From the NCBI GenBank assembly GCA_937965735.1, contig CALCKU010000099.1, positions 1 to 39,257 of the forward strand: a stretch of 39,257 nucleotides of DNA. Reading direction: 5' to 3'. This document shows, in pieces, positions 1-39,257 of the stretch (position 1 is the first letter of the stretch; every line of letters begins with the position of its first letter). Both the position numbers and the translations under genes were made by a program. The notes under the pieces were generated by a model, which was not told where the DNA came from, did no database searches, and saw only the letters and a program-made list of their open reading frames with translations. This DNA is from an uncultured Caulobacterales bacterium. Lineage in GTDB: Bacteria; Pseudomonadota; Alphaproteobacteria; Caulobacterales; Maricaulaceae.

Positions 1-137
1 TCAATTTGGTCATACGCTTTGAAATCACCGAAATATTTCGTGATCGCCGCTGTTAACGTCGTCTTACCATGGTCAACGTGACCAATCGTGCCGATATTCG
101 CATGCGGCTTATTACGTTCGAACTTCTCTTTTGCCAT
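1..137 (-). CDS. tuf: Elongation factor Tu, N-terminal part (cut by window edge)
   Basis: EF-Tu is the GTPase that delivers aminoacyl-tRNA to the ribosome. Only the first 45 or so codons are inside the window. The visible protein begins [20 protein letters not shown] and continues into the G1/P-loop GHVDHGKTT, which is the invariant EF-Tu signature. The ATG lies at 135-137 on the minus strand, preceded by a purine-rich GAAAGAG. It is transcribed after tRNA-Tyr and tRNA-Gly on the same strand, an arrangement like the tRNA-tufB operon of enterobacteria, so co-transcription and tRNA processing from the leader are likely (inference). The family is essentially certain. Confidence 0.98.
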
Positions 138-275
138 TTTAAAACTCTTTCAAGTTATGACCACTATCCTTTAACAGAAAGGGCCGTCTTCGTTATGACC
201 TTTCGGTCGGTTGCACCGCCCTATCAGTATAGGGTACAGCAAATCGGGTATGCCTATGGCGAAAGCCCGTATATT

Positions 276-349
276 TGGAGCGGATGGCGGGAATCGAACC
301 CGCGTCATCAGCTTGGAAGGCTGAGGTCTTACCACTACACAACATCCGC
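276..349 (-). tRNA. tRNA-Gly (anticodon TCC)
   Basis: The reverse complement folds as a 74-nt tRNA. The acceptor stem is GCGGATG/CATCCGC, the anticodon loop CTTCCAA gives TCC, and the T-arm is GCGGG-TTCGATT-CCCGC. The discriminator is T and the 3' CCA is encoded (276-278). It lies between tRNA-Tyr and tuf on the same strand. Confidence 0.97.
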
Positions 350-389
350 CGCTCTTTGCGGCTTGGTTATAGCGCCGCTATGAAATATA

Positions 390-474
390 TGGTGGAGAGG
401 ATTGGATTCGAACCAATGTACACATAGTGATCAGATTTACAGTCTGACGCCTTTAACCACTCGGCCACCTCTCC
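390..474 (-). tRNA. tRNA-Tyr (anticodon GTA)
   Basis: The reverse complement folds as an 85-nt class II tRNA with a long variable arm. The acceptor stem is GGAGAGG/CCTCTCC and the anticodon arm CAGACTGTAAATCTG gives GTA. The T-arm has TTCGAAT, the discriminator is A and CCA is encoded (390-392). It is the first RNA of the apparent tRNA-Tyr/tRNA-Gly/tuf transcript. Confidence 0.97.
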
Positions 475-482
475 AAATTATG

Positions 483-541
483 TTTTGTTGTGCCTCCAAC
501 AAAAAAAGACCCTGTTACTTGACGGGCTATGCTATATAGCC
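483..541. other. Two hairpins in the tRNA-Tyr / rlmB divergent gap
   Basis: Two perfect inverted repeats sit in this short divergent intergenic region. The first is TTTTGTTG (483-490) with CAACAAAA (497-504), loop 6 nt. The second is GGCTAT (525-530) with ATAGCC (536-541), loop 5 nt. The first lies just 5' of tRNA-Tyr on the minus strand and could be part of the leader removed by processing. I could not fix a promoter for either direction with confidence. Function unknown. Confidence 0.4.
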
Positions 542-586
542 GCGTTGCAACAGAGAATATGTTTAAAATCTTCGGGTTATATAGAG

Positions 587-1675
587 ATGTCAAAAGAAAC
601 GCGCAATAGCGAATTTAGTCGAAAATCAGGGAAAAGTCGTCGTCGCGATCAATCCCGTCAAAACACGGCCTCAAATACAGCCGATTCGAGTCGGCCTCCA
701 AATCCTTCTAGTGCGCGACGCTTTAAATCTACCGCCGCGGCAAAAACACCGCCTAATCGCGCCCGTGGCACACACAAAATCACAGCTGTAGCGGCACCGC
801 GAAGTCCGAAATCGCGACATTTAGAAAAACAAGGGCCAGAAAAACAAAGGTCAGAAAGACAAGAGACAGGCACGCAAAGACAGAAAACATCTTCAAGAGA
901 TGGGCGCGAGAGAAAAAATGGACACGAAAGAAAAGGCGGACGCGAAGGCGGCGCGATGTGGATTTGGGGCGCTCATGCCGTCATGGCCGTCCTCAATAAC
1001 CCTAAACGCACACTCCACACACTTATGATGACCGAATCGGCAGAGGCACGACTTGATATTCCCAAGACCGCGCCGCTCCCCAAAATTGTCCTCCCCAATA
1101 TTATGGACAAGCAATTTCCAAGCGGAACCGTACACCAAGGCATAGCCGTTAAAGTCGCGCCACTAGAATGGCCAGATATTTCCGACATTGCCGCTGAACA
1201 TTCAGATCATGACGGACTGATCTTAGTGCTCGATCAGATCACAGATCCGCATAATGTCGGCGCGATGTTGCGCCTCTGCTCGGCTTTTGGTGTACGCGCC
1301 CTTGTGATGCAAGACCGCAAAGCCCCGCCCATGGCAGGCGCGACCGCTAAAGTCGCTGTCGGGTGCCTTGAGACCATTCCCGTCTGTCTTGTCAAAAATA
1401 TCGCCAATACACTCCAAGATCTCAAGAAACAAAACTGGATGGTGACAGGACTCGCAGGCGAAACCGAACGGGAACTGTCCTCCGCACTCAAAGGGTCTGG
1501 GAATAAAGTCATTGTCATGGGTGCAGAAGGCCCTGGCCTGCGCCCAAGAGTGCGCGATTGCTGTGACTGGGTTGCGCGTATCCCGATGTTGTCATCCGAT
1601 GTTCACGGCGAAGCCGAAAGCCTGAATGTCGCAACCGCCGCTGGTATCGCGCTGTATGAGGCGCGACGGGCTTAG
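587..1675 (+). CDS. rlmB: 23S rRNA (guanosine-2'-O-)-methyltransferase RlmB (SpoU/TrmH family)
   Basis: SpoU-class, trefoil-knot RNA 2'-O-methyltransferase; RlmB methylates a guanosine in domain V of 23S rRNA using SAM. All three family motifs are visible: DPHNVGAMLR at about residue 220, VMGAEGPGLR about 80 residues later, and AESLNVATAAGIALYEA at the C-terminus. The substrate-binding domain starts near MWIWGAHAVMAVL (residue 124). The first 120 residues are strongly basic and low in complexity (many R, K, S, Q), an RNA-binding-like tail that makes it (362 aa) longer than the usual 240-270 aa. I chose ATG 587 (MSKETRNSEF) over an upstream in-frame ATG at 485, because the extension would begin almost at the tRNA-Tyr gene. 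RlmB against another TrmH paralog is an inference. Confidence 0.88.
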   Translation: MSKETRNSEFSRKSGKSRRRDQSRQNTASNTADSSRPPNPSSARRFKSTAAAKTPPNRARGTHKITAVAAPRSPKSRHLEKQGPEKQRSERQETGTQRQKTSSRDGRERKNGHERKGGREGGAMWIWGAHAVMAVLNNPKRTLHTLMMTESAEARLDIPKTAPLPKIVLPNIMDKQFPSGTVHQGIAVKVAPLEWPDISDIAAEHSDHDGLILVLDQITDPHNVGAMLRLCSAFGVRALVMQDRKAPPMAGATAKVAVGCLETIPVCLVKNIANTLQDLKKQNWMVTGLAGETERELSSALKGSGNKVIVMGAEGPGLRPRVRDCCDWVARIPMLSSDVHGEAESLNVATAAGIALYEARRA

Positions 1676-2028
1676 GTGGCATGAGTAGTGGGTAAATTTG
1701 AAATTAGCCCGTAAAGAATACTGATTACCGCACTCTATTTACCGCACTCTATTCTACATGCATGACGGCTAAAGACAGATGGACAGTTGATTTATCCTGT
1801 AACCCTTGCGGAACGCGTGGTGAGGCCAACGTTTCCCATGAAGACGGAATATTCGAACCCCACGCCGCCAGTTTTGCCAATTGGCGAGAGAGCTTCATAT
1901 TCAATAAAAGACCCGCCGCGCTTATACACGCCCGTAAAATTTGGGATGCAACGGGCCGTTTACATATCTGAAATATTCACGTTAAATGACCGCGCTGTTG
2001 GGCCCTAAACTTAACCGTACTGATAATT
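1676..2028. other. Non-coding gap between convergent genes
   Basis: I see no convincing gene here. Two short overlapping plus-strand frames (69 and 73 codons) have no recognisable product or ribosome-binding site. The only clear structure is the 14-bp tandem duplication listed separately. Confidence 0.5.
1725..1753. repeat. 14-bp tandem duplication
   Basis: TTACCGCACTCTAT occurs twice head to tail (1725-1738 and 1739-1752) with no mismatch. It lies in non-coding DNA downstream of rlmB. Confidence 0.9.
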
Positions 2029-2550
2029 CTAGCGCTGATTATAAATATAGGTTTCGGGTACATTTCGGCTTTCATCTTCTCTTATTTCTGGCGCTTCGCC
2101 AAAGGCATTCACCGTAGGATCGCCGCGTCTTGAACACCAAAAAGCCAGTATCATAATCGCAGCCAGAAGTCCGAAAGTGCTAATTGTGGAAATAAAGCTT
2201 AATACTTCAATCGATCCAAGCTTAGGTATAAATTGAAACGCTAAAACAGGCACGGCAGGTATAAGCGCCAAAGCCTGCCAACGTCCAGGGCGATTTACAT
2301 CCTGCAAACGCCGCGCTGTGACAGCACAAACAGGGCAAAGAATTGCAAAAAGTCCTATGATTGTCAAAGGGACGAAATCTGTATGCAATCCGAAAAATAT
2401 CGCATTCAGGCTCGACATAAGAGGGACAAAAAGACAAGCGAAAGCTATGAAATACCAAAACTCTACCCGGTCCGAACGCCCTTGAAAATCTGAATATTTT
2501 GCAAAACACACTTTAGCCGCGTCCATCATATGTACGACATGTTTTTCCAT
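2029..2550 (-). CDS. DUF805 family inner-membrane protein
   Basis: 173-aa polytopic membrane protein. The N-terminus carries the DUF805 signature: a C/F-x-K-Y-x-D-F-x-GRS-x-R-x-EFWYF block at about residues 15-33 (FQGRSDRVEFWYF). About four hydrophobic segments follow, and a middle ARRLQDVNRPGRW motif typical of the family (RRLHDxxxSGWW in the E. coli YhaH type). No molecular function is known for the family. The start at 2550 has a purine-rich AAGGGG upstream; a start at the second Met (residue 8 or 9) is also possible. The gene is monocistronic, convergent with rlmB and divergent from the DUF1295 gene. Confidence 0.85.
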   Translation of the reverse strand: MEKHVVHMMDAAKVCFAKYSDFQGRSDRVEFWYFIAFACLFVPLMSSLNAIFFGLHTDFVPLTIIGLFAILCPVCAVTARRLQDVNRPGRWQALALIPAVPVLAFQFIPKLGSIEVLSFISTISTFGLLAAIMILAFWCSRRGDPTVNAFGEAPEIREDESRNVPETYIYNQR

Positions 2551-2888
2551 AGCCTAACCCCTTGTGAAAACTGCTAAAGTGATCGTAGCCGAAATAAATT
2601 AAAACATTTCTAAACTGGGACATAAATATGAACTCACCCCCACACAATCAGGTGCACAATCAGGTGCACAATCGGACGGAAAAACATTCTAACGTTCAGG
2701 TTTTATTATATTGAACTCTCATCAGAAGCGCTCAAACGGCCAAAACTCAGTCCCACTCACCCCCGCTTTATAACTAAAATATTTTTAAAAAACTGGGATT
2801 ACGTCAATCTTATCATAGTCATGGACGCAGGAACGTTATACAGTCGCTTTAAACCCAGTAAAGGCACTAACAGATTTGGAACTCCGCT
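2551..2888. other. Divergent intergenic region
   Basis: This 338-nt gap separates the divergent DUF805 and DUF1295 genes and must hold both promoters, which I could not place with confidence. It contains the 12-bp tandem repeat listed separately. No RNA gene or riboswitch fold was recognised. Confidence 0.5.
2643..2673. repeat. 12-bp tandem repeat, about 2.6 copies
   Basis: CACAATCAGGTG occurs at 2643-2654 and 2655-2666, followed by a partial third copy CACAATC (2667-2673), without mismatch. Confidence 0.9.
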
Positions 2889-3764
2889 ATGCTCCCAAAC
2901 ATTCTTGTGAACTTCTTACTTTGCGCCAGTTTTTTGTGGTTTTTTCTGACACTCTATTGGGGTCTGTCTTATATTCTGAAAGACGCGAGTATTATTGATA
3001 TTTTTTGGGGCGCGGGTTTTGGATGCGTTGCCCTAATTTGTTGGAATATTTCAACGGGTAAAACACCGCATTTGACCCTCATGGCCGTGATCGTCACGGC
3101 TTGGGCTTTGCGTCTGACCTTGTATTTGGCATGGCGCAATATTCCGCACGGCGAAGACAGTCGCTATATTGCCATGCGTAAACGGGCTGAGAAAAAAGGC
3201 TTGTCAGAAAACGCATGGCGTATACGTGCCTTATTCTCGATTTATTACGGGCAAGGCTTTCTAATTCTACTTATTTCCGCCCCTATCTGGGTCGCCATGG
3301 CCACAACAAGCGGGGCCTACCCTGAAACACATCCCACAAACCCTTACGGCCCATATGCGACACCAATTGGCTTGATCTCAATCATCGGCACAGCACTCTG
3401 GCTTATCGGGTTTTTATTTGAAGCGATTGGCGATTGGCAACTCGCACGGTTTAAGGCCAAGCACAAAGACTATGATGGCCTCGCAATCGATAAGCCCGTT
3501 TTAGACACAGGCTTATGGAAATATACGCGCCACCCCAATTATTTTGGAAATGCCTGTATGTGGTGGGGTATCTGGCTTGTGGCTTGCCAAGCGCCTTGGG
3601 GATGGGTCACGGTTTTTGCACCAGTTATAATGACTATCTTACTGACCCGAGTCTCGGGTCGCGACCTTTTAGAGCGCGAGATGAAGAAACGCCCCGCATA
3701 TCAGGACTATATTGAGCGCACATCCGATTTCTTTCCGCGGCCTCCTAAACGACACCCACTCTAA
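2889..3764 (+). CDS. DUF1295 (steroid 5-alpha-reductase/ICMT-like) membrane protein
   Basis: 291-aa polytopic membrane protein of the DUF1295 family (PF06966 type), related to steroid 5-alpha reductases and isoprenylcysteine methyltransferases. The hallmark block is near residues 207-226: DTGLWKYTRHPNYFGNACMW, followed by WWGIWL. The N-terminal SIIDIFWGAGF segment is also typical. Six or seven hydrophobic segments are visible. The substrate of bacterial members is unknown; an NAD(P)H-linked membrane lipid reductase is the usual guess. The ATG at 2889 is the first in frame, with weak purine content upstream. The gene is about 100 nt upstream of rmuC on the same strand. Confidence 0.9.
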   Translation: MLPNILVNFLLCASFLWFFLTLYWGLSYILKDASIIDIFWGAGFGCVALICWNISTGKTPHLTLMAVIVTAWALRLTLYLAWRNIPHGEDSRYIAMRKRAEKKGLSENAWRIRALFSIYYGQGFLILLISAPIWVAMATTSGAYPETHPTNPYGPYATPIGLISIIGTALWLIGFLFEAIGDWQLARFKAKHKDYDGLAIDKPVLDTGLWKYTRHPNYFGNACMWWGIWLVACQAPWGWVTVFAPVIMTILLTRVSGRDLLEREMKKRPAYQDYIERTSDFFPRPPKRHPL

Positions 3765-3865
3765 AAATTCTTTTGAGCGCACATATAAACGCTCACACCT
3801 TTTGACTTTGACTGAATTGCCATTCAGGCTTAATTGTGGAACAGAGGGTGAATAAAGGAGTGTGA

Positions 3866-5071
3866 ATGGAATCCGTCATCTCATATTACGGGCTGGAACT
3901 CTCCGCCCTAGAACTTGTTCTTGGCGGCGTGCTTTTGCTGTTAGGAGCTTTGCTCGCTTTGTTCTTATCGGCCCTCATGGGCAAAGGAAAAACTAATCAG
4001 CTCGACTATCATATCCGTCAAATGAGCGAACAACAAGCCGCTCTGCAAGGGCGGCTTGCACAATTCTCGGAAGATAGCGCACAGCGGGAAAAACATTTGC
4101 GTGAAACCCTTGATACACGGCTTGAAAAAGTTTCTCAAAATGTTGGTAAATCCATTATTGATACCCAAGAAAGAAATTCACAAAGTCTGAAGCATCTGCA
4201 TGAGCGCCTAGCCTTAATTGACCGCGCACAGAAAAATATTGAAACGCTATCAGGCGAAGTCTCTGGCCTGCAAAGCTTGCTTTCAAACAAACAGGCGCGC
4301 GGCGCTTTTGGGGAAAAGCAAATGCAGGATCTGATTTCCAATTATTTACCCCCGAATAGCTATACTTTCCAAGCAACCCTCACCAATGGAAAACGCGTTG
4401 ATGCGCTTATCCATCTCCCGAATGACCAAGGCGATGTGGCGGTTGACAGTAAATTTCCAATGGAGGCGTGGCGGCGCATGACAGAGGCCGAAAACACGCC
4501 CGATTCAGAAATGGCAAAAAAACTCTTTGCCCGCGATGTGTTGGGACATTTAAAAGCGATCTCTGAAAAATACCTTATTTTCGGGGAAACGCATGATATT
4601 GCCATGATGTTCTTACCCTCGGAAGCGGTTTACGCGGAACTCCACGCCCATTTCCCGCATGTAATTGAACGGGGTTTTACGCAAAAAGTGATGATTGTCT
4701 CGCCCACGACTTTTATGGCCACTTTACATACAATGCGGGCCGTGATGAAAGATGCGGCCATGCGCAAACAAGCCCATATCATTCAAAAAGAAGTTGGCTT
4801 GCTGTCTGCGGATGTGACACGGCTAGATGACCGTGTCGGCAAATTACAATCGCACTTCAACCAGACGGTTGAAGATATGCGTCAAGTCCGTATCTCGACT
4901 GAAAAAATATCAAAACGGGCCGATAAAATCGAAAGTCTTGATGTGGAAATTGACGGGGAAATTGACAAAAAAATTGATGAGGAAATTGACGGAAAATATA
5001 CGAAAACTTCGGGCCACAAACTCGCGCCAGAGTACCCAGTCAAAGATTTACCAAAAAGCAAAGCCTCGTGA
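3866..5071 (+). CDS. rmuC: DNA recombination protein RmuC
   Basis: RmuC family, implicated in limiting recombination at inverted repeats and carrying a PD-(D/E)XK-like nuclease core. A hydrophobic segment at residues 13-38 probably anchors it, a long coiled coil follows (about 45-130), and then the RmuC domain begins: KQARGAFGEKQMQDLI, then KRVDALIHLP and VAVDSKFPMEAW, where the Asp and Asp/Lys positions are expected active-site residues. The C-terminal 35 residues are a repetitive acid/lysine stretch (EIDGEIDKKIDEEIDGK), encoded by a degenerate 12-nt-like repeat near 4940-5000. AAGGAG lies 6-8 nt before ATG 3866. The stop overlaps the GTG of the next gene, so the two are translationally coupled. 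Confidence 0.95.
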   Translation: MESVISYYGLELSALELVLGGVLLLLGALLALFLSALMGKGKTNQLDYHIRQMSEQQAALQGRLAQFSEDSAQREKHLRETLDTRLEKVSQNVGKSIIDTQERNSQSLKHLHERLALIDRAQKNIETLSGEVSGLQSLLSNKQARGAFGEKQMQDLISNYLPPNSYTFQATLTNGKRVDALIHLPNDQGDVAVDSKFPMEAWRRMTEAENTPDSEMAKKLFARDVLGHLKAISEKYLIFGETHDIAMMFLPSEAVYAELHAHFPHVIERGFTQKVMIVSPTTFMATLHTMRAVMKDAAMRKQAHIIQKEVGLLSADVTRLDDRVGKLQSHFNQTVEDMRQVRISTEKISKRADKIESLDVEIDGEIDKKIDEEIDGKYTKTSGHKLAPEYPVKDLPKSKAS

Positions 5072-5433
5072 CAGATACGCCGCAAGAACACCCGCTGATT
5101 TGGTATGGAGGCCGCCTGTTTCGGCCCGTAACCACAAAAGGGCAATCAGAGACCACCGCTCAAACCGTGTTTAAATATGAGCAAAAAGACGCGCTGGTCA
5201 CAGCGAGTTATGCAGGCGGCGATGTTAGGCTTGGACATTTAATCGGCCTCGTCAATAAGGACGGCTCGCTGGATATGCGCTATCATCATGTTAACATGGA
5301 CGGCGAAATAAAAACTGGCACCTGTCATACGCGACCCGAAATTTTGCCCGGCAAGCGTCTTCGTCTACACGAAACATGGCAATGGACTAGCGAACCGAAA
5401 ACGAAAGGTACGTCCATTTTAGAAGAATTGTAA
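5068..5433 (+). CDS. Small conserved protein, often mis-named 'n-acetylglutamate synthase'
   Basis: 121-aa soluble protein starting at GTG 5068, whose GTGA overlaps the rmuC stop codon, so it is probably made by coupled translation. The patterns SYAGGDVRLGHLIGLVNKDG, then MRYHHVN, and near the C-terminus LHETWQWTS match a small family that I recall being labelled n-acetylglutamate synthase in many genomes. It has no visible GNAT acetyl-CoA-binding motif, so that name should not be trusted. The sequence looks like an all-beta fold with lipocalin-like alternation. No function can be assigned. It is convergent with ada, which ends 27 nt away. Confidence 0.75.
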   Translation: MTDTPQEHPLIWYGGRLFRPVTTKGQSETTAQTVFKYEQKDALVTASYAGGDVRLGHLIGLVNKDGSLDMRYHHVNMDGEIKTGTCHTRPEILPGKRLRLHETWQWTSEPKTKGTSILEEL

Positions 5434-5460
5434 CGGTCTTTACGAGGCTTAAACCTGCAT

Positions 5461-6549
5461 TCAACTTGCACCTGACAGAACCCGTTTTTCCATATCCAAT
5501 AGCCATTGCTTTGCCGCCAAGCCGCCTGCATAGCCGCCTAAACCGCCGTCTTTTGCAATGACGCGGTGACAAGGAATAATTAGAGCCAGCCCGTTTGAAC
5601 CATTGGCAGACCCCACCGCTTGAAACCCTTTATCGCGCCCTACCGCCTTGGCCAGATCAGCATAAGACCATGTATGACCGAACGGAATCGTTTGCAAAGC
5701 GCGCCAAACCGTACGCTGGAATTTTGTCCCAGACAGGATGAGCGGCGTTTTAAAATCGTGCAAACGCCCATTAAAATAGGCTTCTAATTCATTCGTAATC
5801 TGATCTGTAATATGTGTACGGCCTGGAAGAATTGCCCGTTTATGCGTTTTTTTTAAGCGCTCTACTTGAGCATCAAGCTTAATACGCGTGGTAAATTCAA
5901 GCAGGTAGAGCGCGCGATCATCACAAATCGCAATCATCGGGCCAAGTTTTGTATCAATCCACTCAATCACTAGCGGCGACAGCGGCGGCTTTGTTTGTGC
6001 ATTTTTTATTTGCCTATTTGGCGGTGCGCCAAAGCGATCTGAAAAAGCCTGTCTAAATCCACTCGCAGATTCGTATCCTGCGGTTAATTGCGCATCAATC
6101 ACACGGTCTCCTTTGCGTAACGCTTTTTCGGCCACGCCCAGCCTTCGGGCGCGGGCATATTGTGTAAATGTCATATCAAAGCGTTTTTGAAAATGACGCC
6201 GCGCGGTTGACGGGTCAATGCCTTGCGCTTTTAAATCCGCCTCTGACCATTTCTGTTCTGGATTGGCTTCGACCAAGGCAATCAGTTTTTTTACGGTAGC
6301 GCTCGCTTCATTGGGGTGCAAGGTTGGATGGCATCGTTTACAGGCGCGAAATCCCGCCCTCAGCGCGGATTGAGCGTCTGGGTAAAACTGGCAATTCTCA
6401 AATTTTGGTATTCGCGCCGGACACCCTTTACGGCAAAATATACCCGTACTGCGCACCCCCACAAAGGGCATGACCCCCAAAGGCGGCGCGGCCAAAGAGG
6501 AACCGTCTTCAGGGCAGAAACGGTCAAAAAAAGCCTTGTACTGATCCAT
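5461..6549 (-). CDS. ada: Bifunctional DNA repair methyltransferase/transcriptional activator Ada
   Basis: Ada senses methylphosphotriesters in DNA and removes O6-methylguanine. The N-terminal zinc domain holds the four Cys ligands in the family pattern: FCRKGCPAR (C39, C43; C39 being the methyl acceptor by homology) and GFRACKRCHP (C70, C73). An AraC-type HTH follows (about 85-185; ARRHFQKRFDMTFTQYARARR and AGYESASGFRQAF). The C-terminal alkyltransferase has the active site PCHRV (C327) followed by GGYAGGLAAKQWLL. Length 362 is normal. I prefer the second ATG (6549), 6 nt inside a possible first ATG at 6555, because GGA sits 8 nt before it. Autoregulation by methylated Ada is expected from the family. 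Divergent from nrnC. Confidence 0.95.
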   Translation of the reverse strand: MDQYKAFFDRFCPEDGSSLAAPPLGVMPFVGVRSTGIFCRKGCPARIPKFENCQFYPDAQSALRAGFRACKRCHPTLHPNEASATVKKLIALVEANPEQKWSEADLKAQGIDPSTARRHFQKRFDMTFTQYARARRLGVAEKALRKGDRVIDAQLTAGYESASGFRQAFSDRFGAPPNRQIKNAQTKPPLSPLVIEWIDTKLGPMIAICDDRALYLLEFTTRIKLDAQVERLKKTHKRAILPGRTHITDQITNELEAYFNGRLHDFKTPLILSGTKFQRTVWRALQTIPFGHTWSYADLAKAVGRDKGFQAVGSANGSNGLALIIPCHRVIAKDGGLGGYAGGLAAKQWLLDMEKRVLSGAS

Positions 6550-6683
6550 AGACATAATCCGTGACTAGCATGATTATAAAATCTCTGCCGCCGAAATTCA
6601 GGCATTATTATTTTAGCATTGTTATTTTGTATGCGACTCGTTAGCGTCTGCACAAAATGAAGGCGATAAAAACAGGTATAAAT

Positions 6684-7310
6684 ATGACCGTACATTTTCA
6701 TAAATACGACTTACCCAAAGATGTGACTTTTACGGGTAGCCTCGCCGTAGATACCGAAACCCAAGGTTTGTCTATGGTTCGGGATAAATTATGCCTTGTC
6801 CAAATATCTTCGGGCGATGGTTCAGCCCATATTGTCCAAGTTGACCGCGAAACATTTGATTGTCCGAATTTAAAAGCCGTTTTATCGGATCCAACTTTAG
6901 AGAAAATTTTTCACTTTGCGCGATTTGACGTGGCGATTTTAAAGCGAGATCTTGGCATTGATGTGACACCCATTTTTTGCACAAAAATCGCTTCAGGTCT
7001 GGTTCGAACCTATACAGATCGTCATGGCTTAAAAGATATTTGCAGAGAGCTCCTCAGTGTCGATTTATCGAAACACCAACAAAGCTCTGATTGGGCCAGT
7101 GACGTACTTTCGGACGCACAATTAGAATATGCGGCGTCTGATGTTTTATATCTTCACCAACTAAAAACGATTTTAACGGCTAGGTTATTGCGAGAGAAAC
7201 GGTTTGAACTGGCTAAAGCGTGTTTTGATTTCTTACCCGCACGAGCGCAACTTGATTTGAATGGTTGGGACGATATTGATATTTTCTCACATTCACTGAG
7301 ACGTCCATAA
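6684..7310 (+). CDS. nrnC: NrnC-type 3'-5' exoribonuclease (RNase D-like nanoRNase)
   Basis: DEDDy exonuclease that in Alphaproteobacteria degrades dinucleotides and nanoRNA, replacing Orn. The Exo motifs are clear: VDTETQGL (Exo I Asp/Glu), HFARFDVAIL (Exo II Asp) and YAASDVLYLHQL (Exo III Tyr and Asp). At 208 aa it is a single catalytic domain without the HRDC domains of true RNase D, which is the NrnC length. I chose ATG 6684 (MTVHFHKYDLP), with AGG 8 nt upstream, over an in-frame ATG at 6657. Its place just upstream of lptC-lptA-lptB is the usual alphaproteobacterial order, which supports orthology. It may be annotated as ribonuclease D. Confidence 0.93.
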   Translation: MTVHFHKYDLPKDVTFTGSLAVDTETQGLSMVRDKLCLVQISSGDGSAHIVQVDRETFDCPNLKAVLSDPTLEKIFHFARFDVAILKRDLGIDVTPIFCTKIASGLVRTYTDRHGLKDICRELLSVDLSKHQQSSDWASDVLSDAQLEYAASDVLYLHQLKTILTARLLREKRFELAKACFDFLPARAQLDLNGWDDIDIFSHSLRRP

Positions 7311-7428
7311 AGGACATCCATATTAACGACCCAAATGATTTCAAAATAACAATTTATTTAAGGCTCAATCTTACAAAGCCCTAATGAAATTCTCTATCGC
7401 GTTATGACGTTCGCTCACTTATAGAGGT

Positions 7429-8631
7429 ATGATGGAAGATCAGTACAAGCCACAAACCGCCTCTGTCAGAGCCAGTGAAACCCTCGGAATGTGGGAGCCT
7501 AAACGCACGCTGACACTTGAAGCGGCAAGACGTCATTCCGCGCGGATTCGTTTTTTACGATTGGCCCTAATGGGGGTTGCCGCCTTCCTCCTCCTATCCT
7601 TGACATGGGGCTTTGCGACACAACAAACGAATTTTATTGTTGATGATAATCCTGGCGAGTCGGTAAAGATGATTAACCCGCGCTATTCAGGGCGAACAAA
7701 AGACGGACTCCCTTATAAATTAACCTCCAAATCGGCGATTCGCCTCACACAAAACGCTGAAGAAGTGGCCCTTGATAGTCCTGTCTTAAACTTCATACGG
7801 ACAGTGAATGTCGAGCCTTCTATCGTCACGGCTCAAACCGGACAGTATAATGATGTTGATCAAGTCCTAGACCTTGAAACAGCGGTTGAGTTGAAAACAG
7901 ATGATGGCTATCACTGCATTACGGGACAAGCGCGCGTCTTTGCTGGCGATAAACGTATAGAAGGCGATAAGCCGATTACCTGCACAGGGAATTTTGGCCG
8001 CGTAAGTGGGCAAGCTTTTGACATATTAAAAGATTATAGCGAATTTATGTTCAAAGACGGAACCGAAGGCTACCTAACGCCGAAAAAGACGCAAGACCCG
8101 CCGAAAGATCAAAACGCTCAAGACGGAGCAACAGAAAATGCTGATAAATCCGAAACCGCCGAAACCGCTCAATTTGGTTTTGCAGGGAACCAGCCTATTT
8201 TTGTGACATCGGATCTTGCGACTTATAAAAGCGGTTTGACAATTTTAAACGGCAATGTCGATGTCAAACAAGGCGAAGACCGTATACAATCGGATGAAAT
8301 GTATATTTATCGCGAGCGAACAAAAAACGAGAATAGCAGCGGGGTCGACGGCTCTTTGAAGCTTGGCGCGTTAACAGAAATTGATGCGCGCGGGAATTTT
8401 CGGTATTCATCGCCAGACAATGTCGTCACTGGTAAGAAGGGCGTTTACGACCAAGTGAGCGGCGTTATAACCGTGACAGGTAATGTTCGTGCAACGCAAC
8501 CTTCTGGTAATATTATCCGTTCAGAACGCCTAAAATATAATGTACGCAATAAGACCATACGGTTTGGTGATAAATGTGTAGGCGAAAATTGTAATACGCG
8601 CACTAAAATGCGTTTTACACCGAATAAATAG
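7429..8631 (+). CDS. lptC: LptC with an extra C-terminal LptA/OstA-like domain
   Basis: LptC is the bitopic inner-membrane protein that takes LPS from LptB2FG and passes it to LptA. A cytosolic N-tail is followed by a TM at about residues 43-62 and then an LptC beta-jellyroll (about 65-215; MINPRYSGRTKDGLPYKLTS is typical). LptC usually ends near 190-220 aa, but this protein has 400. After a Q/E/T-rich linker (216-252) it carries a second OstA-like domain (about 255-395; TILNGNVDVKQGEDRIQSDE, then NVVTGKKGVYDQVSGVITVT). That domain ends with a CVGENC motif matching the CKGRKC of the next gene product, LptA. AGAGG precedes the tandem ATGs at 7429 and 7432. lptA follows after 19 nt. Confidence 0.9.
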   Translation: MMEDQYKPQTASVRASETLGMWEPKRTLTLEAARRHSARIRFLRLALMGVAAFLLLSLTWGFATQQTNFIVDDNPGESVKMINPRYSGRTKDGLPYKLTSKSAIRLTQNAEEVALDSPVLNFIRTVNVEPSIVTAQTGQYNDVDQVLDLETAVELKTDDGYHCITGQARVFAGDKRIEGDKPITCTGNFGRVSGQAFDILKDYSEFMFKDGTEGYLTPKKTQDPPKDQNAQDGATENADKSETAETAQFGFAGNQPIFVTSDLATYKSGLTILNGNVDVKQGEDRIQSDEMYIYRERTKNENSSGVDGSLKLGALTEIDARGNFRYSSPDNVVTGKKGVYDQVSGVITVTGNVRATQPSGNIIRSERLKYNVRNKTIRFGDKCVGENCNTRTKMRFTPNK

Positions 8632-8650
8632 CTTTAAATGAGGAAATGTA

Positions 8651-9235
8651 ATGATGGCTTCTGTTAAAAACTTTAAGATCCTCACGCAGACAATTTTGCG
8701 TATGATCGCGCGCAAAACCTGTATTTATAGCACAATCAGTTTCGCCGTACTTGGTTTTGCTCTGCCCGCATCCGCGCAATTTGCCAGCAATAGCAAGGCA
8801 CCTGTTGATCTTGTGGCCGATGAAATTCAAAATCAAGGCAATGTCACAACGCTCAGCGGACAAGTCGATATGCGCCAAGGTGACGTTCGCGTACTCGCAG
8901 ATCAAGTCAAAATTTACGGCGTTCAAGCGGGGGGGAGTACGGGCAATGTATCGCGCGTCATTGCTAATGGGAATTTCTATTATATCACACCCGATCAAGA
9001 AGTCCGCGGAGACCAAGGTGTTTATGAACGCTCAACAGAAACATTTACGGTCACAGGTAATGTCATTTTATTGCAGGGCGAGGATAATATTGTCACGGGC
9101 AATACGCTGTTTTATAATGTTGAAAGCCAAGATGCGCGCATGGTTGGAACTTGCAAAGGCCGTAAATGCGGTTCGACAGGGCGTGTTAAAGCACTTTTAA
9201 AAAGTAGTGGCACCAATACAAATGGACAAACCTAA
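8651..9235 (+). CDS. lptA: LPS export periplasmic bridge protein LptA
   Basis: LptA forms the periplasmic beta-jellyroll bridge for LPS. A long basic N-region and hydrophobic stretch end at ALPASA|Q (cleavage near residue 42), giving a secreted protein of about 150 residues. OstA repeats are visible: NVTTLSGQVDMRQGDVRVLA, then VRGDQGVYERSTETFTVTGN. It ends with CKGRKC, a Cys pair 15 nt apart in the DNA (9152-9154 and 9167-9169) that recurs in the upstream LptC-like fusion. GAGG lies ahead of ATG 8651, and a second ATG immediately follows. Operon nrnC-lptC-lptA-lptB. Confidence 0.93.
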   Translation: MMASVKNFKILTQTILRMIARKTCIYSTISFAVLGFALPASAQFASNSKAPVDLVADEIQNQGNVTTLSGQVDMRQGDVRVLADQVKIYGVQAGGSTGNVSRVIANGNFYYITPDQEVRGDQGVYERSTETFTVTGNVILLQGEDNIVTGNTLFYNVESQDARMVGTCKGRKCGSTGRVKALLKSSGTNTNGQT

Positions 9236-9308
9236 CGGATCCTATTCCGTTTGCTCTTCTCTTTAGCGCTCCCTTCTTTTGCTCGCTTTATTTAATTGAA
9301 AGTCATTT

Positions 9309-10097
9309 ATGTCTGACGCGAAGCCTTCAAATCCCTCTGCCTCTCAACCGGTTAAGCCGAGCCCGCCAACGCCGCCTTCATCTGGATTAGCTGCCAATAA
9401 TATTGGCAAAGCTTACCGAGGGCGCGTTGTCGTGAAAGACATCACATTAACGGTTAAACGCGGCGAAATTGTGGCGCTTATGGGTCCGAACGGGGCGGGT
9501 AAGACGACGAGTTTTTACATGATTATGGGCTTAATCGAAGCGGACCGTGGCTCCATAACATTAGACGGGCAAGACATAACCAATCTGCCTATGTATCAGC
9601 GCGCGCGACTTGGCGTTGGTTATCTTCCGCAGGAACAGTCTATTTTTCGAGGTCTAACGGTTGAACAAAACATAAAGGCCGTTGTGCAATTGACAGAGAA
9701 AGATCGTTCCAAATGGGATGATACTGTTGAAGCACTTCTGGATGAATTAAATATTGGGCATATCAAAAAAAGTCCCGCAATGGCTTTGTCAGGCGGTGAA
9801 CGTCGGCGCGTTGAAATTGCACGTGCGCTCGCCTCGCGTCCAAGCTTTATCCTGCTTGATGAACCTTTTACGGGGATTGACCCTATTGCCATTGCCGATA
9901 TTTCAGATTTGGTTCGCTATTTAAAACAACGTAATATTGGTATTCTCATAACCGATCACAGGGTTCGTGAAACCTTAGACATTGTGGACCGGGCCTCAAT
10001 CCTATTTCAAGGGGAAGCCCTTTTTGAAGGAACACCTGACGAAATCCGTGCCAATAAGGATGTGCGGCGCGTTTATTTGGGCGAAAAATACGCTTAA
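9309..10097 (+). CDS. lptB: LPS export ABC transporter ATP-binding protein LptB
   Basis: Cytosolic ATPase of the LptB2FG LPS extractor. Walker A GPNGAGKTT (residues 59-67), Q-loop YLPQEQSIFRGLTVEQN, signature LSGGERRRVEIARAL, Walker B FILLDEPFTGID and switch His ITDHRVRETL are all intact, so it should be active. The LptB-specific pattern is strong. About 25 N-terminal Pro/Ser-rich residues precede the domain; they are unusual but harmless-looking. A 73-nt gap separates it from lptA. In most Alphaproteobacteria rpoN follows lptB, but here a TolB/TPR membrane protein does. Confidence 0.96.
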   Translation: MSDAKPSNPSASQPVKPSPPTPPSSGLAANNIGKAYRGRVVVKDITLTVKRGEIVALMGPNGAGKTTSFYMIMGLIEADRGSITLDGQDITNLPMYQRARLGVGYLPQEQSIFRGLTVEQNIKAVVQLTEKDRSKWDDTVEALLDELNIGHIKKSPAMALSGGERRRVEIARALASRPSFILLDEPFTGIDPIAIADISDLVRYLKQRNIGILITDHRVRETLDIVDRASILFQGEALFEGTPDEIRANKDVRRVYLGEKYA

Positions 10098-10220
10098 AGC
10101 GCGTGTAGCCTACTGACTGGCTATCATTTATCGTTAAAAAAGCGAGTGACCTTTAAAAAACTTTCCTAAACGGATTGTTTTGGCTTATATTTTCGTAAAT
10201 GACGGAATAGGGCCAGTAAC

Positions 10221-12353
10221 GTGAAACATATATTACTAGAGTTAAAGCGTCGCAATATCTTCCGCGTTGCCAGCGTTTACGTTCTGACAGGCTGGATGAT
10301 TATTCGCGTGGCCATGACGTTCGAAGCCACGCTAAACTTACCCGCTTGGTTTGATACCGTCATTACAAGCCTTATCATTATTGGTTTTCCTGTTGCGCTC
10401 ATATTCGCTTGGGCGTTTGAACTAACCCCAGACGGAATGAAACGTACAGAATCGGTTAGCAAAACAGACAGTATTGCGCCTGAGACGGGTCAAAAACTCA
10501 ATATTATTCTGATTATTGCACTGATAAGCGCTCTTATCTTTATCAGCTATGATATATTTGGCCGTTCTCACACAAAACCAGAACCACACCATGCAGCCAT
10601 TGCGCCGTCCGAGCGCTCTATTGCCGTTTTGCCATTCGCCGACCTCAGTCCGCAAAGCGACCAAGAATATTTTTCGGACGGAATTTCAGAAGAACTGCTC
10701 AATGTTCTGGCGCAAATTCCAGACTTACAAGTGGCAGGCCGTACGTCTTCATTTGCATTTAAAGGCAAAACGCTTGATTTACGTGAGATCGGAAATATTT
10801 TGGATGTTGCGCATATTCTAGAAGGATCCGTGCGTAAATCTGGTGATAAAATTCGGGTGACGGCACAGCTTATCAAAGTTTCCGACGGGTATCATATGTG
10901 GTCTTCAAATTATGACGGCGACCTCTCCGATATTTTCAAAGTCCAAGATGAAATATCTCAATCCATTCTAGAGGAACTGACTCCGCATCTTTTAGGCGAA
11001 ACAGAAACGAGTTCATCGATCAAAGCGCCGCGTGTGGCTCTTGATGTTTATGATCTGTATCTTTTATCCAAACAATATGCCCGTGGCGGGAATTATGATG
11101 ATTATAAGGCCGCCGCCGAGGCCCTCGACAAGGCCCTTGCCATTGACGGAAATTATGTACCCGCTTTGGCGTGGCGGGGGTATTATGAAATTGCCTTAAG
11201 TGACGCACCAGGGTTTCAGGGCGTAACCCCGCTCAATATAGCCTCTGAGCGGGCGTCAAAATGGATTGAAAAAGCCCTTGCAATCGATCCCGCTTCTGCG
11301 GATGCATTATTTGCGCGCGCAACTTTACGCTCAACCCGTGCAACCTCACTTGATGCGGCTGAATCTGATTATCGTCGCGTACTGGCCCTTAAACCCAATT
11401 TTCCTTTGGCGAAAAATGATCTTGCCGTTCTGCTCGAATCTAAATTCCAATTTGAACCCGCCTTTTTATTATTGAAAGAGGCGCTCTCCCATGACCCCGC
11501 TTTGGTCGACGCTAACTTTAATCTATTCCAAGGGTATTTTTGGTTTTCACGCTTTGAAGAGGCTCAAAAAGTCTTAGACAACTGGGCTCGGATTTCACCC
11601 AATGATCCCACACGTCAAAGACTAGAAGCCCAATTTGCATTTGATACGGGTCAACTGGCAAAGGGCGTCAATCTTGCCCGTGCTTTACAAGACAGAACGC
11701 CCGACACGCCTCATTTAACGCGTTTTCTAACGTTGGCTATGTTTGAACTGGGAGAGAACAAGGCCGTGCTGGCATCAGACTATACGGATTTAAACCCTTT
11801 TGCCCTATATAGATTAGGCCGTATTGAAGAGGCGGTGGCGCTTGCCAATGAAAACATTGCAAAACGTCCCAATTTTACATCAAGTCGGCAAAGCCATATA
11901 AATTTTCTTTTCATGCGAGCCGACTGGCCAGCCCTTACAACTTATTACACCGAAACATATGGCAGTGTAGACGTTTTTGCGGGTAGTGATGCCTATCCCC
12001 CTTTTGAACAAATAGCCGCCGCTCTCCTCGCAACGAACCATATTGATGCCGCTGAAATGCTTGTCGCTGCGCGGAACCATATAAACCGACAACGCAAAGA
12101 CGGCATTAGCCTGTCTATTCTCGACATTGAAGAGTCCGTACTCCTAATTTTGGAAAATAAACCTTCTAAAGCTTTAGAACGCCTCGAAGCCGCTTTTTCA
12201 AAAGGGAGTTATAATGTCGGTTTAGATTTAAACCCTATTTATAAACGATTGGATGAGAACCCGCGTTTTGAGACGCTTAAAAACAAAACCAAATCTGCAA
12301 TTAACCGAGAACGCGCATTATTAAGCTTACCACCAATAGAGCTTCCAAAATAA
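10221..12353 (+). CDS. Membrane-anchored TolB/FlgO-like and TPR protein
   Basis: 710-aa protein. The N-terminus LLELKRRNIFRVASVYVLTG begins three hydrophobic segments (about 15-35, 45-66, 92-112). A FlgO/TolB-N-like module follows at about 132-240 (RSIAVLPFADLSPQSDQEYF, then GISEELLNVLAQIPDLQVAG and ILEGSVRKSGDKIRVTAQLI). The rest is helical TPR (for example VDANFNLFQGYFWFSRFEEA). This architecture is common next to adenylate-cyclase or winged-helix domains, but no catalytic domain is present here. A scaffold or signalling role is plausible but unknown. The start is GTG 10221, supported by the conserved ELKRRNIFRV beginning 6 residues in. It lies 123 nt after lptB and is probably a separate gene. 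Confidence 0.8.
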   Translation: MKHILLELKRRNIFRVASVYVLTGWMIIRVAMTFEATLNLPAWFDTVITSLIIIGFPVALIFAWAFELTPDGMKRTESVSKTDSIAPETGQKLNIILIIALISALIFISYDIFGRSHTKPEPHHAAIAPSERSIAVLPFADLSPQSDQEYFSDGISEELLNVLAQIPDLQVAGRTSSFAFKGKTLDLREIGNILDVAHILEGSVRKSGDKIRVTAQLIKVSDGYHMWSSNYDGDLSDIFKVQDEISQSILEELTPHLLGETETSSSIKAPRVALDVYDLYLLSKQYARGGNYDDYKAAAEALDKALAIDGNYVPALAWRGYYEIALSDAPGFQGVTPLNIASERASKWIEKALAIDPASADALFARATLRSTRATSLDAAESDYRRVLALKPNFPLAKNDLAVLLESKFQFEPAFLLLKEALSHDPALVDANFNLFQGYFWFSRFEEAQKVLDNWARISPNDPTRQRLEAQFAFDTGQLAKGVNLARALQDRTPDTPHLTRFLTLAMFELGENKAVLASDYTDLNPFALYRLGRIEEAVALANENIAKRPNFTSSRQSHINFLFMRADWPALTTYYTETYGSVDVFAGSDAYPPFEQIAAALLATNHIDAAEMLVAARNHINRQRKDGISLSILDIEESVLLILENKPSKALERLEAAFSKGSYNVGLDLNPIYKRLDENPRFETLKNKTKSAINRERALLSLPPIELPK

Positions 12354-12451
12354 TTTGATATAATGCTTTCAAGGTTGAAACCAATTAGAAGGCAGTGTCT
12401 TCAAGGGACATTCCCGATTGGGCTCTATAGCCCCTGAAGAATTCACAGTAT

Positions 12452-12482
12452 AAAAAAACTCGCCTTTCAAAAAGGCGAGTTT
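12452..12482 (-). terminator. Rho-independent terminator of mscL
   Basis: AAACTCGCCTTT (12456-12467) pairs perfectly with AAAGGCGAGTTT (12471-12482) across a 3-nt loop. On the minus strand the stem is followed by a run of T. It lies 28 nt after the mscL stop. It has no good U-tract in the plus direction, though it may also block read-through from the TPR gene. Confidence 0.9.
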
Positions 12483-12509
12483 AAAAAAATTCACGGTATT
12501 AAATTCGAA

Positions 12510-12902
12510 TTATTTTTTCGAAAGTAAGTCCCGGATTTCAGCCAAAAGAACTTCATTCGCTGGCGGAGCCGCAGGGGCTTCATCTTCAGCTTTCTTAGCC
12601 TTATTCATCGCTTTGATAATGAAGAACATTACCAGTGCTACAATGATGAAACTAATAAGATTATTGATGAAAGAGCCGTAATTGACCGTTACAGCAGCAA
12701 CATCGCCTTCTGCAGCTTTCAAAACATATTTCAGATTTTCGAAATCTACACCGCCTAATGCCATGCCGACAGGTGGCATAATAATGTCACTGACAAGTGA
12801 TGAAACAACGGTGCCAAAAGCCCCGCCAATAATGAAACCAACGGCAAGATCGACAAGATTGCCTTTCATTGCAAACGTTTTAAATTCTGATATCATTCCC
12901 AT
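12510..12902 (-). CDS. mscL: Large-conductance mechanosensitive channel MscL
   Basis: Homopentameric inner-membrane channel that opens under membrane tension to relieve hypo-osmotic shock. It begins [20 protein letters not shown], giving the amphipathic N-helix, then TM1 ([20 protein letters not shown]), the periplasmic loop with [13 protein letters not shown]2 ([19 protein letters not shown]) and a C-terminal charged helix [12 protein letters not shown]. 130 aa is normal. I chose ATG 12902, with GGGGGAA 4-5 nt upstream, over an upstream in-frame ATG at 12923. Monocistronic, with its own terminator. Confidence 0.97.
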
Positions 12903-13057
12903 GATATTCCCCCATAAGTACATACTGCGTCATTACAGCGCGAATGCTCTGACATATAGTTTATATTGGGTCAATATCCCTTTCGAAACAGATAGCAGTA
13001 TAAACCCTGCAAGCCCGTAAATAACTCAACTTTAAACTTTAGCTGCGCTGCAAAAAC

Positions 13058-13348
13058 CTACTCTTTACGGGTATTATCAATACGCGCTTTTAATTCTTTC
13101 CCAGTACGGAAGAAGGGGACGTGCTTTTCAGGGATAAAGACATCGCCGCCTGTTCTTGGGTTTCGGCCCGCACGCGCTTTACGATAACGCGTCGAAAAAG
13201 CACCAAAACCACGCAGTTCAACACGGGCACCTTTTTCAAGTGTTTGGGTAATGGATTCAAAGAAAACCGAAACGACACGTTCGACATCTTCACGCGTTAA
13301 ATGCGGGTTTTCCAGATGGAGCGTATCAATAAGTTCAGAGCGGAGCAT
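13058..13348 (-). CDS. ihfB: Integration host factor subunit beta
   Basis: HU/IHF family DNA-bending protein of 96 aa. It has the arm motif GRNPRTGGDVFIPEKHVPFF with the intercalating Pro, and the IHF-beta-like start MLRSELIDTLHLENPHL. IHF-beta rather than HU is supported by its position downstream of rpsA, a widespread proteobacterial order. IHF assists sigma-54 promoters, which matters for the predicted promoters at 27.5 kb (inference). It may be read from its own promoter, since a terminator follows rpsA. Confidence 0.95.
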   Translation of the reverse strand: MLRSELIDTLHLENPHLTREDVERVVSVFFESITQTLEKGARVELRGFGAFSTRYRKARAGRNPRTGGDVFIPEKHVPFFRTGKELKARIDNTRKE

Positions 13349-13444
13349 ACAATATTAAACCAAACATTGTGATTTCGCGCAATAGTTGATTTTAAAACTC
13401 ACCCTTCCCCACTGTATTTTCTACAGAGTTTTTTGCATTTTACG

Positions 13445-13474
13445 AAAAAAAATGGCGCTCCAAAGAGCGCCATT
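13445..13474 (-). terminator. Rho-independent terminator of rpsA
   Basis: AATGGCGCTC (13451-13460) pairs with GAGCGCCATT (13465-13474) around a CAAA loop. On the minus strand it is followed by a T-run (the A-run just before 13453 on the plus strand). It lies 51 nt beyond the rpsA stop and ahead of ihfB. Confidence 0.92.
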
Positions 13475-13524
13475 CTTAAACTGATTGAGATGTCAATCAA
13501 GTCACTCTAATTCAAGAGAATCAC

Positions 13525-15222
13525 TTACTTGTCACCCTTTAGAGCGGCCCCGAGAATATCGCCAAGGGACGCACCAGCATTCGTTGACCCATACTGCTCT
13601 ACAGCCTCTTTCTCTTCAGCGATTTCAAGCGCTTTGATTGAGAGTGTGTATTGACGCTTATTACGGTCAGCCTTGATAATCTTGGCATCGACTTTATCGC
13701 CGACAGCAAAACGCTCTGGGCGTTGCTCTGTACGCTCACGCGATAGATCGCCTTTACGGATAAACGCTTTGGTTTCTTCGTCGCCTTCACCGAAAGTGAC
13801 TTCAATACCGCCACTATTCACTTCAGAGACTGTACAGGTCACAATCGCGCCGCGATTTGCGCCTGTTGGCGCTGTATCTTTCGCAAGCTGTTTAATACCC
13901 AAAGAAATACGTTCTTTTTCAATATCAACTTCTAGGATTTTGGCTTCGACTTCATCGCCTTTTTTATAATCCTGCAAAGCGTCTTCGCCTGACTTTTCCC
14001 AAGAAAGGTCTGACAAATGCGCCATACCGTCAATGTCGCCGTCCAAACCGATAAAGAGCCCAAATTCAGTCACAGAGCGAACTTCACCCTTAATTGTGGC
14101 ACCGACGGGGAACTTGTCTTGGAAGCTATCCCAAGGATTATCCTGACATTGTTTGATACCCAGTGAGATACGCCGTTTTTCTTCATCGACTTCAAGGACT
14201 TGAACTTCAACTTGCTCTGATGTTGAAACGATTTTCCCGGGGTGTACGTTTTTCTTTGTCCAAGACATTTCTGAAACGTGAACCAAACCTTCAACGCCTT
14301 CTTCAAGCTCGATGAAAGCCCCGTAATCAGCTATGTTCGTTACAGAACCTGTGTGACGTGAGCCCACTGTATATTTCGCAGAGGCGGCTTTCCAAGGATC
14401 TTCTTGTAGCTGTTTAATACCCAGAGAAATACGCTGTGTTTCAGGGTTAATCCGAACAATCTTGACTTTTACCGTATCACCCACCGCCAAGACTTGACTT
14501 GGATGAGAGACGCGACGCCATGACATGTCAGTAACATGCAAGAGGCCGTCAATACCGCCAAGGTCAACGAACGCACCGTAATCTGTGATGTTCTTGACAA
14601 CGCCTTCGCGTGTTTCGCCTTCTTGAAGTTGACCCACAAGCTCTGCGCGTTGCTCTGCACGGCTTTCTTCGAGGATTGCACGACGAGAGACAACAATGTT
14701 ACCGCGCGCACGGTCCATTTTCAAAATCATAAAAGGCTGTTCTTGGTTCATAAGCGGACCAATATCGCGCACAGGGCGAATATCAACTTGCGAACCCGGT
14801 AGGAACGCATTAATGCCGCCAAGGTCAACCGTGAAGCCCCCTTTGACACGGCCCACAATGGCCCCTTGCACAGGCTCTTCTTTATCAAAGAACTTCGCCA
14901 TATTGATCCAGCTCTCTTCGCGGCGCGCTTTGTCGCGCGAAAGAACAGCATCACCGAGGGCGTTTTCAATCCGCTCTAGATAAATATCAACATCATCACC
15001 CACGGCGACTTGTTTATCGCTTCCGGGAACATAAAATTCGCGCAGAGGCACACGGCCTTCTGTTTTTAGGCCAATATCAATAATGACCATATCTTTTTCA
15101 ATACCCGTAACACGGCCTGAAATGACTGAACCTTCTTCCATACTATTCGTCTCGAAAGACGCTTCAAACATAGCGGCAAAATCATCGGTTGAGGGGGTTA
15201 GGGTTTCTTGAGCATCGCTCAT
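13525..15222 (-). CDS. rpsA: 30S ribosomal protein S1
   Basis: Multi-domain OB-fold protein that brings mRNA to the 30S subunit. Six S1 motifs can be followed along 565 aa; for example VVKNITDYGAFVDLGGIDGL, VTNIADYGAFIELEEGVEGL and VRSVTEFGLFIGLDGDIDGM, each followed by a RISLGIKQ linker. I placed the start at ATG 15222 (MSDAQETLTPSTDDFAAMFE), with GGAG about 9 nt upstream, rather than a TTG at 15258. The usual upstream neighbour cmk is not here; 449 nt of non-coding DNA precede the gene instead. Confidence 0.97.
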   Translation of the reverse strand: MSDAQETLTPSTDDFAAMFEASFETNSMEEGSVISGRVTGIEKDMVIIDIGLKTEGRVPLREFYVPGSDKQVAVGDDVDIYLERIENALGDAVLSRDKARREESWINMAKFFDKEEPVQGAIVGRVKGGFTVDLGGINAFLPGSQVDIRPVRDIGPLMNQEQPFMILKMDRARGNIVVSRRAILEESRAEQRAELVGQLQEGETREGVVKNITDYGAFVDLGGIDGLLHVTDMSWRRVSHPSQVLAVGDTVKVKIVRINPETQRISLGIKQLQEDPWKAASAKYTVGSRHTGSVTNIADYGAFIELEEGVEGLVHVSEMSWTKKNVHPGKIVSTSEQVEVQVLEVDEEKRRISLGIKQCQDNPWDSFQDKFPVGATIKGEVRSVTEFGLFIGLDGDIDGMAHLSDLSWEKSGEDALQDYKKGDEVEAKILEVDIEKERISLGIKQLAKDTAPTGANRGAIVTCTVSEVNSGGIEVTFGEGDEETKAFIRKGDLSRERTEQRPERFAVGDKVDAKIIKADRNKRQYTLSIKALEIAEEKEAVEQYGSTNAGASLGDILGAALKGDK

Positions 15223-15671
15223 AAGGAGGGACTCCAATAGTCGTCTTTGTGCCAACAAGTTATAACTTGCGGTCTAGGCCCAGCCAGTCCAGGCCTTATT
15301 AAAATGTTCGTCGAATGAAAATAAACGGTTTAGAGATTACAAAAATCTACTAAAACATGTGACTGTCTATGCCAACATGTCGAACCCGCGTCCTATAGAC
15401 AAGCTCATGCCTATTCGCAAGATTTAATATCGGGCGTCTGTGTTTAGGGCCAAATAACGGTGTGTAAATTTCTTATGGAATTATCCTTGGGGCATTATCT
15501 CTGGGGAATTATCCGTAAAGACCGCAACGGGCAAACCCCTGTAAATCTAACCTGTAAGCTCACCCTGTCCTTTACGTGGTGAACTTAAAGACTAGGCTTG
15601 ATAAACTTAAAGACGGGGTTTGGTAAATCTAAACGTTGGTCATATAGTTGCATGCGCATTTCGCAACAGAT
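15223..15671. other. Non-coding region upstream of rpsA with short dispersed repeats
   Basis: This gap must contain the rpsA promoter and leader. Between about 15470 and 15640 it holds short repeated words: GGAATTATCC twice (near 15478 and 15503), AACTTAAAGAC twice (15582-15592, 15604-15614) and GTAAATCTAA twice (near 15541 and 15623). The last is flanked by CAAACCCC in one copy and GGGGTTTG in the other. No ORF or recognised RNA family was seen. S1 autoregulation through the leader is known in other bacteria but cannot be shown here. Confidence 0.45.
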
Positions 15672-16301
15672 TTATAAAGACTTTATATGCCGTTCAACCG
15701 CGGCCAGCGCTGAAATCGTCCAGTCAACATCTGGAATTAATTTTGTTACAGCATGATTTTCAAAGCAAACAAAGCCGTGAACAATCGCCCATATCTCTAA
15801 TGCGTTTTGCCGCTTTCGCGCATCAGAAGCCGTTTCGGGTATAAGGACGGACGTCAAATCAATCAAAGTTTCAAAAGCGATACGACCAACCTCTAGCGCT
15901 TCTGGCGAAGGTGTATAGCGGGTGCCAGCCTCGCCAAAGATAAGACGGTAATGCGCCGCGCGAGCCTTGGCTAAACCCAGATAATTTCGGCAAGCAGAAA
16001 AGACAGCCACTTTCGGATCAACCCCGTCAATCTGTACATCCAAAGCCTCGATCACATAGGTGAATCCTTCGACATAGAGTGCGTCTAATATCCCTTTTTT
16101 GCCTTGAAAATGACTGTAAATTCCAAAGGTTGAAATCTTAGCTTTCTTGGCAATCGCACGTACACTGAGAGCCTCTAGCCCCCCGACTAAGAAGATTTGC
16201 GAAGCGGCCTCTAAAATCTCGGCTTTAAGGGTTTCAGATTTAATATTCGGGCCGAGGTCTTTTGAAGTTTTATTCGTCGCCATGTCTTCAACTTCGTCCA
16301 T
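15672..16301 (-). CDS. TetR/AcrR-family transcriptional repressor
   Basis: 209-aa regulator. The N-terminal TetR HTH is clear at about residues 25-70: ILEAASQIFLVGGLEALSVR, then AIAKKAKISTFGIYSHFQGK. The C-terminal ligand domain (about 85-205) resembles the WHG/TetR_C_33 type (AHYRLIFGEAG, then IWAIVHGFVCFENHAVT). The gene is divergent from the FAD oxidoreductase and the 129-nt gap contains two palindromic operators, so it very probably represses itself and that gene. Start ATG 16301 has GGGTA 7 nt upstream; Met 7 (16283) is an alternative. Ligand unknown. Confidence 0.9.
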   Translation of the reverse strand: MDEVEDMATNKTSKDLGPNIKSETLKAEILEAASQIFLVGGLEALSVRAIAKKAKISTFGIYSHFQGKKGILDALYVEGFTYVIEALDVQIDGVDPKVAVFSACRNYLGLAKARAAHYRLIFGEAGTRYTPSPEALEVGRIAFETLIDLTSVLIPETASDARKRQNALEIWAIVHGFVCFENHAVTKLIPDVDWTISALAAVERHIKSL

Positions 16302-16355
16302 AAAATTACCCTATACACCCTTTTTCTACATTTCACACTCAACGCTTGACATTTA

Positions 16356-16408
16356 ATAACAGTGTTATACGCTTGTTATAACGCCGTTATAGACCTAATA
16401 ACACTATT
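16356..16408. promoter_or_regulatory. Tandem TetR operators
   Basis: ATAACAGTGTTAT (16356-16368) and ATAACGCCGTTAT (16378-16390) are both palindromes with 6-bp arms around a central base. Their centres (16362, 16384) are 22 bp apart, two helical turns, so two repressor dimers would sit on the same face. A degenerate third copy begins at 16398 (ATAACACTATT). They lie between the divergent tetR and oxidoreductase genes. Confidence 0.75.
16373..16401 (+). promoter_or_regulatory. Predicted promoter of the FAD oxidoreductase gene
   Basis: TTGTTA (16373-16378), a 17-bp spacer and TAATAA (16396-16401) form a plausible housekeeping promoter. The second TetR operator fills the spacer, so bound repressor would block RNA polymerase. 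Transcription would start near 16408, about 23 nt before the ATG. A TTGACA at 16346 has no good -10 partner. Confidence 0.5.
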
Positions 16409-16430
16409 TTTTGAAAAGTCACCTTTTATT

Positions 16431-17948
16431 ATGCTCCGTAAAAACCCCTCAAACCCCACCGTAAATGTCACAGCCGATTACATTGTTATTGGGGCGGGTG
16501 CTGTGGGCATGGCTTTTGCGGATACAATACTGACAGAGACGGATTCCACGGTGGCCATCATTGATAAACATCACAAACCTGGCGGGCATTGGAATGTCGC
16601 ATATCCCTTCGTCACCCTGCACCAACCTTCGAATTTTTACGGCGTTAGCTCCCGTGAACTAAGCGAAGGTATTCAAGATCAAGTCGGCTTGAATAAAGGG
16701 CTTGGGGATTTGGCGAGCGGGGCCGAGGTGTCCGCTTATTTTGATAAAGTCATGCGCCATCAATTCTTACCCACAGGGCGCGTTGAATATTTCCCCATGT
16801 GTCGTTTTTCGGGATTTAATACAGGCTTGGACGCGGACGCAGACCAGATAAAAAGTACGTCAAAAAGCACAGCTAAAAGTCCAAATAAAAGCCCAACTAA
16901 AAGCACAGGGCAATTCACCAATATTTTATCGGGTCAACACTACGAAGCGCACGCCCATAAAAAGTTTGTCGATTGTACCTATTTAAAAACAACTGTGCCC
17001 TCGACGCATACACCCAATTTTGACATTGCGAGCGGCGCGCAATTTATTCCACTCAATACGCTCGCAATGTTGGAGCAAACCCCCGAAGGATATGTTATCA
17101 TTGGCGGCGGGAAGACGGGCATTGATGCCTGTTTATTTCTGCTTGAAAACGGCGTTAATCCAGACGCCATTCAATGGATTATATCGCGGGATGCTTGGCT
17201 ATTAAACCGCAAGAACACCCAACCTTCAGAAGCGTTTTTTGAAAGCACAATGGGCGCGCAAGCCGCACAATTTGAATCACTCGCACACGCAAGCTCAATA
17301 GATGATGCATTTTCGCGTTTAGAATCGTCCGGATATTTCCTAAGGCTTGATAAAAATATACGGCCAGAAATGTTTCACGGCGCCACTATCTCCGAACTGG
17401 AACTGGCACAGTTACGGCGGATAAAAAACACAATTCGCATGGGCCGTGTTACCGCCGTTGGTACGCATGAAATCATTTTGGAAAAGGGCACTATCCCCAC
17501 AAGCCCCAATCATATCCATGTCGATTGCTCGGCCAGCGCGATTAGCAATCTGGAAATGAAACCAATTTTTGAAGACCATTTGATAACGCCGCAAACGGTA
17601 CGCTCTTATCAACCTGTCTTTAGCGCCGCCTTTATCGCGCACATAGAAGCCACACTGGAAACCACCGCAGAGAAAAACGCGCTTTGCCGCGTGGTACCGC
17701 TACCCAATAAAGATACAGATTACTTTATCTTCACAGCCGCCTTTATGATGAACCAATATAATTGGTCACAAAACCCAGAGCTTAAAAACTGGCTTTTGAA
17801 TAATCGACTTGACGGATTTTCGAAATTAGTCGCAGGGATTCAAGAAGACGACACAGAGAAACGCGCGATAATGAAACGCTTGCGTAATCATGCAATGCCC
17901 GCCATGGCGAAGTTAAACCAGTTCATTGCCGAATTAGAAACACAATAA
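16431..17948 (+). CDS. FAD/NAD(P)-binding oxidoreductase (flavin monooxygenase-like)
   Basis: 505-aa two-dinucleotide-domain flavoprotein. An N-terminal Rossmann motif YIVIGAGAVGMAFAD binds FAD, followed by an acidic strand end (VAIIDKHHKPGGHWN); a second motif VIIGGGKTGIDACLFLLENG begins near residue 220. The PGGHW segment is typical of flavin-containing monooxygenase-like enzymes. Substrate unknown. A low-complexity insertion of Lys/Ser/Thr/Pro repeats (about 137-160; KSTSKSTAKSPNKSPTKST) interrupts the fold between beta strands and looks like recent repeat growth. ATG 16431 was chosen over 16362, because 16362 lies inside the first operator. Control by the divergent TetR regulator suggests induction by the compound it oxidises or detoxifies. 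Confidence 0.82.
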   Translation: MLRKNPSNPTVNVTADYIVIGAGAVGMAFADTILTETDSTVAIIDKHHKPGGHWNVAYPFVTLHQPSNFYGVSSRELSEGIQDQVGLNKGLGDLASGAEVSAYFDKVMRHQFLPTGRVEYFPMCRFSGFNTGLDADADQIKSTSKSTAKSPNKSPTKSTGQFTNILSGQHYEAHAHKKFVDCTYLKTTVPSTHTPNFDIASGAQFIPLNTLAMLEQTPEGYVIIGGGKTGIDACLFLLENGVNPDAIQWIISRDAWLLNRKNTQPSEAFFESTMGAQAAQFESLAHASSIDDAFSRLESSGYFLRLDKNIRPEMFHGATISELELAQLRRIKNTIRMGRVTAVGTHEIILEKGTIPTSPNHIHVDCSASAISNLEMKPIFEDHLITPQTVRSYQPVFSAAFIAHIEATLETTAEKNALCRVVPLPNKDTDYFIFTAAFMMNQYNWSQNPELKNWLLNNRLDGFSKLVAGIQEDDTEKRAIMKRLRNHAMPAMAKLNQFIAELETQ

Positions 17949-18091
17949 ATCACCTCGCCCTGTTCAAGTCTGGAAAACAGTCTTATTAAAAATCTGGCTT
18001 ACTTTTAAGCTTTGACGAAAACGATTGTCAAAACAGTCCAAGGTTCCTTTTTCTTTTATGTTATGTATGGTGCAAAAGACAGAGGTGAGCA

Positions 18092-19828
18092 GTGGCGCAA
18101 AAATACAAAGCATTTATCAGCTATTCGCATAAGGATCGTCAATGGGCGGCATGGCTCCATAAACGATTAGAAACCTATAGCTTTCCCAAACACATTATTG
18201 GGCAAGAAACACGGTTTGGCCCCGTCCCCGCAACCCTTAAACCCATTTTTCGAGATCGAGATGAATTAAGTGCGGGCGCAGATTTAGGCGAAAAAATCGA
18301 AGCGGCCCTAAAGCAAACCCAAACCCTGATTGTCATATGTTCACCGCAAGCCGCCAAATCTCATTGGGTCAACCAAGAAGTCTTATTTTTCAAACGCCAT
18401 TGCGTTGGTGCCAATATATTTGCCGTCATTATCGACGGCGAACCTTTCTCTCAGGGTGAAATGTCAGATCAGGAATGCTTTCCCCCCGCATTACGATTTC
18501 AACTCGGGGATGACGGAACCCTCTCCGAAGCTCCAGCAGAGCCCCTCGCGGCAGATTTACGCGATAAAGCAGAGGGTAAACGGTTAGGCCTGTTAAAACT
18601 CATATCCGGTATGGCGGGGCTTGGCCTTGATGATTTAGTCCAACGCGACCTTCGCCGCGCCCGTAGACGCGTGACGGCGGTCACGACTGGCGCCATAACA
18701 GCAATGCTAGTCATGGGCTCTCTCACATGGCTCGCGGTTGATGCCAGAGGCGAAGCTGATAAAAGACGTAATGACGCTGAAGGGCTGACTGAGTTTATGC
18801 TCACGGATTTAAAAGACAAGTTAGAGCCCATAGGCAAGCTGGACATAATGGACGGTGTGGCCGAAAAAGTTATCCGCTATTACGAAAATTATGACGCGAA
18901 CGCATTTGGGTGCGAAACCGCTCGCCGACACGCTCGGGCCTTGCATTTAGCCGCTGAAATCGCAAATTCGAGCGGGGATATAGACGCGTTTTCTAAAAGC
19001 GCCAAAGAGGCTTTCGAAATAACCGAGCGCAATCTTACGCATTGCAAAGATCAAGACCTTGCCCTTTATGACCACGGATTATCATCCTTTTGGCGAGGCT
19101 ATTACGCGCTCTCGGTTGACAATATGGAGGCCGCACATGGTCATTTTACGAAATATTTAAACACAGCGCAGACAGCCGCCCGATTAAATGGCCGTAAAGA
19201 TATAAAGTATGACCTTAATATTGCGCAGGCCTACTCTACTTTGGGCGCTATGCGATATATTACGGGGAATGTCGAAGACGCTCAAAGTTTATTTGAACAA
19301 TCAAGAGCACTTTTCGAGACTCTAATTAATCAAGATAAGCAATTGAATGTGATTGTCAGTGATTATTCTAACACATTAGGCTGGCTGGCATTATGTGCTG
19401 AAAAAAATAGCCGCCTAGACAAAAGCATAGCGTACCGACTTGAAGAAACGGCCATATTAGACGACCCTATATTAGGGCCAAAGCTTGATAAATGGAAAAT
19501 GCTTTATGCTAAAGGGTCTGCCAATCGGCATTTGTCGAAACTTTACACGGCAAAGTCCAATCCCAAACGCGCCTATAAACATGCCATTCAGGCTGAGAAA
19601 ATTTTTAACCAACTCAATCAGCATGATAAAGACAATCAGGATTGGCTGGAGGCCTTGGCCTATTCGCAGTCTGTTATTTTTGAATTGGCACTGGAGAACC
19701 ATACTGAACCCATTTCAGCTATTTCCGAGAGACTCAGGCGAACGCTCAATAAATTCGCGTCCGAAGATAGCATTCATAAACAGCAACATTTTAAAACATT
19801 TTACCAAAGAGAAGAGGCCTTAAAATGA
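18092..19828 (+). CDS. TIR-domain protein with transmembrane helix and TPR-like C-terminus
   Basis: 578-aa protein. Residues 5-125 form a bacterial TIR domain: KAFISYSHKDRQWAAWLHKR (box 1), IFRDRDELSAGADLGEKIEA (box 2), LIVICSPQAAKSHWVNQEVL (box 3). Glu96 in SHWVNQE is at the position of the catalytic Glu of TIR NAD+ hydrolases/cyclases, so activity is plausible. A basic stretch (RRARRR, 188-193) and a TM at about 196-216 follow, placing TIR in the cytosol and the helical TPR-like half (about 260-570) on the other side, if the positive-inside rule holds. The start is GTG 18092 with GAGG 7 nt upstream. The stop overlaps the next ATG (ATGA). Homologues in defence produce NAD-derived messengers; that role here is inference. 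Confidence 0.88.
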   Translation: MAQKYKAFISYSHKDRQWAAWLHKRLETYSFPKHIIGQETRFGPVPATLKPIFRDRDELSAGADLGEKIEAALKQTQTLIVICSPQAAKSHWVNQEVLFFKRHCVGANIFAVIIDGEPFSQGEMSDQECFPPALRFQLGDDGTLSEAPAEPLAADLRDKAEGKRLGLLKLISGMAGLGLDDLVQRDLRRARRRVTAVTTGAITAMLVMGSLTWLAVDARGEADKRRNDAEGLTEFMLTDLKDKLEPIGKLDIMDGVAEKVIRYYENYDANAFGCETARRHARALHLAAEIANSSGDIDAFSKSAKEAFEITERNLTHCKDQDLALYDHGLSSFWRGYYALSVDNMEAAHGHFTKYLNTAQTAARLNGRKDIKYDLNIAQAYSTLGAMRYITGNVEDAQSLFEQSRALFETLINQDKQLNVIVSDYSNTLGWLALCAEKNSRLDKSIAYRLEETAILDDPILGPKLDKWKMLYAKGSANRHLSKLYTAKSNPKRAYKHAIQAEKIFNQLNQHDKDNQDWLEALAYSQSVIFELALENHTEPISAISERLRRTLNKFASEDSIHKQQHFKTFYQREEALK

Positions 19829-20298
19829 AAAATAAATTCAAATATATAGTCAAGTTAATCGACCCCAAAATGATTCTAGAAAATCTTGGCGGCGGCGTTA
19901 GTTTTACGCCAAAGCACATAAATGGTGATAAAGACAAATCACTCTCAAAAGCAGAACTTATTGCTCACGATCGTCAACGTGTCGGGTTTTATGATCTGGA
20001 TTTCAACACGCCATATGACCGAAAAACAGTCTTTAGATTCAAGATCATAAATGATGATGACGATACGAAGTGGGAGTTCAGAGATCCGCCGTTTACCGTT
20101 AACGATATGTCTGCTGTTACCCGCTGTAAACGCAATAAAAAGAACAAAAGAAAAGCTGTATTAGTGGTTAAAGGGCATGGTTCGCATAGCGACACTCAAG
20201 AACTAAAATATACACTACACTACCAAGAAAAGGGCAATCCGAAAAACACATTCGATCACGACCCTGTTATTAGAAATGGAACAATCCCCCCAAGTTAA
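19825..20298 (+). CDS. Hypothetical protein coupled to the TIR gene
   Basis: 157-aa charged, soluble-looking protein with no signal peptide or TM. I do not recognise the family. It is beta-rich by eye (VFRFKIINDDDDTKWEFRDP; then AVLVVKGHGSHSD and ELKYTLHYQEKG), resembling a single beta-sandwich domain with a basic loop RCKRNKKNKRKA near residue 100. Its ATG overlaps the TIR stop codon (ATGA), so the two proteins are probably made in a fixed ratio and may interact. The operon position is the only functional clue. Confidence 0.75.
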   Translation: MKNKFKYIVKLIDPKMILENLGGGVSFTPKHINGDKDKSLSKAELIAHDRQRVGFYDLDFNTPYDRKTVFRFKIINDDDDTKWEFRDPPFTVNDMSAVTRCKRNKKNKRKAVLVVKGHGSHSDTQELKYTLHYQEKGNPKNTFDHDPVIRNGTIPPS

Positions 20299-20434
20299 GC
20301 GAACATGTCAATGCGTCCAACGCTTGTGGGACTGCACGTCGGATCTACACTTTTAGTGAGGCTCGCATTAAAGGTTTTGGAGCCCAGTATAATTGCGCCT
20401 GAAGCCAAATCTGCTGTCGCTATTGAATAGAAAT

Positions 20435-21961
20435 ATGACCTCACTCACAGACAATCTTAAAGTATATGAGAGCGCAATCTTTGCGCTCTCAAAAGAACCT
20501 GACATTTTATTGCATAAACATACAGCCGTTTTGGCCCTTGCAAGAGCGGGGTCTCTCGACTTTGCTTTATCAGAATATATGCGTTTGGGTTTAAACCGTG
20601 TACGCCACCACGAGGATATCATGTCCTTACACGGGCGACTTTATAAAGATTTATACCTATCTCACCAAGGGAAAAAGGCCATAGAACTGGCCCGCCTATC
20701 GGCAGAAAAATACGAAAACGCATATAAGGATTCGGGTGGTTTTTATTCAGGTATAAATGCAGCCAGCATGGCTTTGCTCGGCGGTGTTCCCTGTGAAATG
20801 GTTGAAATGCGCGCCCGCCGCCTCCTAAAGGCTTTACCGGTCATAGAAGATGTTGACCGCGAAGTTTACTTTATTGAGGCAAGTCGCGCTGAAGCCTATT
20901 TTTTACTAGGCGAGATGGACAAAGCCTATGCCAGCCTAAAAAACGCTATTAATTTTGATCCCTTGAATTTTACGGCCCATGCCTCAACCCTAAAACAACT
21001 GGCCATGATTACGAAGGCCCGCAATATAGACGTTAAATGGCTGTCTGAGTTTAGCCCGCCGCGAGCCATACATTTTGCAGGACACATTTTTGGACGCGAG
21101 GGTGAGGTTGAAGAGGTTCCAGTCCTATCTGAGGACACGATAAATCATATAGCCCAACGTGTGACAGAGCTTATTCAAGTCAATGATATTGGTTTCGGTT
21201 TCGGCGCCCTTGCCGCAGGGTCTGATATTGTGATCGCAGAATGTTTACTCGAAGAAGGCGGAGAACTCCACGTTGTCTTGCCAGTTGACAGAGCGCGGTT
21301 TTCAGCCGCCTCGATTAAACCCTATGGTGCCTCTTGGCAAAAACGGTTTGAATCATGTTTAGAAAACGCTAGCTCTATTACCGAATGGGATGGCCTCAAG
21401 CAGTGGCCAGATCATATGTTGCAAGATCGGGCGAGCTTAATGGCTATGGGCGGGGCTATTCGCCATTCGGAAGCCTTGGCGGTTAACGCGGGTCAGCTGG
21501 TTATTTGGGACAAGAAAAAAGGCAAACACGGTACAGCCTATGACGCGCAACTATGGCAAGAAAGCGAGCGGCCACAATATATTCTACCTTATACTTGGAT
21601 TAGAAACGCTCAATCACACGGGGCTCAAGCTTCCAAGTACAAATACCAAACGCTTTTAACGCGCCCCGGCATGGATGAACCCTTGGAATTCGACACTTTA
21701 ATTGACGGGATAAAGGCAGCTCTGGATTTCCGTCAAGAAACACCACGTATTATGCAGGCGCTTTCTCTGAGACTTCAGGGCGATCCAATTGCAGAACCGC
21801 CAACGTCCATTAATCTATTTGCAGAATTACCGGGAACAATTTGCGTTAATGAACTCGCGGCAAATTATATTTCCCTTCATCATAACCGCGACTTCTCCGT
21901 AAGTTTTATGGGACTCAGCCAACAAAACTTACGCGTCTTTGCCCTACAAGAGCGGGGTTAG
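20435..21961 (+). CDS. TPR (TRAFs-binding/DUF4071-like) protein with SLOG-like nucleotide-sensing domain
   Basis: 508-aa soluble protein. Residues about 5-200 are helical repeats resembling the TRAFs-binding/DUF4071 region (LLHKHTAVLALARAGSLDFA; then SRAEAYFLLGEMDKAYASLK). Residues about 210-365 look like a SLOG (DprA/LOG-type Rossmann) domain: HFAGHIFGRE, then GFGFGALAAGSDIVIAECLL, GELHVVLPVDRARFSAASIK and LAVNAGQLVIWD. SLOG domains bind nucleotides such as the cyclic ADP-ribose made by TIR proteins in Thoeris. The C-terminal 140 residues are unassigned. I chose ATG 20435; a TTG at 20393 with a better-placed GGAG would add 14 residues. The gap after the 157-aa gene is 136 nt, so an internal promoter cannot be excluded. 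Confidence 0.75.
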   Translation: MTSLTDNLKVYESAIFALSKEPDILLHKHTAVLALARAGSLDFALSEYMRLGLNRVRHHEDIMSLHGRLYKDLYLSHQGKKAIELARLSAEKYENAYKDSGGFYSGINAASMALLGGVPCEMVEMRARRLLKALPVIEDVDREVYFIEASRAEAYFLLGEMDKAYASLKNAINFDPLNFTAHASTLKQLAMITKARNIDVKWLSEFSPPRAIHFAGHIFGREGEVEEVPVLSEDTINHIAQRVTELIQVNDIGFGFGALAAGSDIVIAECLLEEGGELHVVLPVDRARFSAASIKPYGASWQKRFESCLENASSITEWDGLKQWPDHMLQDRASLMAMGGAIRHSEALAVNAGQLVIWDKKKGKHGTAYDAQLWQESERPQYILPYTWIRNAQSHGAQASKYKYQTLLTRPGMDEPLEFDTLIDGIKAALDFRQETPRIMQALSLRLQGDPIAEPPTSINLFAELPGTICVNELAANYISLHHNRDFSVSFMGLSQQNLRVFALQERG

Positions 21962-21962
21962 T

Positions 21963-22697
21963 ATGGACGAGGCAGACGCTAAAATTGTGAAAAAAGCGTT
22001 TGAAACGCTTGAGTTTGAAACGCTTGAGCTTAAAATACGAGGGTTTGAGACGCGCGGGTATGAAACGGCCATTATATTGCCCAATGCGGTTAAAGCGCTG
22101 GCGATTAATAAAACGTATGCCGTTAACAATATCATCCATCATCAAGATGAAATTTTTCAACATATTGGCTTTATTCAGTCGGGGCGGGCCTTTGCACTCA
22201 CCGTAGACATTGACGGGAATGAAACTTGGGTTAGCGAATTTACGGCGGGTCAGTTTATGGGCTGTCATTCGCTCTTTGATCCACGCCCTTCACCTTATCA
22301 GATCATTGCCAAAACCACTTTACGATGCCTCTTATTTAACACCCAAAATTTCTTGAGCCTTATGAATGAGTATGAAGCGCTCAATAACATGGTTGTCGCA
22401 GATCTGGCCCGGCAAGTTGACAATCTAACCCGCGCCCAAATCAATACATATCGGCTCTCCATGCGTGGTCAGATTATTTCAGAACTCGCGCGCATTGCCC
22501 GCCCTGTCGGCAAAGATCCCAACACTTTTATCATCAGACCCAGACCCATATTCTCCGAACTCGCCCAACGCTTGGGCACGAGCCGAGAAACCGTCTCTAG
22601 AACAGTCAGTAGTTTAGTCAAAAAAGACGTTTTAGTACGAACAACTGGCGCCCTTATCATACCTAATTATAAAGCCTTAACCCACCAAATCGTGTGA
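21963..22697 (+). CDS. Crp/Fnr-family transcriptional regulator
   Basis: 244-aa protein with an N-terminal cyclic-nucleotide-binding-like beta barrel (about 35-150) and a C-terminal Crp-type HTH (about 180-238; FSELAQRLGTSRETVSRTVS). No Fnr-type N-terminal Cys cluster is visible, so it is unlikely to carry an Fe-S cluster. The first 25 residues contain a repeat (FETLEFETLEL), encoded by a short tandem duplication near 22000-22030. ATG 21963 begins 1 nt after the upstream stop, with AGCGGGG as a possible ribosome-binding site, so it is coupled to the SLOG-like gene and probably senses or controls the same pathway. Confidence 0.88.
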   Translation: MDEADAKIVKKAFETLEFETLELKIRGFETRGYETAIILPNAVKALAINKTYAVNNIIHHQDEIFQHIGFIQSGRAFALTVDIDGNETWVSEFTAGQFMGCHSLFDPRPSPYQIIAKTTLRCLLFNTQNFLSLMNEYEALNNMVVADLARQVDNLTRAQINTYRLSMRGQIISELARIARPVGKDPNTFIIRPRPIFSELAQRLGTSRETVSRTVSSLVKKDVLVRTTGALIIPNYKALTHQIV

Positions 22698-22757
22698 AGG
22701 CCCTTTAAGAGCGCTTACGGCACTCAGAAAGCGTCTTCGCATTCGGTACAGACGGTC

Positions 22758-23549
22758 TTACGCACGCATAGGCCGTTTGACGCGTTCGGGATTTGAAAAC
22801 CTTAGGCTTTCTATCATGGGGCATTGTGTTCCCGAATCTTGGATGAGGCGGAGTAGACTATTGAGGCGGCTCATATTTGGGCCGTCATCCGCTTTTGGTC
22901 GAGCGGTTTGCCTATCACCTGTCTCTATCGGCAAAAACCTTTCAGAAGTCACTGAAACAAGGTCTTCAAAATTGGCACCCGTCGTTTCACAAATACGGCG
23001 CATTTCGGCCTCTAATGTTTGACGCGCTTGACTATGGCTGACTTTCCAAAAAGGAATTAACTCAGCTGTTGATAAATCGACATAATCGACCCCTTCACGG
23101 CTTTCTGGAAGCATGGCTTCCAAGCAAGTGCGCGTGCATTTATCACTTATACCGATCACACCATAAGTCGTCAGTGCTACATCCGATGTGTCTTGCGCTT
23201 GAAACGCTAAACCAAAATCAACACCGATAGTCTTGCCAGAAACACGCTCTAAAATAGGCTTAATCAGATCATTTAGCGACCCTGGCTGTGGTATATAAGA
23301 CAGCAAAATCACTCTAAACCCACGACTTCGTTTTAAAGCCGTTCCAATATTATGTGCAGCCTGCATTAGAGCGCTATGATCTGGCCGCTGAGACAGCGTT
23401 TCTGGCAGTGGAATATGCGCAATTAGAACCGTCGATTTTATCACAAGGCTCTGCAAATTATTAGCAAACTGCACATAAGGCGTACTGGCATTAAAAACAG
23501 CTTTCATCGCTTTGGCTTGAGCAATATGAGGTTGTGTATTCTGTGTCAT
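22758..23549 (-). CDS. Degenerate NDP-sugar dehydrogenase-like protein (core fragment, catalytic residues missing)
   Basis: 263-aa protein that aligns by eye with the middle of UDP-glucose/GDP-mannose dehydrogenases. PQPGSLNDLIKPILERVSGK, then IGVDFGLAF, matches the end of the N-terminal NAD domain; STAELIPFWKVSHSQA, then MRRICETTGANFEDLVSV, matches the central helical domain. The N-terminal GxGxxG Rossmann start, the active-site Cys segment and the C-terminal domain are absent, and the conserved Lys of AExxK is Pro (AELIP). The frame is intact, so it is a reduced paralog rather than a fresh frameshift. It is last in the minus-strand polysaccharide unit, 84 nt after the GT4 gene. A regulatory or structural role is possible; no catalysis expected. 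Confidence 0.6.
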   Translation of the reverse strand: MTQNTQPHIAQAKAMKAVFNASTPYVQFANNLQSLVIKSTVLIAHIPLPETLSQRPDHSALMQAAHNIGTALKRSRGFRVILLSYIPQPGSLNDLIKPILERVSGKTIGVDFGLAFQAQDTSDVALTTYGVIGISDKCTRTCLEAMLPESREGVDYVDLSTAELIPFWKVSHSQARQTLEAEMRRICETTGANFEDLVSVTSERFLPIETGDRQTARPKADDGPNMSRLNSLLRLIQDSGTQCPMIESLRFSNPERVKRPMRA

Positions 23550-23633
23550 TCTTTGTCTCTATGTTTGATTGGACTCAATTGGGAAGGGGTAAGTTGATGT
23601 GACCATTACCGGCCTAACATCATTTGAATGTAT

Positions 23634-24944
23634 TCAGAGCGAAAGGCACTCCGCGTCACTGTCTTCGGTGCGCAATCGTAAAAGACGTCCCGCTTTCAAC
23701 TTTTGCAAAAGCCGTATATGGATCGCCATTACGGTTTGCAAAGTGACACTCTGTGAAACTGCGAGATTTTCATAAGCGATATTTTGCGCCTTTAATGGGG
23801 TCTCTAACCCTTCTGAAATTGCGCGAATAAGGTCATCTTGATCTAGCGGTGTAAAGTGAAAGCCCGATAGGCCCTCACGCTCTGTTACATCTATAAAATC
23901 ACCGAGTAATGGATAGGCCGCAGGCGTACCGTAAATCGCGGCTTGATGTAAAACGCCTGAACTGCCTGTCGTCGAGTCGTAATCAAATATAGCGAGTTTC
24001 GCAGAGGTGAAGAAATCTTCGACATCATCCTCGGCAACATAACCATGAAATTGTATATTCGGATCTGATGCATGTTGGGCTTCGAGACTGGCAAGATAGC
24101 CTTTCTGGGCAGGATGATCTGTACCGCCAATAACCAGCTCTATTGGCGCATGGTTTTGCCTACGGTTGAGCACTTGTACAGCATAGATCGTGCGCTCTAG
24201 TTTTTTATAAGTCCCAAATTTCCCCATTGTAATGACCCGGTTTGGACGATCTTCCAAGCTGGGCAAAGGGGTTTGACTCTCCCGCTCAAACGTTCCGTGT
24301 GGTACCATGAAGACATTTTTACTTTTATATTTGGATTTTAAAATATCAGCAAAACTGTCGAGCGTGACAGTCATATAACCACATTTCAACATCAACTTAG
24401 TGATATGCTCACCCGCAAGCTGTACCAGTTTCTGACGTGCCTTATTGCCGCCAATATTGGTTTTTGATAAATCAACGGCATCAATTAAATTATGCATGAT
24501 AACGCCGCTCGCAATGCCTTTCTTTTGCGAAAGCATCGGCGTCAAAAGGCCAAGAGCCGCAGGGATTTCTTTATCGCCAAAAGAGGCTGTTTGCAGATTA
24601 TAGATGACACGATCGACACCTGTTGCCTTTAAAGCATTTAGGATATTCAAAGCACTCACCCATGAATTAAACGTCCAAACGCGCCTAACCTCGACCTTTG
24701 GGCCTAGGTCCAATTCGACGATTGGTCCTTTGGCTCTGTCCGCCAAGACGATAATTTTCTTAACGTCACTGCGTAAGATAAGGGCTTTGACCATATGCAA
24801 GCCATATTCATTCAAAGATCCGGTGGCGGGTGGAAAGGCCGAAACAATGGCTAATGTATCGCCGCTGGGAGGGGCCGCATTGATAGGTGTTTTAGAGGCT
24901 TTCATTGAAGGCGCTGCTGTCAGAGGGAAGGTTTCAAGAGTCAT
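23634..24944 (-). CDS. Glycosyltransferase, GT-B fold (family 4-like)
   Basis: 436-aa cytosolic glycosyltransferase. The N-terminal half opens with TLAIVSAFPPATGSLNEYGL, an acceptor-domain glycine-rich turn. The C-terminal half holds the donor domain: RVITMGKFGTYKKLERTIYA, then NIQFHGYVAEDDVEDFFTSA, and a modified EX7E region around FDYDSTTGSSGVLHQAAIYG, in which the first Glu of the family is replaced by Asp/Ser-rich sequence. Substrates unknown. ATG 24944 follows the glycosidase-like gene by 11 nt, with AAAGG about 8 nt upstream. It belongs to the minus-strand polysaccharide unit and should add sugars on the cytosolic side of the membrane. Confidence 0.85.
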   Translation of the reverse strand: MTLETFPLTAAPSMKASKTPINAAPPSGDTLAIVSAFPPATGSLNEYGLHMVKALILRSDVKKIIVLADRAKGPIVELDLGPKVEVRRVWTFNSWVSALNILNALKATGVDRVIYNLQTASFGDKEIPAALGLLTPMLSQKKGIASGVIMHNLIDAVDLSKTNIGGNKARQKLVQLAGEHITKLMLKCGYMTVTLDSFADILKSKYKSKNVFMVPHGTFERESQTPLPSLEDRPNRVITMGKFGTYKKLERTIYAVQVLNRRQNHAPIELVIGGTDHPAQKGYLASLEAQHASDPNIQFHGYVAEDDVEDFFTSAKLAIFDYDSTTGSSGVLHQAAIYGTPAAYPLLGDFIDVTEREGLSGFHFTPLDQDDLIRAISEGLETPLKAQNIAYENLAVSQSVTLQTVMAIHIRLLQKLKAGRLLRLRTEDSDAECLSL

Positions 24945-24955
24945 AGAAAGGACCT

Positions 24956-26725
24956 TTATGGTTTGAGTGAATGTGGGTTTGAAGACATGTGGCTTGAGGA
25001 CTTTATGTCAGAAAAATCTGCGTCCGCAGTTTGAGCCTGTTTTGTAGTCATCGCAGTCATTGAAGACGGAAACGGTGTGTCGGGAGAAAACAACCCAAAC
25101 GACACTGTTGACGCCTTTAGGGTTTCTTTTGATTTTTTATTTTTGAGGGTCTTTAGAGAATATGTTGACGACGTAGCATTGGCATAATTGACAAAAACAT
25201 CTACGGCTGGACGCGGTGCTCCGTCTAAATCAAAGAGACCATAATGGGCTTGTTGTTTTTTACGCCAAGGGCGCCATCCGACAACATCAGAACCAACATG
25301 ATCGAAGTCAAAAAGTGTCCAAAGAAATATACCATCAATCAGGTCTGACTGCGTCAATTGTGTAGTCAAACGTTTGGCCTGTTTTACCTCTCTTAGTCCG
25401 ATAAACGGTACGGGCGTCCAAACCGTTGAACCGAGTTCTGTGATCCAAATCGGACGATTTGGGTAAGCGTCACGCACATTTTGTGTCCGCTCAACAAAAC
25501 CACGAACTGGTTCATAATCATGGTAAGAAATTACATCTAAATCTTGGCCATATTTTATAGCGGCCTCTGACGTTGAAAACCCAATCGTCAACGGGATATT
25601 TGGAAATTCACGCCGAACACTTTGCACCATGACTGAAATCCATCCCATGATGAGGCCTTCCCCGTGAAGCGGCACATCAAGGTTTATTTGGTTTTTCAGA
25701 TCAAGCGCAAGAAGGGCAGGATGGTCTTGGATAAGCGGTAGAATATCCATGAGGTACGCGACATCAGAATCCCAATTTTCAAGACGATAATCAGGCCGCA
25801 AATCAAAGACTGTCGGTATAACTTTTAAACCAGCGTCTTGAGCCATATCCATAAACTCAACTAAACGAGTTTTGGCTTGGGCTTCCGTTTCCATATCTGT
25901 AAAAATCGAATGGGTAAGAAAAATACGCAGGCTATTTCCACCTAAGCTCCGAATAAGGGCCAAATCTTTTTTAATCGTCTCTTTTGGAAACTCAGGCCAA
26001 AAATCGCGCCAGCTTGATTTCGCTGGATAGTAATTGATACCTGCAAATTTTTGTAAGGGCACTTTAGCGACACGTTTAGTTGTCATAGGTTTGCTCTCTA
26101 AAACATCAATCGTGCGTAAAGACCAACCGTCTCGGCGTTTGGCAAATCGTAAGTTCCGAACTTCCATACGGTTCTGGGCAATTCTAAACTGAGGGGTGTC
26201 ATTCTTGTTTTTTGCGGTGTCAGTTTCTGGATCTGCGGTTAAATCAACGCGGTGGCTACGCTCTTCAATATTGACGATGCGTAAATCCCCGTTCACATGA
26301 TTTGGCGTCAAGACCCGGTTCAATCGCAACGTAATCGAACAGGTTCCGATTTTAAGTCGGCATTTTGAATAGGCATCCAGAATACTTGTGATTCCCATCA
26401 GCGCTTGTTCTTCGAGAATATTATTCCCGCCCCAAGACTTTTTCCCTTGTTCAGAAGCCTGTAAAATCCTCGACATTAAGATCATATCTGTATGCGATAG
26501 GGGACGACCATCACTGGGCGGGTTTTCCTGCGGCAACCAGCTATGTGGGATCGGGTCATCCTTTAAAACTAAATGATCTTGTAAAAAATCGTAGGTTTGT
26601 GCGGGCTTAGACAGCGCCTTGATAAAGAGGGCCGCAATAAAGACCAAAAGCACGATCAACAGAACACCAATCAATGTACGGCGAAGACCTGATATGTTGA
26701 GATTAATAGTCAAGTTACGCCCCAA
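24956..26725 (-). CDS. Membrane-anchored glycoside hydrolase-like protein (GH5/clan A-type barrel)
   Basis: 589-aa protein. An N-terminal TM (about 14-38) anchors it, then a 180-residue non-catalytic region, then a TIM-barrel glycosidase-like domain from about residue 227 (FAGINYYPAKSSWRDFWPEF; then LGGNSLRIFL) to about 515. IWITELGS holds the expected nucleophile Glu430 and SYHDYEP the usual His. At the acid/base position, where relatives have DLKNE, this protein has DLKNQ (Gln346; codon CAA), so hydrolysis may be lost or altered. It overlaps the preceding secreted-protein gene by 11 nt. In a polysaccharide locus a role in trimming, release or binding of the periplasmic chain is likely. Confidence 0.8.
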   Translation of the reverse strand: MGRNLTINLNISGLRRTLIGVLLIVLLVFIAALFIKALSKPAQTYDFLQDHLVLKDDPIPHSWLPQENPPSDGRPLSHTDMILMSRILQASEQGKKSWGGNNILEEQALMGITSILDAYSKCRLKIGTCSITLRLNRVLTPNHVNGDLRIVNIEERSHRVDLTADPETDTAKNKNDTPQFRIAQNRMEVRNLRFAKRRDGWSLRTIDVLESKPMTTKRVAKVPLQKFAGINYYPAKSSWRDFWPEFPKETIKKDLALIRSLGGNSLRIFLTHSIFTDMETEAQAKTRLVEFMDMAQDAGLKVIPTVFDLRPDYRLENWDSDVAYLMDILPLIQDHPALLALDLKNQINLDVPLHGEGLIMGWISVMVQSVRREFPNIPLTIGFSTSEAAIKYGQDLDVISYHDYEPVRGFVERTQNVRDAYPNRPIWITELGSTVWTPVPFIGLREVKQAKRLTTQLTQSDLIDGIFLWTLFDFDHVGSDVVGWRPWRKKQQAHYGLFDLDGAPRPAVDVFVNYANATSSTYSLKTLKNKKSKETLKASTVSFGLFSPDTPFPSSMTAMTTKQAQTADADFSDIKSSSHMSSNPHSLKP

Positions 26726-27473
26726 ATTTCAAACTTGACGCGCCTAAGCGGGATTTAATCGGTGCACACGCTTGCACAGGGCGAGGTAATTCTTGCTTAG
26801 CCCCTTTGAATGTAAGTGTGAGCGTATCAATTCCAAAGACATAGCGTCGACATAGCAAAGTCCAACGCGCGCGCCCTTTTATGATCGGTCGGCTTTCAAT
26901 CCCTACATCTCCGTTTAAACTTTTAAACGAAAGCGTTATGATAGAGCCGTCTTCGGGTGTGTTACCGAATATATCTTTTATATGATCCGTTTCAATCACC
27001 AACCGATCAAAGACAGGGTCATAAACGACCTGAGATGGAATAGCCCCTACATCGCCCGAGGTTACAAAGACAGACACAGCTTTGGATACCAGCCTATCGG
27101 TTTTGGCCGTAAAAATTTGATCGCCAGAGATCTCACCCGCAGGAATAAGAAACCGGGCAAGCCCGCGTGTCGTTGTAGCCGTACGGGTTTTTTCAACCCC
27201 TGCTCCCGCATGAATGAGCGTAACCTCTAATCCATTTCTAAAACTCAAACCGACGCCGCTCCGCACCTCGACATCGACAAAAATAGTGCCCTTAGGTTCA
27301 ACCGTTTCAGGCCCCGCGTAAACCGTTATGGAGCCAGCACGGTTATCCATTAACCGTCCCAAACTATTGGCAGGCGCGACTTGCGCCGAAAGCTTAGGCG
27401 CAAAACATATAGCCAAACCCATAACGCCCAAAAGGGTCATCATCTGTATTTTTGATTTATATAAAATTCTCAT
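26715..27473 (-). CDS. Secreted protein of unknown function, first gene of the polysaccharide unit
   Basis: 252-aa protein with a signal peptide: basic start MRILYKSK, hydrophobic MMTLLGVMGLAICFA, and likely cleavage after PKLSA (near residue 30). The mature part is beta-rich and looks like two Ig/FN3-like sandwich domains (SITVYAGPETVEPKGTIFVD; then DGSIITLSFKSLNGDVGIES). No catalytic motif and no lipobox were seen. It starts 28 nt downstream of the predicted sigma-54 transcription start and overlaps the glycosidase gene by 11 nt. Its place at the head of the operon suggests a periplasmic partner of the glycosidase-like protein or of chain export. Confidence 0.75.
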   Translation of the reverse strand: MRILYKSKIQMMTLLGVMGLAICFAPKLSAQVAPANSLGRLMDNRAGSITVYAGPETVEPKGTIFVDVEVRSGVGLSFRNGLEVTLIHAGAGVEKTRTATTTRGLARFLIPAGEISGDQIFTAKTDRLVSKAVSVFVTSGDVGAIPSQVVYDPVFDRLVIETDHIKDIFGNTPEDGSIITLSFKSLNGDVGIESRPIIKGRARWTLLCRRYVFGIDTLTLTFKGAKQELPRPVQACAPIKSRLGASSLKFGA

Positions 27474-27511
27474 TAAGGGCGAAACTCCAGCAATTAACTC
27501 GCTTTCAAAGG

Positions 27512-27526
27512 TGCAAAGCCTGTGCC
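27512..27526 (-). promoter_or_regulatory. Sigma-54 (RpoN) promoter for the minus-strand polysaccharide unit
   Basis: Read on the minus strand: GGCAC, five bases (AGGCT), TTGCA. This matches all ten core positions of the consensus GGCAC-N5-TTGCW, including GG and GC exactly 10 bp apart. Transcription should begin about 12 nt past the GC, near 27501, leaving a leader of about 28 nt before ATG 27473. Confidence 0.75.
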
Positions 27527-27557
27527 TTAAAAACAGCCCTGATTTTCACCGCTTTGA

Positions 27558-27592
27558 TTGCAAATTGCAGAAGTGCTTTTTGCGAAATGCAA
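27558..27592. promoter_or_regulatory. Paired LuxO-type activator sites
   Basis: TTGCA-AAT-TGCAG (27558-27570) and TTGCG-AAA-TGCAA (27580-27592) each match the LuxO site TTGCA-WWW-TGCAA at 12 of 13 positions. Their centres (27564, 27586) are 22 bp apart, two helical turns. A half site TTGCA lies at 27606-27610. They sit 30-120 bp upstream of both predicted sigma-54 promoters, as expected for an upstream activating sequence. Confidence 0.65.
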
Positions 27593-27642
27593 AGTAATTC
27601 GCCATTTGCAACGTTAAACAGGTAAAAAACGCGACAATTAAG

Positions 27643-27658
27643 CGGCCTAAATATTGCC
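27643..27658 (+). promoter_or_regulatory. Possible sigma-54 promoter for the plus-strand polysaccharide unit
   Basis: CGGCCTAAATATTGCC has GG (27644-27645) and GC (27656-27657) exactly 10 bp apart and a full TTGC at -12. The -24 element GGCCT differs from GGCAC at two positions, so this match is weaker than the one facing left. The start of transcription would be near 27669, which favours ATG 27688 as the start codon. Confidence 0.45.
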
Positions 27659-27687
27659 AATGAAGGTGTATGGAATTGGAGATAGAT

Positions 27688-28971
27688 ATGCCTAAATTGC
27701 AAAAAATGACGACTAAAAACATTCAGTCAAATATTGATGAAATCAGATTAAAAGAACAAAAGCGGGCTATGCCTGATCGCGCCGCACGCCTTCAGATCGT
27801 CGAGCCGAAACACACAGCAGGCAGCGCAAATACAACACATTTAGGCAGCGAGCGCCGAAGCGCTACAACTTTAGCGCAACCCGTTACAAGCATTATTATA
27901 CCCTGTTACAACGAAGCGGCGCGGCTTGATGTTAACAGTTTCATTGAATTTGCATTGCAGGAAAAACATGTAAAACTTGTCTTCATTGATGATGGTTCCA
28001 AAGACACAACCATTCAGGTCTTAACCAATATTTTAAAAGCCGTTCCAGACCGCGTAGACGTTTTAATAATGAAAAAGAACCAAGGCAAAGCCGAAGCGGT
28101 GCGCCATGGCCTCAATTTCGCCGCCAAACGCGGTGACGATTTAATTGCATTTTTAGACGCTGATCTCGCAACACCTTTAAATGCCATTTTGGACTTTATT
28201 TCTGTTGCCAAACGCTTACCCGAAATAGATGTCGTCTTTGGTTCGCGTTGCGGCGGCATGGGACGTCGCGTATACCGAAAAATATACAGAAAAGGTATTT
28301 CTTTAATTTGTGCATTTTTAGGACGCCTTGCGACAGGCCTCCCCATACGCGATACACAATGCGGGGCTAAACTCTTTCGTAATAACACAGCCTTTCGTCG
28401 TAGCTTATCTGAGCCTTTCAAAGCGGGTTGGCTCTTTGATATTGAGCTTTTTTTGCGAATTTCAGATCCGAGTCTTTCACAAAAGAAAAGGTTCTTTGAA
28501 TTTCCTGTCATCCAATGGACTGAAATCCCGGGTTCAAAAATTAAAGTCAGAGATATTTTCAAAAGTGGTTTGAAGATGCTGAACCTTATTTTTAACCAAT
28601 GGAAAATACGGCGGCGCTTCCAACGCCGAACGGATAATACCCAATTTGGTGCCGTACAAAACCTGGTCTGTGGCACCTATTTAACGTATCCAGATCTCTT
28701 ACGGTTTATTCAAAAAATTGATCCCGAAATTCGAAGAGTGCAATTTGACCTCTCGGCCTTAAAAGGCCTCACGCCTTCATTGATGACCGCCTTCATTGAA
28801 TTATGCGATGGCTTAGACGCGGCGGGTCATAACATTGAAATTCGCCTACCCAATAGCGGGCCTATCACCGAAACAGCTGAAAGAAGCGGCTTGTCTGCGC
28901 TGTATGATTGTCGGCGCGTTCAAAAACAAACGCCATGTTTCAATAACTCTACAATAGGCCCTGCAAAATGA
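27688..28971 (+). CDS. Family 2 glycosyltransferase fused to a C-terminal STAS-like domain
   Basis: 427-aa protein. After a 60-residue basic tail comes a dolichyl-phosphate-mannose-synthase-like GT2 domain (about 65-310): TSIIIPCYNEAARL, VFIDDGSKDTT, the metal-binding AFLDADLATP (D157 and D159), and DTQCGAKLFR with AGWLFDIELFLR. The last part (about 340-410) reads as a STAS/anti-sigma-antagonist fold: RRVQFDLSALKGLTPSLMTA, then AAGHNIEIRLPNSGPITETA and GLSALYDC. The usual phospho-Ser context (D-S-x-G) is not conserved. GGAG lies 6 nt before ATG 27688; an ATG at 27670 would leave almost no leader. Its stop overlaps the flippase ATG (ATGA). It may transfer a sugar to a lipid carrier or extend the chain. 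Confidence 0.82.
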   Translation: MPKLQKMTTKNIQSNIDEIRLKEQKRAMPDRAARLQIVEPKHTAGSANTTHLGSERRSATTLAQPVTSIIIPCYNEAARLDVNSFIEFALQEKHVKLVFIDDGSKDTTIQVLTNILKAVPDRVDVLIMKKNQGKAEAVRHGLNFAAKRGDDLIAFLDADLATPLNAILDFISVAKRLPEIDVVFGSRCGGMGRRVYRKIYRKGISLICAFLGRLATGLPIRDTQCGAKLFRNNTAFRRSLSEPFKAGWLFDIELFLRISDPSLSQKKRFFEFPVIQWTEIPGSKIKVRDIFKSGLKMLNLIFNQWKIRRRFQRRTDNTQFGAVQNLVCGTYLTYPDLLRFIQKIDPEIRRVQFDLSALKGLTPSLMTAFIELCDGLDAAGHNIEIRLPNSGPITETAERSGLSALYDCRRVQKQTPCFNNSTIGPAK

Positions 28972-30581
28972 GCCCGCGCACACAAAAGGTAAAACCTAAA
29001 ATCCGTATGCAAAATAAAATGCGGCCCGCATTGTTTTTGTTTGTGTCTGCCAATATTGCCAATGCCGCAAACCTTCTCTTTAACATGATATTTGCCCGTC
29101 TAATGGGGCCAGAGGCATTTTCAGACTTGACGTTTTTACTGACTCTCAAGCTCGGGATTTTATGCGTTCTTTCTGCCTTTCAATTGGCGCTTTCCCAATA
29201 CACAGCTAAAGCTTGGTTTGGTAAGAACAAAGACACAAGAAAATCACAAATTGAAACGTTTGCGGCCCTTATAACCCTAAAAAGCCTATGGTTTTCAGTG
29301 CCGCTTATGCTGATTGCCTTTTCTTTGGCAGAAGGTTTTGCGCGCGCATTTCAGTTTCAAGACTTAAAAGCGCTTTTAACATTGATGATAATTCTTCCCG
29401 TTCTCTTTCCCATGATCGTCTATCGCGGCCTTGCGCAAGGGCGAATTGATTTGCCACGGATCATCGGATCCGTTCAGGGTGAGTGGGCCGTTCGCTTACT
29501 GGGCGGATTGATTTTATGGACATTAGGCCTCGGTCTAATGGGCATTTCTATAGCGGTCGTTTTGTCTATTCTAACAGGTTGCCTCTTATCCATGCGCCGC
29601 AATGACGTCAAATCTTTGGCCTCTACAGCGCGTTTAAAAACAATAAAACCTTATTCCTGTACAGGCGCGAAGCCTGTTGCCTCGCCCCCCGTCAAAGCGC
29701 CCAATATCTTTAAAGCGACAACCCCGTTCCTTGCCTTGCAATTTGCCCAAGTCCTGATTTTGGACGGTGATATTATTCTCGCCAAAGCCAATATGAATGC
29801 AGAACTGGCAGGCTATATTGCCGGGCTTATGCTTCTTCAACGTATTTTCTTTTTTGCCTTTTTATCTTTTTCGTCCCTTTTACTCCCCGTCATTTCAGCC
29901 AAGATTGAAAAATCAACGGGCACGCCTTCACACATAAAAAACGAAAATAAGGTAGACCGCCCATTAAAGACAGAAAAACACAGGTCACAACACGCGATGC
30001 TAGAGGGAAATCCATCAAAACAATCCAGTAAGGTTTATGACAATGTCCGAAGAGGCCGCTCAGACCTTATGATGATGCTTGGCGGTGTGATGGCAATTTC
30101 TGTACCTGCTCTCTTTGCCTTATATTTGATACCCGCTTTAGGCGTGACCCTTATTCTTGGCCCTGAATTCGCATCGGTTCAACCGCTCGCCGTAATTTCA
30201 GGGGCGACAGGGGCGCTTTTTACACTCACGCATTTATGTACCGTTTACTGGCTTGCTAATGGTCAAACACGCATGGCCTATGTCCTCTTAGTCTTAGCCG
30301 TAGTTCAAGTTATGTTATTAGGGATGAGCGCCGCCACGGATCCAGACTTTACGGTCACAGAATTTGCGACCCTTAAACTTTCATTACAAAGTCTCATATG
30401 TGCGGCATTGTTGTTTTATACATTCATAGCCACCACAAAAAGGCGGACGCCCTCAAAATCCTTTCTCCAAAGACTCTTTTCACAAAGATCTTTGCGTTTT
30501 AGAAAAGCGAGTCTAAAAAACACCCAAGCGCTTGTTTCAAACGCAGGCCCAAAACGTCCGAATATTTGTGACACCACTTAG
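28968..30581 (+). CDS. Wzx/MATE-like polysaccharide flippase
   Basis: 537-aa polytopic membrane protein of the MVF/oligosaccharide-flippase type. The N-terminus FVSANIANAANLLFNMIFAR, then LMGPEAFSDLTFLLTLKLGI, is the classical opening of Wzx-like proteins, and about 12 hydrophobic segments follow. A hydrophilic loop of about 45 residues (about 325-370, rich in K, E, S, R) interrupts the middle, probably facing the cytosol. It should move lipid-linked saccharide made by the locus across the inner membrane. Its ATG overlaps the GT2-STAS stop, and its 3' end nearly touches the start of the next gene, so the three are one operon. Confidence 0.85.
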   Translation: MSPRTQKVKPKIRMQNKMRPALFLFVSANIANAANLLFNMIFARLMGPEAFSDLTFLLTLKLGILCVLSAFQLALSQYTAKAWFGKNKDTRKSQIETFAALITLKSLWFSVPLMLIAFSLAEGFARAFQFQDLKALLTLMIILPVLFPMIVYRGLAQGRIDLPRIIGSVQGEWAVRLLGGLILWTLGLGLMGISIAVVLSILTGCLLSMRRNDVKSLASTARLKTIKPYSCTGAKPVASPPVKAPNIFKATTPFLALQFAQVLILDGDIILAKANMNAELAGYIAGLMLLQRIFFFAFLSFSSLLLPVISAKIEKSTGTPSHIKNENKVDRPLKTEKHRSQHAMLEGNPSKQSSKVYDNVRRGRSDLMMMLGGVMAISVPALFALYLIPALGVTLILGPEFASVQPLAVISGATGALFTLTHLCTVYWLANGQTRMAYVLLVLAVVQVMLLGMSAATDPDFTVTEFATLKLSLQSLICAALLFYTFIATTKRRTPSKSFLQRLFSQRSLRFRKASLKNTQALVSNAGPKRPNICDTT

Positions 30582-30591
30582 AAAAGGACAT

Positions 30592-33500
30592 TTGTCAGAC
30601 ATTACAATGCGCCCAAGACTTTGGGTGTATCTTGCAATCGTCTTAGGGCTTGTCTTTCATGCAGCCCTTCTGCCCTACACAGTGGGGCAGACTTACGACT
30701 CTTATATCCATATGTTCTTTGGCGATCATTATAACCGCTCATGGTTTGATCCGTGGGAACCCCGTTGGTATACGGGTTTCACAGTGACTGCCTATCCGCC
30801 CGGAAGTCATCAAATTCTGGGACTCTTGATCCATATTATGGAGATGAAAAACGCCTTTATTGTCGCGCAACTCTTAGCCGTCGTGCTGTTGATTATCGGT
30901 GTTTTTCGCTTTAGTCGCCTTTGGGTTAGCGCCCAAGCCAGTGCGAATGCCGCCTTGATTGTCGCGTTTTCAACGAGCATTTCTGAGACCCTACACATTT
31001 TTGGGCAATTGCCGACAACGCTCTCCATTGCACTGTTTTTAAACGCTACACCGCATATATCGGCCTGGATTAAGGATGGTAACAAACGCGCTATCCTCCC
31101 CGCTTTAATTTTCACATCAGCCGCAACCTCCGTTCATCACGTCACCCCGATTTTTGGTACGATATTCTTTGTGGCGCCCTTGGGCGTTGCGGCATGGCTT
31201 GCCGAAATGCGTGAAAAACCACTCCCTGAATTCGCCTTAAAGGCACATCAAAATTCAGAAAAACACAAATTGACAAAGCAAGATATTTGGCAGTGGCTTC
31301 AATGGGCTGCGCCTGCGCCCATGCGCGGCATAGCAATCGGTATGGCGATGTTATGCTTGATTATAGTGGTCGTGTTTCCCTACTGGCATTGGTCAATTAC
31401 AGACCCCATCACCCAAGTGAGTATTCCCCATGGCAGTCGAGAAAACTTTCTCAAACGCCCAAATTTAGGGATTATGTTTTTTGTTATCCCGTGGGGCTTT
31501 CTCATTCTGGCCTTGCCCTTTGTCGTTTACAAAACAGCAACGACAACTCTGTGGCCGCTTGGCCTGTCTGTGCTCGTAACATTTATCCTCGGGACAGGCG
31601 GAACAACCCCGATTGCAGAGCTGATCTTAGGGCCAGCATTTTGGATTTTAACGCTTGATCGATTTACGTTTTGGTCGAGCCTTTTAATCCTGCCCTTTGC
31701 CGGTCTGGCCGCAGAGAGTTTACGAGTCGGGCGGGCAAATCAATGGCTCACACAAGCCTTTGGCATACGGATGACACGCCTAAGCCTTGGTTTGTTTGTT
31801 AGCCTGTTTGCACTGGCCAGTGTATTTACCGCCCTCATTCCAACCTTTCGCCCAACCCAACCTGACTTTGTTGACCCTTCGCCCATTGCAACATTTATGG
31901 ACGAAGATGAGCATTTTAAATGGCGCTATTTGACACTCGGCTTTGGTGATCAATTTGCCTATCATAGTGCTAAAATCAACGCTGAATCTGTGGACGGAAA
32001 TTATCATTCGGCCCGTCGACTCCCAGCCCTTATGCAATATTCTGTAGAGCGTTTGGAAAATTCAAAATATTCGGGCGTTCCTGGCCTCGCTTCACTCGGG
32101 CAATTTTTAGTCAATGCAGAAAAGTTCAATCTAAAATTTGTTTTTTCAAATGATGAATTTTATGATCCGCTTCTGCACTATACAGGATGGAATCCAGTCA
32201 CCCGTCTACGAAACAATGTCGTGGTATGGGAAAAAAATGACATATCGCCTTTGCCACCTATTCGCGCGCGCCGAACCTTGCCACGGTACCAAGTCTTGAT
32301 GTGGGGTACGATTCCAATTTCAGCTCTCGCACTCGCCGCAATTTTATTAACATATCTTGCCTTGAGAGGGCGGCTCCTAGGGGATGAACCCGTTAAAGGG
32401 GCGGTAGACGTTACACGTCCCGAACCGTGTGTGCCCCGCTATAGGGTTTGGGTATTGCGCGGTGCCTGTGTTATTTTCTGTCTTGGCGGCGTTTTATCCG
32501 CTGTAAAAGTTTTTTCGCTCAAAAACATTCCACAAACGCCTGAAGCCGTTATTCAAACCTATTACGGCGATATTGATTTTAGAAAAATGCGTGACGCGTA
32601 TAACAAGCTTGCCCCGCGCAAAGACTTACCCTTTGAGGCGTTTATCAAAGAACAAAGGCTCACGGGTGGCCTGCTGCCCTCATATGGTAAATTAACAGAC
32701 GTTTACATAGGACAAGCCCTCAAGACAGAGGAACCGATAGGCCGTAATCAGCGTGAAAAAACCATCACACTCCCGATAACTTTACGGTATTTGACCGCAT
32801 TGGGCGTCAAAAAAGTAACCCGTCTTACAACCCTCATCAAAGTCCCCAATGGCGAATGGAAAATTTTACACAAAAGCAACACAAAGTCGCTTTTGGACAC
32901 AGTAAGCTTGAGGGGGCAAGCGTTTGAATTCATCGATTTAAAAACCCTAAGAAGCACTTTGTCGGGTAGCCCCAATCTGGAAGTCATTGCCCGCCCTATA
33001 TTCAAGGTTTCAGATGCCAGACTCGTTTATAATGACCAACGGTTTTACGTTGTCGGCGAAATCGAAAACACGTCTGTCTTTCCAGCTTGCGGGAAAATTA
33101 CGTCGACGGCATTGGATGAAAATGCAGACCCTATGCTTGTCCAAGCTTCAGGGCGTATTGGCGCACATAGGCTTTTGCCCGGCGAGCGTTCACCTTTTCG
33201 AATTGACTTTGAAGGGTTTATGAAAATTTCCGACTCTTACTTGGGTGACGCTTTTGATCCCGACCAGTTCAGCTTGCCTCAATTTTCAGCCCCCCCACAG
33301 TCTGCGAGTTTGGATGTATGGGGCACGGTTTGCGCCACCCCGCGTTATAAATCTATAAAAATTGATCGTAGTCAGGTTGTCGAGATCGGAGACCGTCAAG
33401 TCCTAAAACTCGCAGTAACCAATACTGGGACAAAAATCGTGAGCACGCTTCAATTCAAAATGGGTATTTATAACCCTCAAGGCGATTTGGTCTGGGTCGA

Positions 33501-33726
33501 TGCAGATTATTTGCAAACGAACCTTCTGCCTGGGGAGAAAAGAGAATTAAGCCTGCCCCTCAACGCACAAGCCTTTACCATGCAATATGGGGAGGTCTAT
33601 CCCATTACGGTCAACGGAATTGCCAAGCCAAAAGAGCGGTTTGAAATGCGGTCTGAGTTACCAATGAAAGACGGCTACACATTGCGTTTAAATTATGATG
33701 CAATGGTTTATGAGCCCCTACGCTGA
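30592..33726 (+). CDS. Large GT-C-like membrane glycosyltransferase with periplasmic C-terminal domains
   Basis: 1044-aa protein. The first 400 residues have about 10-12 TM segments. The first periplasmic loop has acidic and aromatic residues in a GT-C pattern (TYDSYIHMFFGDHY near 34-47; then PRWYTGF and AYPPGSHQ at about 66-74), reminiscent of polyprenyl-phosphate-sugar transferases of the PMT/STT3 type. Two TMs near 585 and 635 follow, then a soluble half with an NTF2-like stretch (TPEAVIQTYYGDIDFRKMRD) and two FxLYD-like beta domains (VYNDQRFYVVGEIENTSVFP; VVEIGDRQVLKLAVTNTGTK). I chose TTG 30592, preceded by AAAAGGA; ATG 30607 is the alternative. It could be the polymerase or a decorating enzyme of the polysaccharide. 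Confidence 0.7.
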   Translation: MSDITMRPRLWVYLAIVLGLVFHAALLPYTVGQTYDSYIHMFFGDHYNRSWFDPWEPRWYTGFTVTAYPPGSHQILGLLIHIMEMKNAFIVAQLLAVVLLIIGVFRFSRLWVSAQASANAALIVAFSTSISETLHIFGQLPTTLSIALFLNATPHISAWIKDGNKRAILPALIFTSAATSVHHVTPIFGTIFFVAPLGVAAWLAEMREKPLPEFALKAHQNSEKHKLTKQDIWQWLQWAAPAPMRGIAIGMAMLCLIIVVVFPYWHWSITDPITQVSIPHGSRENFLKRPNLGIMFFVIPWGFLILALPFVVYKTATTTLWPLGLSVLVTFILGTGGTTPIAELILGPAFWILTLDRFTFWSSLLILPFAGLAAESLRVGRANQWLTQAFGIRMTRLSLGLFVSLFALASVFTALIPTFRPTQPDFVDPSPIATFMDEDEHFKWRYLTLGFGDQFAYHSAKINAESVDGNYHSARRLPALMQYSVERLENSKYSGVPGLASLGQFLVNAEKFNLKFVFSNDEFYDPLLHYTGWNPVTRLRNNVVVWEKNDISPLPPIRARRTLPRYQVLMWGTIPISALALAAILLTYLALRGRLLGDEPVKGAVDVTRPEPCVPRYRVWVLRGACVIFCLGGVLSAVKVFSLKNIPQTPEAVIQTYYGDIDFRKMRDAYNKLAPRKDLPFEAFIKEQRLTGGLLPSYGKLTDVYIGQALKTEEPIGRNQREKTITLPITLRYLTALGVKKVTRLTTLIKVPNGEWKILHKSNTKSLLDTVSLRGQAFEFIDLKTLRSTLSGSPNLEVIARPIFKVSDARLVYNDQRFYVVGEIENTSVFPACGKITSTALDENADPMLVQASGRIGAHRLLPGERSPFRIDFEGFMKISDSYLGDAFDPDQFSLPQFSAPPQSASLDVWGTVCATPRYKSIKIDRSQVVEIGDRQVLKLAVTNTGTKIVSTLQFKMGIYNPQGDLVWVDADYLQTNLLPGEKRELSLPLNAQAFTMQYGEVYPITVNGIAKPKERFEMRSELPMKDGYTLRLNYDAMVYEPLR

Positions 33727-33814
33727 TCTTAAAAACCTGTGCGTATAAGGTTCATACCGCATTAAAATCAAAAAGGATCCGTAAAGAGAGGAAAATCCTA
33801 AAAACACGCATATA

Positions 33815-35329
33815 TTAAGCGACAGACCAGATAGTAGCCTCTCTAGGCTGTTCAAAATCGTCACCCTCCCCTTCATCAGACCAACTCTCACGTTTCCTGT
33901 AAATTGTCGAAGGACTTAACTCTAAAATCTTAGACGCTTTCGGTATACTCCCACCGCACGCAGAGATCGCCGCTTCAATAATTTGCCGCTCTAGCTCGGC
34001 CATAGGGCGGTCAAGATCAATGGTTAAAGGCTTACGGATTGTCGGACGCGCCAGGACACTGGCATCCGGGTCGGACACCGGGCCAATAGAGCGGTAGGGT
34101 TGATATGCGCTTTCGTCACGCTGAGTGCTCTCAATATTGGGAATCACCAGATTATTCGATAAGTCCAACATATCGGCATTGATTTCGGTACCGCTATTCA
34201 TAATCACGGCTTTGCGAATGGTATTTTGGACTTCGCGGATATTTCCAGGCCAGTCATAATTTAGTAATGCTGATTTCGCCGCATCCGTTATATGGTCAAA
34301 GGCTTTACCCTCTTCTTTGGCGTAAACTTGCATAAAATGCTCTGCCAGTAAGATAACATCATCTTCGCGCTCTCTAAGTGGCGGCAAGGTCAAAGACAAC
34401 ACATCTAAACGGTAAAATAAATCTTCACGAAAGCGCTTTTCAGCCACTTCAAGTCGCGGATTTCGATTCGTCGCACAGACAATCCGAACATCCACATCAA
34501 TTAATTTATCACTCCCGACTTTTTTAATTTTACCGGTCTGTAAAAAGCGTAAGAGTTTCGCTTGCAGCCCAATATCCATTTCACAAATTTCGTCTAAGAA
34601 TAGAGTTCCGCCATCAGCGCGAAATGCCGCCCCGTCACGGGCCTCTTGCGCGCCCGTATAAGCCCCTTTAACGTGGCCAAAAATTTCCGACTCCATTAAA
34701 TCCATCGGAATAGCCGCACAGTTAATCGCCACAAAATTTTGCCCTGAACGGCCACTGATTTCATGAATAGATTGCGCGCAAACCTCTTTACCCGTGCCCG
34801 ATTCACCCGTAATAAATACGGGTGCTTTTGAATGTGCGATATTTTCGATCATCGTATAAATCGCCAACATCGGTATTGAATCGCCGACAAACCCTCTTAT
34901 TTTCCGAGGGGCCATATCCTTTTTAAGCACTTTAACCGTTGTCCAAAGATCCGTACGCTCAAGTGCGTTTTTTACGCTCGTAACTAAGCGCTCAGGCGCA
35001 ACCGGTTTTATCAGAAAGTCATAAGCCCCGTTCTGCATGGCCTTTACCGCAGTATTAACCGAGCCGTTTGAAGTCACCACGATAAAGGTCACGGGGATTT
35101 TTCGTTTTTTAACAGCGGTCATAATTTCTAGACCGTTCATGTCGGGCAGTTGCAAATCCAATAAGACAGTGGAGAACTGACCTGTAACAAGCTTATCAAT
35201 GGCCTCTGCGCCAGTTTGCGCAAGATCCGATTCAATACCAGCCTTTTGCATATGCAAAGTATGCATGCGTGATACAGATAATGTATCTTCAACAATCAGT
35301 ACTTTAGATGAGTGGTTACGCCCCGTCAT
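33815..35329 (-). CDS. LuxO/SypG-like sigma-54-dependent response regulator
   Basis: 504-aa NtrC-class regulator. Receiver domain (about 8-120; VLIVEDTLSVSRMHTLHMQ, phospho-acceptor Asp58 in LLDLQLPDMNG). AAA+ domain (about 145-375) with Walker A GESGTGKE, the sigma-54 contact loop GAYTGA and Walker B GGTLFLDEI. Fis-type HTH at the C-terminus (SIPKASKILELSPSTIYRKR). The AAA+ block (FITGESGTGKEVCAQSIHEI; EICEMDIGLQAKLLRFLQTG) is very close to what I recall of Vibrio LuxO. The gene starts 8 nt after the hybrid kinase, so the two are co-transcribed. The LuxO-type sites and sigma-54 promoters at 27.5 kb are its probable targets. Confidence 0.93.
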   Translation of the reverse strand: MTGRNHSSKVLIVEDTLSVSRMHTLHMQKAGIESDLAQTGAEAIDKLVTGQFSTVLLDLQLPDMNGLEIMTAVKKRKIPVTFIVVTSNGSVNTAVKAMQNGAYDFLIKPVAPERLVTSVKNALERTDLWTTVKVLKKDMAPRKIRGFVGDSIPMLAIYTMIENIAHSKAPVFITGESGTGKEVCAQSIHEISGRSGQNFVAINCAAIPMDLMESEIFGHVKGAYTGAQEARDGAAFRADGGTLFLDEICEMDIGLQAKLLRFLQTGKIKKVGSDKLIDVDVRIVCATNRNPRLEVAEKRFREDLFYRLDVLSLTLPPLREREDDVILLAEHFMQVYAKEEGKAFDHITDAAKSALLNYDWPGNIREVQNTIRKAVIMNSGTEINADMLDLSNNLVIPNIESTQRDESAYQPYRSIGPVSDPDASVLARPTIRKPLTIDLDRPMAELERQIIEAAISACGGSIPKASKILELSPSTIYRKRESWSDEGEGDDFEQPREATIWSVA

Positions 35330-35337
35330 AATGCTCC

Positions 35338-37584
35338 CTATGCGGCTTTAACATGTCCTTTAAACGCCTCTTTTACCTGAACTAACGCTTCTTCTCCCAT
35401 CCATACGGATTTATGCGCATTATGCGTCGCTTCAGAAATACTACCACTGATTGCATTATAATTCGTTAATTCTGCAACTTCACTTAAGGGCATACATCCG
35501 AATGTTGCCGCTAAACCCTTTAAAATATGGCTATGCTTTTGTATGGCTTCAATATCGGATGCGTTTGCCGCAATGCCCAAAGCCTCAATACACACCCGTA
35601 AATCATGCGTGAATTGTATCTCAAGCGATGCAATATCCTGCGGCTCAAGCCATTCAAATATTGACGCCAAAATTTCACTGTCAAACAAGGATAAATCTGC
35701 AGATTGTGTAATGGAAATATGTGTATGTTTGAGTTGCGCGGATTTTATTGCATAAGAAATATGTCTTAAAATATCAGGCTTTGAGACAGGTTTAATTAAA
35801 ACGGCATTCATGCCTGCCTCAAGATAGCGTGCTTTATCTGCCTCGGACGCGATTGCGGTTAAGGCCAATACGGGCAGGTTGGCGACCTCGCCCTTCATGG
35901 TTCTAATCCGTTTTGTTGCGAGCGGGCCGCCCATAACAGGCATTGAAATATCCATAAGCGCTACGTCAAAAGGCGCCGCCTGTATAACTTCCAACGCTTC
36001 TTGGCCGTTATTAACAACTGTAACATCGGCCCCCAACGACTCTAGCATGCGTGACAAAATCATTTGATTGGTCTTGTTATCATCGGCCAGAAGTATGTTT
36101 ACCCCTGCAATCGTATCAGGACAATCGGGAGTCGCCGCTTCGCTATGAGCGCGCCCCTCTGCGGTATCTGCAGAGGGGTATATTGTGGAGTTGGGGGTCA
36201 TTTTTTTTATCCTTTGTGCCGATTTATCTCGGTCTTTATTTGTTGATGTTGCGCCCCCACAGCTAGCATCAACTTGTTTAAAGGGTACAGAAATCCAAAA
36301 ATTAGATCCCTGACCTGTCCCGCTATTGACGCCAATTAAGCCGTCCATCATACGAATAAGCGTTTTTGAAATCACCAAGCCTAAACCGGTTCCGTCTTGA
36401 CTGCGGCGATCACGGTCTACGGTCTTTTGACCCTCAACTTGATAAAATTCTCCAAAAAGACGACTTTGAGCGTCCATTGAAATTCCAACACCCGTATCTT
36501 TGACAACACAGGTGAGTTCAACCGTACCGTCATCTGATATTTGCGTTCCCGCCCAAAGCGTAACACTGCCTTTATGGGTAAATTTGATCGCATTACTCAC
36601 AAAATTCATCAAAACTTGTTGCAAACGCGGCAAGTCCCCCATGACCGTAACGGCATCTACATCCGCTATATCGCGATAAAGTTTCAATCCCTTTTTCCGA
36701 GCCGAAGGTTCAAAAAGCGCATAAACCTTGTCAAATATGTCCTTAATATCAAAGGGACGCGCCGTGAGAAAAAGCTTCCCTGAGGCTAATTTTGTATAGT
36801 CTAAAATATCATCCGTAATCTCTAACACGGCCAAAGCCGCGTCTTGCCCAGTCGTGACTAGCGCCCGTTGATTAACGTCTAAATCCGTTTCCGAGAGCAT
36901 GTCTAACAACCCTGAAACTGCCGTAAACGGGGTTCTAATTTCATGGCTCATCGCAGCCAGAAAGCGCGTTTTCATCTCTGTCCGAGTCTTCAGCTCGGCC
37001 ATTTCCTTATCTTTTTCAGCCCAATATAACTGGCGCTCGGAAACATCACGCATGAAGACACAAATATGCCCTGCACTTTCTTTGACACATTTGACTTGCA
37101 CAGGAATACAAAAACCATCCTGCCCAAGAATATTGAGCGTATTTGAATATTCATTATGGGGCGGCCAGTAAGTCTCTGCACATATCCAATCAGAGAGCGC
37201 TTCTCTTTGCTCAAGATCGGCTAACAGTTCTGTCATCCACATTGTTTTTTTCAAAGCGGTATCCGACGGTACATCAAACGCAGAGTTCAACGACAAAAGC
37301 GTTTGTGCCGATGGGTTGGACATAAGAATACGTCCAGATTTGTCTAAAATTAAAACGGGGTCAGGGGCGCTTTGAAATGCAAAAGCGGACATATATCCTA
37401 AATCAACTTTTTGAGTCTCTATTGTGTTAGGGTCAATTGTAATCAAATTACTTTTCGATGCAGGATTGGTTTTTACATCCTGTGACGTGTGTGTTTGAAA
37501 GTTTCTATCATACACATTTGACGGCCCTTTGACCGCACTCACGGATATTTCCGTGTCGTATTGATCTGAAACTTTTACAGGCAT
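35338..37584 (-). CDS. Soluble PAS hybrid histidine kinase with receiver and HPt domains
   Basis: 748-aa kinase with no TM segment, so it should sense a cytosolic signal. A PAS domain (about 67-180; SAPDPVLILDKSGRILMSNP) is followed by HisKA with His214 in AAMSHEIRTPF. The HATPase has its N-box at NFVSNAIKF (N331), then DTGVGIS and DGTGLGL. The receiver (about 495-615) has Asp545 in ALMDISMPVMGG. The C-terminal HPt (about 635-740) has His686 in HSHILKGLAATFG. All residues for a four-step His-Asp-His-Asp relay onto the adjacent response regulator are intact. It is the first gene of a two-gene operon. The domain order parallels SypF of Vibrio fischeri, minus its membrane sensor. Confidence 0.94.
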   Translation of the reverse strand: MPVKVSDQYDTEISVSAVKGPSNVYDRNFQTHTSQDVKTNPASKSNLITIDPNTIETQKVDLGYMSAFAFQSAPDPVLILDKSGRILMSNPSAQTLLSLNSAFDVPSDTALKKTMWMTELLADLEQREALSDWICAETYWPPHNEYSNTLNILGQDGFCIPVQVKCVKESAGHICVFMRDVSERQLYWAEKDKEMAELKTRTEMKTRFLAAMSHEIRTPFTAVSGLLDMLSETDLDVNQRALVTTGQDAALAVLEITDDILDYTKLASGKLFLTARPFDIKDIFDKVYALFEPSARKKGLKLYRDIADVDAVTVMGDLPRLQQVLMNFVSNAIKFTHKGSVTLWAGTQISDDGTVELTCVVKDTGVGISMDAQSRLFGEFYQVEGQKTVDRDRRSQDGTGLGLVISKTLIRMMDGLIGVNSGTGQGSNFWISVPFKQVDASCGGATSTNKDRDKSAQRIKKMTPNSTIYPSADTAEGRAHSEAATPDCPDTIAGVNILLADDNKTNQMILSRMLESLGADVTVVNNGQEALEVIQAAPFDVALMDISMPVMGGPLATKRIRTMKGEVANLPVLALTAIASEADKARYLEAGMNAVLIKPVSKPDILRHISYAIKSAQLKHTHISITQSADLSLFDSEILASIFEWLEPQDIASLEIQFTHDLRVCIEALGIAANASDIEAIQKHSHILKGLAATFGCMPLSEVAELTNYNAISGSISEATHNAHKSVWMGEEALVQVKEAFKGHVKAA

Positions 37585-38303
37585 AATTTAAAGCCCCTCG
37601 AAACACCCTAGTCTTTATAACACCCACATTGGCTTCCAGAGCGGTGTCACAGCCAGCGCAGTGATGCGTAAACTTTTACAGCTCCACAATATTACAATTG
37701 CCATGCTACTTAACCGCGTAAAATAAAGATCAATGTAAGAATCACGGTAAAGATTTTGTTGAGACACACTTCAAAACGCCAAGTTGAAACCCCCTGCTTG
37801 AAATACCGAGTTTCAAATACCGAGCTTCAAATACCGTTTTTAGGACATTCAACGCGACAGCGAAGACCATAAGAATTTGACGATATTTTGAACCGATTTT
37901 TATATGTGAATACGACACTCTTATTCGCGGTTGTTTTCATAACCTCTAAGGATGTGAAGGCTTTATAAATCCGACGTTATATTTATGATCGTAACCGCTT
38001 TACGGAACGATAGGTGGCCCTTCTAATGCATTAAAGGGCGGTAAAACGTTCCACTTCTTTGATAATTCACTCCAAAAATTGGAACTTCTTGTCAAAAAAT
38101 CGAGAAATCTTTGTAAATTCAGCAAAATACCCGCGATTATTAATGAAGACCTAAAAGGATTTTAATCAATTTTTATGCTCCTTCTTGTATCAGGACGGTT
38201 CAACACAAGTCCTTTGTGGCTTGCGCCACATGTTTGAGGAGGAATTCAGGTCAGTCTGATACAGAATTGACGATAAAATGGTAAATGCAGTAAGGTGTCG
38301 GAT
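37585..38303. other. 0.7-kb non-coding stretch with small hairpins
   Basis: No ORF of substance is found in this gap between the divergent kinase and DUF1674 genes. Besides the tandem repeat listed separately, I see three short inverted repeats. These are CGTAA/TTACG (37990-37994, 38000-38004), GCCCTT/AAGGGC (38017-38022, 38034-38039) and TGTGGC/GCCACA with a 4-nt loop (38215-38220, 38225-38230). A small RNA is possible but unproven. The kinase-operon promoter must also lie here. No sigma-54 site was found. Confidence 0.4.
37801..37836. repeat. 14-bp tandem repeat, about 2.6 copies
   Basis: AAATACCGAGTTTC (37801-37814), AAATACCGAGCTTC (37815-37828) and a partial AAATACCG (37829-37836) follow head to tail; the two full copies differ at one position. 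Confidence 0.9.
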
Positions 38304-38501
38304 ATGTCTGAACACAACACACCTAAAGCGCCATCTCGAAAGCCCTTAAGTCCCGCAGCAAAGCGGGCATTGGCCGAAGCAGAAGCGCGAAGAAAAGCTG
38401 ATAAAAACCAAAATCGTCCTCTGGAAACAGACGGCCCAAAAGGTAGAGAACCCACGCGCTACGGTGATTGGGAACGCGGCGGCATTGCATACGATTTTTA
38501 G
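38304..38501 (+). CDS. DUF1674 protein (SDHAF4-like succinate dehydrogenase assembly factor)
   Basis: 65-aa protein ending GREPTRYGDWERGGIAYDF, the DUF1674/SDHAF4 signature (PTRYGDWE...DF). Mitochondrial SDHAF4 helps assemble the flavinated succinate dehydrogenase subunit; the bacterial role is inferred from it. The N-terminal two thirds is a charged Ala/Lys/Arg-rich helix. ATG 38304 has AAGG 8 nt upstream and is preferred to an in-frame GTG at 38295. Confidence 0.88.
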   Translation: MSEHNTPKAPSRKPLSPAAKRALAEAEARRKADKNQNRPLETDGPKGREPTRYGDWERGGIAYDF

Positions 38502-38536
38502 GATCGTTCATTCGCACACTCTACCTTAAACAAAAT

Positions 38537-38579
38537 GTGCCAGTTTTTTGGCACGGGTAATGGGTCGGCATAATGCCGA
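38537..38579. promoter_or_regulatory. Hairpin and palindrome between the DUF1674 gene and the last gene
   Basis: GTGCCA (38537-38542) and TGGCAC (38549-38554) form a hairpin with a T-rich loop, 35 nt after the DUF1674 stop; with no T-run after it, termination is doubtful. A 15-bp palindrome, TCGGCAT-A-ATGCCGA (38565-38579), follows and ends 18 nt before ATG 38598, close to the GAGGAAG ribosome-binding site. It could be an operator or a translation-controlling hairpin. Confidence 0.45.
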
Positions 38580-38597
38580 AAAAAGAGGAAGACGCCT

Positions 38598-39257
38598 ATG
38601 CGTAATTATCGATTAGCGGTCACACTATTGAGCGGCCTTGGACTCGCGACACTTAGCACGCCTGCACTAGCAGGGGGATGCGGAAGCTTTAACACAAGCG
38701 CTAAATCATGCTCACCGAGTGTTATTGTTTCAAAGAGCCAGCCACGCTTTGATCCGATGAAAGTCAATATTCGTCAACCGATGGGTCATTTACGCAGCGT
38801 ACAATATAGCCGTTCGCCGAATGTCTCTATCACACGCATTCATAGCATGGCCCCTTCTGCTAGTCTTGCAGACACGCCAAATGGTTTCACTGGCGGATGT
38901 CACCCACAATCCACGGGTTATTGCCGTTCTCAATCCGTCCAAGCGCCGCCACGAATGATGGCCCCTATGCCTGTTATTGATAATAGAACCCCAAGACAAT
39001 ATGGCGATGCCAGCTTTGTTCCGGGGATTGCACATGTCCCAACTTCACATGTTGACCGTAGCGTTGAAAACAACCAAGCCGCCCTCAATTCTGGACGCGC
39101 CGTTGCGCAATCGACTGTACGCGGCGGTATGGCTCCGGGACGTTTAAATCCAAGCTATGTCCAATCTGACAATACGCAAAGCATGTCTTCCAATTATATG
39201 GGGCACACCCCTTATCAAGGGCCGCAAATGCAAAATATGGGTGCATCAAATGGTACC
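38598..39257 (+). CDS. Secreted protein of unknown function (3' end outside window)
   Basis: An open frame of 220 codons runs from ATG 38598 to the window edge without a stop. GAGGAAG lies about 7 nt upstream. The start MRNYRLAVTLLSGLGLATLS, then TPALA|GG, is a typical Sec signal peptide. The mature part has three or four Cys (GGCGS, KSCSP, GGCHP, GYCRS) in the first 100 residues, then low-complexity sequence rich in Ser, Gln, Met, Asn and Pro. I do not recognise a family. Composition suggests a periplasmic or envelope protein with disordered regions. Confidence 0.75.
   Translation, partial: MRNYRLAVTLLSGLGLATLSTPALAGGCGSFNTSAKSCSPSVIVSKSQPRFDPMKVNIRQPMGHLRSVQYSRSPNVSITRIHSMAPSASLADTPNGFTGGCHPQSTGYCRSQSVQAPPRMMAPMPVIDNRTPRQYGDASFVPGIAHVPTSHVDRSVENNQAALNSGRAVAQSTVRGGMAPGRLNPSYVQSDNTQSMSSNYMGHTPYQGPQMQNMGASNGT

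Follow-up and report, generated by a model that had tools for sequence, protein, structure and literature searches.

Activator sites located between two opposed sigma-54 promoters are known from Escherichia coli, where ZraR acts on zraP-zraSR. In Vibrio fischeri, SypG, a LuxO-related activator of a polysaccharide locus, has sites which overlap the LuxO sites at qrr1 (PMC10162802), and is fed by HnoX-HahK (PMC12369376). In the case of Vibrio cholerae, the LuxO sites obtained by ChIP-seq include ttgcaaaatgcaa and ttgcaatttgcaa (PMC10328515).

The locus described here lies in the window, i.e. the whole stretch of 39,257 nucleotides that was analysed from an uncultured Caulobacterales bacterium, and consists of two back-to-back polysaccharide operons separated by a gap of 196 bases. 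Direct reading of the sequence located two opposed sigma-54 elements around common LuxO-type sites, and it is highly probable that positions 27512-27658 constitute a shared enhancer for the two opposed promoters, through which a LuxO-like activator would switch both polysaccharide units together. The elements are the following:

27512-27527, minus strand: sigma-54 -24/-12 element of the minus unit, AGGCACAGGCTTTGCA, predicted start at about 27501
27558-27570: site C, extra dyad, TTGCAAATTGCAG (TTGCA-AAT-TGCAG), 1 mismatch, 22 bp from site A
27580-27592: site A, LuxO-type dyad, TTGCGAAATGCAA (TTGCG-AAA-TGCAA), 1 mismatch to TTGCA-N3-TGCAA
27599-27611: site B, weaker dyad, TCGCCATTTGCAA, 2 mismatches, 19 bp from site A
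27643-27658, plus strand: sigma-54-like -24/-12 element of the plus unit, CGGCCTAAATATTGCC, predicted start at about 27669

The minus-strand element (GGCAC-AGGCT-TTGCA, read from 27526 to 27512) agrees with the consensus at 10 of 10 core positions, is one of only two sites in a scan of the window with at most one mismatch to TGGCACN5TTGCW, and stands 39 nt ahead of the minus start codon at 27473. On the plus strand, the GG-N10-GC (27644-27657) is weak by consensus, with 4 mismatches in the 11 specified positions of the same pattern, and its assignment is based on conservation. Together with the RpoN encoded elsewhere in the genome (contig C33), the presence of GG-N10-GC in a TGGCAC-N5-TTGCW context marks two predicted sigma-54 promoters, the element being strong on the minus side and weak but conserved on the plus side. 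An earlier note, made from the letters of this DNA, had proposed both elements, the first at 27512-27526 with a complete core about 40 nt before the minus gene and the second as a weaker one at 27644-27657, and both proposals hold, the second being poor by consensus and conserved in all the homologous loci considered below. The end of the region which it had set at 27687 fits the plus start codon, most likely the ATG at 27688, about 30 nt past the putative promoter, as in the relatives. Site A is midway between the promoters, at about 85 and 83 bp from the respective predicted starts, and in the window genome sites C, A and B form a nearly symmetric three-site array with spacings of 22 and 19 bp, so that by coordinate arithmetic they fall at about -63, -84 and -105 as viewed from either promoter. 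No conserved IHF site was revealed in the divergent region by a scan across the loci.

The two units, which are transcribed away from this region, are made up as follows:

23634-24944, minus strand: GT4 glycosyltransferase (PF00534), about 60% identical in relatives
24956-26725, minus strand: membrane-anchored glycoside hydrolase-like protein (GH5-like)
26715-27473, minus strand: secreted protein of 252 aa, first gene of the minus unit, no Pfam match
27688-28971, plus strand: GT2 glycosyltransferase (PF00535), first gene of the plus unit
28968-30581, plus strand: multi-pass membrane protein without family match, resembling a flippase by appearance only
30532-33726, plus strand: membrane protein of 1,064 aa, PTPS_related type (5 of 9 family members match PF10131)

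An initial scan of the genome contigs with the 252-aa secreted protein gave no match; in relatives, a homologue with 25-38% identity is found at the corresponding position. A truncated nucleotide-sugar dehydrogenase-like open reading frame (22758-23549), its Pfam similarity being sub-threshold only, lies at the end of the minus unit, and a CRP-like regulator is encoded at 21939-22697. Near the polysaccharide locus, a protein which is TIR-like by appearance (18092-19828) and a TPR-S domain protein (PF20308, 20393-21961) are also encoded, this pair (18092-21961) being possibly defence-related.

Past the plus unit, two regulatory genes are found:

33815-35329, minus strand: LuxO-like sigma-54 activator with receiver (D58), AAA+ and Fis-type HTH bearing the helix SPSTIYRK
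35338-37584, minus strand: hybrid kinase PAS-HisKA-HATPase-REC-Hpt with H214, D545 and H686 invariant

The best NCBIfam match of the regulator is Vibrio LuxO (NF041946), aligned over the full length with 536 bits against 393 for the next model, a score below the curated cut-off of this equivalog (800 bits). The protein has the complete LuxO-type domain set, i.e. receiver, AAA+, Fis-type HTH and LuxO-type recognition helix, and its isolated HTH also scores best against the LuxO model, which bears out the LuxO-like reading frame that had been recognized at these coordinates beforehand. The helix SPSTIYRK recurs in a LuxO-like protein from Aeromonas caviae and in almost every regulator of the module (one has SPSTVYRK). 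The activator carries GAYTGA in place of GAFTGA, unlike its aligned module relatives. As for the kinase, its HisKA, HATPase, REC and Hpt domains are united in a single polypeptide and the His, Asp and His are all conserved, which is the composition of a SypF-type phosphorelay kinase.

The conservation of the control region was followed by tracing the plus-unit glycosyltransferase gene in relatives, the PTPS-related protein being used as query for named loci. This gave 20 loci with the divergent region, the window included, all in Robiginitomaculaceae (genomes or MAGs of Litorimonas, Hellea, Algimonas and Robiginitomaculum), and every one of them has kept both sigma-54 elements as well as sites A and B. 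The distance from the minus -12 GCAA to the plus -24 GG is 130 bp in 18 loci and 131 bp in two (the window and L072); TGCAA and TGCC in the minus element, and GG and TTGC in the plus element, are invariant. Likewise, all 20 loci have CGG(C/T)(C/T)-N5-TTGCG or a near variant of it at 130-131 bp from the minus element, and the plus start codon follows at about 26-33 nt; in all of them site A is offset by 66-67 bp from the minus -12 element, and the TGCRA half-site of site B by 94-95 bp from the minus element. The spacing from site A to site B is 20 bp in most relatives as against 19 bp in the window.

Mean pairwise identity, calculated among 13 representative loci, was 0.82 for the minus element, 0.85 for site A, 0.65 for site B and 0.73 for the plus element, compared with 0.44 for the remaining, non-site columns, i.e. 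the neutral-looking stretches, which have diverged. Since the minus -12 TGCAA resembles a half-site, part of the conservation of this element could reflect binding of the regulator. Site C stands at 0.42, at background level, which leaves A and B as the conserved pair. The earlier note had taken the dyads at 27558 and 27580 as the pair and had called for conservation to be scanned in related genomes: their positions, their single mismatches and the 22 bp between them are correct, and the GG/GC elements and site A are conserved at fixed spacing in the 20 loci, but the dyad at 27558 is not, its place in the pair (27580-27592 with 27599-27611) being taken by site B. In several relatives a TTGCAAA half-dyad occurs 14-15 bp from site A, although the position of site C itself is not kept.

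The letters of site A also connect it with Vibrio. In fact, site A of L079 is TTGCAAAATGCAA, letter-identical to the V. cholerae LuxO ChIP-seq site at qrr1, and site A of L078 and L107 is TTGCAAATTGCAA, identical to the qrr2/4 site read on the other strand; both ChIP-seq sequences quoted above recur, on one or other strand, as site A of several relatives. With a conserved dyad (TTGCAWWWTGCAA) upstream of -24/-12 elements at enhancer distance, the region can be described as a putative sigma-54 enhancer of the LuxO/SypG type.

The whole module, i.e. minus and plus units of three genes each, the LuxO-like regulator and the hybrid kinase, is present in Robiginitomaculaceae (Litorimonas cladophorae, where L071 has the locus entire, Hellea, Algimonas, Robiginitomaculum and further MAGs), the regulator or the kinase being missing only at contig ends or where the genes are divided among contigs; a few of the MAGs that have the module are labelled as other groups, e.g. 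Rhizobiaceae (L069) and Bacteroidales (L086). One genome, G060, has two divergent copies of the whole module (contigs C9 and C12), each with its own regulator and control region. Given the near-exact layout in 20 of 20 loci, with regulator and phosphorelay kinase alongside, both operons are very probably switched together.

Among the 137 genomes of the family, 15 have both the regulator and the spaced cis element, one the element alone (G139, whose contig ends soon past the locus), and two the regulator alone (G050, and G138, where a contig end leaves a fragment of it), the other 119 having neither, counting as regulator a close orthologue of the linked one and assigning hits by hand; this co-occurrence is partly linkage, since both lie in one locus. 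Furthermore, composites of dyad and sigma-54 element occur at 12.2 per 100 kb where the regulator is present, as against 0.20 in the homologous loci that lack it (Rhodobacteraceae, Anaerolineales, Saprospiraceae and others). Similar control regions and associated genes were found elsewhere in the relatives:

Downstream of the PTPS-related gene, in L069, L070-L074, L077-L083, L086, L091, L107 and L109: third control region, before a TolC gene
L188:12480-13772 (minus), L187:8451-9797 (plus) and L146:10406-11755 (minus): second sigma-54 gene, with AID, CBD and DBD domains
L149:3935-7094 and L079:18151-21263: operon of H-NOX, H-NOX kinase and receiver-kinase adjoining the hybrid kinase

The TolC promoter, recorded in 16 relatives, has tandem dyads mostly 21 bp apart and a sigma-54 element (TGG(T/C)-type -24/-12) 95-96 bp from the first dyad, and MBOAT and an AlgJ-like protein are sometimes also encoded there. 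In every TolC locus scanned, one fixed position is occupied by an IHF-like block (WATCARN4TTR, 0-1 mismatch), which is conserved at this promoter only. In the window genome TolC is unlinked, on contig C137, where degenerate tandem sites, the IHF-like block and TGGCCCAAGCCTTGCT are retained. In G050, the orthologous regulator occurs without the PTPS-type module and adjoins an alginate-like operon (PilZ/HlyD protein, GT2, porin), the promoter region of which has a perfect dyad, TTGCAATATGCAA, and a sigma-54-like element. The WecG/Wzx-type polysaccharide clusters of G021, G065 and G163 encode more distant LuxO-like regulators (45-46%); here the kinase operon is preceded by dyads and sigma-54 elements, as is a second rpoN gene in G021 and G163. 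A second sigma-54 gene is found together with a LuxO-like regulator, a hybrid kinase and WecG/Wzx-type genes in L188, L187 and L146, and in the first two its own promoter has LuxO-type dyads and a -24/-12 element. The H-NOX operon is likewise preceded by a LuxO-type dyad and sigma-54 element (GGGCACATGCTTTGCA in L149, CGGCATCGGCTTTGCA in L079); an H-NOX input to the regulator was looked for in the window genome and was not found. On a plasmid of Paroceanicella profunda (L067:4934-5022), the genes leading into a LuxO-like two-component system, itself unlinked to polysaccharide genes, are preceded by a sigma-54-like element and by the tandem dyads TTGCATTCTGCGA and TTGCATTTTGCAA.

In the mechanism proposed, the hybrid kinase would hand phosphate to the LuxO-like activator by way of the receiver and Hpt domain which it contains, and the activator, once phosphorylated, would bind dyads A and B (plus C in the window genome), midway between the promoters. 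The AAA+ ring of the activator would then remodel sigma-54 polymerase at either promoter, in dependence on RpoN, and the secreted protein, glycoside hydrolase and GT4 of the minus unit would thereby be co-expressed with the GT2, membrane protein and PTPS-related membrane protein of the plus unit, while the TolC-type outer-membrane gene, on another contig in the window genome, would be under a matching promoter. That one regulator switches both units had already been suggested in the earlier note, and the suggestion gains support, at the level of sequence, from the 20 loci, the co-occurrence in 15 of 137 genomes, the DNA-binding domain closest to LuxO and the RpoN encoded in the genome.

The alternative that survives best, which we nevertheless consider improbable, is that a different activator or repressor binds the TTGCA dyads, the LuxO-like protein being a linked bystander or regulating something else. 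The genome does encode other sigma-54 activators and the CRP-like regulator, but the two other activators that could be read have different recognition helices (GRSTLYRK and ERSALHRK), the dyads and promoters track the LuxO-like protein across unrelated polysaccharide clusters (that of G050, and those with the distant regulators of G021, G065 and G163), and they are nearly absent from loci without it. Slightly less probable again is that sigma-54 serves the minus promoter only, with another promoter driving the plus unit and the plus GG-N10-GC being incidental; the poor match of this element to the consensus in the window would fit such a situation, whereas its recurrence at 130-131 bp in 20 of 20 loci, at the same distance range before the plus start codon, would not. 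As regards number, lone dyads are unremarkable, with 87 at up to one mismatch in the 2.2 Mb genome (42 for a reversed-pattern control) and, at up to two mismatches, 30 in the window where 32 were expected, so that what counts is the combination, which is rare, and its conservation. A chance resemblance, arising in intergenic DNA rich in AT and compatible with these counts, was rejected as very nearly incredible given the fixed spacing in every locus and the 60-fold difference from the regulator-free control set.

With a shared, LuxO-type enhancer as the preferred reading, the system closest in function is SypF-SypG, and the one closest in sequence is LuxO. In V. fischeri, a hybrid kinase with Hpt hands phosphate to a LuxO-related activator, which turns on several sigma-54 promoters of a polysaccharide locus (PMC10162802, PMC12369376), and a like set of components is present here. 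Unlike syp, the host is alphaproteobacterial, the polysaccharide genes differ as far as annotated (GT4, GH5-like, GT2, PTPS-related), the sites are LuxO's symmetric TTGCA-N3-TGCAA instead of the SypG sites TTCTCANNNTGMDWN, and one central enhancer is common to two opposed promoters at fixed spacing. With the LuxU-LuxO/qrr system of Vibrio the locus shares the activator subfamily by best model, a near-identical dyad, sigma-54 promoters and paired sites (PMC10162802, PMC10328515). Nevertheless, the conserved targets found here are polysaccharide operons and not qrr small RNAs, Hpt is fused to the kinase, the score is below the LuxO equivalog cut-off and the likeness carries no quorum-sensing link. 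The H-NOX operon next to the regulator in two relatives resembles HnoX-HahK/SypG and H-NOX-HqsK/LuxU-LuxO (PMC12369376, PMC6759604). Compared with zraP-zraSR and ZraR, the activator subfamily, the site and the genes are different. In short, the locus would work like the SypF-SypG and LuxO systems, but its regulator is outside the LuxO equivalog by score. The literature searched gave no instance of alphaproteobacterial polysaccharide genes under LuxO-type control, a negative which counts only weakly as evidence of absence; the newness suggested in the earlier note may stand for the alphaproteobacterial case, with the qualifier that SypG of V. fischeri already controls such a locus in a gammaproteobacterium (PMC10162802).

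The finding would extend LuxO/SypG-type regulation, known from Vibrionaceae, to Alphaproteobacteria of genera reported from algal surfaces, with a ready list of targets. The divergent promoter, with its fixed geometry, offers a clean system for studying how one enhancer-bound activator serves two sigma-54 promoters. Moreover, an otherwise uncharacterised polysaccharide locus gains a predicted switch, together with a candidate nitric-oxide input in some relatives. In a wider sense, LuxO-type phosphorelay activators with TTGCA-N3-TGCAA enhancers might represent a general alphaproteobacterial control cassette for polysaccharide clusters of at least three types (PTPS-type, alginate-like and WecG/Wzx-type), where the WecG/Wzx-type clusters have a second sigma-54 of their own under a like enhancer, and might sometimes be linked to H-NOX nitric-oxide sensing, a generalization which we put forward tentatively and with more doubt than conviction. 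If it were true, the quorum-sensing use made by Vibrio at the qrr genes would be derived from an older surface-polysaccharide switch.

Follow-up and report, generated by a model that had tools for sequence, protein, structure and literature searches.

Dolichyl-phosphate mannose synthase (DPMS), ArnC and GtrB are glycosyltransferases that carry transmembrane helices at the C-terminus, and some DPMS forms without a membrane anchor exist. The STAS domains of MlaB and of SulP-type proteins are the cytoplasmic part of a membrane machine. The joining of a glycosyltransferase to a STAS domain is already known in kind from Anabaena all4160, a glycosyltransferase that is described to have its STAS domain at the N-terminus and is associated with the heterocyst envelope polysaccharide (PMC8256260, PMC4390870); no other such fusion was found in the open-access literature. 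In the syp locus of Vibrio fischeri, the STAS protein SypA is encoded first in a polysaccharide operon controlled by a sigma-54 response regulator (SypG), LuxO is described as well, and SypA is phosphorylated at Ser56 and has a dedicated SypE (PMC4517449, PMC10162802). A MATE-family flippase has been proposed in three-component extracytoplasmic glycosylation systems (PMC11127046).

The window analyzed here is a stretch of 39,257 nucleotides from an uncultured bacterium of the Caulobacterales (Maricaulaceae; GenBank assembly GCA_937965735.1, contig CALCKU010000099.1). One of its open reading frames almost certainly encodes a family 2 glycosyltransferase (GT2) followed by a complete STAS fold (Table 1). 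When compared with all4160, this protein is similar in that a glycosyltransferase is joined to a STAS domain in a setting of polysaccharide synthesis, whereas its STAS domain is at the opposite end and all4160 is cyanobacterial; the likeness is drawn from a description of all4160 that does not give its glycosyltransferase type. The GT2 fold and motifs are shared with DPMS (PDB entry: 5mlz), ArnC and GtrB, which are also the best sequence and structure matches, but in place of their transmembrane helices the fusion has the STAS domain at its C-terminus. The gene order GT2, flippase-like, GT-C-like, in which the labels are tentative, resembles that of the three-component systems (polyprenyl-phosphate transferase, flippase, GT-C), whereas no STAS domain is part of the description in PMC11127046, as far as it goes. 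As in syp, a STAS domain is encoded first in a polysaccharide operon near a sigma-54 response regulator of the LuxO type; unlike SypA, which is a separate, phosphorylated protein, the STAS domain is fused here and its phosphorylation site is a proline. The fusion STAS domain can be aligned with Escherichia coli MlaB, but the MlaB and SulP domains have no link to a glycosyltransferase, and MlaB has D-T where the fusion family has x-P. New here are the domain order, the type of enzyme, the lost phosphosite and the sigma-54/LuxO-type control.

Table 1. Features of the GT2-STAS locus, with positions in the window
Feature	Position	Strand	Length	Remarks
GT4 glycosyltransferase	23634..24944	-	436 aa	PF00534 E 3.2e-10; 57-64% identical counterpart in 15/15 loci
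Hydrolase-like protein	24956..26725	-	589 aa	One N-terminal TM; PF11790 E 6e-4, below cut-off
Small secreted or anchored protein	26715..27473	-	252 aa	First gene of divergent operon
Sigma-54-type -24/-12 motif AGGCACAGGCTTTGC	27513..27527	-		Towards divergent operon
LuxO-type enhancer site TTGCGAAATGCAA	27580..27592	+		One mismatch to TTGCAWWWTGCAA
Sigma-54-type -24/-12 motif CGGCCTAAATATTGC	27643..27657	+		Towards GT2-STAS
GT2-STAS fusion protein	27688..28971	+	427 aa	ORF; alternative start 27670; full-length orthologues in 16/137 family genomes, own included
GT2 catalytic domain	27871..28617	+	residues ~62-310	PF00535 E 3e-20; structural matches DPMS, ArnC, GtrB; hydropathy 0 TM
STAS-fold domain	28654..28923	+	residues ~323-412	Orthologue Pfam, predicted fold, profile comparison
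Degenerate phosphosite T362-P363-S364	28771..28779	+		Canonical D-S-x; Pro at Ser position in 17/17 copies
Flippase-like polytopic membrane protein	28968..30581	+	537 aa	Overlaps GT2-STAS stop by 4 nt; 15/15 loci
GT-C-like membrane protein	30532..33726	+	1064 aa	Large soluble C-terminal part; 8 hydropathy peaks; 15/15 loci
LuxO-like sigma-54 response regulator	33815..35329	-	504 aa	NF041946; PF00158, PF00072, PF02954
Hybrid histidine kinase	35338..37584	-		PAS, HisKA, HATPase_c, receiver, Hpt

The start codon of the fusion gene at 27688 is preferred over the alternative one at 27670 because of the GGAG just upstream of it and the sigma-54-like motif at 27643-27657, from which transcription is predicted to start near 27668 on the -12-to-start distance that we assume. 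The N-terminal 60 or so residues are mostly of low confidence in the structural model. The GT2 domain is matched by PF00535 over residues 68-231 with 73.3 bits (cut-off 23.3) and has the motifs DDG (101-103), DxD (157-159) and DTQCGAKLF (222-230), with D101-D102-G103 and D157-A-D159 being invariant in all 16 full-length sequences. When these 16 rows are used in a PDB sequence search, the best matches are archaeal DPMS (5mlz, 2.8e-11), GtrB (sll0501, 7.4e-11) and ArnC (1.2e-10). The structural comparison by VIA-align also places DPMS, ArnC and GtrB in ranks 1-15 (Z 16.8-20.2), which supports the original prediction of a DPMS-like enzyme; the three stand only modestly apart from the remaining GT2 enzymes, as soluble glycerate-type synthases follow at Z 16.7 and below. 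There is no hydropathy peak anywhere in the GT2-STAS protein, and since it is without a C-terminal transmembrane anchor it is not classified as GtrB or ArnC, only as an enzyme that would work like them, in the manner of the DPMS forms without an anchor. As judged from sequence and model, the GT2 part would charge a polyprenyl phosphate of the membrane with a sugar, these being the probable acceptor and donor.

The window protein by itself has no STAS match, neither in Pfam, where its C-terminal domain gives no match at all, nor in the PDB sequence search, and routine annotation would therefore miss this domain. A phmmer search with the domain of the orthologue L133 found nothing either. Among the 17 orthologous domains (from 16 genomes, one of which has two copies), PF01740 is matched by 13 at E<=10, the best at 3e-4 with 21.0 bits against a gathering cut-off of 22.6, and the cut-off is passed by none of the nine domains inspected singly, nor by the domain of a further locus, L174. 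The AlphaFold model of the C-terminal domain folded alone (mean pLDDT 70.6, pTM 0.65) has the strands alternating with helices of a STAS fold, and all chains in ranks 1-10 of the Foldseek search of the PDB bear a STAS domain (best E 9.9e-3, none below 0.001). In the VIA-align comparison, STAS-bearing chains also fill the leading rows, with RsfB at the top (Z 10.5; 2.2 Å over 91 residues), followed by an antagonist of M. paratuberculosis (Z 10.2), RsbS (9.9) and SulP STAS domains (9-10); a 98-residue chain of MlaFEBD is found at Z 7.2. An outcome unrelated to STAS, which would have spoken against the prediction, was thus not obtained from either structural search. The profile-profile score against five known STAS pieces, one of which (the MlaE-fused piece of the same genome) is cut or poorly aligned, is 34.0, whereas 200 column-shuffled controls have a mean of 9.4 and do not exceed 17.8.

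It could be argued that the C-terminal region is not a STAS domain and that the model, which was built from two sequences only and has the mean pLDDT mentioned above, matches this fold spuriously. Ferredoxins also head the PDB profile search (E 0.053, ~34 residues matched), with the STAS chains TM1442 and RsbS following at E 0.52 and 0.57. Against such an artefact stand the independent agreement of the Pfam matches of the orthologues, the profile comparison far above the shuffles and the STAS-headed structural list, so that this alternative is hardly credible; the ferredoxin matches are considered fortuitous, as they are contradicted by the fold and by the other profile tests, and a ferredoxin identity is rejected. 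The predicted fusion of a GT2 enzyme with a STAS domain is therefore borne out by PF00535, the PF01740 matches of the orthologues, the predicted fold and the profile-profile comparison. The extent that had been proposed for the STAS part, about 70 residues within 335-427, is to be corrected, as the domain begins earlier and is somewhat longer (Table 1).

Other GT2-STAS fusions are found close to the window's lineage. In the family sample, 16 of 137 genomes, the window's own included, have a match at E<=1e-20, which in one genome is split over two contigs; in the order sample 10 of 398 genomes match, one of them (G707) outside the family. In the class sample (1/385) and in the phylum sample (1/398) only the window's own genome is found, and the same holds when the C-terminal domain alone is used as the query in the 385 class genomes. 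In a contig scan for related loci, of which 80 of 555 were kept, the domain is present in L041 only, which is from a Caulobacterales metagenome-assembled genome. The idea that GT2 relatives in other phyla have a separate STAS protein nearby was discarded, as this result is from a domain-profile hmmsearch over the ORFs of all 80 loci; those relatives that come from Anaeromyxobacter, Pirellulales and Polyangiaceae stop after the glycosyltransferase domain. As judged from these samples, the fusion is lineage-restricted, with the absences being soft because the genomes were chosen automatically and are partly incomplete.

The identity to the window protein is 64-67% for the glycosyltransferase part and 26-36% for the STAS part. 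For the STAS part of the pair L121-L123, dN is 0.056 and dS 0.503, giving a dN/dS of ~0.11, and for L121-L127 dN/dS is ~0.19; many other dS values are saturated or undefined. In close pairs with a usable dS, the dN/dS of the STAS part is higher than that of the glycosyltransferase part, yet clearly below 1, and by this measure the STAS part is under purifying selection.

The alignment with E. coli MlaB, which has V-D-T-G-G-L in the phosphosite loop, shows that the STAS domains of the fusion family read x-P-S-(V/I/L). The position of the phosphorylatable Ser or Thr is a proline in 17 of 17 copies, the next serine is invariant and the aspartate is kept in four of the 17. No copy therefore has the phosphorylatable residue of the D-S/T-x-G signature of SpoIIAA/RsbV-type antagonists, in agreement with the original prediction that the D-S-x-G context is missing. 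In the window's genome, which is ~89% complete, no SpoIIE phosphatase (PF07228) is found at E<=0.01. The same genome has eight matches to HATPase_c_2 (PF13581), and the only one over the cut-off, which lies at a contig edge, reads as the end of a histidine kinase; on inspection of this match, no clear RsbW-type kinase was recognized. The other STAS domains of this genome are two of the SulP type and one fused to MlaE. The proline in all copies, the lack of a SpoIIE phosphatase match and the histidine-kinase nature of the sole over-cut-off HATPase_c_2 match make classical partner switching by phosphorylation of the fusion STAS domain unlikely, and it was rejected as a reading of this locus.

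Helix 2 begins with an invariant motif, P-S-x-x-T, which accounts for three of the 10 invariant columns of the domain (P47, S48 and T51). The start of helix 2 is the partner surface of SpoIIAA-type domains, and it is possible that regulation still acts on the STAS domain, with an outside kinase or a STAS-binding regulator toggling the enzyme, perhaps via the invariant Ser364 or without phosphorylation. The proline at the aligned phosphoserine position and the genome survey described above argue against this, and it is considered rather unlikely. The STAS domain may also be an allosteric sensor of a nucleotide, a sugar nucleotide or a lipid that tunes the enzyme, as GTP is described to be bound by SpoIIAA (PMC8256260) and ligand binding has been proposed for SpoIIAA-like proteins (PMC2954212). 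However, the loop that is degenerate in this family is the one for which phosphate binding has been proposed in STAS domains, which makes a ligand sensor quite unlikely.

The fusion gene is part of a divergent cassette of six genes, with the genes of the GT4 enzyme, the hydrolase-like protein and the small secreted protein on one side and those of the GT2-STAS, flippase-like and GT-C-like proteins on the other, and all 15 loci read from relatives (L174 among them) preserve the order and orientation of the six genes. The flippase-like protein has nine hydropathy peaks (11 in its orthologue of locus L140) and no sequence match in Pfam or the PDB. The GT-C-like orthologue of L140 matches PF10131 (PTPS_related) at E 1.8e-4, below the cut-off, and in the order sample the GT-C-like protein is found in three of 229 genomes, all three having the fusion. 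An assignment of the cassette to Wzx/Wzy or Pel was rejected, there being no family match. Beyond the cassette, L140 has genes for an outer-membrane protein (OEP), an MBOAT acyltransferase and a 560-aa protein, which suggests that the product of the cassette is an exported, possibly acylated polysaccharide. The OEP gene comes after that of the GT-C-like protein in L140 (11341-12816) and in L145 (14428-15900); in the window there is none between 33726 and 33815, where the regulator gene is next. The hydrolase-like protein of genome G027 (L140:2788-4695, minus strand) has ~110 extra N-terminal residues before the transmembrane segment, unlike the copy in the window. Next to the cassette, on the minus strand at 22758-23549, a 263-aa protein is weakly similar to nucleotide-sugar dehydrogenases (TIGR03026 E 1.5e-12, under the cut-off); it has no counterpart in the 15 relatives' loci.

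The STAS domain occupies the place of the membrane anchor in the nearest solved relatives, and both genes that come next code for membrane proteins. Coupling of synthesis to a regulator or a membrane partner, as was proposed originally, is therefore the most likely role of the domain. The mechanism that we put forward, and to which we give slightly less than an even chance as a whole, is as follows. The cytoplasmic GT2 enzyme would charge a polyprenyl phosphate of the membrane with a sugar, and the STAS domain, having lost its phospho-switch, would take over from the C-terminal transmembrane anchor of the solved relatives and serve as a constitutive dock to membrane partners within the cassette, of which the flippase-like and the GT-C-like neighbour are the best candidates. 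The lipid-linked sugar would then be made where it is flipped and used, with the enzyme feeding a flippase and a GT-C protein in the manner of the three-component systems, and would serve to build or decorate the exported polysaccharide. A two-component signal would drive expression, with the LuxO-like response regulator binding a central enhancer and firing two divergent sigma-54 promoters, so that the amount is set by transcription. Of this, the domains, the fold, the proline at the phosphosite, the conserved cassette and the promoter and enhancer motifs are observed, whereas the sugar donor and its acceptor, the partner of the dock, the polysaccharide and the binding of the regulator are inferred.

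Several points count against this mechanism. The flippase-like and GT-C-like proteins are named from weak family matches or from none, the PF01740 matches of the STAS part stay below the cut-off, and the shuffled controls for the promoter motifs take no account of shared descent. The STAS part also diverges much faster than the glycosyltransferase part, which would not be expected of a tight interface if the partner did not change along with it. The fast divergence would be easier to reconcile with a STAS domain that is a self-association or solubility module only, having no specific partner, and GtrB structures carry titles that refer to tetramer and octamer volumes. The retention of the domain in 17 of 17 copies and in L174, its invariant residues and the dN/dS values below 1 in the usable pairs are less compatible with such a module, which we consider unlikely.

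The anchor-replacing dock is proposed together with transcriptional control, and the region between the two arms of the cassette is predicted to be a compact bidirectional switch. A facing pair of sigma-54-type motifs is present in 16 of 16 regions (the window, L139-L152 and L174), spaced by 114 bp, or by 115 bp in the window and L152. Between them, a sequence that differs from the published LuxO element TTGCAWWWTGCAA (PMC10162802) at no more than two positions is present at the same offset in all 16 regions and is exact in four (L144, L146, L148 and L174). Both promoter motifs reach a score of at least 7 in 60 of 3200 shuffled segments, a null that ignores shared descent, and at least one enhancer site with up to two mismatches occurs in 175 of 3200; the TTGCA repeats had been spotted in the window before being tested. 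The two-motif score test missed L142 and L152, which have a weaker score or a cut region, whereas the spacing-anchored scan found both motifs in all 16. As the loci are related, this layout is a case of conservation and not of 16 independent finds.

The regulator scores 536 bits with the NCBIfam LuxO model NF041946, below the cut-off of 800, and it is therefore referred to as LuxO-like and not as LuxO. It has the motif GAYTGA, at a position where GAFTGA is usual. Of the 15 fetched stretches, eight contain the regulator (>=45% identity) and six the kinase (30-38% identity), and in both cases the remaining copies may lie outside the stretches; a weak match in L141 (31% over 77 aa) was left out of the count.

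The protein target of SypA was described as unknown in 2023 (PMC10120452), and so was its level of action in 2024 (PMC11112999). It is conceivable that the fusion is a 'Rosetta stone' in which stand-alone STAS proteins such as Vibrio SypA target a lipid-phosphate glycosyltransferase or its membrane complex, and in which the change from serine to proline freezes an always-active state like that of the unphosphorylated protein (compare the active SypA-S56A), leaving control wholly to the LuxO-like sigma-54 switch; this extension is speculative and we hold it to be improbable. The fusion with a lipid-phosphate glycosyltransferase under comparable LuxO-like sigma-54 control nevertheless points to a concrete step at which STAS domains may control polysaccharide loci, and it suggests that a STAS domain can substitute for the membrane anchor of such enzymes.

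Two further features were observed. In genome G463 (L134, L137) the complete cassette is present twice (loci L146 and L147), and the STAS parts of the two copies are 61% identical, as compared with 95% for the glycosyltransferase parts. In the window, positions 18092-21961 encode a protein with a TIR domain (TIR_2, ThsB_TIR) and, after it, one with a TPR-S sensor domain, an arrangement that recalls conflict or defence modules.
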